From: a bacterium
GTDB lineage: Bacteria > Cyanobacteriota > Vampirovibrionia > Gastranaerophilales > Gastranaerophilaceae
NCBI GenBank assembly: GCA_017626055.1
Contig: JAGAJM010000004.1
Coordinates: 340,698 to 404,697, forward strand
DNA length: 64,000 nucleotides
Direction: 5' to 3'
Shown: positions 1 to 64,000 of the stretch, one piece after another
Numbering within the stretch: position 1 is the first letter of the stretch
Layout: each line of letters starts with the position of its first letter
Notes under the pieces: model-generated
Told to the model about the DNA's origin: nothing
What the model saw: only the letters and a program-made list of their open reading frames with translations
Database searches by the model: none
Program-made: the position numbers and the translations under genes

Positions 1-98
1 TTTGTTAAGATTTACAAATCATATGGCTTCATTTTGCCATGATTATCATATCATGCATGTACAAACTATCCCAAAATCTCCTCCCAAGATTATTGTTC

Positions 99-127
99 AA
101 GTCGCAAAAGGTTGTGACTTTTTTTTT
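99..127 (+). terminator. Rho-independent terminator
   Basis: Inverted repeat AAGTCGCAA / TTGTGACTT (99-107 and 112-120, one G-T pair) with a 4-nt loop, running into nine T. It would end a plus-strand unit whose gene lies before the window. Nothing else is recognised in bases 1-98. Confidence 0.6.
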
Positions 128-211
128 ACCTTGAGGCTTTGTTGAGAGTGTGAGCGTTGCCGTTTGATGCATAGAGCGTATTTGGTGTGCAAGAGGTATG
201 AGCGAAGTTGC

Positions 212-472
212 CTAGTTATCACTATGAATTGACATTTGAGATGACACTTCAGCAATTATTCTTGCAATGTCGGCACCGCCTATTGATACTTCTAAAATAA
301 GTGGTGCATATAGCAAAATTGTTTCTCTATATTTCATTGTTTCAATATCGATTATGTTGAACTCAACAAAATCTTCTCCGACGTACATAAGTTTGCCGTA
401 TTCACCGCCTGTTGCCCAGCGTATAAATAGATATTGATTTTCATACTCTTTTAATTTTTCAACTAATTTCAT
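212..472 (-). CDS. Small conserved hypothetical protein, possibly Sm-like
   Basis: 86 aa, no signal peptide or membrane segment. The middle (GKLMYVGEDFVEF, then a basic stretch and ILLYAPLILEVSIGG) alternates short beta-like strands in a way that loosely recalls an Sm/Hfq-type barrel; this is a weak impression, not an assignment. It is the last gene of a run of minus-strand genes and lies 44 bp beyond the stop of the preceding gene. Function unknown. Confidence 0.6.
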   Translation of the reverse strand: MKLVEKLKEYENQYLFIRWATGGEYGKLMYVGEDFVEFNIIDIETMKYRETILLYAPLILEVSIGGADIARIIAEVSSQMSIHSDN

Positions 473-516
473 ATAAGTTTTTTACCCCGATTTATCCCTA
501 AGTCAAGACAAAATAA

Positions 517-1158
517 TTAAACAGTAAATGTTTTAACTGAACCATCTTGGTGGTATAGACCACCGCCGCAAACTGCTTCTACAACTTTTAAAACAACTTC
601 ACGTGGAGCATCAATTTGGTTTAGTGCAAATTCTTGACCAGTATGTTTTATTTTAAAGATACATTTTTGATTTTGATCAGCAGGAATGTACAAAGATGCG
701 ATTTCGTGTTCGAGAAGTCTTACCATTTCTTCTTCTCTGTCTTTTGCATCTTTGATAATATCGTTATAATTTCCTTTAATTGCCATAATACGATTAGAGA
801 AAATATGTCTGCCGTCATCTCTAAATAATGCTTGAGGTTGGAAATTGCAACGAGTTGTGAAACTCATTTTGTGCCACAAAATATTTACAATGGCAGTTGA
901 TTTAGGAGAATCAGACTCAACGTAAATGTTTTGAGTTGTGATTCCTCGAGAAGAAAAAGACTGCTTCAAATTGTTAGAAACAAGGTCTAAGCAATCAACC
1001 ATGCGAGAAAAAATATCGTTAGTATTTACTGTTGAATGTTGGTAGTCAAGGAATTGCTTGTACATATGAGAAGATACAAGTTCCACTCTCTCTTGGATTA
1101 CGATATCTTTTTTTGTAGCTGTTTCTGAATTATCAAAACTTTCAAAATTATTTAGCAA
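517..1158 (-). CDS. Hypothetical protein
   Basis: 213 aa, soluble, no family recognised. The start is probably a TTG: an AAGGAAA ribosome-binding site lies 5-8 nt before it and no in-frame ATG fits better. The middle has a charged segment (about 130-155) rich in D, K and E. It follows the zinc-ribbon STAND gene by 128 bp on the same strand and precedes the 86-aa gene, so it may belong to the same regulatory cluster. No function is claimed. Confidence 0.65.
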   Translation of the reverse strand: MLNNFESFDNSETATKKDIVIQERVELVSSHMYKQFLDYQHSTVNTNDIFSRMVDCLDLVSNNLKQSFSSRGITTQNIYVESDSPKSTAIVNILWHKMSFTTRCNFQPQALFRDDGRHIFSNRIMAIKGNYNDIIKDAKDREEEMVRLLEHEIASLYIPADQNQKCIFKIKHTGQEFALNQIDAPREVVLKVVEAVCGGGLYHQDGSVKTFTV

Positions 1159-1286
1159 TTTCGTTTCCTTTTTTTATAATTTATTTTTAAAATAAACATG
1201 TTTTCTTGTAAAGATTATATCTTTTTTCGTTACAAAACGGAATACTTATATAGGGTTAAAAATTATATTTAACATTTGAATTTTGT

Positions 1287-4286
1287 TTAAATGCTGAAAC
1301 CATTGAGTGAGCAGTAGGACATTAAAATATTTGTTTGTTCTTCAATTTTTGTTTTAATATATGTGTTTCTAGTTTCTGTTAATACGATATCAAGAGCTTT
1401 TTTATACATTTTAGAGGCACCTTTTAAGTATTCAGCTTGATTTGAGCCTTGAATAGTTCCAAGGTCTTGATATTGTTTTCCATAAATGAAGTAAATTCTT
1501 GCCATTAAGTCATTCATTTCGTGCTTTTTAGCAAGGATTATTGCAGATTCTAAATCGATTTTTGCGCTCTCATAATCTGATAATTCAGTATGAGCTTTGG
1601 CAAGTAATATTTTTAGTAACACTATAAAATAAGTATTATTAATTCTTGGGTTCTGAGCAATTTCTAGTGCTTGAGTTGCAATATCGATAGCGTTTTTAGG
1701 ACTTTCTGTAACTATCGTAGCTTCGGCGATTAAATACCAAGCCAACAGTGCTCCTATTGCTAGTTTTTTATTGGCAAAGAATGTTACTTCTTCATTATAA
1801 ATTTCTACTGCACGTTTTGCTTGTTTATTTTCATAGAAAATTTTTCCAAGTAATGTTTTGAAAATGTTTTTAACGTATTCATTTCCTGTATCACTTGCAA
1901 CAATTGTAGATTCAAATAGCGATTCTTGTAGTCCATCAAATTCTTTTTTAAGAAATTTATTTATTATCTCAATCAAATGGTAATAATTGATGATATCAGC
2001 TTTTTCAGAATCAATAGTATTTATGTCTAAGAATTCTGAGCCAAGGCAACTTCTCACATCAGATAAGACCTCTTGAGATTTAACAAAATTTCCTTTTGTT
2101 GTGTTTGCCCAAGCAAGAACCAATTTTGTTTTGCAAATCAGATTTTCGTCTTTGATTTTATGCTTATCAATAATTGCAAATAAAAGATTTAAAATTTCAA
2201 ATGAGCGTTCATTTCCTTGTAGAGCAAGCGCCGTTGCTAACGCCAAATACACCCTTAACCAAGTATCATATAAAAATCCCATAGGAATAGATTTATTTAA
2301 TCTTGGGTGTGAAATATGAGAATTGATTACTGGCATGATATCGTTATCCACAAGGTTAACGACTTCTCCGCAATTACCTATATTTAATAGTGATGGCAAT
2401 TTTGATGCTTTAATCATTGCGCTTTCAAGTTCTTGTGATGGTGTAAGTTTTTTTAATACATTATCAACACATTCAACATCTCCAAAATAGTTTCCAATTT
2501 TTTTACAACAAAGCGCAAGATATCCTAAAAGTTCAATTTCTTTTTCTTCATTATTATTTGATTTTGCGTTAGAAATTGCATCTGGTAAATATTCGATTGC
2601 TTCTTCAGGATCATATTCTGTTAGGAGTTTCCCTAGTCTTTCACTAATATTGTAACGGATGTTTAGGGTCTCGTTTTCATTAAATTCATTTAGCAATGCA
2701 AGGCACTGTTTTTGAGAAATTACGTATAAATTGATGTCGCCAATGTATGAAGCAAGTCTTGTTGTCTTTGTCCAAATATCAAATGCCATACGATTTTCTT
2801 TTAAATTATGAGCAATCATAGCCATAACTGCGTTTGTATTAAGAGTAAATACACTGATAGCTCTGCCAATTTTTACGTTTAAATCTTCAAATGCTGAATC
2901 ACTTTGAATATTTTTTAATATGGTTTCCCATAAAAGTAAGTTATTAAATTCATAAAAAACTTCGTTATAAGGTCTTACGAAATTAGATTTTGCAAGGTAA
3001 GACATTATTTCATTGAATTCTTGGTTTTTGTAACCAAAAATTTGTTTTAACAGTGCTAAGTTTAGTTTGTCACCAATAATTGCAGCTCCACATAATAATT
3101 TATGTGCGTCAGGATTTATTTTCTTTAATGTTTCAAGTCGATTTTTGATTAAATCTGCAAAACTATTAGGCATTAAAAATGCTTTGTCGGCAATTTGACA
3201 ATCGAAACAATAGCTGATGGCTTGTTCTACAAATGCTGGATTCCCATTACACTTGCTAAAAATGACTTCTTTTTCCCTAGGTGAAACATATGTACCTGTT
3301 TCTCCAGTCATTTTTACAGTCTTTTCTAGTTCTTCTGCAGTTATTGGTGCTAGGTGAATGTCAACATATGCTTTTAATTCTTTTTTATCGATACCAAAAT
3401 AGCTGCTTACGGGTTTGTGTTCGTTATAAATAGCGATAAATTTCAAGTTTTTCCAGTTGTTATCTCTGCGCATGAAATTTGTTAGAAATTCAATAGAAAA
3501 GCCATCGATAAAATCTAGATTATCGATAACAAAAACAAATCTTCCAGTATGGCAAAATGCGTCAAATATTTTGTTTAATATGTCATAAGTTCTTTTTTTA
3601 TTGATGATTATATCTTCGTAATTTCCGTCTTTTGAGTTGTATAAGAAATTAAGAAAATCAGAAATTTCGGTAGGATTTAAAAACCTAAATTCATTGTTGA
3701 AAAATTGAACTGCATCTTTTTGGAGTTCTTCGTTATTTACATAATAATTTGGTAATTTAAACAAATTAAGTAGCATGTCTTGTACAACCCCACCTGGAGT
3801 AAGTTGGGTTAATTGTGTACATTTGCCAATACACCATTCATATCTGTCTTTGCCCAAGTTTTTAACTACATTTTTTAATATAGCGCTTTTTCCAATACCT
3901 TTTTCGCCCGTAATAGAAAATATCTTTTTATCTCTTGAACGTAATCCTTCTTGTAAGATATCGATAGCTTGAGCTCTTGTATGTAATTTTGGAGTAAACT
4001 CAATGGTTATATCTTTTTGGATGTTATTTTCTTTTTTCGTAGGCATTGGTTTTTGAAGGTTCCCAAAAGGAGATCCGCATTTTCTACATTTTGTTGCAAT
4101 CGGGAAATTCACACTATGGCAGTGTGAACAGATTTTTAATAATTCTTGTCCACATTTTTTGCAAGTTAAATTACCAACAGGATTTACTGTATTGCAGTTG
4201 CTACAAAGTAAGCCTGTACGAGTTTTACAATAAGGGCATTTTACTGCCGTATTGGGAATATTTTTCTTACATATTGGACATTTCAT
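1287..4286 (-). CDS. Zinc-ribbon STAND-type ATPase with TPR-like C-terminal half
   Basis: 999 aa. Three CxxC-CxxC zinc ribbons occupy residues 3-20, 28-45 and 53-70. An AAA/STAND NTPase follows, with Walker A GEKGIGKS at 127-134 and Walker B FVFVIDNLD near 255. The remaining ~550 residues are helical and TPR-like, with repeated A-x-x-x-Y/L patterns. This layout resembles the ATPase-TPR part of MalT/adenylate-cyclase-like signalling proteins, with zinc ribbons in place of an output domain. The gene starts 9 bp after the sigma-factor gene, without an obvious ribosome-binding site, so translation is probably coupled. The role is likely signal sensing or a regulatory switch for the neighbouring sigma factor (inference). 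Confidence 0.75.
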   Translation of the reverse strand: MKCPICKKNIPNTAVKCPYCKTRTGLLCSNCNTVNPVGNLTCKKCGQELLKICSHCHSVNFPIATKCRKCGSPFGNLQKPMPTKKENNIQKDITIEFTPKLHTRAQAIDILQEGLRSRDKKIFSITGEKGIGKSAILKNVVKNLGKDRYEWCIGKCTQLTQLTPGGVVQDMLLNLFKLPNYYVNNEELQKDAVQFFNNEFRFLNPTEISDFLNFLYNSKDGNYEDIIINKKRTYDILNKIFDAFCHTGRFVFVIDNLDFIDGFSIEFLTNFMRRDNNWKNLKFIAIYNEHKPVSSYFGIDKKELKAYVDIHLAPITAEELEKTVKMTGETGTYVSPREKEVIFSKCNGNPAFVEQAISYCFDCQIADKAFLMPNSFADLIKNRLETLKKINPDAHKLLCGAAIIGDKLNLALLKQIFGYKNQEFNEIMSYLAKSNFVRPYNEVFYEFNNLLLWETILKNIQSDSAFEDLNVKIGRAISVFTLNTNAVMAMIAHNLKENRMAFDIWTKTTRLASYIGDINLYVISQKQCLALLNEFNENETLNIRYNISERLGKLLTEYDPEEAIEYLPDAISNAKSNNNEEKEIELLGYLALCCKKIGNYFGDVECVDNVLKKLTPSQELESAMIKASKLPSLLNIGNCGEVVNLVDNDIMPVINSHISHPRLNKSIPMGFLYDTWLRVYLALATALALQGNERSFEILNLLFAIIDKHKIKDENLICKTKLVLAWANTTKGNFVKSQEVLSDVRSCLGSEFLDINTIDSEKADIINYYHLIEIINKFLKKEFDGLQESLFESTIVASDTGNEYVKNIFKTLLGKIFYENKQAKRAVEIYNEEVTFFANKKLAIGALLAWYLIAEATIVTESPKNAIDIATQALEIAQNPRINNTYFIVLLKILLAKAHTELSDYESAKIDLESAIILAKKHEMNDLMARIYFIYGKQYQDLGTIQGSNQAEYLKGASKMYKKALDIVLTETRNTYIKTKIEEQTNILMSYCSLNGFSI

Positions 4287-4295
4287 AGTTTAGAA

Positions 4296-4856
4296 TTATT
4301 CGATTGCGTTTCTTACTTTTTCCATCAACTTGAATAAGCGTTTTGAAATTTCAGATTGTGAGATCCCTATTTCTTCAGAAATTTCTTTCTGAGTCATGCC
4401 TTTATCATAACGCAAAGTGTAGATATGTAAATAGTTTTTATCAGGATCTTCTTCATCAATTTTTTTAATTGTATCAGCTACAAAAGTCAAAATTTCTTTC
4501 TGAATTACTATTTCTTCAGGACTTTCAGGAACTTTGATGTGTGAGTAACTGATTTCAACGTCAGAATAATCAACGGCTGGAGAAGTTTCAAACGCAACTT
4601 CTTTTGTTGACATGTAACCAGAACGTGTTCGTCTAAGTCTGCCAGAATCCTTTAATACGTTGATAATAGAGGTCGTAACAATGCGTTTAAGATAAGTTTC
4701 TAAAGTAGCTTCCGATTCGATTGCATTTAAAATTGCAACAGAACGTTTACACGTTTCGTTGAAAAAATCATCATATAAATCTTCGTTATTTGGATATTTA
4801 CGATCGTTTTTTATGATTTTACTAATTAAATCAATCTTATCTTGTGCTAGTTCCAC
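4296..4856 (-). CDS. Sigma-70 family RNA polymerase sigma factor (divergent)
   Basis: 186 aa. The C-terminal third is a clear region-4 helix-turn-helix: YTLRYDKGMTQKEISEEIGI followed by SQSEISKRLFKLMEKV. The N-terminal ~90 residues (LETYLKRIVTTSIINVLKD, then GRLRRTRSGYMS) look like a degenerate region 2. Start chosen at GTG 4856, preceded by AGAGGGA. It lies between the DUF1822-like membrane protein (40 bp upstream) and the STAND ATPase (9 bp downstream), so it is probably the output component of this cluster. Its target promoters are unknown. It is shorter and more divergent than housekeeping sigma factors. Confidence 0.75.
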   Translation of the reverse strand: MELAQDKIDLISKIIKNDRKYPNNEDLYDDFFNETCKRSVAILNAIESEATLETYLKRIVTTSIINVLKDSGRLRRTRSGYMSTKEVAFETSPAVDYSDVEISYSHIKVPESPEEIVIQKEILTFVADTIKKIDEEDPDKNYLHIYTLRYDKGMTQKEISEEIGISQSEISKRLFKLMEKVRNAIE

Positions 4857-4896
4857 AATAAAAATTTCCCTCTACTTCTCAAGTATTATAACATAC

Positions 4897-7800
4897 TTAG
4901 AAATAAATATTAAGAGTTACTGGAGTGTTTTCCTCATTACCCACGCTATTTGGCGCTTTTAAGGCTTTTAACACTTTGTTTACAGTTTGTAACACAATTT
5001 TATCGATTTGATTTGAGCCACTTGAAGTTATGATTTGAGCATTTTGTAGTGTACCATCTTTGCCAAAAGTTATCCCTACTCTCATATTATTTGAATATAG
5101 TGGATCGGTAGCAAGTAGTAGGTCACCTGTTAATGATATTTTAAGGCTCTTACCTGTGGTTTGGAAATATTGCTTAAATTCTGGACTATAACTGATATAG
5201 CTTGGCAAGCTCCAAGTTAGTTTTTTAATGCTTACAAATGGTGTTGCGGTACCTTTTTTCTGTGTTGTAGTTGCACTTGCTGTTGCTGGAGTTTGTTGTT
5301 TAACTTGTTTTGTAGCATTATTAGTAGTTGCAAGTGCATTTGAATTGTTATCCATTTTTACAACATTATTTGGATCAATTTTTAATGTATTAGCTTCAGT
5401 TACGCCATTATCAGAGCTTGTAGGAAGTGGTTCATCTGTAATAGGTTGAGGAGCCTCTTCTGTCGGATTTTTGAAGAATTTAGCAATGCCAAATCCAATT
5501 CCTCCAACTAAAGCCAATATAATCAATGTGCTAATAATTGTTAATAAACCTCTTGCTGCGTTTCCTTGATTATTTGAATTACTCATTCTGCCTGGGGTTT
5601 GTAATAATGCTCCTCCAGGAATTCTTGAATCTGGATTATAAATGCTTGCTAGAGATTCATCTTCTTCATATATTGGTGCATTTTGTGCGTTAATATCGAT
5701 ATGGATTTCTCCAGCTTGGAATGATTTATCGCTGATAACTGTTGAGTTCTCTTTTACTGCATATGTTTTTTCTTCTGCAGATGGTTCTGTTATAAAGTCT
5801 TCAACAGATTCTTGTGGTTGAATTTCAACATCTTCAAGATTTGTGTAATCTGTATCATTCATCCAGTCTTGTTGTTCTGTTGTGATTTCTTCAGTTTGCT
5901 CGTTAGTTTCGCTCATTTGTTCTATATCATCCATAGCGATTTCTGCTGGAGCTTCTTCTGTATATTCTTCAGTTGGGAAATCATCTCCTAGTAATTCTGA
6001 AATATCTGCTTCTTGTGATATGATTTCTGAATCGTTTGAAGTTGTTTCTTCTGCATCAATTACAAAAGGTTCATCGTCATCGATAACTATGGTTTCTCCA
6101 AAGTCTTCTGAAGCAAATGAATCGTCATCGTCATCAGAACTTCTAACAATATTGTTTGCTAGTAGAGCTTGTTTTGTAGCTTCATCAATTGTTGGTTTTG
6201 GTTTGTCATCGTGAGATGAACTTTCTTCTCTTCTTCTTGTTGAAGGTTTCATACAAGAACTGAAATCTAGTTCGTTTTCGCCTAGAGGTGAGTTTCCGTC
6301 TAGATCCATATCCATTAAACCTTCTTCTTCTTTGTTTTCCATGCCTAAACTCATGTCAAGCATAGCATCCATTGTAGAAGTTCCATCTTCATCGATTGTA
6401 ATTCCACCAGAACTGAATTGAGGTAGGTCAACAACACCTTCTTCGTTTGTATTGAAGTTGAGGTCAGGTAAGTTGTTAGCTCCTGCGCTCATATCAATAT
6501 TAATATCTGATAAGTTGCCTAAATCAGTGTTTTCATTACCTTGAATTAGTAGTTCTTCTTGTGAAATTGTTTCCATAGAGCCAAAATCAATTGAATCTTG
6601 AACAAATTCTTTTTCTTCAAATATTTCAACTTCGTTTAGATTTTCTAAATCTGTTGGTCCGCCAAATTCTCCAGATAATTCCGCCTCAAGAGATGCTTCC
6701 ATTTTAGCAAAAGATAAATCTTCAGTTGCTGCAATCATATGCTCTGGAACATCAATTTCTGCTGTGATGTCAGTTTTAGCATAGTCAATTTTATCTAAAC
6801 TTTTTTGTTGGTCATCTTCTAATGTCTGAACTACATCATTAATCATTTCTCCCGCAACTGATGCAAGTTTTATAGCATCTTCGGATGCTGCAGCTTGAGC
6901 TTCTTCTTCAGCTGCTTTTGCTACTGCTCCAGCTATAGCAGTGGCAGTTGCAGCAGCTGCTACATCTAAAGGCTCGATTTCAGTAGTTTCTTTTTTCTCT
7001 TCAACCTTATCCTTAATAGTTTCTTTAGATTGGGTATCAATAGCTGCAATAGTTTGGTCTAAGATAGAATCTACTGATAAGTTTTCTGTATTTTGGGGAA
7101 CGTAAGGTTCATCTGGTGTAAGAGGAGGTTCTTCAATTTCCAATATTTCCTCTTCAACAGATTCTTCCATTTTTTCTTCAGTTTCTACTGGGGTTATAAT
7201 TTCATTGTTTTCATCAACTAAGTTTCCGCCAAGTAAATCATCTCCCAAATCTGTCGGATCGATTTCTAATGCTGGTGTTTCGTCTAAATCTAAAGTTGGT
7301 AAATTTTCATCAATAGTTGCAGAAACTTCAACTGTTTCATCGATAGTTTCGTTAACAGGTTCTAATGTTTCCTCTTCAACATTATCAGCAATTTCAAGTT
7401 GATCTTCTGCTGGAATCTCAAGTGATTCTTCGATAATAGGTTCTTCTAAACTAAGTTCAGTTGTTTCTTCTTCTTCAATTTCAAGTGTTTCAGTTTCATC
7501 AATTTCTTGTTCAATAGAAACTTGAAGTTCATCCTCAGTTTCAGTATCTTCAGAAATTGTTTCTTCAATATTATCAAAATCTACTGGTTCGATATCTTCA
7601 ATAAGCGTTTCTTCTGCAATTTCAAATTCTTCTTCCCTTTCCGCAACAGGCTCTTCAACTGAAACTCCAGTAGCTTCTTCCAATTCTTCCATAAATTCGT
7701 TATCTTCATCAATTTCTTCAATTTGAACGTTTTCTTCAATTGGTTCTGCTAGAAGTTCTTCTTCTGATGTTTCAATATTATCTTCGATAGGTGCAAGTTC

Positions 7801-8913
7801 GTCTTCAACGATTTCATCGTCGATATCAGCGTCTAAATCAACAACATCTAATTCTGTAACTTCTTCTTCAATAGTTTCTTCCTCTAAAGCTGTTTCTTCG
7901 ATTGGTTCTTCTTCTAAAAGAGCTTCTTCTTCTGTTTCAGTATTTTCTTCTAATTCCTCTTCAATAAGTTCATCTGAAGTTTCATCATCAGAAACAGGGT
8001 CTTCCAATGGCTCAACTAGAGTTTCTTCTTCAAGTTCTGGTTCAGGGAAAGCTGCATCCAAATCAAGATCTTCGTCCATTGCCATTGTTGCTAATGAGAT
8101 TTCTTCAACTGGCTCTATTTCAGTTGAATCTTCAATGTTTGTTTCTTCCTCTACAATTTCATCTTCTTCGTTATTTTCTTCTTCTGTTGTAACTTCTGCT
8201 GGAACTACTAAACTTTCTGATAATACTGGAGCTGCACTGTATGATAGAGTTTCAAAGTTGTCAAACTCAAGTACGCTTTCTCTTAGTACATCGCTTAATA
8301 ATAAAAGTTCTAATAATTCTTTTTCTTCAGAAACAGAAATATTGTGATCTGCTAAAGAAATTGCTAGTTCTCGACCTCTTAGCAAGTCTTCTTCTGAAAT
8401 ATCTCTAGAAGTTCTACCAATGTAATCCTTTACAAATTTAGTTAAAGAAGCTGGGGAAGATAATTTATTTCTGTCAAAGAAATAGTAATCTCTGTTTTCA
8501 TTTTGTTTGTTGATTTGAGAAGGTTTGAAATATCCAAGAAGTTCTACGTGTTTAAATTCTTCATCAAGTTTTAACACTACGTAAGCGTTTGGCACTAAAT
8601 CTAATTCAAAATGGCTTTTAGGGATAAAAATTTGTTTTTCGTCAAAAACTACACGAACATCTAAATGAATATTAGGAAGTAAAATGTCTGAAATATCAAC
8701 GCTTTCTAAAATTTTAGAAATAGAGTGCAAATTATGAACATTAGTGAACTTAATACCTTCTGATGTAAGATATTTTGTAACAAGTTCAGCGCCAAGTGCA
8801 TTCAAATATGCTCTATTTTTAAGCTCTTTATTCACAAAGTTTCTTGACATAAACTCTGCTTCAGTGTGATTTTCTTTCTCAATATAAATTAATGTTTCTT
8901 GTGTGTTAGCCAT
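4897..8913 (-). CDS. Giant acidic DUF1822-like membrane protein with TonB-C-like C-terminus
   Basis: 1338 aa in three parts. Residues 1-165 resemble cyanobacterial DUF1822 (AYLNALGAELVTKYL, later HFELDLVPNAYVVLKLDEEF and LLGYF). Residues ~200-1110 are extremely acidic, low-complexity E/T/D-rich sequence. A single membrane helix lies at about 1122-1147, and a P/T-rich linker leads to a TonB-C-like domain (1230-1338, ending VTLNIYF). A strong GGAGG precedes the ATG. The predicted topology is a long acidic cytoplasmic region with the TonB-C-like domain outside the membrane. In Cyanobacteria, DUF1822 genes often sit beside sigma-factor genes, as here, which suggests a membrane-sensor role. DUF1822 membership is by eye and needs a profile search. 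Confidence 0.6.
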   Translation of the reverse strand: MANTQETLIYIEKENHTEAEFMSRNFVNKELKNRAYLNALGAELVTKYLTSEGIKFTNVHNLHSISKILESVDISDILLPNIHLDVRVVFDEKQIFIPKSHFELDLVPNAYVVLKLDEEFKHVELLGYFKPSQINKQNENRDYYFFDRNKLSSPASLTKFVKDYIGRTSRDISEEDLLRGRELAISLADHNISVSEEKELLELLLLSDVLRESVLEFDNFETLSYSAAPVLSESLVVPAEVTTEEENNEEDEIVEEETNIEDSTEIEPVEEISLATMAMDEDLDLDAAFPEPELEEETLVEPLEDPVSDDETSDELIEEELEENTETEEEALLEEEPIEETALEEETIEEEVTELDVVDLDADIDDEIVEDELAPIEDNIETSEEELLAEPIEENVQIEEIDEDNEFMEELEEATGVSVEEPVAEREEEFEIAEETLIEDIEPVDFDNIEETISEDTETEDELQVSIEQEIDETETLEIEEEETTELSLEEPIIEESLEIPAEDQLEIADNVEEETLEPVNETIDETVEVSATIDENLPTLDLDETPALEIDPTDLGDDLLGGNLVDENNEIITPVETEEKMEESVEEEILEIEEPPLTPDEPYVPQNTENLSVDSILDQTIAAIDTQSKETIKDKVEEKKETTEIEPLDVAAAATATAIAGAVAKAAEEEAQAAASEDAIKLASVAGEMINDVVQTLEDDQQKSLDKIDYAKTDITAEIDVPEHMIAATEDLSFAKMEASLEAELSGEFGGPTDLENLNEVEIFEEKEFVQDSIDFGSMETISQEELLIQGNENTDLGNLSDINIDMSAGANNLPDLNFNTNEEGVVDLPQFSSGGITIDEDGTSTMDAMLDMSLGMENKEEEGLMDMDLDGNSPLGENELDFSSCMKPSTRRREESSSHDDKPKPTIDEATKQALLANNIVRSSDDDDDSFASEDFGETIVIDDDEPFVIDAEETTSNDSEIISQEADISELLGDDFPTEEYTEEAPAEIAMDDIEQMSETNEQTEEITTEQQDWMNDTDYTNLEDVEIQPQESVEDFITEPSAEEKTYAVKENSTVISDKSFQAGEIHIDINAQNAPIYEEDESLASIYNPDSRIPGGALLQTPGRMSNSNNQGNAARGLLTIISTLIILALVGGIGFGIAKFFKNPTEEAPQPITDEPLPTSSDNGVTEANTLKIDPNNVVKMDNNSNALATTNNATKQVKQQTPATASATTTQKKGTATPFVSIKKLTWSLPSYISYSPEFKQYFQTTGKSLKISLTGDLLLATDPLYSNNMRVGITFGKDGTLQNAQIITSSGSNQIDKIVLQTVNKVLKALKAPNSVGNEENTPVTLNIYF

Positions 8914-9087
8914 TTTAATATTTCCTCCCCCTACACATATATAGATGACACGAGAATAAAAAATATTCCAAAAATCATGTAAACTTTTGTAACAAATATT
9001 TGCAAATAAAATCTAATTCGTCAAAATTAATTTATTAGGTGTTTTATATGTGGTGTAATAGAAAAAGTGTGTAAGGAGGTTTTCTCT

Positions 9088-9504
9088 ATGTCTATGATGG
9101 TAAATCCAGTCTCAATGTCAAATGTGCGTTTCACAGGTGAACCTACGAGCGTTTTAGAACGTCCAGGTGCATTCACAAGACCTGCAACAGAACAAGCAGC
9201 TCCAGCTGAAGGTGCAGCAAAACCTAAGAAAAAACGTACAGCATTAAAAGTTCTTGGTGCTTTAGTTGTTGCAGCAGCAGCGTTAGTAACATTAAATAAA
9301 ACTAATGTTCTTAAAGTTCTAGATGATGTTGCATTAAAAGATGCAGGATTCATGAAGAAAGTTGGTCACTATGTATCAAAAGCTGGTGAATTTATTGCAA
9401 AATATACTTACGATCCAGTAGTTAAATTCTTCAGCAAATTTGGTAAAAAAGCTGCAGAAGGTGCAGAAGCTGCAGGTGAAGCAGCAGCAAGTATTCTAGC
9501 ATAA
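9088..9504 (+). CDS. Small alanine-rich membrane protein with N-terminal RFTG tag
   Basis: 138 aa. Start set at ATG 9088 because AAGGAGG (9073-9079) lies correctly before it; an upstream in-frame GTG would place the ribosome-binding site inside the gene. The N-terminus carries the lineage tag NVRFTGEP at residues ~14-21. A basic stretch KPKKKR precedes one hydrophobic helix (about 58-76), and the tail is lysine/alanine rich and amphipathic. Function unknown. It is divergent from the DUF1822-like gene, and the short intergenic region holds both control regions. Confidence 0.7.
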   Translation: MSMMVNPVSMSNVRFTGEPTSVLERPGAFTRPATEQAAPAEGAAKPKKKRTALKVLGALVVAAAALVTLNKTNVLKVLDDVALKDAGFMKKVGHYVSKAGEFIAKYTYDPVVKFFSKFGKKAAEGAEAAGEAAASILA

Positions 9505-9534
9505 TAGACTTAGAAAATCTTAGATAATATAAAT

Positions 9535-9566
9535 AAATGGGTACTTCGTTTTGGGTGCCCATTTTT
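9535..9566 (+). terminator. Probable Rho-independent terminator
   Basis: Stem AAATGGG / CCCATTT with a long loop containing TTCG, followed by a short T tract. It lies 30 bp after the stop of the RFTG-tagged gene. Confidence 0.5.
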
Positions 9567-9661
9567 ACTTGACGAAAAGGGGTTTTGTATAGTATAATCA
9601 AGTTATAGATTGACTTTGCCGAAAATAATTGCGTCCAACGATATGTCAGAAAGGAAATTTT

Positions 9662-10273
9662 ATGACATACGGTGTACCTTATTCTTTTGTCCCTGGGACA
9701 AAAGCGAAAGCTGATGAAGTAAATGCAAACTTCATCGATGTTTTGACGAAAATTGAAGATACAAATTTGCGTATTGATGAGGCAAATTCTAGTGCCGATT
9801 CAAAAAATGCTGAAATATCTTCGCAATTTGAAGAAGTAGAATCTACATTGGCACAAAGAGCAAATCTTGATTTATCAAATCTTTCAGATACAGGGAAAGC
9901 AGTATTATCCGCCAAAGCAAATGCTACGGATCTTGATGGTAATTGGACATACAAATTTTTAGCATTGGCTAGTGCTGCAACTTTATCTAATACTGCAAAT
10001 ACTACATATTCTCTTGCTAGTTATTTGCCTAATGATGGAAGAACTTACGAAGTGTTATTTTCTTTCAATGGTAGTGCGACAGCAGCATCACAATATAACA
10101 TTGATACTGGTTTTGGCACAGTATATTGTTTTGCACCCATAAAGACAAATATATCTGGATGTATGATTTTGCCTGTAACTACACGTAGGACAATTATAAT
10201 ACAACCAACAACATTAACGAGTGGAACGAATAAATATTCATTCAGAGTAAATGGTTATAGAAAGGTTAGGTAG
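9662..10273 (+). CDS. Phage tail-fibre-like protein (domesticated)
   Basis: 203 aa from ATG 9662, preceded by AGAAAGGA. The N-terminus YSFVPGTKAKADEVNANFID is the characteristic opening of many phage tail-fibre or receptor-binding proteins. A short helical segment (about 25-70) and a beta-rich, T/S/N-rich C-terminal half follow (TTYSLASYLPNDGRTYEVLF, later FRVNGYRKV). It is followed 3 bp later by a small partner gene, and there are no other phage genes nearby. This looks like a tail-fibre pair left from a prophage, or a phage-derived adhesin retained by the cell. Confidence 0.6.
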   Translation: MTYGVPYSFVPGTKAKADEVNANFIDVLTKIEDTNLRIDEANSSADSKNAEISSQFEEVESTLAQRANLDLSNLSDTGKAVLSAKANATDLDGNWTYKFLALASAATLSNTANTTYSLASYLPNDGRTYEVLFSFNGSATAASQYNIDTGFGTVYCFAPIKTNISGCMILPVTTRRTIIIQPTTLTSGTNKYSFRVNGYRKVR

Positions 10274-10276
10274 ATT

Positions 10277-10657
10277 ATGAAATATTATATTTTTGTAGAA
10301 AAAGATGGCTCTGTGAATGGTTGTGGTCAATGTGAACAATTAACAGAAGGTGTAAAAAATATCGAAGTAAGTGTCGATGTTTATAACTCATTTTCAGAAG
10401 ATAGTTTAAGATATGTTTATTCAAATGGGAAAATCATTCCAAATCCGAATTATGAAAATGACAAGCAAATTTTCTTTATAAAAGAACGAATAGATGCTAT
10501 TTATAAAGAATTAGATGAGCTTGATATAAAACGTATTAGAGCAGTTTGCGAAGATGAAGTTAAAGATGAAAAAACTGGAGAAACGTGGCTAGATTATTAC
10601 AATTCTCAAGTATATGATTTGCGGATTGAATTAGCTAGTCTTAACGCTCAATTATAA
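10277..10657 (+). CDS. Small protein paired with the tail-fibre gene
   Basis: 126 aa. The N-terminal half is beta-like (MKYYIFVEKDGSVNGCGQC). The C-terminal half is a predicted coiled-coil helix (FIKERIDAIYKELDELDIKR, then LRIELASLNAQL). Size, position and helical tail resemble tail-fibre assembly/chaperone proteins encoded directly after fibres, but no family is identified. A strong terminator follows it. Confidence 0.55.
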   Translation: MKYYIFVEKDGSVNGCGQCEQLTEGVKNIEVSVDVYNSFSEDSLRYVYSNGKIIPNPNYENDKQIFFIKERIDAIYKELDELDIKRIRAVCEDEVKDEKTGETWLDYYNSQVYDLRIELASLNAQL

Positions 10658-10669
10658 TCCCGTCAATAG

Positions 10670-10697
10670 ACGCCCCGAGTATTCGGGGCGTTTGTTA
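10670..10697 (+). terminator. Rho-independent terminator
   Basis: Perfect GC-rich stem ACGCCCCGA / TCGGGGCGT with 4-nt loop GTAT, followed by TTGTT. It closes the tail-fibre pair. Confidence 0.8.
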
Positions 10698-10751
10698 TAA
10701 TTGTATTTTTGTTATATAAAGATATATGTATAAAATATTAAAAGGTGATAA

Positions 10752-11396
10752 ATGTTCAGTGTTATAAAACGAGGAATTATAAAAGTTAGTGAAGATATCA
10801 AGGTTATCTATGATAATGACCCAGCTGCAAAAAATATTTTGGAAGTAATTTTGTGTTACCCTGGGTTACATGCAATTGTTGCGTATAGATTCGCCCATAG
10901 ATTACATAAATGGCATATCCCACTTATCCCTCGTATAATTTCTTACTGTACAAGAATTATCACAGGTATTGAAATTCACCCTGGAGCAAGAATTGGTAGA
11001 AGATTTTTTATTGATCATGGCGAAGGTGTTGTTATTGGTGAAACTACAATTGTTGGGGATGATGTTTTGCTATATCAACAGGTAACTTTAGGTGGTACAG
11101 GTAAAGAATCTGGTAAACGCCATCCGACTTTGGGTAATAAAGTTATTGTTGGTGCGGGTGCTAAGGTTTTGGGAAATATCACGATTGGAGATAATGTTAG
11201 AATTGGCGCAGGTTCAGTTGTTGTTGAAGATGTTCCTGAATCTTCAACTGTTGTTGGTGTTCCAGGTAGAGTTGTTCATCGAGCAGTAACTGATGCTCAA
11301 GGTAATTTGATGCACAATAGGATTCCAGACCCTATTAAGTGTGAAATTAATAAATTAAAAGCAGAGATAGAAATTCTAAAAAATAAAGAAAATTAG
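10752..11396 (+). CDS. cysE: Serine O-acetyltransferase
   Basis: 214 aa. It acetylates L-serine with acetyl-CoA to O-acetylserine, the first step of cysteine synthesis, in the cytoplasm. Residues ~70-185 are a left-handed beta-helix of hexapeptide repeats, with the CysE signature [20 protein letters not shown] and [11 protein letters not shown]. The catalytic Asp-His pair (FIDHGEG) is present. The N-terminal helical domain is short, as in the ~200-aa class of CysE. The C-terminal [10 protein letters not shown] tail is typical. AAAGGTG precedes the ATG. No cysteine-synthase gene is adjacent. Confidence 0.93.
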
Positions 11397-11461
11397 ATAT
11401 TGCATCATCTTGACTTTAGGGCGCTTATATGAGATACCATTCTTATATAGGAGTGGCTTAT

Positions 11462-12478
11462 ATGGTTAAAGTTTCTGTTATTATTCCAGTTTATAACGTT
11501 GAAAAATACCTTAGAGAATGTCTTGATAGTTTATTAGGTCAAACCTTAGAAGATATAGAGCTGATTTGTATAAATGATGGATCAACTGATAGTTCATTAG
11601 AAATTTTACAAGAGTATGCAAATAAAGACGAGAGAATTAAAATTTTCGATAAAGAAAATGAGGGACAAGGTGTAGGTCGCAATATTGGAATAAAAAATGC
11701 GACTGGTGAATTTATCTCCTTTGTTAATCCAGATGATTGGGTTGAGCTTGATATGTATGAAAAAATGTATAATCAAGCTAAAGAACTAAATTCTCAAGTT
11801 GTATTTTGTGATTACAAAAAAATTCAAGAGTGGGATGGTAAATCTTCACGTCCAAAAATTTTTAAAAAAGCAGTTTCTTTAACTAAATCTAAGCCAATAA
11901 AAGTTCCAGTTGGTCAAAATATTAAAAAACCTATTTTATATAGTAGTTTTTTGGTTGCGCCTTGTTATACTAAAAATGGTATATATGAAACATCTATGAT
12001 TAAAGAAAATTCCATACGTTATGCGGATTTTCGCTCATATGAAGATATAATGTTTCTAGTGAGAACGATTGTTTTAGCACAAAATATTTCTTATATAAAT
12101 TCTCCACTGTACAATTATAGAATTAAGAAATTTTCTACAATAAAAGCGAATGAAGAACGCTATATAGATTTGATAAATATTACTAAGGCGGTAAAAGATT
12201 ATTTATTAAACCAAGGTTTGATGGATGATTTTGAGTCGAATTTTGAATATTTTTGTGTATCAAACATTTATAGAGTGTATCTTTCGTTAACTTCTGAAGA
12301 TTATAAAAGAAATCTACTAGAGCTTAGTGAAGAAGTTTTAGATGAGCATTTACTTGCAGAATTACAAAAGAAAATTCTATGCAATTTTAGTGTTTGGAAA
12401 AAGTTGTTGCTAAATCCAAAAAACTATAAGCAACAATTAGAGAATGATTTTTATTTAAGAAAATATTTAAACAGATAA
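11462..12478 (+). CDS. Family 2 glycosyltransferase
   Basis: 338 aa from ATG 11462, chosen because AGGAG (11449-11453) is correctly spaced. GT-A fold: KVSVIIPVYNVEKYLRECLD at the N-terminus, CINDGSTDSS, then the GxGxxRNxGI region and NPDDWVELDMYEKM containing the metal-binding Asp pair. The C-terminal third is helical. It transfers a sugar from a nucleotide donor to a surface glycan; the acceptor cannot be inferred, as there are no other polysaccharide genes nearby. Confidence 0.88.
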   Translation: MVKVSVIIPVYNVEKYLRECLDSLLGQTLEDIELICINDGSTDSSLEILQEYANKDERIKIFDKENEGQGVGRNIGIKNATGEFISFVNPDDWVELDMYEKMYNQAKELNSQVVFCDYKKIQEWDGKSSRPKIFKKAVSLTKSKPIKVPVGQNIKKPILYSSFLVAPCYTKNGIYETSMIKENSIRYADFRSYEDIMFLVRTIVLAQNISYINSPLYNYRIKKFSTIKANEERYIDLINITKAVKDYLLNQGLMDDFESNFEYFCVSNIYRVYLSLTSEDYKRNLLELSEEVLDEHLLAELQKKILCNFSVWKKLLLNPKNYKQQLENDFYLRKYLNR

Positions 12479-12480
12479 CA

Positions 12481-12516
12481 AAAAAGGACTTAGTAAAAAC
12501 TAAGTCCTTTTTTATT
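12481..12516. terminator. Bidirectional Rho-independent terminator
   Basis: AAAAAAGGACTTAG / CTAAGTCCTTTTTT stem with a ~6-nt A-rich loop, between the convergent glycosyltransferase and groEL genes. A and T runs on both sides let it work in either direction. Confidence 0.8.
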
Positions 12517-12544
12517 GTTTTTATGTATGGCCGAGGACTGTCTT

Positions 12545-12647
12545 GGATTTTGCTGAGCTCAAACGAGTATTCATTTCGCATTCGCTGTCATTCATATCGT
12601 TTTCGCACCTTACGGGACTACGCTATGCTCCGCCCTACGCAAAATCC
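12545..12647. repeat. Inverted-repeat-bounded GC-richer element downstream of groEL
   Basis: GGATTTTGC (12545-12553) and its exact reverse complement GCAAAATCC (12639-12647) bound 85 bp of sequence clearly richer in GC than the neighbourhood (ACCTTACGGGACTACGCTAT in the middle). It sits between a terminator and the groEL stop codon. It could be a REP/MITE-like element or a structured 3' RNA; no gene is visible in it. Confidence 0.4.
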
Positions 12648-12648
12648 G

Positions 12649-14322
<1,674 letters not shown>

Positions 14323-14325
14323 TTA

Positions 14326-14610
14326 TTACTCAATAATTGCTAGTGCATCTTTGATTGATAAAATTTTGTATTCAGTACCATCGATTTTAACATCTGTACC
14401 TGAGTATTTAGCGTAAAGGATTACATCCCCAACTTTAACATCCATTGGTTCTCTTTCGCCTTTGTCATTTAATTTGCCAAGACCAACAGCAACAACTTCA
14501 CCTCTTTGTGGTTTTTCTTTAGCACTATCTGGGATAAAGATACCACCTGAAGTTTGTTCAGTTTCTTCTACAACTTTAATAACAATTCTTTCACCTAATG
14601 GTTTAATCAT
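14326..14610 (-). CDS. groS: Co-chaperonin GroES (Hsp10)
   Basis: 94 aa, full length. It caps the GroEL ring. Signature IKPLGERIVIKVVEETEQTS at the N-terminus, the mobile-loop GGIFIPDSAKEKPQRGEVVA, and C-terminal DGTEYKILSIKDALAII. First gene of the groES-groEL operon, with AAAAGGAGAG before the ATG. The 118 bp before it are very AT-rich and show no TTAGCACTC-type repeat. Confidence 0.97.
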   Translation of the reverse strand: MIKPLGERIVIKVVEETEQTSGGIFIPDSAKEKPQRGEVVAVGLGKLNDKGEREPMDVKVGDVILYAKYSGTDVKIDGTEYKILSIKDALAIIE

Positions 14611-14731
14611 AATTTCTCTCCTTTTTACTATAACAATTATATTTATATAACGAAAATGAGGAAATATTAATAAATTTAAGGAAAAATTAATTATTTAAAA
14701 GCTAAAAAATTTACATAAAATTTATTCATTG

Positions 14732-14737
14732 TATAAT
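14732..14737 (+). promoter_or_regulatory. -10 box of a predicted leaderless gmk promoter
   Basis: TATAAT followed by 6 nt and then ATG 14744, so transcription would start at or next to the A of the start codon. No ribosome-binding site can fit. TTTACA at 14710-14715 is a possible -35 at 16-bp spacing. Confidence 0.65.
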
Positions 14738-14743
14738 ATCTCT

Positions 14744-15313
14744 ATGAATAAAAAATTGTTTGTTATATCAGGATGTTCTGGTGTCGGAAAAGGCACAGTT
14801 TTAAAAGAATTTATGGCAAGAAATTCGCAAGACTTTATCTTGTCTGTTTCTTGTACAACAAGAGCACCAAGACCTGGTGAGGTTGATGGTGTAAATTATT
14901 TCTTTTTAACTCGTGAAGAATTTGAAAAAAGTGTTGTTGAAGACAAATTTTTAGAACACGCACAATTTGCAGGAAATTGTTACGGAACAAAGAAAAAATA
15001 TATCAAACAAAAGTTTGAAGAAGGGTATAATATTATCCTTGAAATTGAAACTCAAGGTGCTTTACAAGTTAAGAAAAAAATGCCAGAGGCAGTTTTGATA
15101 TTTATTGCACCACCTGGAGTTGGGGTAGAAGAATTAGAAAAACGATTAAGAGGTAGAAATACCGAAGATGAGGCAACTATTCAACGTCGTTTAGAAGAAG
15201 CAAAAATTGAATTAGAACGTTCAAAACAATATGATTATGTTGTAATCAATGATGATTTGGAACGTGCAATAGCTGAAGTTGAAAGCATTACCCGAAAAGA
15301 ATTGGAGGAGTAG
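14744..15313 (+). CDS. gmk: Guanylate kinase
   Basis: 189 aa. Phosphorylates GMP to GDP with ATP. P-loop FVISGCSGVGKGTVLKEF at the N-terminus; GMP-binding TTRAPRPGEVDGVNYFF; C-terminal YDYVVINDDLERA. Start chosen at ATG 14744; an upstream TTG lies within the -10 box. It heads a plus-strand operon gmk-coaBC-Nif3-hydE-dxs-like. In many bacteria rpoZ lies between gmk and coaBC; here coaBC begins at the next base after the gmk stop, with no rpoZ. Confidence 0.95.
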   Translation: MNKKLFVISGCSGVGKGTVLKEFMARNSQDFILSVSCTTRAPRPGEVDGVNYFFLTREEFEKSVVEDKFLEHAQFAGNCYGTKKKYIKQKFEEGYNIILEIETQGALQVKKKMPEAVLIFIAPPGVGVEELEKRLRGRNTEDEATIQRRLEEAKIELERSKQYDYVVINDDLERAIAEVESITRKELEE

Positions 15314-16495
15314 ATGCTTAAAGGGAAGTGTATTTTAGTAGGGATTACAGGTGGAATTGCAGCATACAAAATCTGTGAACTTATTAGAATGTACAAAAAA
15401 AATGGTGCGGATGTAAAAGTTATTTGTACTCCAAACGCAATGAATTTTGTTACTAAATTGACGCTTCAAAATTTATCTCAAAATGAAGTTTATGTACAAG
15501 AGTTTGATGTAAAAGAGTGGAAACCAGAACATATCTCTTTGGCTGATGAAGCTGATATTATGGTTATTGCCCCAGCTACTGCAAATACTATTTCAAAAAT
15601 CGCTCAAGGAATTGCTGACAATCTTTTAACATCTGTTGCTTGTGCATTTTCTAAAAAAATAATTATTGCACCTGCGATGAATTGTAATATGTGGAATAAT
15701 GAAACTGTTCAAGAAAATATTAAAAAATTACAATCTAAGGGTGTTGAAATTTTAGAGCCAGAAAGTGGATTTTTAGCGTGTGGTTATTTAGGTAAAGGCA
15801 GATTATGTTCATTAGAGAAAATATTTAATGAAACAGTTGAGGCTCTAAGTTACTCTCAAAAACTCGCAGGTAAAAAGGTTGTAATCACATCAGGTGGAAC
15901 AATTGAGGATATTGATCCTGTCCGTTATATTTCAAATTATTCATCTGGGAAAATGGGTTTTGCTTTGGCAAATGTTGCAAAAGAAATGGGTGCAGAAGTA
16001 GTTTTAATTACAACAAAACCATTTGAAGCTCCTTATAAAATTGTAAAAGTTAAATCAGCTCTTGATATGCAAAAAGCGGTGGAAGACGAATTTGAGACCT
16101 CTGATATTGTTATTATGGCGGCTGCGGTTGCAGATTACAGAGTTAAAAATCAAGCTGAGCAAAAAATGAAAAAAGTTGCAGGGGTAAACGAAACATTGAC
16201 TTTGGAATTGGTTCAAAATCCTGATATTTTAAAATGTTTATGCGAAAAGAAAATTCATCAATTAGTTGTTGGATTTTGTGCAGAAAGCGAAAATTTATTA
16301 GAAAATGCAAAAGAAAAAATCGCTAAAAAGGGTTGTGATTATTTGATTGCAAATGATATTTCAAGAAGTGATATTGGTTTTTCATCTGATGACAATGAGG
16401 TTACAATTTTGGAAAAATCAGGAAAAATAGAAAAATTAGAAAAAGCATCTAAAAAGGTTATTGCAAGGAAAATATTAGAGTATATTTATGAATAA
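15314..16495 (+). CDS. coaBC: Bifunctional phosphopantothenoylcysteine decarboxylase / phosphopantothenate-cysteine ligase
   Basis: 393 aa. It couples cysteine to 4'-phosphopantothenate and decarboxylates the product to phosphopantetheine in coenzyme A synthesis. N-terminal flavin-dependent CoaC domain (about 1-180): LVGITGGIAAYKICELIR, later IAPAMNCNMW, and the lid cysteine in FLACGYLGKGRL. C-terminal CoaB ligase (about 185-393): VVITSGGTIEDIDPVRYISN, SSGKMGFALA and NDIS. The start directly abuts the gmk stop, with GGAGG inside the gmk end. Confidence 0.95.
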   Translation: MLKGKCILVGITGGIAAYKICELIRMYKKNGADVKVICTPNAMNFVTKLTLQNLSQNEVYVQEFDVKEWKPEHISLADEADIMVIAPATANTISKIAQGIADNLLTSVACAFSKKIIIAPAMNCNMWNNETVQENIKKLQSKGVEILEPESGFLACGYLGKGRLCSLEKIFNETVEALSYSQKLAGKKVVITSGGTIEDIDPVRYISNYSSGKMGFALANVAKEMGAEVVLITTKPFEAPYKIVKVKSALDMQKAVEDEFETSDIVIMAAAVADYRVKNQAEQKMKKVAGVNETLTLELVQNPDILKCLCEKKIHQLVVGFCAESENLLENAKEKIAKKGCDYLIANDISRSDIGFSSDDNEVTILEKSGKIEKLEKASKKVIARKILEYIYE

Positions 16496-17180
16496 ATACG
16501 AAATCATTAGAAAAATTGAAAATTTTGCACCTGTGGAAACTGCAGAAGCGTGGGATTGTGTTGGTTTTATGGTAGAAACCAAACGAGAAAATGTTTATAG
16601 AATAATGGTTTGTTTGACTGTTACGGATATGGTTGTAGCTCAAGCAAGGCGTCAAGAATGTGATATGATAATTTCTCATCATCCATTATTTGAAGTCCCT
16701 ATTTCTTGGGCTGATATTGATATTTATTCGGCTCATACAAATCTGGATAAGGCAAAAGGTGGTACAACTGATACTATAATTGATGCGTTATATTTGGATG
16801 ATTATAAGATTGAAATCGAGCACGAATTTTTGAGAATGATTGATTTTAAAAAAGATGTTTCTATTGATGAATTTGTCGAAATGTTTAGAGGGTTATCTCC
16901 AAATGTTCGTTATATAAATAATAAAAAGGTTGATTCTGTGCGAAAAGTTGCTTTTTGTGCAGGTAGTGGTTCGGAATTTATTTCGGAAGCAAAAGATTTA
17001 GGTGCTGATGCTTTAGTTACTGGAGATTTAAAATTCCATACTGCGTTGGATTCAGATATCGTAGTGGTTGATATGGGTCATTTTGAGTCTGAAATTATCA
17101 TTCGTCCAGTGTTGAAAAACCTTGTGGGCGAGGGTATTGAAGTTATTTATGCGGAAGAAAAATCACCTTTCATATATTAG
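16488..17180 (+). CDS. Nif3-like dinuclear metal centre protein
   Basis: 230 aa, somewhat shorter than typical YbgI/NIF3 proteins (~250-280). Family marks: WDCVGFMVE near the N-terminus (usually WDNVGL), IISHHPLF with the metal-ligand histidines, YSAHTNLDKAKGG, and C-terminal ADALVTGDLKFHTA and DMGHFESE. Biochemical function is unsettled in the family. The start overlaps the coaBC end by 8 bp (translational coupling). Confidence 0.88.
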   Translation: MNKYEIIRKIENFAPVETAEAWDCVGFMVETKRENVYRIMVCLTVTDMVVAQARRQECDMIISHHPLFEVPISWADIDIYSAHTNLDKAKGGTTDTIIDALYLDDYKIEIEHEFLRMIDFKKDVSIDEFVEMFRGLSPNVRYINNKKVDSVRKVAFCAGSGSEFISEAKDLGADALVTGDLKFHTALDSDIVVVDMGHFESEIIIRPVLKNLVGEGIEVIYAEEKSPFIY

Positions 17181-17200
17181 GGTAGGGTAAATATTAAAAA

Positions 17201-18199
17201 ATGACAGAATTTACAAGAGATGAGATAATTGAAATTTTAAAAGATGATACCAAAAATGATTGGCTATTTTCTCTTGCAGACGAAGTTAGAAAAAAATATG
17301 TTGGGGATGAAATTCATCTAAGAGCATTGATTGAATATACAAACATTTGTAAAAATGCTTGCAAATATTGTGGTTTAAGATGTGAAAACAGACAACTTGA
17401 ACGTTATAGATTGACCCCTGAAGAAATCATAAATCAAGCATATAATGCTGTTGAGATGGGGTTTAAGACAGTTGTTTTACAAGGTGGAGAAGACGCTTTT
17501 TTCTCGAAAGATGTGATGTGCGAAATAATTACAGAAATTAAAAGAGCAGATGTTGCTCTAACTTTGAGTTTAGGGGAAAGAAGTTATAATGACTTGAAGG
17601 CTTTTCGCAAATGTGGTGCTGATAGGTATTTAATCAGAATTGAAACAACTGATAGAAAATTGTATAGAAAAATGCATCCTTATATGGATTTCGATAATCG
17701 AGTAAGATGTTTGAGAGATTTGAAATCTTTAGGTTATGAGGTTGGTACAGGTTGCCTTGTAGGTTTACCTGAACAAACTATTGAATCTTTAGCTGATGAT
17801 ATTTTATTCTTCAAAGAAATTGGTGCTGATATGATTGGTATTGGGCCATTGATTGCTCATCCTCAAACCCCATTAAAAGATGCTCAAAATGGAAGTTTAA
17901 TTTTAGCTTTAAAAGTTATGGCATTAACAAGAATTATACTTAAGGATATAAATATTCCAGCTACAACAGCAATGGAAACTTTAGATCCAAATGGCAGAAT
18001 TATGGCTTTGCAGTGTGGAGCTAACGTTGTTATGCCTAATTTATCACTGGAAGAACATCAAGCGAAGTATGAAATTTACCCAAACAAAGGTATAAATAGC
18101 TTGCCTTTAGAGGGTGAAAACTCGCTAGAAGCGAAATTGTTATCAATTGGTAGAACGGTTTCTACTGGTTATGGATATAGAAACAAGGAGAGAAACTAA
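17201..18199 (+). CDS. hydE: [FeFe]-hydrogenase H-cluster radical SAM maturase HydE
   Basis: 332 aa. The radical SAM enzyme works with HydF and HydG to build the diiron site of [FeFe] hydrogenase. The CX3CX2C motif is in CKNACKYCGLRCENR; VVLQGGEDAFF, GVGPLI-like (GIGPLIAHPQTPL) and VMPNLSLEEHQAKYEIYP are characteristic of HydE rather than BioB. The second cluster's cysteines seem absent, as in many HydE. No clear ribosome-binding site; 20 bp after the Nif3 gene. hydF, hydG and hydA are not in the window. It implies hydrogen metabolism and anaerobiosis. Confidence 0.85.
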   Translation: MTEFTRDEIIEILKDDTKNDWLFSLADEVRKKYVGDEIHLRALIEYTNICKNACKYCGLRCENRQLERYRLTPEEIINQAYNAVEMGFKTVVLQGGEDAFFSKDVMCEIITEIKRADVALTLSLGERSYNDLKAFRKCGADRYLIRIETTDRKLYRKMHPYMDFDNRVRCLRDLKSLGYEVGTGCLVGLPEQTIESLADDILFFKEIGADMIGIGPLIAHPQTPLKDAQNGSLILALKVMALTRIILKDINIPATTAMETLDPNGRIMALQCGANVVMPNLSLEEHQAKYEIYPNKGINSLPLEGENSLEAKLLSIGRTVSTGYGYRNKERN

Positions 18200-19947
18200 T
18201 GATTTTAGATAGAATAAATATGCCAAGTGATTTAAGAAGTCTAACAGTTGAAGAAATGAAAACTTTGGCATCTGAAATGCGTGAAGTAATTATCAAGAAA
18301 GTTAATACAATAGGTGGTCATATGGGACCAAATTTAGGGATTGTAGAAGCTACTATTGCTATGCATGATGTTTTCAATTCTCCAGTTGATAAGATTGTGT
18401 ATGATGTATCTCACCAATGTTATCCGCATAAAATTTTGACAGGAAGAAAAGAAGGTTTTACAGATGCTGATAAATATTTAAAATATACAGGTTACACTGC
18501 ACCAGAAGAAAGTGAACACGATTTATTTAAAATTGGTCATACTTCAACTTCAGTTTCTTTGGCTTGTGGTGTGGCTAAAGCTCGTGATATCAAAGGTGAA
18601 ACACATAATGTAATTGCACTTATTGGTGATGGCTCATTAAGTGGTGGTGAAGCCTTGGAAGGGTTAGATAATGCTGCGACTTTAGGTTCAAATTTCATTG
18701 TAATAGTTAATGATAATGAAATGTCTATTGCCGAAAACTATGGCGGTTTGTATGACAATCTTAAACTTTTGAGAGATACAAATGGACAAGCTGAATGTAA
18801 TTTCTTTAAGTCTTTAGGTTTTGATTATTTGTATATCGAAGAAGGCAATGATGTTGAAAAATTGATTGAAGCCTTTAGCAAGGTTAAAGATACAACTTGT
18901 CCAGTTGTGGTTCATATTCATACTGAAAAAGGTTGTGGTTTAGAATTAGCAGAAAAAAATAAAGAAGCTTTTCACTGGATGGTTCCTGGGTTGGTTGATA
19001 ATTTTGGCAAACCTCAAACTGAATATGAATGTTATGAATCTATTACAAAGAAATTTATTTCAGATAAAGCGGAAAAGGGTGAGCCTGTTGTTGCAATAAA
19101 TGCTGGAACCCCTGGGGTGTTTGGTTTTACTAAAGATTTTAGACAAAAGTTAGGTAAGCATTATACTGATGTTGGAATCGCTGAAGAACATGCAGTGGCT
19201 TATGCTTCAGCTTTAGCAAAATGTGGTGCAAAACCGATATTCTGTGTAATGAGTTCGTTTGTTCAAAGAACATATGACCAAATGTCGCAGGATTTATGTT
19301 TAAATAATTCACCGATTACAATGCTTGTTCATTGGGGAGGCTTGTCTGGTGCTGATGCAACTCACCTTTGCTCATTTGATATGTCATTGATTAGCAATAT
19401 CCCAAATATGGTTTATCTTGCTCCAACTTGCAAGGAAGAATATCAAGCAATGCTTGAGTACTCATATAATCAGAACGAACATCCAGTTGCAATTCGAGTG
19501 CCAGCTGGTATGTTAGTTTCAACTGGGGAAAAAGATACAACCGATTATTCTCAATTGAATAAATTTAAACTTGTTGAAAAAGGTGAAAAAGTTGCGATTT
19601 TAGGTTTGGGTAATTTCTTCGCTTTGGCTAAAGAAGTGAAAGATGTTTTAAAAACTCAAGGAATTGGTGCAACTTTAATTAATCCAAAATTTATTACAGG
19701 AGTTGATAGTGAACTTTTAGAAGGTTTAAAATCAAATCACTCAGTTGTTGTTACCCTTGAAGATGGTATGTTAGATGGTGGTTTTGGTGAAAAAGTTGCA
19801 AGATTTTATGGTAATTCTGATATGAAAGTCCTAAACTTTGGTGGATTGAAAGAATTTACTGATAGAGTTTCAATTGATGAGCTTTATGAACGTTACCATT
19901 TAACGCCAGAATTAATTGTTAAGGATGTAACAAAAATATTAAAATAA
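18199..19947 (+). CDS. dxs: 1-deoxy-D-xylulose-5-phosphate synthase-like enzyme (divergent)
   Basis: 582 aa, a thiamine-diphosphate enzyme; true DXS makes DXP from pyruvate and glyceraldehyde 3-phosphate for isoprenoids. DXS-type motifs: GGHMGPNLGIVEATIAMH, SHQCYPHKILTGRKEGF, GHTSTSVSLACG, GDGSLSGGEALEGLDNA, DVGIAEEHAVAYA and FVQRTYDQM. Differences from canonical DXS: about 40 aa shorter; GADGxTH is GADATH (one residue missing); the conserved RxPRG-type motif reads RVPAG. It may be the DXS of this lineage or a paralogue with another substrate. Start overlaps the hydE stop (TAATG). Confidence 0.65.
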   Translation: MILDRINMPSDLRSLTVEEMKTLASEMREVIIKKVNTIGGHMGPNLGIVEATIAMHDVFNSPVDKIVYDVSHQCYPHKILTGRKEGFTDADKYLKYTGYTAPEESEHDLFKIGHTSTSVSLACGVAKARDIKGETHNVIALIGDGSLSGGEALEGLDNAATLGSNFIVIVNDNEMSIAENYGGLYDNLKLLRDTNGQAECNFFKSLGFDYLYIEEGNDVEKLIEAFSKVKDTTCPVVVHIHTEKGCGLELAEKNKEAFHWMVPGLVDNFGKPQTEYECYESITKKFISDKAEKGEPVVAINAGTPGVFGFTKDFRQKLGKHYTDVGIAEEHAVAYASALAKCGAKPIFCVMSSFVQRTYDQMSQDLCLNNSPITMLVHWGGLSGADATHLCSFDMSLISNIPNMVYLAPTCKEEYQAMLEYSYNQNEHPVAIRVPAGMLVSTGEKDTTDYSQLNKFKLVEKGEKVAILGLGNFFALAKEVKDVLKTQGIGATLINPKFITGVDSELLEGLKSNHSVVVTLEDGMLDGGFGEKVARFYGNSDMKVLNFGGLKEFTDRVSIDELYERYHLTPELIVKDVTKILK

Positions 19948-20002
19948 TTAGCAAAAAATATTTTTTACAATTTTTATAAGGGTATAACTCAAAGGAGATA
20001 CT

Positions 20003-20326
20003 ATGTCTAGTAAAGTAGTTCGTGAACCCATTAGATGCCTCTTATCAACTCAAACAAAGGGAAAACAAACAATAAATGAATATATGCTTAAATCTGGTAA
20101 ATATATAACCGAAGTTATTACTGATTTAGGGCAGGGGCAGACAGGAACTCGTGAAATATTCAGAAATTCCTCAAAGGCCAATGATGTTGAAAAAGTTGTA
20201 GATAAAGTTTTTGGCAGATTAGAAGTGTTTTACCCAGGGCGTGTTGGTGTAATTCAAGAAGTTGATGGTATGAAATGTTCAATGCCAGACATCACAATTG
20301 ATAAATTGATTAAAGTGGCTCAATAA
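20003..20326 (+). CDS. Conserved hypothetical protein
   Basis: 107 aa, small and soluble, no family recognised. AAAGGAGATACT gives a strong ribosome-binding site. It has short strand-like segments (REPIRCLLSTQTKGKQTINE, YITEVITDLGQGQTGTREIF) and a C-terminal helix. It is a single-gene unit between the dxs-like gene and a terminator. Confidence 0.65.
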   Translation: MSSKVVREPIRCLLSTQTKGKQTINEYMLKSGKYITEVITDLGQGQTGTREIFRNSSKANDVEKVVDKVFGRLEVFYPGRVGVIQEVDGMKCSMPDITIDKLIKVAQ

Positions 20327-20343
20327 TAAAAAAATAAGAATAC

Positions 20344-20375
20344 AAAAAATCACCTGTAATGGGTGATTTTTTGTT
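20344..20375 (+). terminator. Rho-independent terminator
   Basis: AAAAAATCACC / GGGTGATTTTTT stem with a 6-nt loop, 18 bp after the 107-aa gene. Confidence 0.8.
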
Positions 20376-20463
20376 TTGACATAATATGTAATTTATACTA
20401 AGATATCTTTGGGATATATGGATTTCCCATAAAATCTAGTCGAAATTTTGGAGAAAATAGAAA

Positions 20464-22005
20464 ATGATTACTATAACCCCGAATTTAACGACCAAAAATG
20501 TTTCGTTGAATTCAAGTGTGAAAAATAATAACCAAACAATTAAAATGTCTGAAAATATAAGTTTTGCAGGTGGTATTAAGCCTCAAAAATCTGTGAAAAG
20601 TATTATTTCAACATTAGGTGATACATTTAATTTCTTTATTAATAAAATCGTTAAATCAGAAAAAGGTTTGTCTGAGAAAGAAGTTGCAAGTCTTCGAGGT
20701 CAGCTTGATATGACAGAAGTTGAACTTCAAAGATTGCAAGAACGTCGTTTACAGTTAGGCAGACTTTTAGATTATGATAAATTGAGAAAAGATGGGTATT
20801 CTGGGGCAGAAGTTAGTCGTTTTGCACAAGAAGACGACTTTGCGATTATGAATGCCCAAAGATATATTGACCACGATCTAGAACTTAGGGAACGTATGTT
20901 TGGTTATCCTGCTAATATGACCAAAGATTCAGCGATGACAAGATATCTAAGAATTAGAGAAACTGAACTTCCATTGATGAATAATTGCGGGGACCCGTAT
21001 GATGCTGGAAATTATTTGATGGATAGTAAAGGTTATGAACAAGCTTTGTTGAATAAGTTGTTTAAACATTTTGGTTTAGATGTTGAAAAAGGTGCAAAGC
21101 CTTGGGGCTATATTACAACAGGTGGTTCTGAAAGTAATAAATGGGGTATTCATAATGGCTTGAGAAAATTCCCAAATGGTAGAGTTTATTACTCTCAGTC
21201 AGCTCATTATAGTGTTGGAAAATCTGTAAAAATTGGTTTTGATAATAGTAAAAACGATATTACTTTAATCAAACACTCTGAAATTTCTCTTCAACCAAAT
21301 TCTGAAAAAATTGATACAGATATTTTGTTGTCGCAGATTAGACAAAACTGGGCAACAAATCAAGAACCTGCGATTTTATTATTAACATCTGGAACAACAA
21401 AAACAGGTGCAGTTGATGATGTTGAATTTATTTCAAGAACCTTAAAAGCTGAAAATATTCCTCATTATATACACCTTGATGCTGCATTGTTTGGTGGTGT
21501 TGCAAGAAATCAAATTAATGCTCCAAAGACTCCAAATATTGAAGAACTTGGAATTGATTCAATTTCAGTGAGTTTGCACAAGTATTTTGGTAATCACGAT
21601 GTAAAAAGTGTTGTGATTACCAGAGAAACACCAAATGCTCCGAAAGTTGACTATATCGGACAATACGATAGCACAACTGCAGGTTCAAGAACATTTAACC
21701 CATTTTCTTCGCTTCAAAGAGTAAGTGAAACTCTTGATAGAACAATGCCTGAAGAATATGGTAGAAATGTTGCTCTTTTTGAATCTATGTTGAAAGAGTT
21801 TAATATCAAATATTCAAGAGCCGAAAATTCTAATATCTTTGTTATTGATGAACCATCAGCTAAAATTTCGCAAAAATATCAACTTTCAGATTTTGAAGAT
21901 AATGGTGAAAAGAAATCACACATAATTATTTTCCCATATCACAAGCCAGAAAAAATGTTGGAACTTGTTAGTGATTTAAGACGAGATATCAAAACCAGAA
22001 ATTAA
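20464..22005 (+). CDS. PLP-dependent group II decarboxylase, histidine-decarboxylase-like
   Basis: 513 aa. Residues 1-~120 are a lineage-specific extension carrying the tag ISFAGGIKP and a coiled coil. The rest is a fold-type I PLP enzyme: YITTGGSESNKWGIHNGLRK, YYSQSAHYSVGKSVKIG, HLDAALFGG and the PLP-lysine region SISVSLHKYFG. These match the histidine/serine-type decarboxylase branch best, which would produce histamine (or ethanolamine from serine). Substrate cannot be fixed from sequence. TTGGAGA precedes the ATG. No antiporter or histidyl-tRNA-synthetase gene is adjacent, unlike known histamine clusters. Confidence 0.7.
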   Translation: MITITPNLTTKNVSLNSSVKNNNQTIKMSENISFAGGIKPQKSVKSIISTLGDTFNFFINKIVKSEKGLSEKEVASLRGQLDMTEVELQRLQERRLQLGRLLDYDKLRKDGYSGAEVSRFAQEDDFAIMNAQRYIDHDLELRERMFGYPANMTKDSAMTRYLRIRETELPLMNNCGDPYDAGNYLMDSKGYEQALLNKLFKHFGLDVEKGAKPWGYITTGGSESNKWGIHNGLRKFPNGRVYYSQSAHYSVGKSVKIGFDNSKNDITLIKHSEISLQPNSEKIDTDILLSQIRQNWATNQEPAILLLTSGTTKTGAVDDVEFISRTLKAENIPHYIHLDAALFGGVARNQINAPKTPNIEELGIDSISVSLHKYFGNHDVKSVVITRETPNAPKVDYIGQYDSTTAGSRTFNPFSSLQRVSETLDRTMPEEYGRNVALFESMLKEFNIKYSRAENSNIFVIDEPSAKISQKYQLSDFEDNGEKKSHIIIFPYHKPEKMLELVSDLRRDIKTRN

Positions 22006-22031
22006 TTGGTGTAAAGGTAAAGTATAACTTT

Positions 22032-22694
22032 TTACTTTGTAGGTAAAGAATCGATTTCTTTTCTTAAAAAGTCAACTTCGTGATTATAAGGTTCGTTTGC
22101 TCTTTTCCAGAAACTACGAAATGCGTTTCTCATATCATCAAACATAACAAGTGTTGTTCTAAATCTTGTGCCATCAGGGAATGTAGCCCCATCAATAATT
22201 GAAAATTTATCTTGAAGCCAGTCAACTGCATCTTCTAAGGCTTCTTTTGAGTCTTCAACTCTAGCTCTTACTTTATCTTCAAAAGTTTGGCTTTTGAGAT
22301 AATTTGTATGGTGTTCGATTTCTGCTTTTGAAGCGTTTACAAATTTGTCAGATTCAAGTGATTTTGTAAAATCTAAGAATGGTGAGTGACTACGGCATGC
22401 GAAGAAGTTGCATGATTGTGTGCTTGGGTAAATAAAATATTTGAAAGCACTATCTTTAGCTGCGGGTCTTACGGCTGCTTCAATGCTATAAAGGTCCCCA
22501 TCATTAACAAGTTGAACAACCAAACCATCTTCACGCTTTCCTAACTTTGTAAGGTTTGCAACTGCAAGTCTGGTATTCTCAAATCCTTCTTTTCTAATTA
22601 AATCTGGCACCATTCTTTTTAAGGCTTTGATAGTCTTTTTTGAATAATGCATACCAAAAGCTGGTGAATTTTCTGAATATCCGTTAACTTGCAT
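22032..22694 (-). CDS. Hypothetical protein with N-terminal xFxM tag
   Basis: 220 aa. The N-terminus (SPAFGMHYSKKTIKALKRM) resembles the short F-x-G tags of other small proteins here. It contains a beta-rich middle and an acidic helical segment. AGGAGG sits 5 nt before the ATG. The stop is close to that of the convergent decarboxylase-like gene (26 bp). No family recognised. Confidence 0.6.
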   Translation of the reverse strand: MQVNGYSENSPAFGMHYSKKTIKALKRMVPDLIRKEGFENTRLAVANLTKLGKREDGLVVQLVNDGDLYSIEAAVRPAAKDSAFKYFIYPSTQSCNFFACRSHSPFLDFTKSLESDKFVNASKAEIEHHTNYLKSQTFEDKVRARVEDSKEALEDAVDWLQDKFSIIDGATFPDGTRFRTTLVMFDDMRNAFRSFWKRANEPYNHEVDFLRKEIDSLPTK

Positions 22695-22743
22695 GTGAAC
22701 CTCCTAATCGTGTTGTTATTGTATCCAAAACGAAATAAAAAAG

Positions 22744-22776
22744 CAACAAAAAAGGCTGATTTATCAGCCTTTTGTT
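22744..22776 (-). terminator. Rho-independent terminator
   Basis: On the minus strand AAAAGGCTGA / TCAGCCTTTT stem with a 3-nt loop and a long T run; it ends the secreted-hydrolase transcript. Confidence 0.8.
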
Positions 22777-22790
22777 AATTATTTTATGGG

Positions 22791-23969
22791 TTATTTTGTT
22801 TCTATTCCGTAGAAGTTTGGGTAACCCTCATTGAATGCTTTTACAATAGCTTTGGCAAATCTTTTTGGAGTATCCCAATAAGCTAAGTGAGCAGTGACAA
22901 ATGTTCTTGGAACATAATTGTTAGATTTGTTATAAATAAAACCTCTATAAGCTCTTCTCCCTAGGATTATACCAGTATCTTTTTGGATTTGTTCTAGTGT
23001 GAAGTTTTCAGAATTAGAAAATCCAAACGGATCATTGCTATAATTTACTGTTAGGTAGAATACATCGTTTTCGATTATTGATTTTGCCATTAAACGAGAA
23101 ATGTTGTTTATGCTTGTGTCATCTTTTGTGAAATCTGAATAGAACAATCTAACAGGTGAAGCAAATCCGACAACACCTTTTACAGTTCCTCCAGGGAAAC
23201 AAACTTGGCTTGTGAATTTGTCCAAGTTTGCATAATTTTTCTTGAAAACATCCATATCTGGATTTGGATCATATTTGCCAGTTCTTGGATTGAATTTTAC
23301 CAAATCTGCTTCAACTAATGCATCAAAACAAGTTGGTTGAGCAGGATTGTTTTCTATTATTTCATCTATTTCTGCTCCATATTGACCTTTGATTAGTTCT
23401 GATGGAATTGAGTTAGCTTTGTTTAGGTAATATTGATAAGTAACAAATGAACCAGCACTATAACCAAGAAGTACAACTTTGTTACCTTTTGCAACTTCAT
23501 TATTTACTACAATGTGCAAATCATCAATTACTTTTGTCATATTTTGATGTTGTTGTACCCAAACGGCATCGTGTAAGCAGTGTGCAAATAATGAACGTGC
23601 TTGGTGTGCAATTTTAGGTGAATATTTAGATGCTGATGCCAAATCCTGATCTAATTTTTTGATAACTTCTAAGCTTCTATCTCCCCAATAAAATGTCACA
23701 GGTTCTGGGTTGATTACGTATCTTCCGTTGTTTAGAAAGTTTTCTTTAATCATATCGTTTTCTTCAAAACGTTGTTTGATTTGAGGGTGTAATTTTTTAA
23801 CATCTTCTAGGAAAGCAATTTTAAATTTCTCACGATTTTTGTAAGTTAAATTGTTTGAACCATTGATATAAATGAAGGTTACTCCAGTAGGTTCTTCTGT
23901 TGCTTTAGCTGGCATGTTTAACCCAAAAACCATAGCTAATAAAGACAATGCAATAATAAACTTTTTCAT
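22791..23969 (-). CDS. Secreted alpha/beta-hydrolase-like protein
   Basis: 392 aa with a clear signal peptide (MKKFIIALSLLAMVFGLNMPAKA), so exported. VTFIYINGSNNL near residue 30 could be the oxyanion region and VVLLGYSAGSFVTYQYY carries the G-x-S-x-G nucleophile elbow of lipases/esterases. A late histidine in TAHLAYW could complete a triad. Substrate unknown; no close named family recognised. AAGGAGTTAGGAG precedes the ATG. Single-gene unit. Confidence 0.65.
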   Translation of the reverse strand: MKKFIIALSLLAMVFGLNMPAKATEEPTGVTFIYINGSNNLTYKNREKFKIAFLEDVKKLHPQIKQRFEENDMIKENFLNNGRYVINPEPVTFYWGDRSLEVIKKLDQDLASASKYSPKIAHQARSLFAHCLHDAVWVQQHQNMTKVIDDLHIVVNNEVAKGNKVVLLGYSAGSFVTYQYYLNKANSIPSELIKGQYGAEIDEIIENNPAQPTCFDALVEADLVKFNPRTGKYDPNPDMDVFKKNYANLDKFTSQVCFPGGTVKGVVGFASPVRLFYSDFTKDDTSINNISRLMAKSIIENDVFYLTVNYSNDPFGFSNSENFTLEQIQKDTGIILGRRAYRGFIYNKSNNYVPRTFVTAHLAYWDTPKRFAKAIVKAFNEGYPNFYGIETK

Positions 23970-24043
23970 ACTCCTAACTCCTTATAAAAGTTGTATTTAT
24001 TTTTCAAAATTATAACAGAAAACAGTAATTAATTTACAAGTTA

Positions 24044-25246
24044 TTAGAAAAAGTTTTGACTAAACATTTCGTTTATTTGGTTAAATCCATAAAGCAGAAC
24101 AATAAGTGCGATTATTCCGACAAAAACAATCATCAATGGTTCTAAGAATTTAAGCATAACATCTAATGAAACTCTTAGTTTTGTTTCATAATCATATGCT
24201 ACTGCAGCAAGTGTTTTTTCAAGTTCCCCAGCTTTTTCACCAGTTGCAATTTGAGAGATTGCGTAATCTGAAAATAACATTGTTGCCCCTAGTGCAGTTG
24301 TTAGTTCACAACCTTGCTGAACTCTAGGTACGACTTGGCTTAATTGTCTAACTTCTTCTGGGATATGAACAACTGTACTTGATAAGTATAATGCTTCTGA
24401 AATAGGAAGTCCTGCGGCATAAGCAAGCGAAAGTACTGAAAAATAATTCGAGTATGTATAATCTTTAATTAGATTTTTAAAAGGTTTAATGGTAGCTAGT
24501 TTAGATATGATTTTTGATGTTAGATTTTTGTTTTTGTACAGAGCAAAAGCTATTGCACCCATTATTCCAAAGGTAAGAAGAATTTGGAATATTGATTTAA
24601 TTGCGATAACAATTATTGATGTACCAGTAGCTAGCATTTTAGCCGTAAATACCTCAAATATAAAACTTTTAAAGAAAACCGCAACAAAAACTGCAAGACA
24701 AAATATAATGAGTGGATATGTCGCTTTCGAAATGACGTCATTTTTCACTTTTTCTTGTATCAGAATATTGTTAGTGATTCCAGACAGAGTTTCTTCTAAT
24801 TTCCCAGACTCTTCACCAGCTACAATAAGCATAGTATATGCCTTACTAAGAGCTGTTGTGCAAGGTTTCATAGCTTCTTTTAGAGAATGTCCTTTTCTTA
24901 CTCCTTGCAAAATTATTGCACATATAGATTTAATTTTTTGATTAGGAGTTGAATTGTGGATAGCATTAAAAATTTCAAATGTTGAATGTCCTGATTTGTA
25001 TAAAGAGTAAAAAGCATTGAAAAAGTCTTTTTTCTCTTGAATAGAAAGGATTGTTTTTTCTGAGAAATTCACGCTTACATTTATGTTTTGTGCGGGGATA
25101 TTTTCTTCCACTTTTTCTTTTATTTCAAGAAGGGTGTAACCCTTTTGCTCTAATTTTAATGCTGCTTCAGATAGGTTTTCCGCATAAAAAGAATCTTGAA
25201 TAATTTCGCCTTTTGAGTTTTTAACTTTAAAAATAAAATAAGCCAT
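24044..25246 (-). CDS. Type II secretion / type IV pilus inner-membrane platform protein (GspF/PilC family)
   Basis: 400 aa. Two tandem T2SSF domains (about 65-190 and 270-395), each with the family pattern: AGEESGKLEETLSGI and ATGEKAGELEKTLAAVA. Three membrane helices: around 175, 215 and the C-terminal ILVLLYG region. N-terminal ~50 residues (FIFKVKNSKGE, LSEAALKLEQKGYTLLEI) fit the usual PilC N-domain. It would anchor the assembly ATPase; GspE/PilB and pilins are not nearby. Predicted leaderless: TATAAT lies 6 nt before the ATG. Confidence 0.85.
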   Translation of the reverse strand: MAYFIFKVKNSKGEIIQDSFYAENLSEAALKLEQKGYTLLEIKEKVEENIPAQNINVSVNFSEKTILSIQEKKDFFNAFYSLYKSGHSTFEIFNAIHNSTPNQKIKSICAIILQGVRKGHSLKEAMKPCTTALSKAYTMLIVAGEESGKLEETLSGITNNILIQEKVKNDVISKATYPLIIFCLAVFVAVFFKSFIFEVFTAKMLATGTSIIVIAIKSIFQILLTFGIMGAIAFALYKNKNLTSKIISKLATIKPFKNLIKDYTYSNYFSVLSLAYAAGLPISEALYLSSTVVHIPEEVRQLSQVVPRVQQGCELTTALGATMLFSDYAISQIATGEKAGELEKTLAAVAYDYETKLRVSLDVMLKFLEPLMIVFVGIIALIVLLYGFNQINEMFSQNFF

Positions 25247-25252
25247 AAAAAT

Positions 25253-25258
25253 ATTATA
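25253..25258 (-). promoter_or_regulatory. -10 box of a predicted leaderless promoter (GspF-like gene)
   Basis: On the minus strand TATAAT, then ATTTTT, then ATG at 25246. No ribosome-binding site in the 20 nt before the ATG. Confidence 0.6.
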
Positions 25259-25289
25259 TAAGGTTTTATAAATTTTAGCTACTAATTAA

Positions 25290-25316
25290 AAAAAGAGCCC
25301 TTACGGACTCTTTTAA
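25290..25316 (-). terminator. Terminator after tRNA-Gln
   Basis: On the minus strand AAAAGAG...CTCTTTTTTT hairpin directly after the tRNA 3' CCA. Confidence 0.7.
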
Positions 25317-25317
25317 T

Positions 25318-25393
25318 TGGCTGGGGCGGAAGGATTCGAACCTCCGAGATGGCTGGACCAAAACCAGCTGCCTTACCACTTGGCGACGCCCCA
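25318..25393 (-). tRNA. tRNA-Gln (anticodon TTG)
   Basis: Complete cloverleaf on the minus strand: acceptor TGGGGCG / CGCCCCA, anticodon stem GCTGG / CCAGC with loop TTTTGGT, T-arm GGTTCGAATCC, discriminator G and encoded CCA. 76 nt. Confidence 0.95.
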
Positions 25394-25530
25394 ATGTTTC
25401 GGCTACATTTTTTATTCTATTCGGTGAAAATTTATTGTCAATAATAATTTTTTTATTCGTTTTTGTAACGTTTTATTGCAACGCCCAAAATATTTGTAAA
25501 TTCTTTATCTTCAGCATCATTACTTTTGGT

Positions 25531-26178
25531 ATGAATATCAACTATATTTCATACCAACCAAACATTTATCCTAGCTCTCGTAAGTCCACTGCAAAACCAT
25601 CTTTTACAGGTGGAATTATTCCAGAAGCTCTTACTCATGTTCATATTGGGTCAAAAGCGGATGGTTTTATCGGTAAAATCCGTGTTCGTCTTGCTGATGG
25701 CGGAGAAGCAATTCTAAATGTTTTTAAAAAACGCATGGGTCTTGATATGGAAAACTATAAAATTATCAATGACTATGATGAATTAATCGGTGAAATGGTT
25801 ATGAAAGTAAAAAGATCAACTTATGTAGATCCTTGTAACTCAAGTCCAGTTGGTCCAAATTATGTGTTTGTTGATATGCTTAAAAACTATACCCGTCCAG
25901 GAACTCCAGATCATAATCCAAAAATCCCTCATCACAAAGATATTGGAACCCGTTTGTTACAAATAGCACAACGCAGAAGTGATGAAGCTTTATGTAATGG
26001 AGAATTAAAACTTAATTCAAAAGGCGAATCAAGAGATTGGTATTTGAATGTAATTGGTATGAAACAAGAATTCCCGCCAGAAAAATCAATGTATCATTTC
26101 CAAATTCATAATCCAAATATTTTATATCTTCCACCAGAAGCTAAAGAACCTTTATCAAGATTACGTGGTGGTTTATAG
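25531..26178 (+). CDS. SFTGG-tagged protein, possibly a GNAT-like acetyltransferase
   Basis: 215 aa from ATG 25531. A hydrophobic upstream extension in the same frame lacks a ribosome-binding site and runs towards the tRNA, so it was left out; the true start is not certain. The tag PSFTGGIIPEA lies near residue 25. DIGTRLLQIAQRRSDE (about 145-160) resembles the acetyl-CoA-binding motif A of GNAT enzymes. No further family match. It overlaps the convergent 102-aa gene by 6 bp. Confidence 0.55.
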   Translation: MNINYISYQPNIYPSSRKSTAKPSFTGGIIPEALTHVHIGSKADGFIGKIRVRLADGGEAILNVFKKRMGLDMENYKIINDYDELIGEMVMKVKRSTYVDPCNSSPVGPNYVFVDMLKNYTRPGTPDHNPKIPHHKDIGTRLLQIAQRRSDEALCNGELKLNSKGESRDWYLNVIGMKQEFPPEKSMYHFQIHNPNILYLPPEAKEPLSRLRGGL

Positions 26179-26481
26179 AGGTAAACCTAATTTCTTACTA
26201 ATGATTTTTCTTAACCATGTTCCCAATGCGTAACCGCTTGAGGTCATCCCAGGAAGTGGTATCCAGCAAGTAAATAATGCTGTAACTGCAGGTAAGTGAG
26301 GTAAAACTCCTCTTTTTGTAGCTTCTTTTGCTCGTGTTCCTACTCCAGTAAAAATACTCTGGTTTTGTCTTTTGGCGATATTTGCACCATGTTTCCATCC
26401 AGTATAGACATTTTTAGGCATTTTACGTACGTTGTAAATGTCTTTGAATATAGTTTTAATTAATCCCTTTACTGGTGCCAT
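26173..26481 (-). CDS. Small basic hypothetical protein
   Basis: 102 aa, strongly basic, with SIFTGVGTRAKEATKRG in the middle (again an F-T-G element) and a proline-rich hydrophobic stretch (LPAVTALFTCWIPLPGMTSS) that could be membrane-associated. Ends inside the convergent neighbour's last codons. No family recognised; moderate confidence that it is a gene. Confidence 0.5.
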   Translation of the reverse strand: MAPVKGLIKTIFKDIYNVRKMPKNVYTGWKHGANIAKRQNQSIFTGVGTRAKEATKRGVLPHLPAVTALFTCWIPLPGMTSSGYALGTWLRKIISKKLGLPL

Positions 26482-26658
26482 GCGCAGTTCTACCTAAAAA
26501 TAACCTTACCTATTTATTAAAAGTTTTTTTTGTGAGGCAAATTGCTATTTTGAAAAATATTTGTAACAAATTTGTAAATTTGAAAAATTGTCGTATCGTT
26601 TCTGCGTAATGTTTTTAGGTTCTACATCTTTCATATGATTACCTTTTTTTGGTTTTTA

Positions 26659-26667
26659 TGGTATCTT
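26659..26667 (+). promoter_or_regulatory. Extended -10 of a predicted leaderless promoter (VWA gene)
   Basis: TGgTATCTT then TTAATT then ATG 26674. A TGn-extended -10 exactly 6 nt before the start codon and no ribosome-binding site. Confidence 0.6.
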
Positions 26668-26673
26668 TTAATT

Positions 26674-27339
26674 ATGAATAATACGTTTAAAATTATATTG
26701 TTTGCAGCTACATTTTTAATAATGATTGGTTTAGGTATTTTTGGATTATCAAATTTAAAAGTTGATGATTTCCACAAGGCTGCGATTGTTTTTGTAGTTG
26801 ATTCTTCTGCGTCTAATCAGAAGAATTTACCAGCTCAAAAAATGCTAATTAGACAACTTTGTTCAATGTTAGACCCAGAAGATCATATAAAAATCTTGAG
26901 GGTTTCTGAAGATTCGTATTTGATTTATGAAGGTTCTCCTCAGTCAAGTGCTGATGTGCGCAAATCTATGGAAAAATTTACTCAACTTGATACAAATGAG
27001 TATGGTACAGCTTATGGTTTGGCATTGGATAAGGCTTTCAAACACGCTATGACAATGGATAAGGAAGGTTATATTCCTGCAGTTGTTGTGATTGGTGATT
27101 TGGAAAATGAAGGTGACACAAATAAACAGATTGATTGGGAAACTTTACCTGAAGATGTTTCTAATATAAAAAATCAAGCTGATGATTTTACAATGATGTT
27201 CCTATATGCCGCTCCAGAAAAACTTGATTTGGTTAAAGAAAAATTAAATCCTGTTTTGGGCGAAAATAAACTTATTATAGGTAATGAGGTTGCATCAAAT
27301 AAATCATTAAGACGATTCTTAAATGCTATTGGAAGGTAA
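26674..27339 (+). CDS. Membrane-anchored von Willebrand factor A domain protein
   Basis: 221 aa from ATG 26674. One N-terminal membrane helix (IILFAATFLIMIGLGIFGLS), then a VWA fold from ~35: AAIVFVVDSSASNQ carries the MIDAS DxSxS, and later TAYGLALDKAFKHA and AVVVIGDLENEGDT supply the rest of the metal site. VWA domains bind protein partners through a metal ion. First gene of a three-gene operon with an FHA-like polytopic protein and a TonB-C-like protein, which suggests a membrane complex of unknown job. Confidence 0.75.
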   Translation: MNNTFKIILFAATFLIMIGLGIFGLSNLKVDDFHKAAIVFVVDSSASNQKNLPAQKMLIRQLCSMLDPEDHIKILRVSEDSYLIYEGSPQSSADVRKSMEKFTQLDTNEYGTAYGLALDKAFKHAMTMDKEGYIPAVVVIGDLENEGDTNKQIDWETLPEDVSNIKNQADDFTMMFLYAAPEKLDLVKEKLNPVLGENKLIIGNEVASNKSLRRFLNAIGR

Positions 27340-27343
27340 TCTT

Positions 27344-28936
27344 ATGAAGGTTGTTATAAAATTTGGCGACAACTTAAAAGAGTTCGAAAATCAAGATACT
27401 ATTGTGATTGGCAGTAGTGTTGGTTCTGACTTTGAAGTTCCAAATATGGCATCAACTGATGTTATAAAAATGGTTTATGCTGAAAAGTATAACAACTATG
27501 TTTTGATGAATGTTTCTCAAAATAAAGAACTTTTATGTAATGGTAAAACTTTTTCAAAACTTCTAGTAAATAAGGTGTTTACTATTGCTGGTGCTGGCTT
27601 ACCAAAATCTATTGAGGTTGAGGTAATAATAGATTCAAGTTTAGATGCAAGTAATAATCAGGAGATGAGTATGCAAAATAATAACTTAAGACCTAATGTT
27701 CAAACTGCCAGAGCTTCTGCTCAAGGTAAAGATGTTTTTGATCACGATGTTGAAAGACAGAGAATTGCGATTATTAAAGAAATTGGGTTTAAGTTATTGG
27801 AACTTAAAGCAAATATTAAATCTGCTGGTATTACAACTTTTGTATTAAATGTAGCGATGGTTATTTTATCAGTAGTGTCATCATTTGCTATTACAAACTT
27901 TTTATTAGGTTTTAAAATTGATAACACATCTTCTGTGTTGAATTTAACTACAAACTTTGGGTTTTTAATCTGTGTAACAGCTATTGTTGTTGCAATTTGT
28001 TTGATTTTAAAACAAGGTGTATATTCACTTTTAGATTTTAATCAACACAAAAGATTAGGTGATTCTAATATTGCGCAAAAAGCGATTATCGGAATTGCTG
28101 GTTTATTCTTGTTTATTGTATATGTTATGAATTTGTTCTATTACAAAGCTATCCCAGGATTTGCTGCAGCATCAATATTTGTCTCATTATTATTTGTTGG
28201 TGCGTTAGCAACTGTTACTGTTGGTGGTGGCTATTTCAAATATCAAATTAAAAATTATAAACAACATCTTCAAGCTTGTGAATATAGAGAAGATTTTGAA
28301 AATGTTATGAAAAGTTATAGAGGTTTGATTTCATCTTATGTAAATAAAATGAGTCAAAACAAAATTAATACTGTAAAAAGTAACTTAGTAAATAATCAAA
28401 TGAAAATGGTATTAGAAGCATTTATTGGACTTTTAACTGCTCCATTCTTGGCATATGGTGTGTCTAATACTCTAGCAAGTTGTTTCCCTGAAGCTGCAAA
28501 CTGGGTACGTATTTCTGGTTTAAGATTCAGCCCGATTTTCTTGGTATTAGCTTCATTCTTGATTATTTTCGCATTCTTCTCATTTGTAAGAGCGTTCACT
28601 ATTGGTAAACAAATCAAGGCTTCTGAGATTATCAAGTTTGATGGGTTCCACGATTACGCAAGTCATGGTGTAACTGTTCTTGGTTTAGATTCTATGAGAA
28701 GTTTAGAACGTGAGAAAAATGTTGTTATGTTTATTGCTTGCTTCATTATTTTAATTGAGTTTACAATGAACGTATCATATTTTATTACTGAAATTGGTGG
28801 CGATATTCAAGGTATGTTCTTGAGTTTTGTAACTGCATTAGTTCCAACAGCATTATTGATTGCTGAAACTCATATGCTAAGTGCTACTATGTTCAAAATC
28901 AATAATTATAGTGAGTTGTTAGAAACTTTGGATTAG
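27344..28936 (+). CDS. FHA-like N-terminal domain fused to a multi-spanning membrane protein
   Basis: 530 aa; GGAAGG before ATG 27344. Residues 1-~95 look FHA-like (DTIVIGSSVGSDFEVPNMAS), a phosphothreonine-binding fold, but key residues are uncertain. About eight membrane helices follow, e.g. FVLNVAMVILSVVSSFAITN, FGFLICVTAIVVAICLIL, FIVYVMNLFYY and FVTALVPTALLIAETHML. The long loop at ~290-350 is charged. It lies between the VWA gene (4 bp upstream) and the TonB-C gene (6 bp downstream). A motor/channel role is possible by analogy with ExbB/MotA-type partners but is not shown. Confidence 0.6.
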   Translation: MKVVIKFGDNLKEFENQDTIVIGSSVGSDFEVPNMASTDVIKMVYAEKYNNYVLMNVSQNKELLCNGKTFSKLLVNKVFTIAGAGLPKSIEVEVIIDSSLDASNNQEMSMQNNNLRPNVQTARASAQGKDVFDHDVERQRIAIIKEIGFKLLELKANIKSAGITTFVLNVAMVILSVVSSFAITNFLLGFKIDNTSSVLNLTTNFGFLICVTAIVVAICLILKQGVYSLLDFNQHKRLGDSNIAQKAIIGIAGLFLFIVYVMNLFYYKAIPGFAAASIFVSLLFVGALATVTVGGGYFKYQIKNYKQHLQACEYREDFENVMKSYRGLISSYVNKMSQNKINTVKSNLVNNQMKMVLEAFIGLLTAPFLAYGVSNTLASCFPEAANWVRISGLRFSPIFLVLASFLIIFAFFSFVRAFTIGKQIKASEIIKFDGFHDYASHGVTVLGLDSMRSLEREKNVVMFIACFIILIEFTMNVSYFITEIGGDIQGMFLSFVTALVPTALLIAETHMLSATMFKINNYSELLETLD

Positions 28937-28942
28937 TGATCT

Positions 28943-29884
28943 ATGAATAAAATTTTATGGCTAGGCGCCTTGATCGTATTTGTATTTGTGACAGTTTTTG
29001 TTGTTTCTTTAGATACAACTCAGACTCATCGTGTACAATTTAGTAATCAAGATTTTGCCATAAAAAATGAAGGTAACGAAGTTGTTAATAATTCAATTCA
29101 TGGCACAAATGCAAATGTAAAATTTAGTGATTCAAAGTTTACTAATAAAGGTATTTCAGCCACAGATACTAAGTTGAATTTAAACTCAACAAAAGTTGGT
29201 TTAAGTGATTCTTCAAATTTGAACGTAAAAGATGTGAGTATCGGTAATTCTTCTGATTTTAATTCTAAGAATGTGAAATTTAAAGATAATTCAAAATATT
29301 CATACCAAGGAACTGAATTTGGAGATAAAGCAGCAAATTATGGTAATCAAGATTTGGATTTTGAAACTCAGAGTACTGGATTTAAAAATTCAAACCCAAT
29401 TGAATATAAGAATTTAGATACAGAACATTTGGATAATGTTCTTGCTAACGCTAAAAATTATAAATACCAAAGTACAGATGTAAGTAACAAACCATTTCAA
29501 CAAAAATCAAGATACCAATATAAAAATATTGATTGGAATACTTGGAGAAGTGAATTCGTTAATAAAATTCTTGATGATAGTTTAACTATTCGTAGTTTAG
29601 ATACCTATGGTCAAGGAGCTTGGTTCTTTTATTCTTTTGATGTTTCAAGTGAGGGTAAAATTTCGAATATTACTATCAAGTCAATGTATTTAAAAGATGA
29701 AGATAAGAAAAGAGTTGCACAACTAATTCAAAGTTATCAATACAAAGAAATTACAGTTTTTCCTGCAAATACGAATCGTAAAAGTGCAAGAGTTTCAGCA
29801 GTCATGATGCTTTCAAATGAAACAAAACACTCTTCGCCAAATGATTTTAATGATTTTGAGCAAATAAGATTAAAAATCAAATAA
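28943..29884 (+). CDS. Membrane-anchored protein with repeat region and TonB-C-like domain
   Basis: 313 aa. One N-terminal membrane helix (ILWLGALIVFVFVTVFVVSL), then ~150 residues of N/K/S/D-rich repeats in which strands such as NVKFSDSKFTNKG, NLNVKDVSIGNSS and KNVKFKDNSKYSYQG recur with a period of about 10-16, suggesting a beta-solenoid spacer. The C-terminal ~105 residues (WNTWRSEFVNKILD... SFDVSSEGKISNITI) resemble the TonB C-terminal fold. The same kind of C-terminus occurs on the DUF1822-like giant protein at 4.9-8.9 kb. Third gene of the VWA/FHA operon. Confidence 0.65.
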   Translation: MNKILWLGALIVFVFVTVFVVSLDTTQTHRVQFSNQDFAIKNEGNEVVNNSIHGTNANVKFSDSKFTNKGISATDTKLNLNSTKVGLSDSSNLNVKDVSIGNSSDFNSKNVKFKDNSKYSYQGTEFGDKAANYGNQDLDFETQSTGFKNSNPIEYKNLDTEHLDNVLANAKNYKYQSTDVSNKPFQQKSRYQYKNIDWNTWRSEFVNKILDDSLTIRSLDTYGQGAWFFYSFDVSSEGKISNITIKSMYLKDEDKKRVAQLIQSYQYKEITVFPANTNRKSARVSAVMMLSNETKHSSPNDFNDFEQIRLKIK

Positions 29885-30748
29885 TTATTCAAAGAATTCT
29901 ATAATCCTACCAACCAATGTTGGGGGATTATTTTCTAAAGTTGAAGTTGTGATATCTATTGAATATTTATCGTTAAGTTCTTTTTGCACTTGTTTTAAAG
30001 GTGTTTGCATGATTTTTCTAATAGCGTCGTCATCAGCTAATTTCATACTTTCCCCTTCGCCAATAATTTGGTATGCAAAATCTTTATTTTCGTGCCAATT
30101 GATAACAAATTTTCTTTGATATCCACAATATTTACCATTCTCTTTTATAGAGTTAAAGTCTGTTTCAATAGTAATGTCGTGTAATTGTCTTAATCTTGAG
30201 ATTAGAGGGGATTGCTCAATTGTAGATACAATTCTTTCGTGAAAATTCCCGATTATATCAAATTCTCCAGATTTTTTCTTTGTAGGAACAAATGTTGATA
30301 GTTGCTTTACTAAATCTTCGGCTTGTTCAAACTGATCAAATAAAGATGAATGAACATCGCTTTTAAAAGTATCAGAACTAGAAAAACTATCGACCCTTGA
30401 GTTGTCTTTTTTTATACTGAAATCTAGTGGTTGTTTGATTATTGTCTTATTTCCTTTTTCGATAGCAATTCCTGCAACTCTTTCGCTGAATGGATTTTTC
30501 CCAAAATGAAAATACCCAAGGACAATGTTGATTAATGAGTTGTCTTTTTGATTTTGGTCAACTTTGTCTAACATTTTTGCAGGGGTGATGGTGCCATATT
30601 TTGATATAAATTCATCGTTTGGCGCAACTGCAAGTTTTAAATACATTTCGTGTTGTTTTAAGATTTCTGGTAAATCCTTAATGATGTTTTTCTTGATTTT
30701 TAACGCAGTAAAACTAACGGGGTGCGTATATTTATTATCTATTTCCAC
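29885..30748 (-). CDS. VSFTA-tagged hypothetical protein
   Basis: 287 aa, starting with GTG at 30748 preceded by AGAGGA. The N-terminus HPVSFTALKIKKN carries the lineage F-T tag. The rest is mixed alpha/beta with no recognised motif. The stop is adjacent to that of the convergent TonB-C gene. Function unknown. Confidence 0.6.
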   Translation of the reverse strand: MEIDNKYTHPVSFTALKIKKNIIKDLPEILKQHEMYLKLAVAPNDEFISKYGTITPAKMLDKVDQNQKDNSLINIVLGYFHFGKNPFSERVAGIAIEKGNKTIIKQPLDFSIKKDNSRVDSFSSSDTFKSDVHSSLFDQFEQAEDLVKQLSTFVPTKKKSGEFDIIGNFHERIVSTIEQSPLISRLRQLHDITIETDFNSIKENGKYCGYQRKFVINWHENKDFAYQIIGEGESMKLADDDAIRKIMQTPLKQVQKELNDKYSIDITTSTLENNPPTLVGRIIEFFE

Positions 30749-30789
30749 TTACATATCCTCTAAAAAGTTGTCTATGCTTATATATTGCA

Positions 30790-30823
30790 CAAAAAAAAGA
30801 GGTTTGTAAACCTCTTTTTTTTA
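30790..30823 (-). terminator. Rho-independent terminator
   Basis: AAAAAAGAGGTTT / AAACCTCTTTTTT stem with a very short loop, just after the stop of the 194-aa gene on the minus strand; A and T runs on both sides. Confidence 0.75.
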
Positions 30824-30824
30824 A

Positions 30825-31409
30825 TTATTTGAATTCTTGTCCAGTGATTACTTTAGCAATTCTTTGAAGTACAGAGTCTTGTTTCATTTCGTCCCAAGAC
30901 TTATACAATGCTTTGTGAGCTTCAAATCCTTCTCTTGTAACACGTAAGAATAATGGATTTTCTGGATTATCTTCTAACATTTCTACAATGATTTCTTCCA
31001 TTCTAGTTGGGATTCTTATACTCATTGCAGTTGTTTTTACACGTGGGTCTTCGTTTGTTCCAATATTTTTCATTGAACGGATGAATGTCACAGGAGGATC
31101 TGAAAGTTCTTGAACAATCTTGTTCATGTAATCATCCCCTTTGTATGCACTAATTTTTCTTAGTCCGTCAAAGTTTTCAAGTTTTCTCTCTTCTCCAACT
31201 CTTAAAGATTTATACATTCTGTTAAGTGTTGAATCTTCGATATCTCTAACTGGGTGAAGTATTGCAGATACAAATTCATCCATAATATCTTGGATACCTT
31301 TTGTATGCAGTTCTGGTAAATTTACCTGTTGGCACACTACACCTAATGCTCTTCTTGGATTATGTGTATGTGTAATCTGAGGTATAAACCCAACATTGTA
31401 AACTTTCAT
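30825..31409 (-). CDS. Conserved hypothetical protein
   Basis: 194 aa, soluble, no family recognised. N-terminus MKVYNVGFIPQITHTHNPRR; the C-terminal half is helical (RMEEIIVEMLEDNPENPLFL). AAAGGATA precedes the ATG. Divergent from the TPR-glycosyltransferase gene; the 184-bp intergenic region has a perfect 16-bp palindrome. Confidence 0.6.
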   Translation of the reverse strand: MKVYNVGFIPQITHTHNPRRALGVVCQQVNLPELHTKGIQDIMDEFVSAILHPVRDIEDSTLNRMYKSLRVGEERKLENFDGLRKISAYKGDDYMNKIVQELSDPPVTFIRSMKNIGTNEDPRVKTTAMSIRIPTRMEEIIVEMLEDNPENPLFLRVTREGFEAHKALYKSWDEMKQDSVLQRIAKVITGQEFK

Positions 31410-31523
31410 ATATTATATCCTTTCTGAGAGTTGTATTTCTATTTAAATATTTGCAGAGATTAAAATTAATTTGTTCATATAATACTTGTAAAAAATATTT
31501 TTTGCTACTCTTTTAGTAAAAAT

Positions 31524-31539
31524 ATTACAAATTTGTAAT
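31524..31539. promoter_or_regulatory. Palindromic operator-like site
   Basis: ATTACAAATTTGTAAT is a perfect 16-bp palindrome between two divergent genes. Related GTAACAAATTTGTAAA and GTAACAAATATTTGCAAA occur in the regions before the VWA gene (about 26560-26578) and the DUF1822-like/RFTG genes (about 8988-9006). In such AT-rich DNA this may be chance. Confidence 0.35.
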
Positions 31540-31578
31540 AAATTCATATAGCCGTACCACGCCTTTTTTTGAGCTATG

Positions 31579-31587
31579 TGCTATTAT
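31579..31587 (+). promoter_or_regulatory. Extended -10 of a predicted leaderless promoter (TPR-glycosyltransferase)
   Basis: TGcTATTAT then GTTCTT then ATG 31594; no ribosome-binding site. Confidence 0.65.
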
Positions 31588-31593
31588 GTTCTT

Positions 31594-33261
31594 ATGATAA
31601 AAGAAGAGATAAAAATTTTACTATCCGTTGATGAGCATGCCCTTGAAGAAAATCAAATTTCTTCAAGAATGATGACTAATTTAGATGAATTTATTTTACA
31701 ATCTTCAGTATCAGAATCTAGTATTACTGCGGAAGTTTTTAATATCTATAAAAAATTCGTATCAATGAAGCAAAATGCGCCAGAGGGTATGAAAAATGAA
31801 TTGTTTCTTGCTATGCGTAATTATATTAAAGAACGAACTTCTGTTGGTGCATATTTAGATGCACTTTTTATGTATAGATTTTTACTTGTTAAGTCGAAAA
31901 TTTCTACTGCAAGTTATCACGAAATCGCAGAAATTCTTACTAATTTAGGTCAATATGAATTGGGCTTAGAGTTTATTAAATTATACGAGCGTGTTGAAAC
32001 TAACAAACCCTTGCGTATTCTTACAATGGCTAATTTTTATAATTTGCATATGAAAGATTATAGAACTGCTATTAAGTATTACGAACAGTATTTGAAGATA
32101 GATGAAACAAAATCTGTTGTTTATACTATTGTGGCAAGTTTATATGCTAAAGAATATGGCGAATTGAGTTTAAAAGATCAGATTTATTACTTTGAAAAAG
32201 CCTACAAATTAAAACCAAAAGATAGATTAATCCTACATGGTTTGGCTTTTGGATATGAAAAATATGGAGATAGAAGTAAAGCTAATCGTTTTTATCAAGA
32301 ATTATTAGAGGTTGATCCAACTGCAACTGATTATTATAACTACGGAGCATTTTTAATTAGTTGTGGTGAATTTGAGCTTGGTCATAAGTATTTTACAAAA
32401 CGTTTTGAAACTGGGGATATAAATCTAAAATACCCATTAGAAAATGATATTGAACGTAAATGGGATTTTAAATCTGATATTTCCAGCAAAACTCTACTTG
32501 TTCATTATGAGCAAGGTTTTGGTGATACTTTTATGTATTGTAGGTTTGTGCCGTTGTTAAAAGGTATTGCAAAAAAAGTTGTGTTTGTTGTTCAGGATGA
32601 AGTGTATGACCTGATAAAAGGTTCAAAATTCTTGACAGGTATAAAATTGGTGTCGTCAAAAGAAGATTTGTCTAAAGTTAAATATGATGTGCATATGGCA
32701 CTTTTAGATACTCCTTTTGTGTTAAAAACCAGACCGAATACAATTCCAACTCCAGAGGGTTATTTAAAAGTTAGCACTGCAAAAGTTAAGGAATATGGAA
32801 AGCTATACATAAAACCAACAAAGAAAATAAGAGTTGGGGTGGCTTACCAAGGTGATAAGTCTGCAAATTATAATGGCAGAGATATAGATTTTACTAGATT
32901 TAATAGAATTTTCTCACTTGAAGGATTTGAGTTTTATTCATTAACTAAAGACGTTGTTGAAAGTGATAAAGTTGTTGCGTTGGGTGATACTTTTAAGGAT
33001 TTTACTGATACGGCTTGCGCTATTAAAAATATGGATATTGTGATTTCTACTGATAATGTTATTTTGAACTTAGCTGGAGCTTTAGGGGTGAAAAGTTATG
33101 CATTGTTTAATAAACACCCTAATTTTAGATGGTATCAACTGAATGGTGAAAATGTAGGTTGGTATAGGTCAGTTATGGCTATTCAAGCTGAGGAAAATAA
33201 TTGTTGGACAACAGTTTTTTCTGAATTAATAAATATTTTGTGTGAATATCGAAACAGATAG
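31594..33261 (+). CDS. TPR protein with glycosyltransferase family 9-like C-terminus
   Basis: 555 aa from ATG 31594. Residues ~95-290 contain TPR-type helix pairs (TAIKYYEQYLKIDETKS, RSKANRFYQELLEVDPTATD). The C-terminal ~270 residues follow the TPR-GT9 pattern: LVHYEQGFGDTFMYCRFVPL, RVGVAYQGDKSANYNGRDID and VISTDNVILNLAGALG, a GT-B fold like ADP-heptose transferases. Target may be a glycoprotein or surface polymer; no partner genes nearby. Followed by another lineage-tag gene. Confidence 0.75.
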   Translation: MIKEEIKILLSVDEHALEENQISSRMMTNLDEFILQSSVSESSITAEVFNIYKKFVSMKQNAPEGMKNELFLAMRNYIKERTSVGAYLDALFMYRFLLVKSKISTASYHEIAEILTNLGQYELGLEFIKLYERVETNKPLRILTMANFYNLHMKDYRTAIKYYEQYLKIDETKSVVYTIVASLYAKEYGELSLKDQIYYFEKAYKLKPKDRLILHGLAFGYEKYGDRSKANRFYQELLEVDPTATDYYNYGAFLISCGEFELGHKYFTKRFETGDINLKYPLENDIERKWDFKSDISSKTLLVHYEQGFGDTFMYCRFVPLLKGIAKKVVFVVQDEVYDLIKGSKFLTGIKLVSSKEDLSKVKYDVHMALLDTPFVLKTRPNTIPTPEGYLKVSTAKVKEYGKLYIKPTKKIRVGVAYQGDKSANYNGRDIDFTRFNRIFSLEGFEFYSLTKDVVESDKVVALGDTFKDFTDTACAIKNMDIVISTDNVILNLAGALGVKSYALFNKHPNFRWYQLNGENVGWYRSVMAIQAEENNCWTTVFSELINILCEYRNR

Positions 33262-33296
33262 CAAAAATATTTTTTAGGCGTTTTCATGCTTGTGTT

Positions 33297-33716
33297 ATGA
33301 AAATTAATCCAATATCGTTCGGACAAACATTTGTAAATAGTTCATTCCAGAATTTATCTTATGAGAATAAAGAAAAATTGGGCCCATCAATTGCGATTGG
33401 TGAATATTTTCCGATGGATATTTTTATGGGTGCAAGAGGAAGTAATGAGTTAGTTGTTGAAATGACAAGGGCTAATGAATGGGATTATTTATTTAGCTCT
33501 GGAGAAATAGAACCAACAGAAGAAAATATTGCTTCTTATCATATACAAAAAGCCTTTGAATATGTTTATGAAGCAATACATGGTAAAAAGAAATATCCAG
33601 TTGAAAAGTTGATTATAAGGGATTTAGATAATTTAGACTCAAAAGATATTATGGATAAAATTGTAGATGCTGTTGAAGACTACAATGAAAAACACAGAAA
33701 ACTTTTTGAAAATTAA
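33297..33716 (+). CDS. ISFGQ-tagged small hypothetical protein
   Basis: 139 aa. N-terminus KINPISFGQTFVNSSF carries the lineage tag. The remainder is acidic, with a C-terminal helix (DIMDKIVDAVEDYNEKHRKL). No ribosome-binding site is visible; a weak CATGCT lies 6 nt before the ATG, so a leaderless start is possible. Function unknown. Confidence 0.55.
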   Translation: MKINPISFGQTFVNSSFQNLSYENKEKLGPSIAIGEYFPMDIFMGARGSNELVVEMTRANEWDYLFSSGEIEPTEENIASYHIQKAFEYVYEAIHGKKKYPVEKLIIRDLDNLDSKDIMDKIVDAVEDYNEKHRKLFEN

Positions 33717-33778
33717 TGGATTGTGGTAATGCAATAATTTTTGTACTACCATAGGAAGGTATTGTTAAGAGGTTTTAA

Positions 33779-34138
33779 ATGAAAACGAGTAAAGTAAATT
33801 ATTTCACAATGGTAAGGAATAACCTAACACAAGTTGGGCAGGTTGCCAATGTTGAGATAATTGATGCAAAGCTTGCTAATTTTAAAACTCCTGTATATCA
33901 AAGGCGATTACCAAATAAGTTGATAGCATTATCATATAGAACAAAACCATCAGAAAATGTAATTGTAGATACTGTTGAAATTGTGTCATCAAAGGGTGTA
34001 GAGGCTATAAAAACTACGACATTGACTAAATTAACTAAGGGAGAAACTGCACAGTATTTACAAGTTATAACTAAAAAGTTTTTGGATGACTTGGGTAATG
34101 TAGCCAGAACCTTGACAAAACAAAGGTTTATCAAGTAG
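33779..34138 (+). CDS. Hypothetical protein
   Basis: 119 aa, basic, no family recognised. AAGAGG before the ATG. Sequence alternates strands and ends in a basic helix (LDDLGNVARTLTKQRFIK). Lies 62 bp before tRNA-fMet. Confidence 0.55.
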   Translation: MKTSKVNYFTMVRNNLTQVGQVANVEIIDAKLANFKTPVYQRRLPNKLIALSYRTKPSENVIVDTVEIVSSKGVEAIKTTTLTKLTKGETAQYLQVITKKFLDDLGNVARTLTKQRFIK

Positions 34139-34200
34139 AAAAGAAAAGGCTTGATTTTTAATATTTAGCGTAGATAATTAATTATGCAAAGCGAATATAT

Positions 34201-34277
<77 letters not shown>

Positions 34278-34284
34278 TTTAGTA

Positions 34285-34319
34285 AAAAAGAGTTTTGATT
34301 TAATCAAAACTCTTTTTTT
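34285..34319 (+). terminator. Terminator after tRNA-fMet
   Basis: AAAAGAGTTTTGATT / AATCAAAACTCTTTT, perfect 15-bp stem with minimal loop and a T run. Confidence 0.85.
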
Positions 34320-34508
34320 GTTTAATTTTTAAATATTTTGTTTAATATTGTAGAAAGTGTTACTATTACTGCTTTTTGACTAATTTCATTTCTATTGATT
34401 TAAATTGTAAATTTTTGTAAAGATTTCAAAAACGGAGATATCCTTAATTTTTTATCTTAAAAATGGGTTATCATATCCTTGTGGTTAATAAATTAAGGAG
34501 GAAAATTT

Positions 34509-34736
34509 ATGTTAACACCAAGAGAAAAAGAAGTTTTAGAGTTAGTTTGTAAAGGATACTCAAATTCTCAGATTGCTAATGAACTGATTATAAGCACTCA
34601 TACAGCAAAGGCTCACGTTACATCAATCATTAGGAAGTTAGGATTAGAAAATCGGACTTTGGTTGCTTGCTATGCTGTTCAAAAACATCTTGTTGATATT
34701 GATTTTGAATCGATGAAATATCTCAAAGATTATTAA
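34509..34736 (+). CDS. Stand-alone LuxR/GerE-type HTH protein
   Basis: 75 aa consisting only of the LuxR helix-turn-helix: LTPREKEVLELVCKGYSNSQ, IANELIISTHTAKAHVTSII and RKLGLENRTLVACYA. No receiver or ligand domain, so regulation must be by its own level or a partner. TAAGGAGG precedes the ATG. It is followed by a strong terminator and then tRNA-Arg, so it lies just outside the island. Confidence 0.85.
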   Translation: MLTPREKEVLELVCKGYSNSQIANELIISTHTAKAHVTSIIRKLGLENRTLVACYAVQKHLVDIDFESMKYLKDY

Positions 34737-34749
34737 AGATATAATGGTG

Positions 34750-34788
34750 CAATTACGGGGTTCTGCTTGGGCTCCGTAATTGTTTATT
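34750..34788 (+). terminator. Rho-independent terminator
   Basis: CAATTACGG / CCGTAATTG stem with a ~15-nt loop followed by TTTATTATT, 14 bp after the LuxR-type gene. Confidence 0.7.
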
Positions 34789-34871
34789 ATTGTTGAATGT
34801 ATAAAAACTGGACAAATAATAAAATATCTACTTGCAAGAAAAAATTTTCGTGCTAAGATAAAGGAACACAA

Positions 34872-34945
<74 letters not shown>

Positions 34946-34965
34946 TATTTTTTTGCCCTTGTCAG

Positions 34966-34987
34966 ATTTTCGTGGCATTTTCGTGGC
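34966..34987. repeat. Tandem 11-bp repeat next to tRNA-Arg
   Basis: ATTTTCGTGGC twice in tandem, 21 bp after the tRNA 3' end. Position suggests an integrase arm/core-site remnant. Confidence 0.5.
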
Positions 34988-35025
34988 ATTAGTTAAAATA
35001 ATATAAATGTTGATAGTATTAGTAT

Positions 35026-35067
35026 TATAGTTTTTCGGACACTTTTTATAGTTTTTCGGACACTTTT
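35026..35067. repeat. Perfect tandem 21-bp repeat containing TTTTTCGGACACTTTT
   Basis: Two identical 21-bp units (35026-35046 and 35047-35067), each TATAG followed by TTTTTCGGACACTTTT. The same CGGAC core recurs in both orientations up to 35275. These may be transposase-binding sites. Confidence 0.7.
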
Positions 35068-35156
35068 GAAATCGGTTTTTGCCATTCTTAATCGCTATGA
35101 TTGGCTTTGTGTTTGAGTTGTACCTGCTTCCCCAAGTCTGAGAGTCGGGGTTTTGA

Positions 35157-35275
35157 AAAGTCCGAAATGTCCGGTTATTAGGACGAAAATGTCCGGTATC
35201 TTTCCATAAAATTTTATAAAATTACCAAGTTTCCCTATTATATTTGAATTGCGGCCAAGTGCAAAAAGCGGACAT
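35157..35275. repeat. Cluster of inverted GTCCG/CGGAC motifs
   Basis: AAAAGTCCGAAA (35157), TGTCCGGT at 35168 and 35190 (22 bp apart) and CGGACATTTT at ~35269. Orientation of the first three is opposite to the tandem 21-bp pair. TGTCCGG as the outermost bases would fit a Mu/Tn7-type left end, but no matching right end was found. Confidence 0.45.
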
Positions 35276-35569
35276 TTTGTGCAATTTACCAATCAGAATT
35301 TATACTAAACTCGGAAGAAGCCCGCAAATTGTGCTTTTTAGAATTATAATTATTTCGCATAATTCTATGATATTTACCCCTAAGTCGGAAGTAATTTTTT
35401 AGTGGGAAATCGCTTCCCTGACTTTATTTTTCAAATATTATATCGAAATAAATTCCAAAACTTATGTATGACTTTTCTAAAAGTATGTGTAAAAAATATC
35501 GGATTAATTTTACCCCTCAAAGCTGGAAGCAGAATTGAGAGAAAGTAGCAGATTTTTGCTAAATAATAA

Positions 35570-35624
35570 ATTCAAACCCTGTTTAAATTGCGTTTAAAAG
35601 GTGTTCAAAAGCAGTTTTATAAAA
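35570..35624 (+). repeat. Array of five 11-bp tandem units, upstream of the transposase
   Basis: Units start at 35570, 35581, 35592, 35603 and 35614: ATTCAAACCCT, GTTTAAATTGC, GTTTAAAAGGT, GTTCAAAAGCA and GTTTTATAAAA. Period is exactly 11 bp (one helical turn), 122 bp before the transposase ATG. The other noncoding DNA between the tRNA and 35745 shows the repeats listed above and no gene. Confidence 0.75.
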
Positions 35625-35745
35625 TTTTCTGCTTAAAATTCAGATATAATGGAACACAAAACAACACATTTCCCCCTCAAACACTTCCATTTTGAGAGAA
35701 ACCAGTCTAACATACAGTAGCTTCAATAATAAATAAGGATACGGC

Positions 35746-37818
35746 ATGGCAGAAATTAATAATAACGATATTTGGATTGATGTTGAAACACTCGCGAAAT
35801 TGAAAAACATTACTCGTCGAGCTGTTCGGCTTGCTCTTAATCAGAATAAATATGAATACAAAGTTGAAAATATTAGAGGCGGAAAAACATACAAAATTAA
35901 ATTATCAACACTTGAAGAAGAACTTCAGCTTAAGTATTTTCAGGAATATTATGATGATTATAAAACGTGTGAGAATGAAGTTATTGAACTATCTAATCTC
36001 AACATAAAACAAGAAAAACTTATATCCGAAAACCAGAGAAAAATTGCACTCGCAAAGTATGATCTGATTTATGCTTGGCTTGATTTTAGAAAAGAATACA
36101 AAAGGGACAAGTTGAAAACAAGCGGCAACGTACCCGATAAAGAATTTTTGCAATTATATAATACAGGAATGTTTCAGGAAGAGATTTTTAAAATCTTGGG
36201 CAAAGTCTCAATCGGCTCACTTTATCGCTGGCGGGCACTTTTAGATTATAACAAAGATTGGACGGCACTTGTCGGACAATATAAATATTCAACAAGAAAA
36301 GAATACCGAACAACCTTAAATGAAGAACAAATTAAAATATTTATACAGATTTTGTTATCACCAAGTGCGTTTTCAATAGGTAAAGCAATTTCTTTAACTA
36401 AGCATATTTTAAAAGAACGCGGGCAGGAAATTTTGCCCAAAGATATTACTTTTAGAAGGTACGCAGAATGGTTCAGAGATAATAATTTTGATAAATGGAC
36501 TCTCGCAAGAGACGGAGAGAAAGCACTTAAAGATAAAGTAAGTCCGTTCATAGTTAGAAACGCAGCACTTTTAAAAGCGGGGCAAGTGCTTGTTGCCGAC
36601 GGGCATACACTTAACTTCCAAGTGATAAACCCGTTTACAGGCAAACCCTGCCGAGCGACTTTGCTTGGGTTCTTGGATTGGAAATCCGGCGGGCTTGTCG
36701 GATACGACATTATGCTTGAAGAATGTACGCAAAATATTGCATCAGCTCTTCGTAACGCGATTTTAAAAATGGATCACATTCCTGAATATGTTTACCAAGA
36801 TAACGGCCGGGCTTTTAAAAGCAAGTTTTTCAATGGTGATAAAAAGTTTGAGGAACTTGGTTTTACAGGAGTATATAACAAACTCGGAATAAAACCTGTC
36901 TATGCCACTCCATACAATGCTCGAGCAAAAGTCATCGAGCGTTTCTTTTTGGATTTTCAGGAGAGTTTTGAAAAGCTAATTCCAAGCTATATCGGCACAA
37001 GCATTGAAAACAAGCCGGCATATTTGATGCGAAACGAAAAATTGCACAAAAACATCCACGAAAAATTTGGCTTCACTCCAACGATAGAACAGGCTCTTAA
37101 AATGATTGATAAATGGCTTGAATTCAAACACTCGCAACCTTGTCCGAATGCTAAAGATAAAACAATTCAAGAAGTTTTAAACGAAATCGAAAAGCAAAAT
37201 ATTGACGAAAACTCACTTGATGATTTGATGATGGCACAAGAAATTAAGAGTATCGGCAGAAACGGAATCCGGTTTTTGAAAGCTGATTATTTTGACGAGG
37301 CACTATATGGTATCAAAGAAAAAACGGTTATAAAGTACAACCTGTTCGATTTGTCGTATATTAAGGTTTATTCAATGAAGGGTGAGTTTATCTGTAAAGC
37401 AAAACGTATAACTGAAACTCATCCGCTTGCTTATCAAATGGGCGATATCAAAGATATTGAGGACTACAAACAGAAGATTGAAAAACAACAAAAGCTCCGT
37501 AGAAAAACTATTAAGGCGGTTCGAGAACATTTCAATTTAGAGGATATGGATTATATTGAAAAAGAATTGATGCAAAATATTCGTTTACCCAAACCTGAGC
37601 CTATTAAAGAAATAACGGTTCAACCTGAACCAAAGCCGAAACAGAATTTTGAACCGAAAGTTAAAACTTCAATTGTTGCAAGGCCGATATTTAAAAGTGC
37701 ATACGAGCGTTATGAATGGCATATGCAGAATGGTTGTATCTGCCCTGAAGATAGAACGTGGCTTGCAAATTACATAAAATCTGACGAATACAAAGAAATA
37801 TACGGAAAGGAGCAGTAA
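35746..37818 (+). CDS. Mu-like DDE transposase (MuA/TniA-type)
   Basis: 690 aa. N-terminal winged-helix DNA-binding domain (IWIDVETLAKLKNITRRAVR, 9-58), a second HTH region (~135-165), then an integrase-type catalytic core with D285 (VLVADGHTLNF), D352 (YQDNGRAFKSKF) and E398 (ARAKVIERFFLDFQ). C-terminal region ~560-690 is basic and helical and could bind the ATPase partner. AAGGA before the ATG. It cuts and joins transposon ends by a Mu/Tn7-family mechanism. The next gene overlaps the stop. Confidence 0.9.
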   Translation: MAEINNNDIWIDVETLAKLKNITRRAVRLALNQNKYEYKVENIRGGKTYKIKLSTLEEELQLKYFQEYYDDYKTCENEVIELSNLNIKQEKLISENQRKIALAKYDLIYAWLDFRKEYKRDKLKTSGNVPDKEFLQLYNTGMFQEEIFKILGKVSIGSLYRWRALLDYNKDWTALVGQYKYSTRKEYRTTLNEEQIKIFIQILLSPSAFSIGKAISLTKHILKERGQEILPKDITFRRYAEWFRDNNFDKWTLARDGEKALKDKVSPFIVRNAALLKAGQVLVADGHTLNFQVINPFTGKPCRATLLGFLDWKSGGLVGYDIMLEECTQNIASALRNAILKMDHIPEYVYQDNGRAFKSKFFNGDKKFEELGFTGVYNKLGIKPVYATPYNARAKVIERFFLDFQESFEKLIPSYIGTSIENKPAYLMRNEKLHKNIHEKFGFTPTIEQALKMIDKWLEFKHSQPCPNAKDKTIQEVLNEIEKQNIDENSLDDLMMAQEIKSIGRNGIRFLKADYFDEALYGIKEKTVIKYNLFDLSYIKVYSMKGEFICKAKRITETHPLAYQMGDIKDIEDYKQKIEKQQKLRRKTIKAVREHFNLEDMDYIEKELMQNIRLPKPEPIKEITVQPEPKPKQNFEPKVKTSIVARPIFKSAYERYEWHMQNGCICPEDRTWLANYIKSDEYKEIYGKEQ

Positions 37819-38549
37819 TGAAAAAGGTTTTCGTAAAAACAAAGAATGTAAAACAACTAATCTCGATGATGAACCGTCTTAAAGAAAGAGAAGACGGAGT
37901 ACCGGGAATGGGACTTGTTTATGGCGAACCGGGGCTTGGCAAAACTTACGCGATTACTTGGTGGGCGGCACAAAATGATGCAATACTAATCAGGAGTGCC
38001 AATCTTATGTCGGCTCGGTGGTTATTAGAAGAGATGGTTGAAGAATTAGGCGAGATTCCTTATAACAAGTTCTCGGATATCTTCAATCAAGTAGTATCGC
38101 AATTAATCAAAACTCCAAGAACCATTATTGTAGATGAAACGGACTATTTGACTATTGATTCTCGGGCGGTTGAAACATTAAGGGACATTCACGACAAAAC
38201 GAATGTCCCTATTATTTTAGTCGGGATGGGTACGGCAAATAAAAGGCTCCAAAGGCACAAACATTTATACGATAGATTATTAGAAATTATAAAATTTGAA
38301 CCATTTTCTAAACAAGATATAACTTCAATAATCGACCAATTATCTGAAGTTCCGTTTACAGATTGCGCCAAAAAACTTTTATACACTCGCACAAATCGAT
38401 TCAGGCAATTGGTAAAAACTATCAGTAAAGCGGAACAGGTTGCAAAATCAAACGGAATAAAAGAAATTGACGAAATAACATTGAAGGAGGTGCTAAAAAA
38501 TGACGATGCTGACGCAGAAGAAATTGAACTTACAAATGAAAATTCTTAA
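37818..38549 (+). CDS. MuB-like AAA+ transposition ATPase
   Basis: 243 aa. Walker A YGEPGLGKTYAITWW (about 33-42) and Walker B PRTIIVDETDYL (~100); later LVGMGTANKRLQRH is the sensor I region. MuB/IstB/TnsC-type ATPases choose target DNA and activate the transposase. The start overlaps the last base of the transposase stop (TAATG), and its end overlaps the third gene, so the three are co-translated. Confidence 0.88.
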   Translation: MKKVFVKTKNVKQLISMMNRLKEREDGVPGMGLVYGEPGLGKTYAITWWAAQNDAILIRSANLMSARWLLEEMVEELGEIPYNKFSDIFNQVVSQLIKTPRTIIVDETDYLTIDSRAVETLRDIHDKTNVPIILVGMGTANKRLQRHKHLYDRLLEIIKFEPFSKQDITSIIDQLSEVPFTDCAKKLLYTRTNRFRQLVKTISKAEQVAKSNGIKEIDEITLKEVLKNDDADAEEIELTNENS

Positions 38550-39744
38550 AATAGCAAAGGGGCTTAATAAATTCACTCTGCCTGACATTCTTCCAATGCT
38601 TGAAGAAAATGAAAAAACAATTCAAAAAGCACTTAATGATTTAGAGTCTTTGGACCAAATTAAAAAGATATCAAATACAGAATATCTATACACAAATTTT
38701 AAAAAACGTGTGAATAAACTAGTCCCCACCGGCCAGAACAGAGATTCAGATATTTGGCTCACAATACCCGAAGTTGCTAGACTGCTGAATATTCAGGAAG
38801 AAACGGTAAAAAGGAATTGTCTTAAAGGAAATTATATCGTAAAACCTAATAAAGAACCTGACTTGAATGGAAAATATTTAATTAAACGCTCTTCATTAAA
38901 GTTATACGAATTTTTAGAGGATTCCGAACGGCGTGCAATGGATAAAGAAGTCAAAAAACTTTTCCATAATAAAGAGGAAGAACGTTTGTATGTTGTGGCA
39001 TCGGACAGGGGCAAAGAATTTATATATAGATACCTGAAACTTTTTAAACTAACAGAAGGTATGAATTGCAAAGAGCTGCGGAGCTTTTTGGAATTAATTC
39101 CTTTAAAGAATCCGAAACTAAAGGTTTCATATTCTGCGTTTCATTCAAAAAGAAAAAAGTACCAAACAGAAGGTATGATGGGAATATTTCCCAAATATTT
39201 TATGCCGGATAATAAAAACGAAGAACCAAAAGTCCGAAGAAACTTAAACCGCTTGCCGAAAGTCTATAATTTAGCAACGACAGAGCAAATAGAGATTATT
39301 TATAAATGTTTCTGCTTTGGAATTCCGGCCTCACAAACCGCAAAAATCGCAAATTTGGGAAATACAACAACGGAAACTTTTTATCAATATATTCGAGCAA
39401 AAATCTTTGACAAACAATATCAGGAGTTGGTTGAGCATTTTGAGTCTGAGCCTCAAATCCCGCAAGTCAGGATTTTTATGAATGATGTTTCAATATGCTT
39501 GTACTGCTATAATGACAATGTTTTTATCACTCAAAAACCACTAAAATCAAAGTTGTCGCAACGACGCCAACAACCCGAGGAAGTCAAAGAAGCACGCAGA
39601 TTATACAATATTCTTTACCGCAAAAAGTTTATGGCAAGTATGAGAAAATACCTCGACCACCACCTCGCCGTATTTTTATGGAAAGAACTGAACCCTAATT
39701 TTGAAGATCAATTGAATTTGATTTATGAGATGATACATATATAA
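38500..39744 (+). CDS. Third gene of the transposition module: HTH protein of unknown role
   Basis: 414 aa. AAGGAGGTG lies 7 nt before ATG 38500, inside the end of the MuB-like gene (50-bp overlap). A segment near residue 90 (IWLTIPEVARLLNIQEETVK) is strikingly like the N-terminal DNA-binding domain of the transposase (IWIDVETLAKLKNITRRAVR), so both may bind related sites. An N-terminal winged-helix-like region precedes it. No TniQ/TnsD zinc ribbon, no catalytic motif. Possible accessory end-binding protein or regulator of transposition. Confidence 0.65.
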   Translation: MTMLTQKKLNLQMKILKIAKGLNKFTLPDILPMLEENEKTIQKALNDLESLDQIKKISNTEYLYTNFKKRVNKLVPTGQNRDSDIWLTIPEVARLLNIQEETVKRNCLKGNYIVKPNKEPDLNGKYLIKRSSLKLYEFLEDSERRAMDKEVKKLFHNKEEERLYVVASDRGKEFIYRYLKLFKLTEGMNCKELRSFLELIPLKNPKLKVSYSAFHSKRKKYQTEGMMGIFPKYFMPDNKNEEPKVRRNLNRLPKVYNLATTEQIEIIYKCFCFGIPASQTAKIANLGNTTTETFYQYIRAKIFDKQYQELVEHFESEPQIPQVRIFMNDVSICLYCYNDNVFITQKPLKSKLSQRRQQPEEVKEARRLYNILYRKKFMASMRKYLDHHLAVFLWKELNPNFEDQLNLIYEMIHI

Positions 39745-39747
39745 AGT

Positions 39748-40545
39748 TTAATTTAAAGTATATGCGTATTTACCATTCTTCTCGCATAAAAATATCTTTT
39801 TAAACTTAGAATTAAATTTATGCTCGAATAGTGAATTATCAAAAGAACAATAATTAGCATTGTATGCATTGGGTACAATTATTAACAAATAACATTTAGT
39901 ACAATCCTTGCTATAAGATTGGATTTTATCATTCTTTTTATTAATACAGATTTGTAATTCATCAATGGGGGTTTGCTTTACCATGCCTGCATTATTGACG
40001 TGGCAATCATATTTCCCTGTCCAAGGACAAGCAAAAGACTCAATTGAAATTTTAAAATATTCATTTTCTACTTGAATCCACTCTTGCACAAGCCAACCTT
40101 GTCTCAATTTTTCTATATTATTTTTGAGAACATCATGCATTTTTTGTTTAAGCGTTTTCAAATCAGGCAATTCTGAAAACCTAGGGTTATATGCATAATC
40201 CAAAAGATCTTTCAAATGGATGCTAAATTCCCTTTCATCATATTTATCAATAAGTATATGTATGTGGAGATTATATTTCTTTTCGGCTTCCCTGCATATT
40301 TTATTACCTATTCTGGTTAATGCTTGGGAAAATTTAAGGTTTTTATTTTCTGCTATAAATTTAGTTATTTCTAATGCGATAGTGTCACCATTTATAGTCT
40401 TAATTTTAAAATCCGGAGCTTCTGATTTTGCATAATCAACAATACCAAGTTCTTCATACCATTCCTGCCCAACTTTGGTTTTGAAAAACTTTTCAACTTG
40501 TTCTTTTTCTTCTAATTCTTTAATTTCAGTTTTATTCATCTTCAT
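39748..40545 (-). CDS. Hypothetical protein, possible PD-(D/E)XK-like fold
   Basis: 265 aa. EAPDFKIKTINGDTIALEIT (about 35-55) has the layout PD-x(n)-ExT, a degenerate form of the PD-(D/E)XK nuclease core; the final lysine is missing. Cysteines in the C-terminal third (CPW, DCHV, CTKC) may bind a metal. Converges with the transposition module and diverges from the DUF4186 gene. Its -10 (TATGAT) lies 6 nt before the ATG and overlaps the -10 of the divergent gene. Confidence 0.55.
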   Translation of the reverse strand: MKMNKTEIKELEEKEQVEKFFKTKVGQEWYEELGIVDYAKSEAPDFKIKTINGDTIALEITKFIAENKNLKFSQALTRIGNKICREAEKKYNLHIHILIDKYDEREFSIHLKDLLDYAYNPRFSELPDLKTLKQKMHDVLKNNIEKLRQGWLVQEWIQVENEYFKISIESFACPWTGKYDCHVNNAGMVKQTPIDELQICINKKNDKIQSYSKDCTKCYLLIIVPNAYNANYCSFDNSLFEHKFNSKFKKIFLCEKNGKYAYTLN

Positions 40546-40565
40546 TATGTTATCATAAATTTATG
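40543..40565. promoter_or_regulatory. Overlapping divergent leaderless promoters
   Basis: Plus strand: TGtTATCAT (40548-40556), AAATTT, ATG 40563. Minus strand: TATGAT (complement of 40552-40557), AACATA, ATG at 40545. The two -10 hexamers share five base pairs within a TTATCATAA symmetry, and the two predicted starts are 18 bp apart. Confidence 0.65.
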
Positions 40566-40919
40566 GAAATATTGGATAAACTTGCAAAATCAAAATTCAG
40601 GAGCAGATTTAAACTCCGAGCAAAAGAGCTTGAATATATCAAGGATAAAGGAATTGATACAATTCATTCTCATGCCTGCGATTTTATTCGGGATAGAGTT
40701 GCTCCGGCAGAACCTGTAAACGACGGTAAACAAACCCCAATGCGAGGTCATCCTGTGTTCATAGCCCAACATGCAACCGCTACTTGCTGCCGCGGCTGCA
40801 TTGAAAAATGGTACAAATTCCCTCAACACAGAGAATTAACTAAAAACGAACAAGAATACCTTGTTTCAGTAATTATGGAATGGATAAACCGCCAAATTAA
40901 TTCAAACCCTGTTTTATAA
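40563..40919 (+). CDS. DUF4186 family protein
   Basis: 118 aa, matches the family along its length: FRSRFKLRAKELEYIKDKG, HACDFIRDRVAPAEPVNDGK, TPMRGHPVFIAQHATATCC and RGCIEKWYKFPQ. The conserved His and Cys residues (HPVF, QHATATCCRGC) could form a metal site. Function is unknown; the family is common in bacterial genomes and mobile elements. No room for a ribosome-binding site: predicted leaderless. Confidence 0.88.
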   Translation: MEILDKLAKSKFRSRFKLRAKELEYIKDKGIDTIHSHACDFIRDRVAPAEPVNDGKQTPMRGHPVFIAQHATATCCRGCIEKWYKFPQHRELTKNEQEYLVSVIMEWINRQINSNPVL

Positions 40920-40954
40920 CTGTTCAAAATATGTTCAAATAAAGTTGTGATAAT
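40900..40954 (+). repeat. Array of five 11-bp tandem units over the HEPN promoter
   Basis: Units start at 40900, 40911, 40922, 40933 and 40944: ATTCAAACCCT, GTTTTATAACT, GTTCAAAATAT, GTTCAAATAAA and GTTGTGATAAT. The first unit equals the first unit of the array at 35570. The last unit overlaps the extended -10 of the HEPN gene; the first overlaps the last codons of DUF4186. Confidence 0.75.
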
Positions 40955-40956
40955 AT
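40948..40956 (+). promoter_or_regulatory. Extended -10 of a predicted leaderless promoter (HEPN gene)
   Basis: TGaTAATAT then ATATCT then ATG 40963. The 11-bp array lies where the -35 would be, so an activator or repressor bound there would control this promoter. Confidence 0.65.
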
Positions 40957-40962
40957 ATATCT

Positions 40963-42453
40963 ATGGATAAAGAATTTAAACAAACATTTTCTACAGAATG
41001 TGACAAAGCAATTGCATCCGGAAACATAAAAACAATAGATATTACAATAGAAAAATTAGAAAAATTAAAGTCAAATGTATCTGAAGGTTTGCTTTTAACA
41101 CATATACTATATTGTCTTTCAAACTTACATTTTACTAAGGCTGGTATAGAAAATGAAAGAATTGATCAATGGCGTAAATCTATGTCTCCTCAAAATTTAG
41201 TGAAAAGCTTAAACTATGTCAGACAAGCATATTCAATGGCAATAAAGTTTAATTCTTTGCAATTATTAGAGATTCAAACAAATCTTGCGAATAACATAAA
41301 AGCGTTTAATAGATTTGTTGAAGCTATACATTATTACACTTTTGATTATAATTTTAACTTACAAATTGATTCCCAATATGTTGCTCCATATAATAAAGCA
41401 TACACCTTGATTCTTTTAAAAGATTTAATAAATGAACAGCCTGTAAATATTCATTATTCATATTATGCATATAGTCTCATTGATCGGTTAAGCCAAAATC
41501 AAGAGAATATAACACATGCGGGGATAAAAAATGACATAGGAAAAGAGACTTGGGTAAAAAATATATTAATATGGGGGAAATCTGCTGAATCTGAATACAA
41601 GAAATTAAATGAGCTGTTAAATTCAATACAATTCGATAACATAGAGCAAAAAATTTATTATTCATGGTGTGGAAAAAACAAACTCTTTCTCAATCCTATT
41701 AATGATGTAAGAATTGATATAGCTACATTTGAAGATATAATACAGTTTCCAAATTACATTGTAAAAGTAGGTGAAGGACCATATTTTAGCGCTGCTTTTT
41801 CCGATATAAAAAACAGATTTTGCAAGGCTCGTTATTTATTATTTAATGCTTTAAACAATCCTTTTCCGGCCTGGCTTGAAAATGGTCTAAATTTAACATC
41901 TGTATTAGAATATGAGAATTATTCAACCAATGCCGAATTCATAAAAGTTGCCATAAAACTAGCCTTTAGCACTTTGGATAGCTTGGCCACTTTAATGAAA
42001 AATTATTTTGCAATAAATAGTAAAGATAAATGTTATTTTAATCCAAAATGGATAAGAAAGAGTTTTTCTAATATTCAAAATCCTTATATAGATGCACTAT
42101 ACTGGTTATCTTGTGATTTAACTGATACTGATAACATAGCAGATTGGAATGAGACAAACCCAAGTGCGGGGATACTAAGAAAACTTAGAAATAACCTTGA
42201 GCATAATTGGGTTCGCATATCAGAAGCAAAAAGTACAGTATGGCTTGGTGAGCAAGATTATGCTTTTACTTGTACATTGGAGCAATTGTCCACTGCAGCT
42301 TTGGAAGTATTTAGATATGCTCGAACAGCAATGATATATTTTGTTTTAGCTGTTCAATTTAACGAAAAATTAAAAAATGAAAAAGAATCTGATGGCCTAT
42401 GTGTTACTATGGAAACACCAATATATAACGACCTTCATTTGCCAATATTTTAA
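40963..42453 (+). CDS. LA2681-like HEPN domain protein
   Basis: 496 aa. Helical throughout, with a TPR-like N-terminal half. The C-terminal HEPN segment has PSAGILRKLRNNLEHNWVRI, containing the R-x4-H signature (about R408-H413) of HEPN ribonucleases. LA2681-type HEPN proteins are known from defence-rich loci, where HEPN RNases act on RNA during infection or stress; that role here is inference. No adjacent nucleotidyltransferase (MNT) antitoxin is found. Confidence 0.75.
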   Translation: MDKEFKQTFSTECDKAIASGNIKTIDITIEKLEKLKSNVSEGLLLTHILYCLSNLHFTKAGIENERIDQWRKSMSPQNLVKSLNYVRQAYSMAIKFNSLQLLEIQTNLANNIKAFNRFVEAIHYYTFDYNFNLQIDSQYVAPYNKAYTLILLKDLINEQPVNIHYSYYAYSLIDRLSQNQENITHAGIKNDIGKETWVKNILIWGKSAESEYKKLNELLNSIQFDNIEQKIYYSWCGKNKLFLNPINDVRIDIATFEDIIQFPNYIVKVGEGPYFSAAFSDIKNRFCKARYLLFNALNNPFPAWLENGLNLTSVLEYENYSTNAEFIKVAIKLAFSTLDSLATLMKNYFAINSKDKCYFNPKWIRKSFSNIQNPYIDALYWLSCDLTDTDNIADWNETNPSAGILRKLRNNLEHNWVRISEAKSTVWLGEQDYAFTCTLEQLSTAALEVFRYARTAMIYFVLAVQFNEKLKNEKESDGLCVTMETPIYNDLHLPIF

Positions 42454-42494
42454 TACTTATGTTTGTGATACACTAAAAGAAAAAGGAGTGGTGT

Positions 42495-43424
42495 ATGGTT
42501 GCAACATTAGGAAGATTGAAAAAAGTTAATTTGCGTGAAGCATGGAAACATGAAGCATTAGATTTTACTCGTTGGCTTGCGCAAGAAGATAATCTTGCAT
42601 TATTAAGCGAAGAAATAGGAATTGATATTAACTTGATTCAAACTGAAGCTAGTGTAGGTTCTTTCAATGTAGATATATTAGCAGAAGATTCTAATGGCAG
42701 GAAAATCGTAATTGAAAATCAATTAGAAGCAACTAATCATGACCACTTGGGTAAAATTATAACTTACGCATCCGGCTACAATGCAGAAATAGTAATTTGG
42801 ATAGTTAAAGATGTTAGAAACGAACACAAACAAGCAATAGATTGGTTAAATGAGCATACAGACGAGAATATAAATTTCTTTGCTATAAAATTAGAGTTAT
42901 GGCAAATAGATGGTTCTCCATATGCACCTAAATTTCAAATTATCAGTAAGCCAAATGAATGGGCAAAAATTATGAAAGCACCAGTTTCATCTCTTACGGA
43001 TAGGAAATTAAAACTGCTTGATTTCTGGACAGCTTTAAATGAATATTTGAGCAATAAAGGTTCCCAAGTTCATCCACAAAAACCATCATCAGATCATTGG
43101 AATAATGTTTCTATTGGAACTTCAAAAGCACATATTAGTCTTACAGCGTTAGGAAAAGAAAACAAAATTGGTGTTGAACTATATATTCCTGATAATAAAG
43201 AGTTTTACTATCAATTAGCTGAACATAAAGAAGAAATTGAAAAACTTTTTGGAGAAGAATTGCTTTGGCAAGAACTAAAAGGTAAAAAAGCAAGCAGAAT
43301 TTCCATTAGTAGAGATAACTTTAACCTTTATGACAATAAAAGTTGGGAAAAAGACTTTATTTGGCTTGAAGAAAAAACTCTTGCTTTTAAAAAAGCTTTT
43401 TGTCCATTTATGAATATTAATTAA
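42495..43424 (+). CDS. DUF4268 protein with PD-(D/E)XK nuclease-like core
   Basis: 309 aa. AAAAGGAGTGGT precedes the ATG. VGSFNVDILAEDSNGRKIVI followed by ENQLEATNHDHLGKIITYAS has the D-x(n)-E-x-Q layout of the RmuC/Endonuclease-like PD-(D/E)XK subgroup in which Q replaces K. The C-terminal DUF4268 part (~165-309) is typical of restriction-like proteins in defence islands. Function unproven. Confidence 0.75.
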   Translation: MVATLGRLKKVNLREAWKHEALDFTRWLAQEDNLALLSEEIGIDINLIQTEASVGSFNVDILAEDSNGRKIVIENQLEATNHDHLGKIITYASGYNAEIVIWIVKDVRNEHKQAIDWLNEHTDENINFFAIKLELWQIDGSPYAPKFQIISKPNEWAKIMKAPVSSLTDRKLKLLDFWTALNEYLSNKGSQVHPQKPSSDHWNNVSIGTSKAHISLTALGKENKIGVELYIPDNKEFYYQLAEHKEEIEKLFGEELLWQELKGKKASRISISRDNFNLYDNKSWEKDFIWLEEKTLAFKKAFCPFMNIN

Positions 43425-43653
43425 TGCGTTCAATATACCAGTTACTATTTCCAAAATGATTGAAATTCCAATGTAATTCAAAGTAAAAATTAAACTCCAA
43501 AGAATTATCATCTTTGAAGTTCCAAGAATATTTGTTTAGTTGTGTTTTGCGGTAACTTTCAAACGCATCTTGAATTTCTTTAGCAAACTTTTTTCTGAAT
43601 TCAGAATACGGAATATCCAACATTTCTTTGGTCAATTTATTTCTCAAAATCAT
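43417..43653 (-). CDS. Small phage-like protein
   Basis: 78 aa from ATG 43653, which lies inside the end of the upstream 66-aa gene with GAGGG before it (overlap ~17 bp). Mostly helical, then aromatic-rich (WNFKDDNSLEFNFYFELHWN). Third of a minus-strand trio of tiny genes. Its 3' end overlaps the convergent DUF4268 gene by 8 bp. No family recognised. Confidence 0.5.
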   Translation of the reverse strand: MILRNKLTKEMLDIPYSEFRKKFAKEIQDAFESYRKTQLNKYSWNFKDDNSLEFNFYFELHWNFNHFGNSNWYIERIN

Positions 43654-43837
43654 CCTCAAACCCTCTGATATTATCAAGTTCAATGTTGTATCTTTTGCCG
43701 GTTTTATCAACACAAGTTGCGAAGTCTACGGTTTTATCGGCAAACTTGTTTTCCCATAAACAAATCAATAATCCAATTTCTTGTGTTTTTAAGTTTAAAA
43801 TCTTTGTTCCGTATAACTTATAATCTTTTTCGACCAT
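43637..43837 (-). CDS. Small phage-like protein
   Basis: 66 aa, beta-rich (TKILNLKTQEIGLLICLWEN, then FATCVDKTGKRYNIELDNIR), similar in size and feel to the 70-aa gene upstream. AAAGGA before the ATG. Member of the same small operon; function unknown. Confidence 0.5.
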   Translation of the reverse strand: MVEKDYKLYGTKILNLKTQEIGLLICLWENKFADKTVDFATCVDKTGKRYNIELDNIRGFEDDFEK

Positions 43838-43840
43838 AAT

Positions 43841-44053
43841 TTATCCTTTCGTTATTTGAATATCTGCGTATATCTCATCCGGCTTATCTGGGTCAATCAA
43901 AAAATTTTTATCAAACACATATCTTTCGCCATCCGGTGCGACGCAGCCGACAATATTGGGTTCACCCAAACAAACAACCGTAAATTCTTCGCTATCTTTT
44001 TCAAACCAGCCTTTAAGCTTTTTTAATCTGTATTTTTTACCGATTTCAATCAT
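43841..44053 (-). CDS. Small phage-like protein
   Basis: 70 aa, beta-rich (FTVVCLGEPNIVGCVAPDGE, RYVFDKNFLIDP). Strong AAAGGAG before the ATG. First gene of the trio; the region before it carries the GATGTATTGTG motif shared with two other genes. Confidence 0.5.
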   Translation of the reverse strand: MIEIGKKYRLKKLKGWFEKDSEEFTVVCLGEPNIVGCVAPDGERYVFDKNFLIDPDKPDEIYADIQITKG

Positions 44054-44072
44054 ATTCTGCTCCTTTCAAGCT

Positions 44073-44093
44073 ACACAATACATCACTCTTTTT
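44073..44093 (-). promoter_or_regulatory. Shared upstream motif GATGTATTGTG (copy 1)
   Basis: On the minus strand AAAAAGAGTGATGTATTGTG lies just before the ribosome-binding site of the 70-aa gene. Copies AATGTATTGTG before the 73-aa gene (about 44929-44941, minus) and GATGTATGTTGTG before the methyltransferase (about 45014-45027, plus) suggest a common promoter or operator. Confidence 0.45.
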
Positions 44094-44213
44094 ATATGAA
44101 ATATCAACTCAAAATCTCGAAATCGTATCATTAAGACACATTTGGGACTTGATGTTTGTGCGAAACAGAGTTATCCTGTGTGTACCAAAACTTTATTTAC
44201 CTCGAGATTAATT

Positions 44214-44669
44214 ATGAAAAAACAAACATTGGCACAAGATGCATTTAAACTCTATGCTGAAAAATTTATGTCGTTAGAAGATATCGCAAGGCAGCTTCAT
44301 TTGAACGAAAGGACGCTTCGCCGATGGAAAAAGTCTGATGATTGGGAAACCAAAAGAGCTGAATATCTTCGGACTAAAACAACGTTACATTCAGATTTAT
44401 ATGATTTTACCCGAAGTTTGATAAATTCTATCGAAAAGGATATGGAGAGCAACGGTAAAGTCGAGCCTGCAAGATATTATGCCGTTACTAAAATGCTGCA
44501 ATTGATTGATCCTGTTAAATCTTATGAGGATGAAGTGTTAAACGAAAAACAAAAAACTAAAGAAGAAAAGCCGAAAGGTTTAACGCCGGATGTTATACGA
44601 GAAATTGAAGAACGAATTCTCGGCATAACTCACGAGGAAATTTGTGAACACGATTTGAACACCGATTAA
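44214..44669 (+). CDS. Phage terminase small-subunit-like HTH protein
   Basis: 151 aa from ATG 44214. N-terminal HTH FKLYAEKFMSLEDIARQLHL followed by NERTLRRWKKSDDWETKRAE is the usual DNA-binding head of Mu-like/DUF1804-type terminase small subunits; the rest is helical. No large subunit follows. The 3' end is built over the inverted 11-bp array. Start not strongly supported by a ribosome-binding site. Confidence 0.6.
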   Translation: MKKQTLAQDAFKLYAEKFMSLEDIARQLHLNERTLRRWKKSDDWETKRAEYLRTKTTLHSDLYDFTRSLINSIEKDMESNGKVEPARYYAVTKMLQLIDPVKSYEDEVLNEKQKTKEEKPKGLTPDVIREIEERILGITHEEICEHDLNTD

Positions 44670-44693
44670 ACACCTTTTAAACGGCATTTAAAT
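44639..44693 (-). repeat. Array of five 11-bp tandem units, inverted orientation
   Basis: Read on the minus strand from 44693: ATTTAAATGCC, GTTTAAAAGGT, GTTTAATCGGT, GTTCAAATCGT and GTTCACAAATT. A 27-bp part (44666-44692) matches 35582-35608 in inverted orientation at 24 of 27 positions. Most of it lies in the last codons of the terminase-like gene. Confidence 0.75.
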
Positions 44694-44909
44694 TTCGGCA
44701 TCTTTTTCGTGATTTATAAAGAATGCGTTCAAAACATCTGCGTCATTTCGCAGATGCTTAATAACCGGTGCAAGATTGTAGCATTCTTCTATTTCCGGTT
44801 GATTTGCGACAAAATAATCTATAACAACCGCTGTGTTATAAATATTCTCCGCCCACTTACTTAACTGTTTAAACTCTTTTGGAGTAATATTAAATCCTAC
44901 TTTTTCCAT
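44688..44909 (-). CDS. Small hypothetical protein
   Basis: 73 aa, helical (FKQLSKWAENIYNTAVVIDY). AGGAGG before the ATG and the shared GTATTGTG motif upstream. No family recognised; typical of small phage/mobile-element genes. Confidence 0.5.
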   Translation of the reverse strand: MEKVGFNITPKEFKQLSKWAENIYNTAVVIDYFVANQPEIEECYNLAPVIKHLRNDADVLNAFFINHEKDAEI

Positions 44910-45088
44910 ACTTAAGACCTCCTAACTCACACAATACATTAGCGTGAAAGTACAGAGAAAGCATTTAAATCTTAACATTGCAACACATTCTATTGAATAA
45001 ATTATTAAAAGAGTGATGTATGTTGTGAAAACTTATATAAAAGGACAAAGCAAAAATTTTAATGTATGATAAAAGAAAGGAGATACGA

Positions 45089-45802
45089 ATGGTATACGAC
45101 TTAAGATATGGTGATTGCTTTAAATTATTAGATGATATTCCTGACAAATCTGTCGATTTAATATTGACGGATCCTCCATATAATATTGCAAAATATTCAA
45201 CAGGAAATATCGATTTACCAGGACGTTCTGCATTAAATAACGATTTAGCAGATTGGGATAAGGCTGAAATTGAACCCAAAGACCTTTTAGAAAATTTTAA
45301 AAGAATTATCAAGCCCAAAGGCAATATTTTCGCATTTACCACATATAATCAAATTGGCAAATGGCATGAAGCGTTTGATAGCGAATTTGATACTTTTCAA
45401 TTCGCAGTATGGCATAAAATAAATCCTGCACCTAAAATATACAAGAATGGTTTTTTAAATAGTTGCGAATTAATAGTTTGCATGTGGAATAAAGGTCATA
45501 ATTGGAATTTTTCTAATCAAAAAGAAATGCACAACTTTTTTGAAACCCCAATTTGCATGCAACCGGAACGTTTGAAGTACCCAAAACATCCAGCTCAAAA
45601 ACCTGTAAAATTATTAGAAAAAATCATTAAAATTGCCTCAAATGAAGGTGATACAATTCTTGATCCATTCATGGGAGTCGGGTCAACAGGTATTGCTGCG
45701 CAAAACACAAATCGTAATTTTATTGGCATGGAGTTAGACAAAGAATATTTTGATGCAACAATTAGAAGATTTAAAGCATATGAACAAAAAATAAAACGCT
45801 AA
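45089..45802 (+). CDS. DNA methyltransferase (N4/N6, beta class), orphan
   Basis: 237 aa from ATG 45089; AAAGGAG is ideally placed and an earlier in-frame ATG would put it inside the gene. Motif IV LILTDPPYNI precedes motif I DPFMGVGSTGIAAQNTNRNF, the beta-class order; DPPY suggests N6-adenine. HPAQKPVKLLEKII is the usual link between them. No restriction gene is next to it on the same strand, so it may be an orphan methylase shielding the element from host restriction. Confidence 0.9.
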   Translation: MVYDLRYGDCFKLLDDIPDKSVDLILTDPPYNIAKYSTGNIDLPGRSALNNDLADWDKAEIEPKDLLENFKRIIKPKGNIFAFTTYNQIGKWHEAFDSEFDTFQFAVWHKINPAPKIYKNGFLNSCELIVCMWNKGHNWNFSNQKEMHNFFETPICMQPERLKYPKHPAQKPVKLLEKIIKIASNEGDTILDPFMGVGSTGIAAQNTNRNFIGMELDKEYFDATIRRFKAYEQKIKR

Positions 45803-45808
45803 AAAGAG

Positions 45809-46585
45809 TTATTTTATTCTTGATAATATAATACCGTCTTTTTCTCTATAATTTTTTATAATATTGGCTGTGATGGTATTATTGTATTTTTCTTTCAACC
45901 ACATGTATTTATCTAAGGCTACTTGGTCGTATAATCCAATTTTTATTTGCTTTTTTAGTTCTATAATGTAGTCAGCCCATTGCTCATTACTATCTACTTC
46001 AGACCCAAAAGTATCATACGAAATATAGTCAATATAATAATAGCCATCATTATCCATTTTTAAGCAACTAACTATGTCTTTTTCTTCATCTCTTGCATCA
46101 TAATCAATTTGTGAAGAATATTTAGAACATTCTGTGATAACTTTATTTGGGATTATTACTCTTGGGTATTTTGCAACTTTTTCCATTGAAACAACTTTAT
46201 TCATGGCTGGTCCAAAAATCGTTGTATTTTTATGATACAAATCTCCACAAGTGCAAGCACCTCTTAAGAAAATACCATGCAATGCTGCAAAATTTGCTTG
46301 TAATCTCATGACATCCAATATTGTGTAAAATAAACCAGAAGGTGTTTCTATAGGGAAAGAAATTATAATCGAATCAGAAACTTGTAAATAATTTTTTTCT
46401 TTGCTTTTTGCCCATTTTATTTCTTCAGCTTTACGTTTACTTATCCATCTTGTGTAATCAAGGTGATATTCAGCATTATCAAACTGTTTCAACATTTCAT
46501 CAACTGAAATTTTATTATTTTCAATTATTTCCTTGAACCCTAAAATGTCTAAAAAGAAAATTACACAATTTTTATATTCTGCCAT
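45809..46585 (-). CDS. Class III nucleotide-cyclase-like protein at the end of an RM operon
   Basis: 258 aa. Start moved to ATG 46585 because CGGAG (46591-46595) precedes it; an earlier in-frame ATG lies at 46612. VIFFLDILGFKEI (Asp13) and YLQVSDSIIISFP (Asp71) match the two metal-binding Asp of class III adenylate/guanylate cyclases, and FLRGACTCGDLYHKNTTIFG followed by PAMNKVVSMEKVAKYPRVII is typical of an uncharacterised cyclase-like family. Purine-specifying residues were not recognised. It might make a nucleotide signal or be an inactive relative. Last gene of the MTase-HNH-nuclease operon. Confidence 0.55.
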   Translation of the reverse strand: MAEYKNCVIFFLDILGFKEIIENNKISVDEMLKQFDNAEYHLDYTRWISKRKAEEIKWAKSKEKNYLQVSDSIIISFPIETPSGLFYTILDVMRLQANFAALHGIFLRGACTCGDLYHKNTTIFGPAMNKVVSMEKVAKYPRVIIPNKVITECSKYSSQIDYDARDEEKDIVSCLKMDNDGYYYIDYISYDTFGSEVDSNEQWADYIIELKKQIKIGLYDQVALDKYMWLKEKYNNTITANIIKNYREKDGIILSRIK

Positions 46586-46599
46586 TTCAGTCTCCGTAT

Positions 46600-47448
46600 T
46601 TATTGAGAACATTCTCTAATCATATCATTTAACTTTTCGTTCAAATTGATTTGATTGATTGCTTCATTGTATATCTTGGTAAACTCATTAAAATCAATGC
46701 CATCAGGCAAAATCTTATTCCAAAAAGCAGAACCCACTAAAAACATATGTGGATATTGCAAATATTTCTTAATAGAACCAGACCAAGTTCTACCTTCCCC
46801 ATCTTTATGATAAATAGTTGCAAAATAAGGTTTTGTTTTTCTATAATTTAGACCTGTATAAATAGTTAAAAGCTTTTTAGCGTTTGACGGTGCGTTGCTA
46901 CTATCAAGATTACCACCTGCTTTAATTTCCATAATATTTAATTCATCACCATCCCAAAATGCCAAATCAACAGGCTTTGTTTGATAGTCATTGGTAAATG
47001 GCAAGTCGCCAGATATAAGTTCCAGTATGCTTTCATGGTTTACTGAGCAACAAACTTTCCTCTTTTTATCACCTTCGCATCTAGTCATAAATTCAGCAAT
47101 TCTACCCTGCAAAGCTGGATTGTGCATATCCACATTTGAAACAATTATTTGTTCGTGTTCGTTAGAATTTATAATATTGTGTTCAAGATTATGTGGGTTA
47201 ATTATTTGAGGAACATTTTCAGTACCATATCTTAATTTCGCAACTTCTTTTGCAACTTTTTGAATAGAATTGCCGCTTTTTGACTCAAAGCTACTTACGA
47301 AAACCATGTGAGCAGACATCAGAGTATCTAATTCTTTGAGCAAAAAATTATGTTGTTTAGCCTTGAAATTTGTTACAAAATCACCTTGTATTTTTTCTAT
47401 TAACGAAGAAAATTCTTCTTCTACAATGTTAAAAATTCTATCTCTCAT
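46600..47448 (-). CDS. PD-(D/E)XK restriction endonuclease
   Basis: 282 aa. KPVDLAFWDGDELNIMEIKA with the following GGNLDSSNAPSNAKKLL is a clean PD-(D/E)XK catalytic core (D, then E-x-K). N-terminal helices and a VSSFESKSGNSIQKVAKEVA segment recall TdeIII-like type II enzymes, but that sub-assignment is tentative. It starts inside the end of the HNH gene (11-bp overlap). With the Dam-type methylase and the HNH protein it forms a type II restriction-modification operon. Confidence 0.7.
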   Translation of the reverse strand: MRDRIFNIVEEEFSSLIEKIQGDFVTNFKAKQHNFLLKELDTLMSAHMVFVSSFESKSGNSIQKVAKEVAKLRYGTENVPQIINPHNLEHNIINSNEHEQIIVSNVDMHNPALQGRIAEFMTRCEGDKKRKVCCSVNHESILELISGDLPFTNDYQTKPVDLAFWDGDELNIMEIKAGGNLDSSNAPSNAKKLLTIYTGLNYRKTKPYFATIYHKDGEGRTWSGSIKKYLQYPHMFLVGSAFWNKILPDGIDFNEFTKIYNEAINQINLNEKLNDMIRECSQ

Positions 47449-48169
47449 TTTGAAAAACCTCTTTTAACTTTTCTACATTTATATTATTTCGATGTAATAT
47501 TTTATGACAATTGGAACAAAGCGGAACTAAATTTAATCTTGCTTCCTCTAAATTAGATATTTCACCATTTTCCTCGTATATAGATACGGGTTTAATATGA
47601 TGTAATTCAATGTAATTTTTACCTAAAGCACCATATGTGATTTCAAAATCAAAACCGCAAACTTCACATTTAATTTTATTTTTGGATTTATAATATTCAA
47701 ATGCATAATTTCTTAATTTTTGCGATCGCTTACGAGTTTTAGAATTAGTTGTTACCAATTTACCTTCGCTGACTTCTTCCTCTAGTACAAAATATCTATT
47801 TGAAGCACCCAGTAGGTTTAAATTAGCAATTTTCTGGTCTTCAACATCGAAATGCCCACTATTAATATATTCATATTCTTCGTATTTAACTTCAAGGAAA
47901 TTTAAGCCAATTTCTGTAATGTAATATTTTTTATTTACATATTCTGCAAAATTATAGCGCTCTAATGTTTTATGTGAACGCAAGTTCCTAACCTTTTGAG
48001 AAAAATAAGTATCACTTCTTCCAGAAATTACTTCAACATCTTTACCACTAGGTTGCATTACTTCTGTTAGCATCGCAATCAAATCTGAAGTACTTAATCC
48101 ATTATCATGTATGGAAAGTAATTTTAATGTAGGAATTACTAATTGTGCTTCAGAAATACGTTCTTCCAT
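47438..48169 (-). CDS. HNH endonuclease with N-terminal winged helix
   Basis: 243 aa. Residues ~1-95 are winged-helix-like (LKLLSIHDNGLSTSDLIAML). The HNH domain is C-terminal: CEVCGFDFEITYG, YIELHHIKPVSIYEENGE and LVPLCSNCHKILHRNN, with both CxxC pairs of the zinc knuckle. It lies 8 bp after the methyltransferase gene and overlaps the next nuclease gene. Two nucleases beside one methylase is unusual; one may act on methylated or hemimethylated sites. Confidence 0.85.
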   Translation of the reverse strand: MEERISEAQLVIPTLKLLSIHDNGLSTSDLIAMLTEVMQPSGKDVEVISGRSDTYFSQKVRNLRSHKTLERYNFAEYVNKKYYITEIGLNFLEVKYEEYEYINSGHFDVEDQKIANLNLLGASNRYFVLEEEVSEGKLVTTNSKTRKRSQKLRNYAFEYYKSKNKIKCEVCGFDFEITYGALGKNYIELHHIKPVSIYEENGEISNLEEARLNLVPLCSNCHKILHRNNINVEKLKEVFQNER

Positions 48170-48177
48170 AAAAACTC

Positions 48178-49356
48178 CTATGCATATTGCAATTGTTTTT
48201 TGCGCTTAATATTTAAAGAAGTTGCTGTTTTTTCTTCAGATGGCAACGGATAATTTGTGATGATTAAATGTTCACAATCTCTATTGTTACGGCCTTTAAA
48301 ACTAACCATATAAGTTTTATCAAAACTATTTATATGCAAACCCTTATTACTATATAATTCAGAAATAAAATCTGTGTTTTTGATTACAAGCATAAATTTT
48401 GCAGGGCATTTATTGATTAAATAATTTGCCAAACGTTCCTGATCTTGTTTATCAAAAGTATTATTAACATAACTACTGAAATCAGTATCATATGGCGGAT
48501 CTAAAAATATAAAATCATTTTTAGTAAGTTTAATTTTATCCAAAAATTCTTCAAAATCGAGATTGTATATGTCTGTATTGACAAAGTGTGATTGCAATTC
48601 TTTTGACTTGATATAGTTAATTTTTCTTTGAAAGTTCTTTCTATTATAAGAAATTCCACCATAAGGAACATTAAATTCTCCATTAGAATTGTATCTAAAC
48701 ATAGAAGAATAGCAGTATTCACGAATAAAATAAAAATATTCGCTATTATCATACTTGTTATACAAAGCCCTTATAAACATATAGAAAGAGCCTTTTAAAG
48801 CACATTCGAAATTGTCATATATATCTTTTTCAGAAAGATTTCCCTTCTTTTCTTCCAAATCTTTCATTCTGACTAATTTTGCACTAATATTACGCAATAG
48901 TTCTTTCTCAAAAATGCCATAATGTTTCAATAATTCAGCGTTTAATAGTTGTTTAAAAGCCTTTTTGTTATTGTTTACAAACAATTCAATATTTTTAATT
49001 AAATCCTCTTTTGAAACTTCATTGGCTTTATATTTTGAATAAATTGCGTTAAAAACATCAATATTATTATCTAATATGCTTTCTAACCCAACCCAAGCAT
49101 CTTGAAGAGACTGCAAACGAGTTATAAAATCCTTGTTTTTATACTTTATATTATTGTATAAAGTTGTTAATTCAACGGATTTGTCGTTTATAAGCTTATT
49201 TTTATTGCCCATGGAGAAATAAACTGCCCCTCCGCCAACGAAAGGCTCAATAAAGCGAACAAAATTATCCGGTACATTCGGAAGAATATACTTTAGTTCT
49301 TGTTCTTTACCTCCAGCCCACTTAACTATGGGCGACAATTCGTTCACCTTCTCCAT
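48178..49356 (-). CDS. Dam-family (D12 class) adenine-N6 DNA methyltransferase
   Basis: 392 aa. N-terminal PIVKWAGGKEQELKYILP and FIEPFVGGGAVYFSM form the SAM-binding motifs; DFIFLDPPYDTDF is motif IV. An unusually long helical insert (~95-210) may be the target-recognition domain. First gene of a four-gene operon (methylase, HNH, PD-(D/E)XK, cyclase-like). TATAAT lies 7 nt before the ATG; predicted leaderless or nearly so. Confidence 0.92.
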   Translation of the reverse strand: MEKVNELSPIVKWAGGKEQELKYILPNVPDNFVRFIEPFVGGGAVYFSMGNKNKLINDKSVELTTLYNNIKYKNKDFITRLQSLQDAWVGLESILDNNIDVFNAIYSKYKANEVSKEDLIKNIELFVNNNKKAFKQLLNAELLKHYGIFEKELLRNISAKLVRMKDLEEKKGNLSEKDIYDNFECALKGSFYMFIRALYNKYDNSEYFYFIREYCYSSMFRYNSNGEFNVPYGGISYNRKNFQRKINYIKSKELQSHFVNTDIYNLDFEEFLDKIKLTKNDFIFLDPPYDTDFSSYVNNTFDKQDQERLANYLINKCPAKFMLVIKNTDFISELYSNKGLHINSFDKTYMVSFKGRNNRDCEHLIITNYPLPSEEKTATSLNIKRKKQLQYA

Positions 49357-49363
49357 AGAAATT

Positions 49364-49369
49364 ATTATA
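49364..49369 (-). promoter_or_regulatory. -10 box before the RM operon
   Basis: On the minus strand TATAAT, then 7 nt, then ATG at 49356. Divergent from the ATPase promoter. Confidence 0.55.
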
Positions 49370-49441
49370 TGCTAAACATGTTATTAGCACAATGTAATGA
49401 AGAAAGGTTAAGAAAGAGGCCTATTTATCAAAAATTTATTA

Positions 49442-49447
49442 TATAAT
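49442..49447 (+). promoter_or_regulatory. -10 box of a predicted leaderless promoter (ATPase gene)
   Basis: TATAAT then TGTTTT then ATG 49454; no ribosome-binding site in the preceding AT-rich sequence. Confidence 0.6.
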
Positions 49448-49453
49448 TGTTTT

Positions 49454-51217
49454 ATGACTAATGATTGTAGAATTAAAAAAATAGAAATAAAAAATATAAA
49501 AGGTTTTGAAAATTATTTATTTTCCCCAAGTCAATATTTGATACCAAATAAACCTAATTTGTTTGTTGCTCCAAACGGGTTTGGGAAAAGCTCAATTACT
49601 ACAGCTTTTAATTCTTTACTTAAAACAAAAATAAAACTTTCCCCATTAGAATATAGGGAACAAAACTTTGATTATAAACCTTATTTATCAATTATAACTT
49701 CCGATGAACATGGTAATGATGAACATGTTTTTTATGCGGATGAAAATAAAAATACAATAAATGATGTTTTTGAAATAGAAGTAATAAATTCTCCTCTAAA
49801 AGCCAAGAAAAAATCTTTAGGAGGTGGAAATTCATATGCTGTAATAGATATCGAACCATTAATAATATGGAACACTATTCCTAAAAGGGAGAATATGCCA
49901 TATTCTGTTACAGAATTCAGAAAAACTATGAAGAAAAATTCTCATATATTTAAGAATCTCAATTTTTTATTTAGTAATAAGAAGTTCATATGTGAGTTTA
50001 AAAATAAGATTAATTACAAGTCTTTTGAACTTAAAAAAAGACAAAAAATTCTTCGAGAATTTAAAGAACAATTATGCACATTATCATCAAAAGAAATAAA
50101 AAATTTTGAAAATATCGACATAACAACAATTCAAAGCATTAAAGAGCTTAATGATATTATTAATTTAATAAAAAAATATAGTAACGAAATTGAAGATATT
50201 AAGGATTTATACATTCAAGGTATCCAAATTGTTGAGGTTGTACTATCTCTGCCATCAACTAAATTTAATAATATTTACAAATATTATTCCTACTGTTTAG
50301 AAAAAGAAAAATTTAAAAGTAGAATTAAAAATTTTAATAATGCATGGTTAAAACTGGAATTATTGGAGAAAAAAGGAAAACTTATAGCCGAATTCCCAAA
50401 TCCTAGTCTAATTTCTAATGGTCAAAGGGATATTTTAGTATTTGTAGCAAAACTATTAAGAGCAGAAGTAAAATTACACGGGGATAATAGTATATTAATT
50501 ATAGATGAAATATTTGATTATTTAGATGAAGCTAATTTGGTATCAGCACAGTATTATATAAATAGATTTATAGAAGCTTTTAAAGAAAAAAATAAAAAAA
50601 TTTACGTAATTATTATGACTCATTTGGACCCGGTTGTCTTTAAATCTTATTACTTTAAAAATTTGCATACTTACTATCTAACAAAATCTCAAAGAAAACC
50701 GAATGAAAAAATAATCGAAAAATTATTGATTTATAGAAATAAAAAGGAAAATAAATTTACAGATGAACAAATTGATAATATTTCAAGATATTATTTACAT
50801 TACAATCCGAATAATTATGAACCAATAGATGTATTTGATCGTTTAAATTTAAACAAAATTCATACAAAAACAGATTTTATTACTTATATTAAATATCATT
50901 ATGAATTGTATAAAAATGAAAATAGAACCACAGAATATGATCCTTTAGCTATATGCTGTTATGTAAGACTAAAAATTGAAAAATCTTTATACGACAGATT
51001 AGAAGCTTCTAACAAAGATAGGTTTTTAGACTGTTATACAACCATTGAGAAACTTAAGTTTATGGAAGAATTAGGAGAAGATCTTTCAGAAAATTACTAT
51101 TTGCTAAATATCATCCATAATGAGGCTATTCATTGCAAAAATAATACCGATAATTACACAAGACTATATTCAAAACTTGAAAACTTAATCATTCGACAAC
51201 TTATTTTATCTATATAA
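49454..51217 (+). CDS. SMC/ABC-type AAA ATPase, probable defence gene
   Basis: 587 aa. ABC-class head: Walker A FVAPNGFGKSSITTAF (~45), signature-like LISNGQRDILVFVAKLLRAE, Walker B SILIIDEIFDYLDEANLV and the switch His in VIIMTHLDP. A coiled-coil segment separates the halves (~190-240). C-terminal ~150 residues are helical, end in NIIHNEAIHCKNNTDNYTRL and could be an effector domain; HEPN-like helices are possible. Similar ATPases act with nucleases in OLD/RloC/PrrC-type defence. It stands alone on the plus strand. Confidence 0.7.
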   Translation: MTNDCRIKKIEIKNIKGFENYLFSPSQYLIPNKPNLFVAPNGFGKSSITTAFNSLLKTKIKLSPLEYREQNFDYKPYLSIITSDEHGNDEHVFYADENKNTINDVFEIEVINSPLKAKKKSLGGGNSYAVIDIEPLIIWNTIPKRENMPYSVTEFRKTMKKNSHIFKNLNFLFSNKKFICEFKNKINYKSFELKKRQKILREFKEQLCTLSSKEIKNFENIDITTIQSIKELNDIINLIKKYSNEIEDIKDLYIQGIQIVEVVLSLPSTKFNNIYKYYSYCLEKEKFKSRIKNFNNAWLKLELLEKKGKLIAEFPNPSLISNGQRDILVFVAKLLRAEVKLHGDNSILIIDEIFDYLDEANLVSAQYYINRFIEAFKEKNKKIYVIIMTHLDPVVFKSYYFKNLHTYYLTKSQRKPNEKIIEKLLIYRNKKENKFTDEQIDNISRYYLHYNPNNYEPIDVFDRLNLNKIHTKTDFITYIKYHYELYKNENRTTEYDPLAICCYVRLKIEKSLYDRLEASNKDRFLDCYTTIEKLKFMEELGEDLSENYYLLNIIHNEAIHCKNNTDNYTRLYSKLENLIIRQLILSI

Positions 51218-51260
51218 TGGTGCTAAAATATTACTTCCATGAATACATTATTTGTTTTAT

Positions 51261-52592
51261 TTATAATAAATTTTGTTGTGCAAAACTCTTCAATATATCA
51301 GCACTAGGATGGTCTGATAATGAAACAAGTTTATTGGCTAATACAACAGGAACTAGAGAATTGTAATATAAATCACATTTTAAATATGCAATATTATTTA
51401 ATACTATTGGTAAATTTATATAATCAGACAAATTCGGTTCAGCCTTTAAATTCATTGTTGGTATGGATGCTATATAAATATTATCATATTTTGATTTATA
51501 AATTAGCTTATGACTATAGTATGTAGTCTCTCCATAAATGGATCCAGGTCTAGGTTGTCCTGGTAAAATATACTTATATATGTAACTATTACCCAATAAT
51601 ACAATTTGGTTATTCTTTAATTTATCGGATATCATTTCAGCATGTTCGACAAAAGCTCCACTTTTTTCTAAACCAACTAAATTTATTGTATAATTTTCAT
51701 TCAAGTATTTTATTAATTTTTTCATTGGTTTATGTATATTAGCGGTCTGACCAAAGAATGCCAAGGGACCATCTTTAACTATCAATGTTTCTTTCAAGAT
51801 ATCTGCTTTTGTATTAAGAATCTCTTTTATCAAATAAACAATTATTAGCTGTTCAATAGTAGTACATAAATAACCTAAGATTCCACCTGCCCCAATTTCA
51901 TTATCAACGACCTCATGTAATCTAAAAACATCTGTTAAATATATAGTTTCATTGCAATGAGGACATTTAAAGGTGCAATCAGAGGATAAATCACTTCTTC
52001 TAAAGGTTATAGATTTTGTGCAATGTGGACATTGCGCAATAGTCCAGGTTACTTCACTATTAGAATTATATTCCTCAAAGATTAACCATTTTAAAGCTTT
52101 TATTAAACCTTGATTTTCAATATTATTGACAAAAAAATCATATATAGATCTTCTAACAGAATTTATTAGATCTATTTCATCTTTAAATGTAACTCCTTTT
52201 GTAGGAAGAACTAATTTCATTCTTTGCATATTCTGTAGTTTAGAAAAGTCATCCGGATCTATAAAAGGTTTTTCCTCCATTTCAATTAAGTCTTGATATT
52301 TAAAAAATAAAGCTCCAAATTGAAAGAAAGCAATTGTTGAAGAAGGAAATTCCTTTCTAACAAAGACATCTGTAAAACCACCATCAATTGCAATAATGTT
52401 TTTTATTGGATTATTTTCAAGATCTTCAAGAAAATAGGTTTGCATATCTTGTTGAGAAATATCTTTATCAAATGAAGGAATATGACAATCGCTCAAGAAA
52501 TTCTTTACGTCTCTATCGTTAATAATACTTGTATGATTGGTTTTACTAGCGGATTCAAAAGGTTTATTGGAATATTTATTATTATAACTCAT
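51261..52592 (-). CDS. NurA-like nuclease with inserted zinc ribbon
   Basis: 443 aa from ATG 52592, chosen because AGGTGG lies 5 nt before it (a GTG directly after the HerA stop is also in frame). NurA marks: KNIIAIDGGFTDVF (first metal Asp), ETLIVKDGPLAFFGQ (second Asp) and VGLEKSGAFVEHAE. An insert around residue 190-225 carries CPHC...CPHC, a zinc ribbon not found in archaeal NurA. NurA resects DNA ends together with the HerA translocase. Last gene of the methyltransferase-HerA-NurA operon. Confidence 0.78.
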   Translation of the reverse strand: MSYNNKYSNKPFESASKTNHTSIINDRDVKNFLSDCHIPSFDKDISQQDMQTYFLEDLENNPIKNIIAIDGGFTDVFVRKEFPSSTIAFFQFGALFFKYQDLIEMEEKPFIDPDDFSKLQNMQRMKLVLPTKGVTFKDEIDLINSVRRSIYDFFVNNIENQGLIKALKWLIFEEYNSNSEVTWTIAQCPHCTKSITFRRSDLSSDCTFKCPHCNETIYLTDVFRLHEVVDNEIGAGGILGYLCTTIEQLIIVYLIKEILNTKADILKETLIVKDGPLAFFGQTANIHKPMKKLIKYLNENYTINLVGLEKSGAFVEHAEMISDKLKNNQIVLLGNSYIYKYILPGQPRPGSIYGETTYYSHKLIYKSKYDNIYIASIPTMNLKAEPNLSDYINLPIVLNNIAYLKCDLYYNSLVPVVLANKLVSLSDHPSADILKSFAQQNLL

Positions 52593-52601
52593 TGTATCCA
52601 C

Positions 52602-54617
52602 CTATGAATTAGAACTTTCTGAGGTAAATCTGTCTATTTGAACAGGAACAATAAATGCATTGGAATAAGTTTTCATTCTGATAAAACCCTTATCGCTGCC
52701 TGAGCTATATTTTATCAAACTCTCACAAAAATCTTCAAAATCATAAAATTTGCGAATTTCTTTTATCTCGTCATCATTATTTAAATGTGCAATAAACCAA
52801 TTTTGAGTATTTTTCAAAATGTTAGAACTAATAGAACTTACTTCTTGTGTTGCATAAATCATACCCAAGTTTAATTTTGCACCTTCTTTTGCAATCCTAT
52901 TATATATTTGACTTAAGTCTTTATCATCTTTCTTGGGAAATAGATTATGGGCTTCTTCAAAATAAAATTGTATGAAATTATTTGGCATATTATTTACAAA
53001 AGCATTCATAGAAGCTTGAAAAATACTTCTACAGATTCTTTCCGAAAATGTTTGTTGTATCTTAGGATCTCCTTGTGATAAATCGATAATAACAATTTTT
53101 CCATTCCTTAAATCTTCAATGATTTCTTTTTCAAATGAAATTTCTGTTGTTGCTGTGTGATATTTACTTAATGGTACAATTTTTTTATAACCGCTAATAT
53201 TTCTAGATTTTGCAGATAAATCTCTTTTTTGCGTTAGCATAACTAATATTGCTTTTAAATCTTCATCTACCCATTCATGTCCATGACTAGCTTTATATTT
53301 GCGGAAAAATTCGTGATTGTCACAATTTTCTGCAACCCAGGTAAACCATAAAACTGCCTCATCAATACTGATTCCTTTATTTGGATCAATTTCTTCATTT
53401 TCCTTAATGGCATTATTAATATCTTTATTTCCTTGGAAAAACACTTTAAAATCATTTGGGACAGTATAACCCGCCTTATATAGACAACACCGATAAGCAG
53501 CAACTTTTCTTTGCCATCTTATATAATCACTACGGTTTTCATTTTGATCTGGTTGTATAAAATCAATTGCAAGGAAGTTTTTTATGTAATCCCCTGCTTC
53601 ATTTTCCAATAAGTTATATATTAAATCAAAACCAGCTTCTATATCATTATAAAAATTTACTTTTAAGATTTTAAAACCCTCTTTATCTAACACACTATAT
53701 CTAGTTGTTTGTTCTTTATACTTTTCAAAAATTGCAGTACCAGAATCTTGCATATTAGCATTTGCATATTCACCGTTAATGTCAAATATTATCTGCCCAA
53801 CTGGAAGTTTTGGATTGCCATAATCATCAAATGACTTTAAGTTATCTGCCACGGATGTACTTATAATTTCTGTTGAAGGATTTGCCTTTTTACTAATTTC
53901 TGTTGTGGCATCTATAACTTTTTTTACAGTATTAGATTTACCAGTTCTTGTCATACCAAATAAAGCTGTGCGCTTTCCTAAAAAATCTTGAGGTGTTATA
54001 TAAACCGGGACATTTTGTTCATTTCCTTGAAAACGTAAACTTGAACTATATCTTACTTTCCCAATTTTGACATCATTACTTCCTCCAACAACAGAATTGC
54101 CATCGCGGAAATTAACAATTTTTTCTAGAACTTTACCAGTTGGCTTATAAACTACATAATTATGAGCACTATAAAAATTCTCTACATCTGCGCCAAATGT
54201 TACATTACCATTCTGATCTTTATAAAATGTTCCCAATATGCGACATTCAAGCCCAGAAAAACTAAAAGTATATTTCGTATAATCATCTAACTGGTTATTG
54301 CTGCCAGATGTTTTTAAATTATCTTTATAATATTCAACCATTGATGAGATTACAGCATTATCTGTTGGCAATTTAGACGGCCTTAAAGTCCTTAATAATA
54401 AGCATTCTTCAACATTATCTTTAGAGTTTTCATAAAAAGCAAGTAAAAAGCAACCCTGCGGAACACCGCCGACTTTTTCTTTCCAAGCATCAGTGATCAA
54501 AATATACGCTTTATCATAATCAAGATAATAAGGACGACCAACAAATAGTTCTTTTTTCTTTGCCGATTCAAAAATATCAACATCTGCCATAACTTTAATT
54601 TCATCAACGATACTCAT
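52602..54617 (-). CDS. HerA-like hexameric DNA translocase
   Basis: 671 aa. Walker A RTALFGMTRTGKSNTVKKV (221-229), GQIIFDINGEYANANM, Walker B FIQFYFEEAHNLFPKKDD (~575) and ATQEVSSISSNILKNTQNWF, the HerA/FtsK-superfamily pattern. The N-terminal ~200 residues include a beta-barrel-like HAS region (TGKVLEKIVNF). It pumps DNA into its nuclease partner. It starts 4 bp after the methyltransferase stop with GGAG before the ATG, and its stop is directly followed by NurA. Confidence 0.85.
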   Translation of the reverse strand: MSIVDEIKVMADVDIFESAKKKELFVGRPYYLDYDKAYILITDAWKEKVGGVPQGCFLLAFYENSKDNVEECLLLRTLRPSKLPTDNAVISSMVEYYKDNLKTSGSNNQLDDYTKYTFSFSGLECRILGTFYKDQNGNVTFGADVENFYSAHNYVVYKPTGKVLEKIVNFRDGNSVVGGSNDVKIGKVRYSSSLRFQGNEQNVPVYITPQDFLGKRTALFGMTRTGKSNTVKKVIDATTEISKKANPSTEIISTSVADNLKSFDDYGNPKLPVGQIIFDINGEYANANMQDSGTAIFEKYKEQTTRYSVLDKEGFKILKVNFYNDIEAGFDLIYNLLENEAGDYIKNFLAIDFIQPDQNENRSDYIRWQRKVAAYRCCLYKAGYTVPNDFKVFFQGNKDINNAIKENEEIDPNKGISIDEAVLWFTWVAENCDNHEFFRKYKASHGHEWVDEDLKAILVMLTQKRDLSAKSRNISGYKKIVPLSKYHTATTEISFEKEIIEDLRNGKIVIIDLSQGDPKIQQTFSERICRSIFQASMNAFVNNMPNNFIQFYFEEAHNLFPKKDDKDLSQIYNRIAKEGAKLNLGMIYATQEVSSISSNILKNTQNWFIAHLNNDDEIKEIRKFYDFEDFCESLIKYSSGSDKGFIRMKTYSNAFIVPVQIDRFTSESSNS

Positions 54618-54621
54618 ACCA

Positions 54622-55593
54622 TTACTCCATATTTGTTTTAATTTTTGTTTTTATTGTGGGATCTTCGAATCTAATCATGGATTGTTTACCATAATCTCCA
54701 TTTGCTTCTATGCTTATCCATTTTCTATTAGCTTTTTCTGCACAAAAACCTGTAGTATTACTTCCCCCAAAAGGATCGAATACGATATCTCCTTCATCAG
54801 TTAAAAAATCAATAAAAAAACTGGCTAATTCCAATGGCATTCTTGCCGGATGAGGTGTAATATTCCGGTCTTTACAAGTTCTTGTGTAAAAATCATTTGA
54901 TTTGGTATTTGCTATGCTTAACATAGAATATGGTAACCTTAAATCTTCTCCATTAACTGAAGAAAGTTCCAAAACATTATGCGATATACTTCCCTTATTT
55001 TCTTTCAAAAAACTTTTTTCGCTTATCTTGTGCTCAGAAGGCCTTGCGCCGGCATTATATTTCCCACTCGAAAGTAATTTTTGCATACTTTTGCTATATG
55101 GCCTTAAAATTCTTTGATTGTTAGCTTTAGGATAATCGTTTTTTGACATCCACCAGATATGTGTAAAACTATCAATGGCACGTATTTTTTTTACAGTCAC
55201 CCATTCAGCTGGCGAGGGCAATCTAGCAGGATTATAGCAAATAAACTCTTGACACAATCTTAAACTTGCATCTTGATTTTCAACAAATTCCATCAATGAT
55301 TTTAAATGAAGTAGTGATTGCACAGGGCGACCCTTTTCCCATGAATTTCCCATTTCTATTACGATTGAACCATTATCAGTTAATAAACTTTCAAACAATG
55401 GAGCTAGGCTTACAAACCATGCTTTATATTCTTCGCCACAAAAATTTCCATATTTCTTCTTTTTATTAAGTGGAAAAGGCGGCGATGTTAAAATTAATTG
55501 AACCTTTCCTTGCAACCTAGAATGTTTGATAAAATTTTCACATTTATCAATATAGTATTTGCCTAGTTTTGTAGAATATAATGGTTTGCTCAC
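54622..55593 (-). CDS. DNA methyltransferase (beta class, probably N4-cytosine)
   Basis: 323 aa, GTG start preceded by GGAAG. Motif IV VQLILTSPPFPLNKKKK comes first and motif I DIVFDPFGGSNTTGFCAEKA last (beta order); the TSPPF variant is common in N4-cytosine enzymes. HPARMPLELASFFIDFLTDE lies between. First gene of the operon with HerA and NurA; it could mark host DNA as self for a HerA-NurA effector. A 145-bp regulatory-looking repeat lies 98 bp upstream. Confidence 0.9.
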   Translation of the reverse strand: MSKPLYSTKLGKYYIDKCENFIKHSRLQGKVQLILTSPPFPLNKKKKYGNFCGEEYKAWFVSLAPLFESLLTDNGSIVIEMGNSWEKGRPVQSLLHLKSLMEFVENQDASLRLCQEFICYNPARLPSPAEWVTVKKIRAIDSFTHIWWMSKNDYPKANNQRILRPYSKSMQKLLSSGKYNAGARPSEHKISEKSFLKENKGSISHNVLELSSVNGEDLRLPYSMLSIANTKSNDFYTRTCKDRNITPHPARMPLELASFFIDFLTDEGDIVFDPFGGSNTTGFCAEKANRKWISIEANGDYGKQSMIRFEDPTIKTKIKTNME

Positions 55594-55690
55594 TATAATA
55601 CTTCCAAATTAGTTAGAAACTCTAAGAGCATTATATAACAAACAAGACCAAATTATTTTTTATTATTAACACATAACTTATCAAAAATTT

Positions 55691-55833
55691 ATCAGTAACT
55701 TTGAGAATGAATTATCTGAGAGTTTAAGAGTTTGTATCACTAAGTTTTGAAATTCTTCCCCAAGAATGTAAAAAGTTTGAAAATTCTCTCAAACTTCCGG
55801 GGGTACTTTTCTCAATCTCTCTGATAATCTACA
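55691..55833. repeat. Repeat-rich 145-bp module, copy A
   Basis: Similar along its whole length to 57153-57296, with the last 51 bp (55783-55833) identical. Contains direct GTTTGAGAAT/GTTTAAGAGT elements about 22 bp apart and inverted copies (CTCTCAAACTT, CTCAATCTCTC). It lies 98 bp before the methyltransferase start. The rest of 55594-56092 holds short hairpins (GCCGAAAGTCGGC near 55843, CAGGTT...AACCTG near 55950) and no gene. Confidence 0.75.
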
Positions 55834-56092
55834 CTACACAAAGCCGAAAGTCGGCAGAAAAATCTTTTTTCAAATGTCCCATTAAACCCCAACCCACCCA
55901 GAGAGATATTCATGATTACTATATACACAAGTCCATAAAACTGCTCAGGTTGGACACGAACCTGTTAAGTCTTAAAACGCTTGTTATGTCACTATTCATA
56001 GTAACTCTGTTATTAGACAAGTCAAGTCTATTTGATAATAATAGTGTGTGTTTCAGACACATTTCTTATCAATGGTTAAAAACTAACCAAAT

Positions 56093-57055
56093 TTAAATGT
56101 TTGGTATTTGGAATGAAATTGGAACTTTTATAAATTCCATAAAGCCTTTTATATAAGTTTGAGTCATATTAAAACACCTTTGATCTATAGTTTCAATACC
56201 GTGTGTCATAACCAATACTCTTAGTATCAATGAAGTTAATTTCATCATAACAATATTATTATGTGCATTACTATATGCAGTAGTATAATTATTGTTATTT
56301 TGAACATCTACTTCTTCTAATTTAAATATCGAATCAAGTATTGCAGAATGAAGCCATTCAATTTTCTCATATTTATTTTTTTTAATAGCAATTTCTTCCT
56401 TTATTATAGAGCCGTATTTGCCTTGAATATGACTTGTATCGTTTTCTATTTTTTTGTATGTGGTTTTAACAAATAAATTTTTGTCTGCCAAAATGAACGA
56501 ATAATCACCTAACAGTGAAGAAAAATCCTTCATATAAGCTTCTTCAAACTTTAATTTGCTGTTTGGTTTATTTATTAGAAAAGCAACGGGAATATGCGTA
56601 ATAACGTGAAGTTTTGTCCAATATATAGCCATCCACATATCTGCATTAAGTTGTTGTGAATAATTATACAATGCTCTTAATTGTTTTTTATTAAAAGAAT
56701 ATACTAAAGAAGTATCTTTTACAGATTTGACATCTATTAGAAGATTTTGTAATTTATCTTCTGGACTTTTATATATACATAAATAATCTGGCACTTGATA
56801 TTTATAATTATTTTTAGATTCTTCAGGGAGTTGTTCTTGTTTAAGTCCATGAACTAATTCCACTTTAGACAAACAGCCAATTAAATAAAAATAAATGTCT
56901 TCAATTTTATAACCTTTAATAAACCTATCCAAGTTATTTATTATTTCAGGATTTTCTGTTGAATTTATTAACTGTGTTATTAATTCATCAGAAATATTAA
57001 AGTTTTCTTTAATGTTATACAGTGTTTGAGCTAATTTATGAGTTTTGATTGCCAT
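56093..57055 (-). CDS. PD-(D/E)XK nuclease-like protein
   Basis: 320 aa from ATG 57055, preceded by AAGGAA; a longer in-frame start encodes an AT-rich, leader-like extension. YQVPDYLCIYKSPEDKLQNL followed by LIDVKSVKDTSLVYSFNKKQ has PD...D-x-K, a complete nuclease core (about 90-125). The rest is helical and K/N-rich. It follows no other gene but shares a 145-bp upstream module with the methyltransferase-HerA-NurA operon, at the same distance, so it may be a fourth part of that system. Confidence 0.65.
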   Translation of the reverse strand: MAIKTHKLAQTLYNIKENFNISDELITQLINSTENPEIINNLDRFIKGYKIEDIYFYLIGCLSKVELVHGLKQEQLPEESKNNYKYQVPDYLCIYKSPEDKLQNLLIDVKSVKDTSLVYSFNKKQLRALYNYSQQLNADMWMAIYWTKLHVITHIPVAFLINKPNSKLKFEEAYMKDFSSLLGDYSFILADKNLFVKTTYKKIENDTSHIQGKYGSIIKEEIAIKKNKYEKIEWLHSAILDSIFKLEEVDVQNNNNYTTAYSNAHNNIVMMKLTSLILRVLVMTHGIETIDQRCFNMTQTYIKGFMEFIKVPISFQIPNI

Positions 57056-57152
57056 TTTTAATTCCTTATTACAAAAGTTTTTAAATTTAACGATTATTAT
57101 AATGTATAAAAACATGTATTCAATTAGCCAACGGGCTAAATAAATAAAAAAG

Positions 57153-57296
57153 TATCGGTTAGTTTGAGAATGAATTATCAGTAAGTTTGAGAATTTGTAT
57201 CAGAGAGTTTTGGAATTTTTCCACCTGATTGCTCGCAAAATTGAAATTCTCTCAAACTTCCGGGGGTACTTTTCTCAATCTCTCTGATAATCTACA
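57153..57296. repeat. Repeat-rich 145-bp module, copy B
   Basis: Same orientation as copy A; 57246-57296 is identical to 55783-55833. Three direct AGTTTGAGAAT-type elements (~23 and 22 bp apart) face inverted copies. Starts 98 bp before the nuclease-like ATG. The rest of 57056-57455 holds the minus-strand -10 (TATAAT, complement of 57096-57101) and the hipB control region. Confidence 0.75.
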
Positions 57297-57398
57297 TCCA
57301 GTAAATTTCCAGATGTTATGTGAATTAATAGTGTAATATAATTTGTTAAAAGTTGATAAAAATACATCATAATAAAACTTTGATGTTGTTTTACGATT

Positions 57399-57414
57399 AG
57401 ATAATATATTGTCT
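57399..57414. promoter_or_regulatory. hipB operator candidate O1
   Basis: AGATAATATATTGTCT, an imperfect 16-bp palindrome sharing GATAATATATT with O2 (57440-57455, inverted). Centres of O1 and O2 are 41 bp apart, about four helical turns. Confidence 0.5.
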
Positions 57415-57419
57415 ATATA

Positions 57420-57448
57420 TTGACATTTTTAATAACTTCGGTTAATAT
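57420..57448 (+). promoter_or_regulatory. hipBA promoter
   Basis: TTGACA (57420-57425), 17-bp spacer, TAATAT (57443-57448), then 7 nt to ATG 57456. The best canonical sigma-70 promoter in the window; the transcript would begin at the start codon. Confidence 0.7.
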
Positions 57449-57455
57449 ATTATCC
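57440..57455. promoter_or_regulatory. hipB operator candidate O2
   Basis: GGTTAATATATTATCC, a near-perfect palindrome covering the -10 and ending at the base before the ATG. A bound HipB dimer would block the promoter. Confidence 0.55.
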
Positions 57456-57734
57456 ATGAACAATCAATTTTTAAATCAAAAAACTCCTAATGAAATTGTG
57501 AAAAGTTTAGCGGGTAAAATCAAAGAACACCGTAAAAAATTAAAAATTTCGCAAGAGGTTTTAGCGCAAAAATCCGGAGTTAGTCTTGGCAGCATTAAGA
57601 GATTTGAAACTAAGTATGAAATATCTTTGCAATCTTTTATTAAAATTGCCATTGCTCTTAATTTAGATAGTGACATTGAAAATCTATTCACAACAAAAAC
57701 TTACACATCTATTGATGAGGTAATTAATGGATAA
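57456..57734 (+). CDS. hipB: HipB-like antitoxin, XRE-family HTH
   Basis: 92 aa from ATG 57456. XRE HTH: LAGKIKEHRKKLKISQEVLA, QKSGVSLGSIKRFETKYEIS and LQSFIKIAIALNLDSDIENL. It should bind operators at its own promoter and hold HipA inactive. The start is set by the promoter; an upstream TTG falls on the -35 box. Overlaps hipA by 8 bp. Confidence 0.85.
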   Translation: MNNQFLNQKTPNEIVKSLAGKIKEHRKKLKISQEVLAQKSGVSLGSIKRFETKYEISLQSFIKIAIALNLDSDIENLFTTKTYTSIDEVING

Positions 57735-58833
57735 CTACAAATACCTTAAAGTTTTTTATAACGATAAATTAGTCGGAACTCTGGCTAAAACTCCTGATAG
57801 GCTTGTTGCATTTGAATATGATAACGAGTGGCTTGCTACCGGTTTTAGCATTTCGCCATTCTCACTACCGTTACAGAAAAAAGTATATTTGCCAAAATTT
57901 GAACCATTTGAGGGGTTATTTGGGGTTTTTAATGACAGTTTGCCTGACGGTTGGGGGCGATTGTTAGTTGACCGCCTATTGCTAAAAAATAAAATTAACC
58001 CAAGTGAAACTGATAATTTAAACCGTCTTGCTGTTGTTCAAGAAAGCGGTATGGGGGCGTTAACTTATAAGCCTGAACATAAATTTGAAACACAAGAACA
58101 AGAATCCGATTATGACAAGCTTGCGCAAGAGTGTTCAAAAATATTAGAGTCGCAAAATTCCGATAACTTGGATGAACTTTTTAAATTAGGCGGTTCATCA
58201 GGCGGAGCAAGACCAAAGATTCTTACTAAAATCAATGGGGAAGATTGGATAATAAAATTTCCGTTTTCACTTGACCCTAAAAATATCGGAGAACAGGAAT
58301 ATAAATACTCCCTTGTTGCAAAAGATTGCGGAATAAAGATGAGTGAAACAAAATTATTCCCATCTAAAATATGTTCGGGGTATTTTGGTATAAAGCGATT
58401 TGACAGAACAAACGATAGAAAAATTCATATGGTTTCAGTTAGCGGATTGATAGAAACAAGCCACCGTTTGCCAAATCTTGATTACAGTATTTTGATGAAA
58501 TTGACGTTAGAATTAACTAAGAATTATCAAGATATTGAGCAGTTGTACAGGTTAATGTGCTTCAATGTTTATGCGCACAACAGAGATGACCATTCAAAGA
58601 ATTTCTCGTTTTTGTATGATGAAAATATAAAAGAATGGCATCTGTCCCCTGCGTATGATTTGACTTATAGCTCATCATTCAACGGTGAACATGCTACAAC
58701 AATTAATGGAGAAGGTAAAAAACCAAGTTTAGATGATATTCTTGCTGTTGCAAAAAATATTGGGATAAAAGAAAAATTGGCAAAAGATATTGCACTTGAT
58801 ATTAAGGATCAATGTTTGTCATTAGTTGATTAA
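57727..58833 (+). CDS. hipA: HipA-like serine/threonine kinase toxin
   Basis: 368 aa, about 70 shorter than E. coli HipA. N-terminal couple_hipA domain (YNDKLVGTLAKTPDRLVAFE, FEGLFGVFNDSLPDGWGRLL). Kinase part: LGGSSGGARPKILTKINGED (P-loop-like), EDWIIKF, then catalytic NVYAHNRDDHSKNFSFLYDE and the metal site SPAYDLTYS. HipA toxins phosphorylate glutamyl-tRNA synthetase or other targets and induce dormancy; the target here is unknown. Complete catalytic residues suggest an active toxin. Last intact gene of the island. Confidence 0.88.
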   Translation: MDNYKYLKVFYNDKLVGTLAKTPDRLVAFEYDNEWLATGFSISPFSLPLQKKVYLPKFEPFEGLFGVFNDSLPDGWGRLLVDRLLLKNKINPSETDNLNRLAVVQESGMGALTYKPEHKFETQEQESDYDKLAQECSKILESQNSDNLDELFKLGGSSGGARPKILTKINGEDWIIKFPFSLDPKNIGEQEYKYSLVAKDCGIKMSETKLFPSKICSGYFGIKRFDRTNDRKIHMVSVSGLIETSHRLPNLDYSILMKLTLELTKNYQDIEQLYRLMCFNVYAHNRDDHSKNFSFLYDENIKEWHLSPAYDLTYSSSFNGEHATTINGEGKKPSLDDILAVAKNIGIKEKLAKDIALDIKDQCLSLVD

Positions 58834-58857
58834 AATTTGTCATAATTCAAGTGCATT

Positions 58858-58937
58858 TTAATCCATTTTTTCGGTAGCATGGGCGTAAATCCTTAGGGTT
58901 GTATTTTCAGAACTATGTCCTACTTGTTTTTGTATAT
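58858..58937 (-). pseudogene. Truncated tyrosine recombinase (integrase) C-terminus
   Basis: On the minus strand about 27 codons read LNIQKQVGHSSENTTLRIYA followed by HATEKMD and a stop at 58858. GHSSxxTTLRIYAH is the conserved box of tyrosine integrases (second His and the nucleophile Tyr). Everything upstream is missing: the frame is cut off at the stop codon of the neighbouring core gene (58938). A clear scar of an integrase that once brought in the island or part of it. Confidence 0.8.
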
Positions 58938-59465
58938 TTAGCCTTTAATTGCACCCCAGGCTTTGACATCATCTCGTTCATAACGGATTAAGTAATAAGA
59001 ACCTGATGGAATCCATTCAATTGATGCTTCTTGGTAGATGTCTTGTTCTTCGTTTATTGGTGGCAAGCCTTGTTTTTCACGCTTGGCGTTTGTTTTTGCG
59101 ATTTTTTGTTCTTCTTTCTTCTTCTTTTTCAAAGATTTCTTGTCGTGAACTTGTGCGTATTCAGACATATCAACTTCAACTTTAAATACAGGTATAATAG
59201 CAAGTGCTTGTTTTGATTGGATTAGGATTAGAAAATCTCTTTCATCTGATAGTGCTAACTCATAGTGTCCTGCTGGAATAACATTCCCATAAGCATCTTT
59301 TAGTTCATCTACAAGTGAAAGTGTAGGGTATGAAGATTCTCTAAGCCCATATTTATAAAATGATTGCGTACCAACAACAAGCCCCGCAGATATTTGAGGT
59401 TCTGTTGGATATACTCTTGTTTCAGAGTGCATCATTATATTGTCAACATAAACTCCCTCAAGCAT
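58938..59465 (-). CDS. Conserved hypothetical protein next to rnpA
   Basis: 175 aa. N-terminal half beta-rich (MLEGVYVDNIMMHSETRVYP); the middle has a very basic helix (KKSLKKKKKEEQKIAKTNAK); the C-terminus ends IRYERDDVKAWGAIKG. AAAGGA before the ATG. It lies 2 bp after rnpA, where many bacteria have yidD/yidC and cyanobacteria a PH-domain gene plus yidC. The island junction is exactly at its stop codon. No family recognised. Confidence 0.65.
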   Translation of the reverse strand: MLEGVYVDNIMMHSETRVYPTEPQISAGLVVGTQSFYKYGLRESSYPTLSLVDELKDAYGNVIPAGHYELALSDERDFLILIQSKQALAIIPVFKVEVDMSEYAQVHDKKSLKKKKKEEQKIAKTNAKREKQGLPPINEEQDIYQEASIEWIPSGSYYLIRYERDDVKAWGAIKG

Positions 59466-59467
59466 TT

Positions 59468-59818
59468 CTAAATCCTTTCTACAAGTTTTTTAATGCTTTT
59501 TTGAATTTCGTCAAAAGGTTTATCCATAGCCTTTTCTGTTCCTACGAATATTAATGACATATATTTTTGAGAATTCCCAAGATTGTTTTCTTTTAATAAA
59601 AGTCGGTAACTTTCACGCATAAGTCTTTTTAGTCGATTACGTCTAACAGCTCTTTTATGAACTTTTTTGCTCACGACAAATCCGACTTTAGTGGGGTAAT
59701 CTTCTTTTTTTAAAATCCCTGCAAACAAAGTTACTCCACCCGAGTGGGATGAGTTTTTAACTTTATATGTAGCTTTAAAAGCTGATCTTTTTTTTAAACG
59801 ATATTGCTTTGGTAACAT
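59468..59818 (-). CDS. rnpA: Ribonuclease P protein component
   Basis: 116 aa. Protein subunit that binds the RNase P RNA and pre-tRNA 5' leaders. Signature KKVHKRAVRRNRLKRLMRES (RNR motif), with N-terminal LPKQYRLKKRSAFKATYKVK and beta strands between. Standard place directly after rpmH. Confidence 0.93.
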   Translation of the reverse strand: MLPKQYRLKKRSAFKATYKVKNSSHSGGVTLFAGILKKEDYPTKVGFVVSKKVHKRAVRRNRLKRLMRESYRLLLKENNLGNSQKYMSLIFVGTEKAMDKPFDEIQKSIKKLVERI

Positions 59819-59874
59819 TCATCCAGCCTTTTGTTAATTAGTGCTGGCACACTTGCCAAATTCTAGCTTAGAAA

Positions 59875-60027
59875 TTAAGCACGATTTTTAGCAGTGATAG
59901 CAACTTTGTGACGACCACGAGCTCTACGTCTGTTGATAACTTCACGTCCGCCTGGAGTTGACATTCTTGCTCTGAAGCCACTTACGTTTTGTCTTTTTCT
60001 TTTTGTTCCTTCTAGTGTACGTCTCAT
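59875..60027 (-). CDS. rpmH: Ribosomal protein bL34
   Basis: 50 aa, read directly from the minus strand: [50 protein letters not shown]. Structural protein of the 50S subunit, highly basic, typical length 44-50. AAAAGGAAA before the ATG. rpmH-rnpA is a near-universal bacterial pair, often close to the replication origin; no dnaA or DnaA-box cluster is seen here. Confidence 0.95.
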
Positions 60028-60125
60028 TTTTTTATTTCCTTTTACTATTTATTTGTCGTATAATTCAGATATTATAGTAAACAAAATCATTAGTCAACAA
60101 ACAATGAAGGGAATAGTTAAATATT

Positions 60126-60932
60126 ATGAAGAAGAGTATCGGATTTATCGGTTGTGGAAAGATGGCAAGTGCTATTATAAAAGGAATTCAAGGGGTAAAT
60201 GAGGGGAAAGATTATACCATCCTTGGTTCAGAGGTAAATGCTGATGTGGCAAAATCTGCATCTAATAGATTGGGCATAAGTGTTATTGCTGATAATAAAG
60301 AATTAGCAAAATCTTCTGATATTGTATTCATTGCAACCAAACCGAATTATGTAGCTGAAGTTGTTGAAGAAATTAAAGATGTTCTGACTTCTGAAAAACT
60401 TGTTGTATCGATTGCAGCGGGTGTTAGTACAACTAAAATTGAAAATATTATCCCAGAAATTCGTGTAATTCGAGTTATGCCAAATACTCCAGCACTTGTT
60501 AAATTAGGAATGTTTGGGGTTTGTAAAGGTTCAAAAGCTAGTGACGGAGATTTAGATTTGATTGTGAAGTTACTTTCTGTATTGGGTAAATGTATTACTG
60601 TTGAAGAATCCCAAATTGATATTGTTACTGCAATTTCAGGTTCAGGTCCAGCGTTTTTCTACCAAGTTATAGAAGACATAGCAAGAGCTGGTGAAAAGTT
60701 AGGTTTAGATTATGAAAAATCTTTAATTTTAGCAACTCAAACTGCCTTAGGTTCAGCTCAAATGGTGTTTAATCGTGGTGAAACAACTGTTCAGACTCTA
60801 ATTGATAATGTCGCAACAAAAGGTGGTTGTACTTTTGTTGGTATTACTGAGATGAAAGAACAACATTCTGATAAATTGTTTTATGATGTGATTGACAAAA
60901 CCACCCAAAAAGCGAATGCTCTTGGAAAGTAA
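60126..60932 (+). CDS. proC: Pyrroline-5-carboxylate reductase
   Basis: 268 aa. Reduces pyrroline-5-carboxylate to proline with NAD(P)H. Rossmann motif IGFIGCGKMASAIIKGI, FIATKPNYVAEVV, IRVMPNTPALVKLG and the C-terminal SGSGPAFFYQVIEDIARAGE, ending TKGGCTFVGI. Full length. No ordinary ribosome-binding site; AAGGGA is 14 nt away. Divergent from rpmH. Confidence 0.95.
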   Translation: MKKSIGFIGCGKMASAIIKGIQGVNEGKDYTILGSEVNADVAKSASNRLGISVIADNKELAKSSDIVFIATKPNYVAEVVEEIKDVLTSEKLVVSIAAGVSTTKIENIIPEIRVIRVMPNTPALVKLGMFGVCKGSKASDGDLDLIVKLLSVLGKCITVEESQIDIVTAISGSGPAFFYQVIEDIARAGEKLGLDYEKSLILATQTALGSAQMVFNRGETTVQTLIDNVATKGGCTFVGITEMKEQHSDKLFYDVIDKTTQKANALGK

Positions 60933-60950
60933 ATACATAAATTCAGTAAT

Positions 60951-60978
60951 AAAAAAGAGCCTTTAAGGCTCTTTTTTT
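60951..60978. terminator. Bidirectional Rho-independent terminator
   Basis: AAAAAGAGCC / GGCTCTTTTTTT stem with a 5-nt loop between the convergent proC and 95-aa genes. Confidence 0.8.
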
Positions 60979-61264
60979 AGAAATGCATATCAAAACTTGG
61001 GTTTCTTCCATTGATTTTTTCATCTTCCATTCTCATTGCAGAACCAATGGTGAAGTTTTGGGCGACTGTTCTGTTAATTTCATATGCAACATCACCATTA
61101 AATACTCCTTCATTCTCTTCTAAGAATTCAAATAAAGGTGTTGTTGGAGCTTTTACTAAATTCTCTAAAGTTTCCGCAGCTTGTTGAATAGTTCTTTCAG
61201 GAACTCGTACATTCATCCCGAAAGGTTTGTATGGTCTATTAAACATGAAATTTGAATCAGTCAT
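60977..61264 (-). CDS. Small hypothetical protein
   Basis: 95 aa, helical middle (ERTIQQAAETLENLVKAPTT). AAAGGG before the ATG. No family recognised; a single-gene unit. Confidence 0.55.
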   Translation of the reverse strand: MTDSNFMFNRPYKPFGMNVRVPERTIQQAAETLENLVKAPTTPLFEFLEENEGVFNGDVAYEINRTVAQNFTIGSAMRMEDEKINGRNPSFDMHF

Positions 61265-61373
61265 TTTAATACCCTTTATTACTAAGATTACTTATGTTAT
61301 CGGTATAATTTTTGAAAAATTTAATAATTTGAGGTAAATATTAACAATTGTTAATGTTTATTGGTATTTATTG

Positions 61374-61382
61374 TGCTAATAT
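61374..61382 (+). promoter_or_regulatory. Extended -10 of a predicted leaderless promoter (GlcF-like gene)
   Basis: TGcTAATAT then TTAGTT then ATG 61389. A perfect 14-bp palindrome TTAACAATTGTTAA lies at 61341-61354, just upstream of where a -35 element would be. Confidence 0.65.
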
Positions 61383-61388
61383 TTAGTT

Positions 61389-62486
61389 ATGGATATGTTG
61401 AAAGATTTTGAAAAAGATTTGAATAAGTGTTCAAAGTGTGGTCTATGTGAATCTGCGTGTCCACTTTTTAAGATAAATCCTAATGACTGTGTTGCAAGTA
61501 AGGGTAAATTTATTATGTTGCATGGTGTCACTAAAGGGGATTTGAAACTTTCAAAAAATATCAATAAGTATCTTGATATGTGTTTAAAATGTGGCAAATG
61601 TAATGCTTATTGCCCTAGTGGAATTGATGTTTGTAGAATTTTGAACACTGCAAAATATGAGTATATGAAAACAACATTATTGGGTAGGTTTATAAAATTT
61701 TTAGAATCAAGATTGGTTTTCGGTACATTTATGAATTTTGGGAAATTTATTAGTGCGCCATTTAGACCTAAGAAGAAGAAAGTAGAAAATCCTGTTGCAA
61801 GGGTGATGTATTTTAAAGGCTGTCTAAATCAGATTTGTCCTAGAACTGATAAATACATAGAAAAAATTTTTAAAGATTTACCACTTGAAATAATTGAGCC
61901 AGATTTTGAATGTTGTGGATTACCATTTTTATCAGAGGGGAATTTGGAAAGATTTATTGAAGTTGCACAAAGCAATGTCGAGAAAATAAACGGAGATTAC
62001 GATTATTTTGTGACGGATTGTGCTAGTTGCGAGAGTACAATTTTTGATTACCCTAGGTATTTGAATAATATACATTTACCACTTGAAAAATCTGTAAATT
62101 GGGGTTATTTGATTGCATTAAAAAAAATAAGATTTCAATTTAAAAAGCCTATAAAAGTAACTTTCCATAAACCTTGTCACTTGCAAGTCGATTCGTATAT
62201 TGAGCGAATTTTTGAAAATTGTGAAAATGTTGAATATGTAAAAATGGAAGATTATGATGCTTGTTGCGGTTTTGCGGGAAGTTTCGGGATAAAGAACAGA
62301 AAATATTCAAAAGAATTGTCAAAACAAAAAGCAATAAATATCAATAAAACTCAAGCTGATTATGTTGTAACAACTTGCCCTGCTTGTATTCTAGGTTTGA
62401 AACAAGGCTTGGCTTTGACAGGTGAAAAGACTAAAGTTGTTAGTCTTTTAGAGTTTTTAGCAAAAGCTGATAACATTTCTTTATAA
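61389..62486 (+). CDS. GlcF/LutA-like iron-sulfur protein (CCG-domain)
   Basis: 365 aa. Two 4Fe-4S motifs, CSKCGLCESACPLF and CLKCGKCNAYCPSG (residues ~12-75), then two cysteine-rich CCG domains with CCGLPFLSEGN and CCGFAGSFGIKNRKYS. This is the layout of the glycolate oxidase iron-sulfur subunit and related heterodisulfide-reductase-D-like proteins, which pass electrons from a flavoprotein dehydrogenase. No GlcD-type FAD gene is adjacent, so its substrate is unknown. Confidence 0.85.
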   Translation: MDMLKDFEKDLNKCSKCGLCESACPLFKINPNDCVASKGKFIMLHGVTKGDLKLSKNINKYLDMCLKCGKCNAYCPSGIDVCRILNTAKYEYMKTTLLGRFIKFLESRLVFGTFMNFGKFISAPFRPKKKKVENPVARVMYFKGCLNQICPRTDKYIEKIFKDLPLEIIEPDFECCGLPFLSEGNLERFIEVAQSNVEKINGDYDYFVTDCASCESTIFDYPRYLNNIHLPLEKSVNWGYLIALKKIRFQFKKPIKVTFHKPCHLQVDSYIERIFENCENVEYVKMEDYDACCGFAGSFGIKNRKYSKELSKQKAININKTQADYVVTTCPACILGLKQGLALTGEKTKVVSLLEFLAKADNISL

Positions 62487-62551
62487 TTCTGCAATTTCTT
62501 CAAAAAAAAATACTTTATATATAAGTAAGGTGAATTTGTAGAAGGAAGATT

Positions 62552-62896
62552 ATGTCTGGAATTTCATTCAATCCAAATATCTCGATTTCTGTTGATACTG
62601 CGAGAACTGTTTATGGTGTAACTGCAGAAGATTTGAAAACATTAAATTCTGATGGTAATGATAAAATTACGTTAAAAGAATTGCAAGCATATGGTTTGGG
62701 TAAAAATCGTGCACTAACAGAGTATTTTAACGCTAAGACTTCTGGGACATTGCTTGCTCATCATCAACAGAATAAAAATGATGGTTCTGTAAAAAGTAAT
62801 TTTATGACAAACTTCACTGGTGGTTTAACACCAAGAGTGAATTCTGATGTTGGACCAAGTCCTCTTGGGAATGTGTTACCTTATTTGTATGCTTAA
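62552..62896 (+). CDS. Small ISFNP-tagged protein with one EF-hand-like loop
   Basis: 114 aa. N-terminus SGISFNPNISISVDTARTVY resembles the lineage tags. NSDGNDKITLKELQAYG (about 31-47) matches an EF-hand calcium loop with ligands at positions 1, 3, 5 and 12. No signal peptide. AGAAGGAAG before the ATG. Its stop is directly adjacent to the stop of the convergent MacB gene. Confidence 0.6.
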   Translation: MSGISFNPNISISVDTARTVYGVTAEDLKTLNSDGNDKITLKELQAYGLGKNRALTEYFNAKTSGTLLAHHQQNKNDGSVKSNFMTNFTGGLTPRVNSDVGPSPLGNVLPYLYA

Positions 62897-64000
62897 TTAT
62901 TCATAGCGTAGGGCATCAATTGGATTTAATAAAGATGCCTTGTAGGCTGGGTAGTATCCAAAGCCGATACCAATTGCTGCTGAAAATCCCAGCGAAAGTA
63001 TTATAGATGCTGCCGTTATTGCTATGTTCATTCCTGCAAAGTAATGCATCAAATGAGCCCCTCCGACGCCAATGACGACACCTACCAAGCCGCCAATCAT
63101 AGAAAGTAGGAATGATTCTATAAGAAATTGAATACGAATATCTGATGCTTTAGCTCCTATTGCCATACGGATACCGATTTCTTTAGTTCTTTCAGTTACT
63201 GAAACTAACATAATATTCATAATCCCGATGCCGCCGACAATCAGCGAAACTCCAGCAATTGCACCTAAAAGTAAGGACATTGCTTTTGTTGTAGATTTTA
63301 TGGATTCTTGCATTTCTGCAAGGTTTCTTATTTGGAAGTCATCTTCTTGGTTTTTACCGATGTTATGACGTTCTTTTAAGAGTTCTGTTATGTCTTGTTG
63401 AGCAATAGAAACCATTTCATCTGATTGAGCTTTTACTGCAATCATACTAACTGTTCCAGGAAAAGCTGTACCAAAGACTTTTCTTTGAGCCGTTGTAATT
63501 GGAATAAAAATAATATCGTCTTGGTCTTGTCCCATGCCACTTGAACCTTTAGTTTTTAAAAGTCCTATTACTCTAAATGGGACATTGCCGATACGGATAG
63601 TTTTATCAATCGGGTCAACATCCCCAAAAAGTTCTGTTGCAACTGTTTGACCTATAATTGCAACCTTTGAACCGCTTTTATTTTCGTCTTTATAAAAACC
63701 TCTGCCTGATTCGATTTCATAATTTCTTATCATAAAATAAGGCATTGTAGTTCCACCAACTGATGTTGACCAGTTTTGGTTGCCATAGGTTACTTGTTTT
63801 GTTTCAGCTGAGTATGGAGCAAGTGCCAAGACTCCACGGCATCTAGCTTTGATAGCATCAGCGTCTTTAATTGTTAATGTTGGGCGTGTGCCAGAACCCA
63901 TTCTAACACCGCCTGATTTTGCTGAAGCTGAACGAATCATAAGTAGGTTACTTCCCATAGATTCCATTTCTTTTGCGACTTTTTGGCTTGTGCCAGAACC
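62897..64000 (-). CDS. MacB-type ABC transporter permease (partial, 5' end beyond window)
   Basis: At least 368 aa, reading through the window edge. A large periplasmic MacB_PCD domain (VAIIGQTVATELFGDVDPID, IRIGNVPFRVIGLLKTKGSS) is followed by the FtsX domain: LLGAIAGVSLIVGGIGIMNI, MLVSVTERTKEIGIRMAIGA and a C-terminal PAYKASLLNPIDALRYE. These permeases export macrolides, peptides or lipoproteins by a mechanotransmission cycle with a MacB-type ATPase and a MacA-like adaptor. The first membrane helix and any ATPase domain lie outside the window. Confidence 0.9.
   Translation of the reverse strand, partial: GSGTSQKVAKEMESMGSNLLMIRSASAKSGGVRMGSGTRPTLTIKDADAIKARCRGVLALAPYSAETKQVTYGNQNWSTSVGGTTMPYFMIRNYEIESGRGFYKDENKSGSKVAIIGQTVATELFGDVDPIDKTIRIGNVPFRVIGLLKTKGSSGMGQDQDDIIFIPITTAQRKVFGTAFPGTVSMIAVKAQSDEMVSIAQQDITELLKERHNIGKNQEDDFQIRNLAEMQESIKSTTKAMSLLLGAIAGVSLIVGGIGIMNIMLVSVTERTKEIGIRMAIGAKASDIRIQFLIESFLLSMIGGLVGVVIGVGGAHLMHYFAGMNIAITAASIILSLGFSAAIGIGFGYYPAYKASLLNPIDALRYE

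What the first reader, a model, noticed from the sequence alone, without database searches (positions are those of the whole stretch)
35570..44693. Three five-unit arrays of exact 11-bp repeats (GTTYAAA-N4) across the mobile region
Arrays at 35570-35624 (plus), 40900-40954 (plus) and 44639-44693 (minus) each have five units with strict 11-bp period; unit 1 begins ATTYAAA and units 2-5 begin GTT. Arrays 1 and 2 share unit ATTCAAACCCT; arrays 1 and 3 share GTTTAAAAGGT, and a 27-bp stretch matches 24/27 in inverted orientation. The layout (one site per helical turn, 7+4) resembles PhoB/OmpR-type boxes and the cyanobacterial Pho box, or transposase/partition sites. Arrays 1 and 3 flank 9 kb in inverted orientation, and array 2 lies inside it, recalling the left-end, internal and right-end site sets of phage Mu.
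Basis: partly seen in the sequence, partly recalled or inferred. Interest (0 to 1): 0.85.

Follow-up and report, generated by a model that had tools for sequence, protein, structure and literature searches.

The report
Dispersed 11-bp operator-like arrays in transposable phages
Strips of about five 11-base-pair DNA repeats are scattered through Mu-like phages and defence islands of one bacterial family, and they are likely docking sites for a still unidentified protein that would control these mobile elements.

Summary
The arrays are real: strict 11-bp period, scanner scores 29.9, 23.9 and 28.5 against a best of 14.4 in 640 kb of simulated sequence. They are not the element's ends: the left end, at 35047, is a different motif. 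They belong to a site family found in 109 of 239 genomes of this bacterial family; in a phylum sample, 39 of 62 family genomes against 2 of 84 others. One prophage of the same family carries five, and four distant Mu-like phages carry five to seven each. In the window's own genome all 7 exact two-unit sites lie inside arrays, so a host regulon with this motif is not supported. Arrays lie between genes, inside coding sequence on either strand, and before transposase, recombinase and cargo genes, without fixed promoter geometry. Best reading: dispersed operators for one cooperatively binding protein, one molecule per helical turn, as E. coli ArcA uses three to five repeats. The binder is unknown. 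A small-terminase-like HTH protein encoded beside array 3 is the best-linked candidate, but 5 array-bearing genomes lack it.

The parts
35570..35624 (+). array 1, five 11-bp units, upstream of the transposase
   Evidence: score 29.9; TATAAT within 60 bp downstream in 37 of 42 cluster members, one mismatch in the other 5
40900..40954 (+). array 2, four clear units plus one weak, after DUF4186 and before the HEPN gene
   Evidence: score 23.9; 12 different downstream groups at 16 places
44639..44693 (-). array 3, five units, overlapping the 3' end of the terminase-like gene and abutting the 73-aa ORF
   Evidence: score 28.5
48940..48994 (+). weaker fourth array inside a methyltransferase ORF, antisense
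   Evidence: score 19.0
35047..35290 (+). left end of the Mu-like transposon (TATAGTTTTTCGGACAC with inner TGTCCG motifs); inner limit approximate
   Evidence: same start in 27 of 65 related loci
35026..35046 (+). partial second copy of the left-end motif
35746..37818 (+). transposase, 690 aa (rve, Mu-transpos_C; phrog_310)
37818..38549 (+). AAA/TniB-type transposition ATPase (phrog_296)
38500..39744 (+). third transposon gene, 414 aa, weak HTH_17 match
40563..40919 (+). DUF4186 gene
40963..42453 (+). HEPN_LA2681 cargo gene
42495..43424 (+). DUF4268 cargo gene (PADLOC candidate PDC-S11)
43420..43656 (-). 79-aa accessory ORF (phrog_34337)
43637..43837 (-). 66-aa accessory ORF
   Evidence: recurs beside arrays
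43841..44053 (-). 70-aa accessory ORF
   Evidence: recurs beside arrays
44214..44669 (+). small-terminase-like HTH protein, 151 aa, candidate reader of the arrays
   Evidence: array within about 1.5 kb in 26 of 30 loci fetched
44688..44909 (-). 73-aa ORF abutting array 3
34292..58928 (.). island, absent from the matching site of another genome; begins just after tRNA-Met (34201-34277)

Best explanation
The three arrays are members of a site family dispersed through Mu-like phages and phage-related defence islands, and they are likely operators on which one cooperatively binding protein would line up, one molecule per 11-bp unit, to hold down or time the transposition, recombination and cargo genes nearby. 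Shown by the calls: the sites, the 11-bp period, a heptamer better conserved than the spacer, confinement of exact two-unit sites to arrays in the one genome searched for them, recurrence near transposase, recombinase and cargo genes and inside coding sequence, and several arrays per phage. Inferred: that a protein binds, that binding is cooperative, that the outcome is transcriptional control, and that one protein serves all arrays. The binder is not identified; I think it most likely comes from the mobile elements, because no sites of this motif were found elsewhere in the genome.
For: Heptamer more conserved than spacer in all 7 of the 7 largest clusters scored, e.g. 0.93 v 0.78, and in coding arrays 0.88 v 0.69 with flanks 0.73. 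Genome-wide, 7 of 7 exact two-unit sites lie in arrays, reversed control 0. Arrays track the transposase in 46 genomes: both 29, array only 1, transposase only 3, neither 13 (counted; Fisher p 7e-8). Array 1 is followed within 60 bp by TATAAT in 37 of 42 cluster members and by a one-mismatch form in the other 5. An array lies 64-81 bp upstream of a 179-181-aa tyrosine recombinase in 8 of the 10 small recombinase ORFs I noticed (exceptions L158, and L295). After DUF4186 an array-bearing tail is followed by 12 different sequences at 16 places, and in L050 a Gabija pair lies between two arrays. Mu-like phages carry 5-7 arrays each. Parallels in print: ArcA uses two to five direct repeats mainly 11 bp apart (PMC3798270, passages); stoperators are repressor sites spread through phage genomes (PMC9283540, passages).
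Against: No fixed geometry to promoters: of 27 clusters a same-strand gene start lies within 250 bp downstream in 8, a divergent start upstream in 11, a convergent gene end downstream in 13; 9 lie inside ORFs, 5 of them antisense. No binder is identified: of the candidates tested, only host OmpR-family proteins occur in every array-bearing genome, and they occur in all 46 genomes. Stoperators need a set orientation (PMC9283540), not seen here. In the array 1 cluster the flanks are nearly as conserved as the heptamer (0.91 v 0.93). Nothing here measures binding or expression.
Confidence: 0.45

Rival explanations
1. The arrays are docking (pac-like) sites for small-terminase-like HTH rings of Mu-like phages, one HTH per helical turn, so that phage and island DNA is chosen for packaging; islands would ride in helper-phage capsids.
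For: All 25 genomes with the terminase-like protein have arrays (Fisher p 2e-8; the G018 match is a 22-residue piece at a contig end). 26 of 30 fetched loci have an array within about 1.5 kb, against 1 of 29 control loci. Relatives lie directly before a large terminase in L179/L180, L293 and L296, and one array phage encodes a phrog_756/DUF1804 protein beside its large terminase. In known small terminases adjacent HTH motifs are about one DNA turn apart (PMC4737164, passages).
Against: 5 of 30 array-bearing genomes lack it; a profile search of the 21 genomes without it also found none, though without a positive control in that call (105). Phages carry 5-7 arrays, more than one packaging start needs. 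KS10 has an annotated small terminase (DNA binding protein) but no array above 13.5. SF6 small terminase is reported to have little sequence specificity (PMC4737164).
Confidence: 0.25
2. The arrays are transposition accessory sites, such as an enhancer or target-immunity sites that keep the element from inserting into itself.
For: Mu-like elements and phages carry them; transposase and arrays co-occur; spread through the phage genome.
Against: Arrays occur with no transposase found in the genome (G029) and in modules with a tyrosine recombinase; left-end motif differs; transposons themselves insert into their own left ends.
Confidence: 0.13
3. A host OmpR/PhoB-type response regulator binds the arrays, and mobile elements borrow it.
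For: Layout as in ArcA sites (PMC3798270); 2-4 such proteins in every one of 46 genomes, including the array-bearing genomes that lack the terminase-like protein.
Against: No two-unit site of this motif outside arrays in the genome; arrays confined to about half of the genomes though the proteins are in all.
Confidence: 0.1
4. The arrays are recombination sites at which cargo cassettes are exchanged.
For: Array 2 and array 3 separate constant from variable neighbours; small tyrosine recombinases lie near arrays. On the downstream side of the loci, both-side conservation is lower at arrays than at gene ends (0.31 v 0.60, p 1e-4).
Against: On the upstream side it is higher at arrays than at gene ends (0.53 v 0.35), so there is no consistent excess of breaks. 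Arrays also lie inside conserved coding sequence.
Confidence: 0.06
5. Chance or low-complexity sequence.
For: The units are AT-rich; some viral hits are identical-unit minisatellites.
Against: Reversed-pattern controls near zero; scores far above simulation; heptamer conservation.
Confidence: 0.01

Closest known systems
ArcA multi-direct-repeat sites of E. coli (OmpR/PhoB family)
   Same: two to five direct repeats, mainly 11 bp centre to centre (PMC3798270, passages)
   Different: here the sites are confined to mobile DNA in the genome searched, and some lie inside coding sequence; no OmpR-family match was seen among the window ORFs given to Pfam
Stoperators of cluster A mycobacteriophages
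   Same: copies of one repressor-site motif dispersed through a temperate phage genome (PMC9283540, passages)
   Different: stoperators are single 13-bp asymmetric sites whose orientation follows transcription; here arrays of about five units without fixed orientation
Phage Mu operator/enhancer and end sites
   Same: Mu-like transposase and ATPase genes; one array upstream of the transposase promoter
   Different: Mu has no lag-11 triplets and only weak scanner hits (16.5 and 15.2); the left-end motif here is unrelated to the array
pac sites with direct repeats (SPP1)
   Same: repeats next to a small terminase gene (PMC4737164, passages)
   Different: several arrays per genome here; no large terminase was seen in the window
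ParR-parC 11-bp iterons (recalled, from no call)
   Same: groups of five 11-bp direct repeats
   Different: no ParR/ParM-type match among the ORFs given to Pfam; not searched further

Membership tests
OmpR/PhoB-type operator | direct repeats at 11 bp | tested here: met
OmpR/PhoB-type operator | bound by a Trans_reg_C response regulator | not testable with these tools
   2-4 such proteins in each of 46 genomes; binding not tested
OmpR/PhoB-type operator | further sites at host genes | tested here: not met
   7 of 7 exact two-unit sites are in arrays, own genome only
Mu-type transposon end sites | sites at the element's termini | tested here: not met
   left end at 35047 has a different motif
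Mu-type transposable element (carrier of the arrays) | rve/Mu-transpos_C transposase with AAA partner | tested here: met
   (rve below its curated cut-off, Mu-transpos_C above)
Mu-type transposable element (carrier of the arrays) | both ends and a target duplication | tested here: inconclusive
   left end found, right end not found
Small terminase / pac | terS-like gene beside the repeats | tested here: met
   26 of 30 fetched loci against 1 of 29 controls
Small terminase / pac | reader present wherever arrays are | tested here: not met
   5 of 30 array genomes lack it
Small terminase / pac | packaging starts at the site | not testable with these tools
   needs packaged-DNA sequencing
Stoperator | dispersed copies of one motif in a temperate phage genome | tested here: met
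   5-7 arrays per phage
Stoperator | orientation follows transcription | tested here: not met
   strand of T-type units is ambiguous
Integron-like cassette site | synteny breaks concentrated at the site beyond gene ends | tested here: inconclusive
   more breaks on one side (0.31 v 0.60 kept), fewer on the other (0.53 v 0.35 kept)

The most novel reading that the evidence does not exclude
The arrays are a shared address tag read by phage small-terminase-like rings, one HTH per helical turn. Defence islands carry copies of the tag, and sometimes their own terminase-like reader, so that Mu-like helper phages carry them in capsids: a satellite-like route by which Gabija, restriction and HEPN systems spread through a bacterial family.
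Probability: 0.2. Interest if true: 0.85.

Novelty: new variant of a known kind. Interest (0 to 1): 0.62.

Why it matters
One site family marks transposable phages, transposons, tyrosine-recombinase modules and defence cargo in 28 of 41 genera sampled in a bacterial family, and recurs in distantly related Mu-like phages whose hosts I did not determine. My literature searches (open-licence PMC papers only) listed nothing that I recognised as a description of these arrays.

Tried and rejected
Arrays as element ends: rejected, the left end has another motif; no right end with that motif was found. Cassette recombination sites: suggested, but breaks are not consistently in excess of those at gene ends. 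Host regulon: no two-unit sites outside arrays. Promoter box with one spacing: not met. Terminase-like protein as the only reader: five array genomes lack it. The 73-aa neighbour as reader: 7 array genomes lack it and 4 have it without arrays. 11-bp arrays as a feature of transposable phages in general: not seen in Mu, KS10 or TJ1 beyond weak scanner hits; the Mannheimia phage has AT-rich triplets at several lags and is uninformative. Foldseek of the terminase-like model: no match at E 0.001 or below. Scan of viral contigs with that protein: none confirmed. MG592413 was fetched as a lead and carries no array.

Rows dropped before counts: one search uses only arrays scoring 20 or more in Gastranaerophilales loci; overlapping fetches make the 235 redundant, hence the 27 clusters. 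One search scores the seven largest clusters, non-redundant rows only. One search drops positions near locus ends. One search's control uses 29 of the 30 flank loci (the window's own was left out). The 30 terminase-like loci are those returned under the cap, of 52 places listed. Contingency, family/phylum and small-recombinase counts were made by eye from the calls named.
Full report
WHAT IS THERE. The three arrays are at the stated coordinates. Array 1 is ATTCAAACCCT GTTTAAATTGC GTTTAAAAGGT GTTCAAAAGCA GTTTTATAAAA. Array 2 is ATTCAAACCCT GTTTTATAACT GTTCAAAATAT GTTCAAATAAA GTTGTGATAAT. Array 3 (minus) is ATTTAAATGCC GTTTAAAAGGT GTTTAATCGGT GTTCAAATCGT GTTCACAAATT. Scanner scores are 29.9, 23.9 and 28.5, against a best of 14.4 in 640 kb of first-order simulated sequence. 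A fourth, weaker array lies at 48940-48994 (19.0). In the whole genome the four-unit pattern has 19 overlapping matches at up to 3 mismatches, the reversed pattern 0; at up to 2 mismatches they fall on six places: the window's three arrays, C27:7311, C27:22641 and C20:205657.

WHERE THEY SIT. The neighbours are a Mu-type transposase (Mu-transpos_C; phrog_310), an AAA/TniB ATPase (phrog_296), a 414-aa protein with a weak HTH match, DUF4186, HEPN and DUF4268 cargo (the last a PADLOC candidate, PDC-S11), small accessory ORFs, and a small-terminase-like HTH protein at 44214-44669. The transposon's left end is at 35047: 27 of 65 related loci start there, with differing flanks (one, L031, has no flank in view). 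Its motif, TATAGTTTTTCGGACAC, is not the array motif. No right end with that motif was found. Genome G008 joins window 34291 to 58929 at about 80% identity on both sides, so an island of about 24.6 kb begins just after tRNA-Met.

HOW WIDESPREAD. Where related records are named, they read Candidatus Gastranaerophilales or Melainabacteria, apart from two titled uncultured Acinetobacter. In 46 genomes of the genus, arrays (up to 2 mismatches) occur in 30, the reversed control in 2; the transposase occurs in 32: both 29, array only 1 (G029), transposase only 3, neither 13. In the family 109 of 239 genomes and 28 of 41 genera have arrays at up to 1 mismatch; the reversed control rings in 4 genomes. 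In a phylum sample 41 of 146 do: by my count of the table 39 of 62 in the family and 2 of 84 outside, one of these two with near-identical units.

A PHAGE FEATURE. An exact four-unit pattern hit 30 stretches of IMG/VR. Seven look like identical-unit minisatellites (L232, L236, L242, L243, L245, L252, L259); the other 23 have varied spacers. Of 17 records searched, 16 have matches at up to 3 mismatches and the reversed pattern none. Four phages read in pieces have arrays as follows: G279 seven (cut 16), G281 seven, G277 seven and G287 five (cut 14). Lag-11 triplets exceed all other lags in them. G279 encodes phrog_310, phrog_296, a phrog_756 DNA-binding protein and a large terminase, and the other three encode transposase relatives. 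Their hosts were not determined; the nearest named transposases, 37-38% identical, are of Burkholderia phage KS10 and Curvibacter phage TJ1. A contig of the window's genus (G015:C33) is a Mu-like prophage with large-terminase and transposase genes by Pfam, other structural genes by eye, and five arrays at 16 or more, the weakest 16.8. KS10 has nothing above 13.5; TJ1 has one hit at 15.5; Mu has two, 16.5 and 15.2.

NOT A SIMPLE PROMOTER BOX. 235 arrays (score 20 or more, redundant) fall into 27 clusters: 18 between genes, 9 inside ORFs, 5 of these antisense. A same-strand gene start lies within 250 bp downstream in 8, a divergent start upstream in 11, a convergent gene end downstream in 13. 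In second-family transposons one array lies inside the 3' coding end of the transposase and one antisense inside the third gene; in a third family the antisense array lies at another place of that gene. The heptamer is better conserved than the spacer in all seven clusters scored, coding ones included. In five phage sets 19 of 30 arrays are intergenic, against 5-11% of bases. The TTTAAA core is self-complementary, which weakens arguments from orientation.

RECURRENT NEIGHBOURS. (a) Transposase promoter: TATAAT within 60 bp in 37 of 42 members of the array 1 cluster, one mismatch in 5. (b) Cargo after DUF4186: 12 different downstream groups at 16 places; in L050 a Gabija pair lies between two arrays. 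(c) A 179-181-aa tyrosine recombinase with an array 64-81 bp upstream, in 8 of 10 small recombinase ORFs noticed. (d) A 73-aa ORF, array, then 70-, 66- and 79-aa ORFs, also with no transposase near. The C20:205646 array lies beside an ogt-like ORF and about 450 bp from a degenerate 73-aa relative. (e) The terminase-like gene: 26 of 30 fetched loci have an array within about 1.5 kb, 1 of 29 control loci.

WHO READS THEM. Terminase-like protein: all 25 genomes with it have arrays, but so do 5 of the 21 without it; a profile search of those 21 found none, with no positive control in that call (105). Its Pfam and PHROG matches are of small-terminase and DUF1804 type; a model (mean pLDDT 81, pTM 0.45) has no structural match at E 0.001 or below. 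73-aa protein: weaker association. Host OmpR-family proteins: 2-4 in each of 46 genomes, but the exact two-unit site occurs 7 times in the window's genome, each time inside an array.

MECHANISM. The layout works like ArcA's: 92 of 158 ArcA sites have three to five direct repeats, mainly 11 bp apart (PMC3798270, passages). Dispersal through a temperate phage works like stoperators (PMC9283540, passages). I therefore favour dispersed operator arrays for one cooperatively binding protein that belongs to the mobile elements. Binding, cooperativity and effect on transcription are inferred. The main rival is a terminase-like ring, since in known small terminases adjacent HTH motifs are about one DNA turn apart (PMC4737164, passages).

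LITERATURE. KS10's putative transposase sites are terminal 15-nt repeats (PMC2628397, passages). Passages of the Leptospira transposable-prophage paper (PMC8705779), the Mu domain paper (PMC3820752) and a Shewanella Mu-like prophage paper (PMC8541194) did not mention such arrays. Other papers were seen in search listings only.

Noticed in passing
window 35026-35046; L063 8854-9531; L038 9068-9535; L066 8451-8882; L030 4747-5055: Left ends of the transposon are stacked in tandem, as if new copies insert into an existing left end.
   Followed up: partly
window about 42455-42495; L037, L050, L077, L079: Different cargo genes share a leader like TGTTTGTGATACCCTAAAAGAAAAAGGAG, in several loci directly behind an array.
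   Followed up: partly
L155 11012-11515; L031 3585-4600: The third transposon gene carries a phage-integrase SAM-like domain in some families, while catalytic-only tyrosine recombinases of 179-181 aa lie next to arrays elsewhere.
   Followed up: partly
L050 16993-19837: Gabija-type pair (GajA 1.5e-90, GajB 1.4e-45) with an array on each side.
   Followed up: yes
L296, L297: Mu-like prophage in the window's genus, with two transposase-like genes.
   Followed up: partly
L291 (AF083977) 3303-3346: Weak array-like hit (16.5) in phage Mu at the junction of genes A and B, where second-family transposons have an array.
   Followed up: no
L038 9000-9068: An array lies 14 bp before a left end of the transposon.
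   Followed up: no
window 34872-34945: A tRNA-Arg gene lies inside the island, about 100 bp before the transposon's left end.
   Followed up: no
window 45062-55593: DNA methylases, TdeIII-like and HNH nucleases and a HerA-type gene follow the arrays.
   Followed up: partly
window 57420-58833: A HipA gene (Pfam HipA_C, Couple_hipA) with a small upstream ORF lies at the right end of the island; elsewhere XRE-HipA-like pairs follow an array beside the small recombinase (L280, L282, L285).
   Followed up: no
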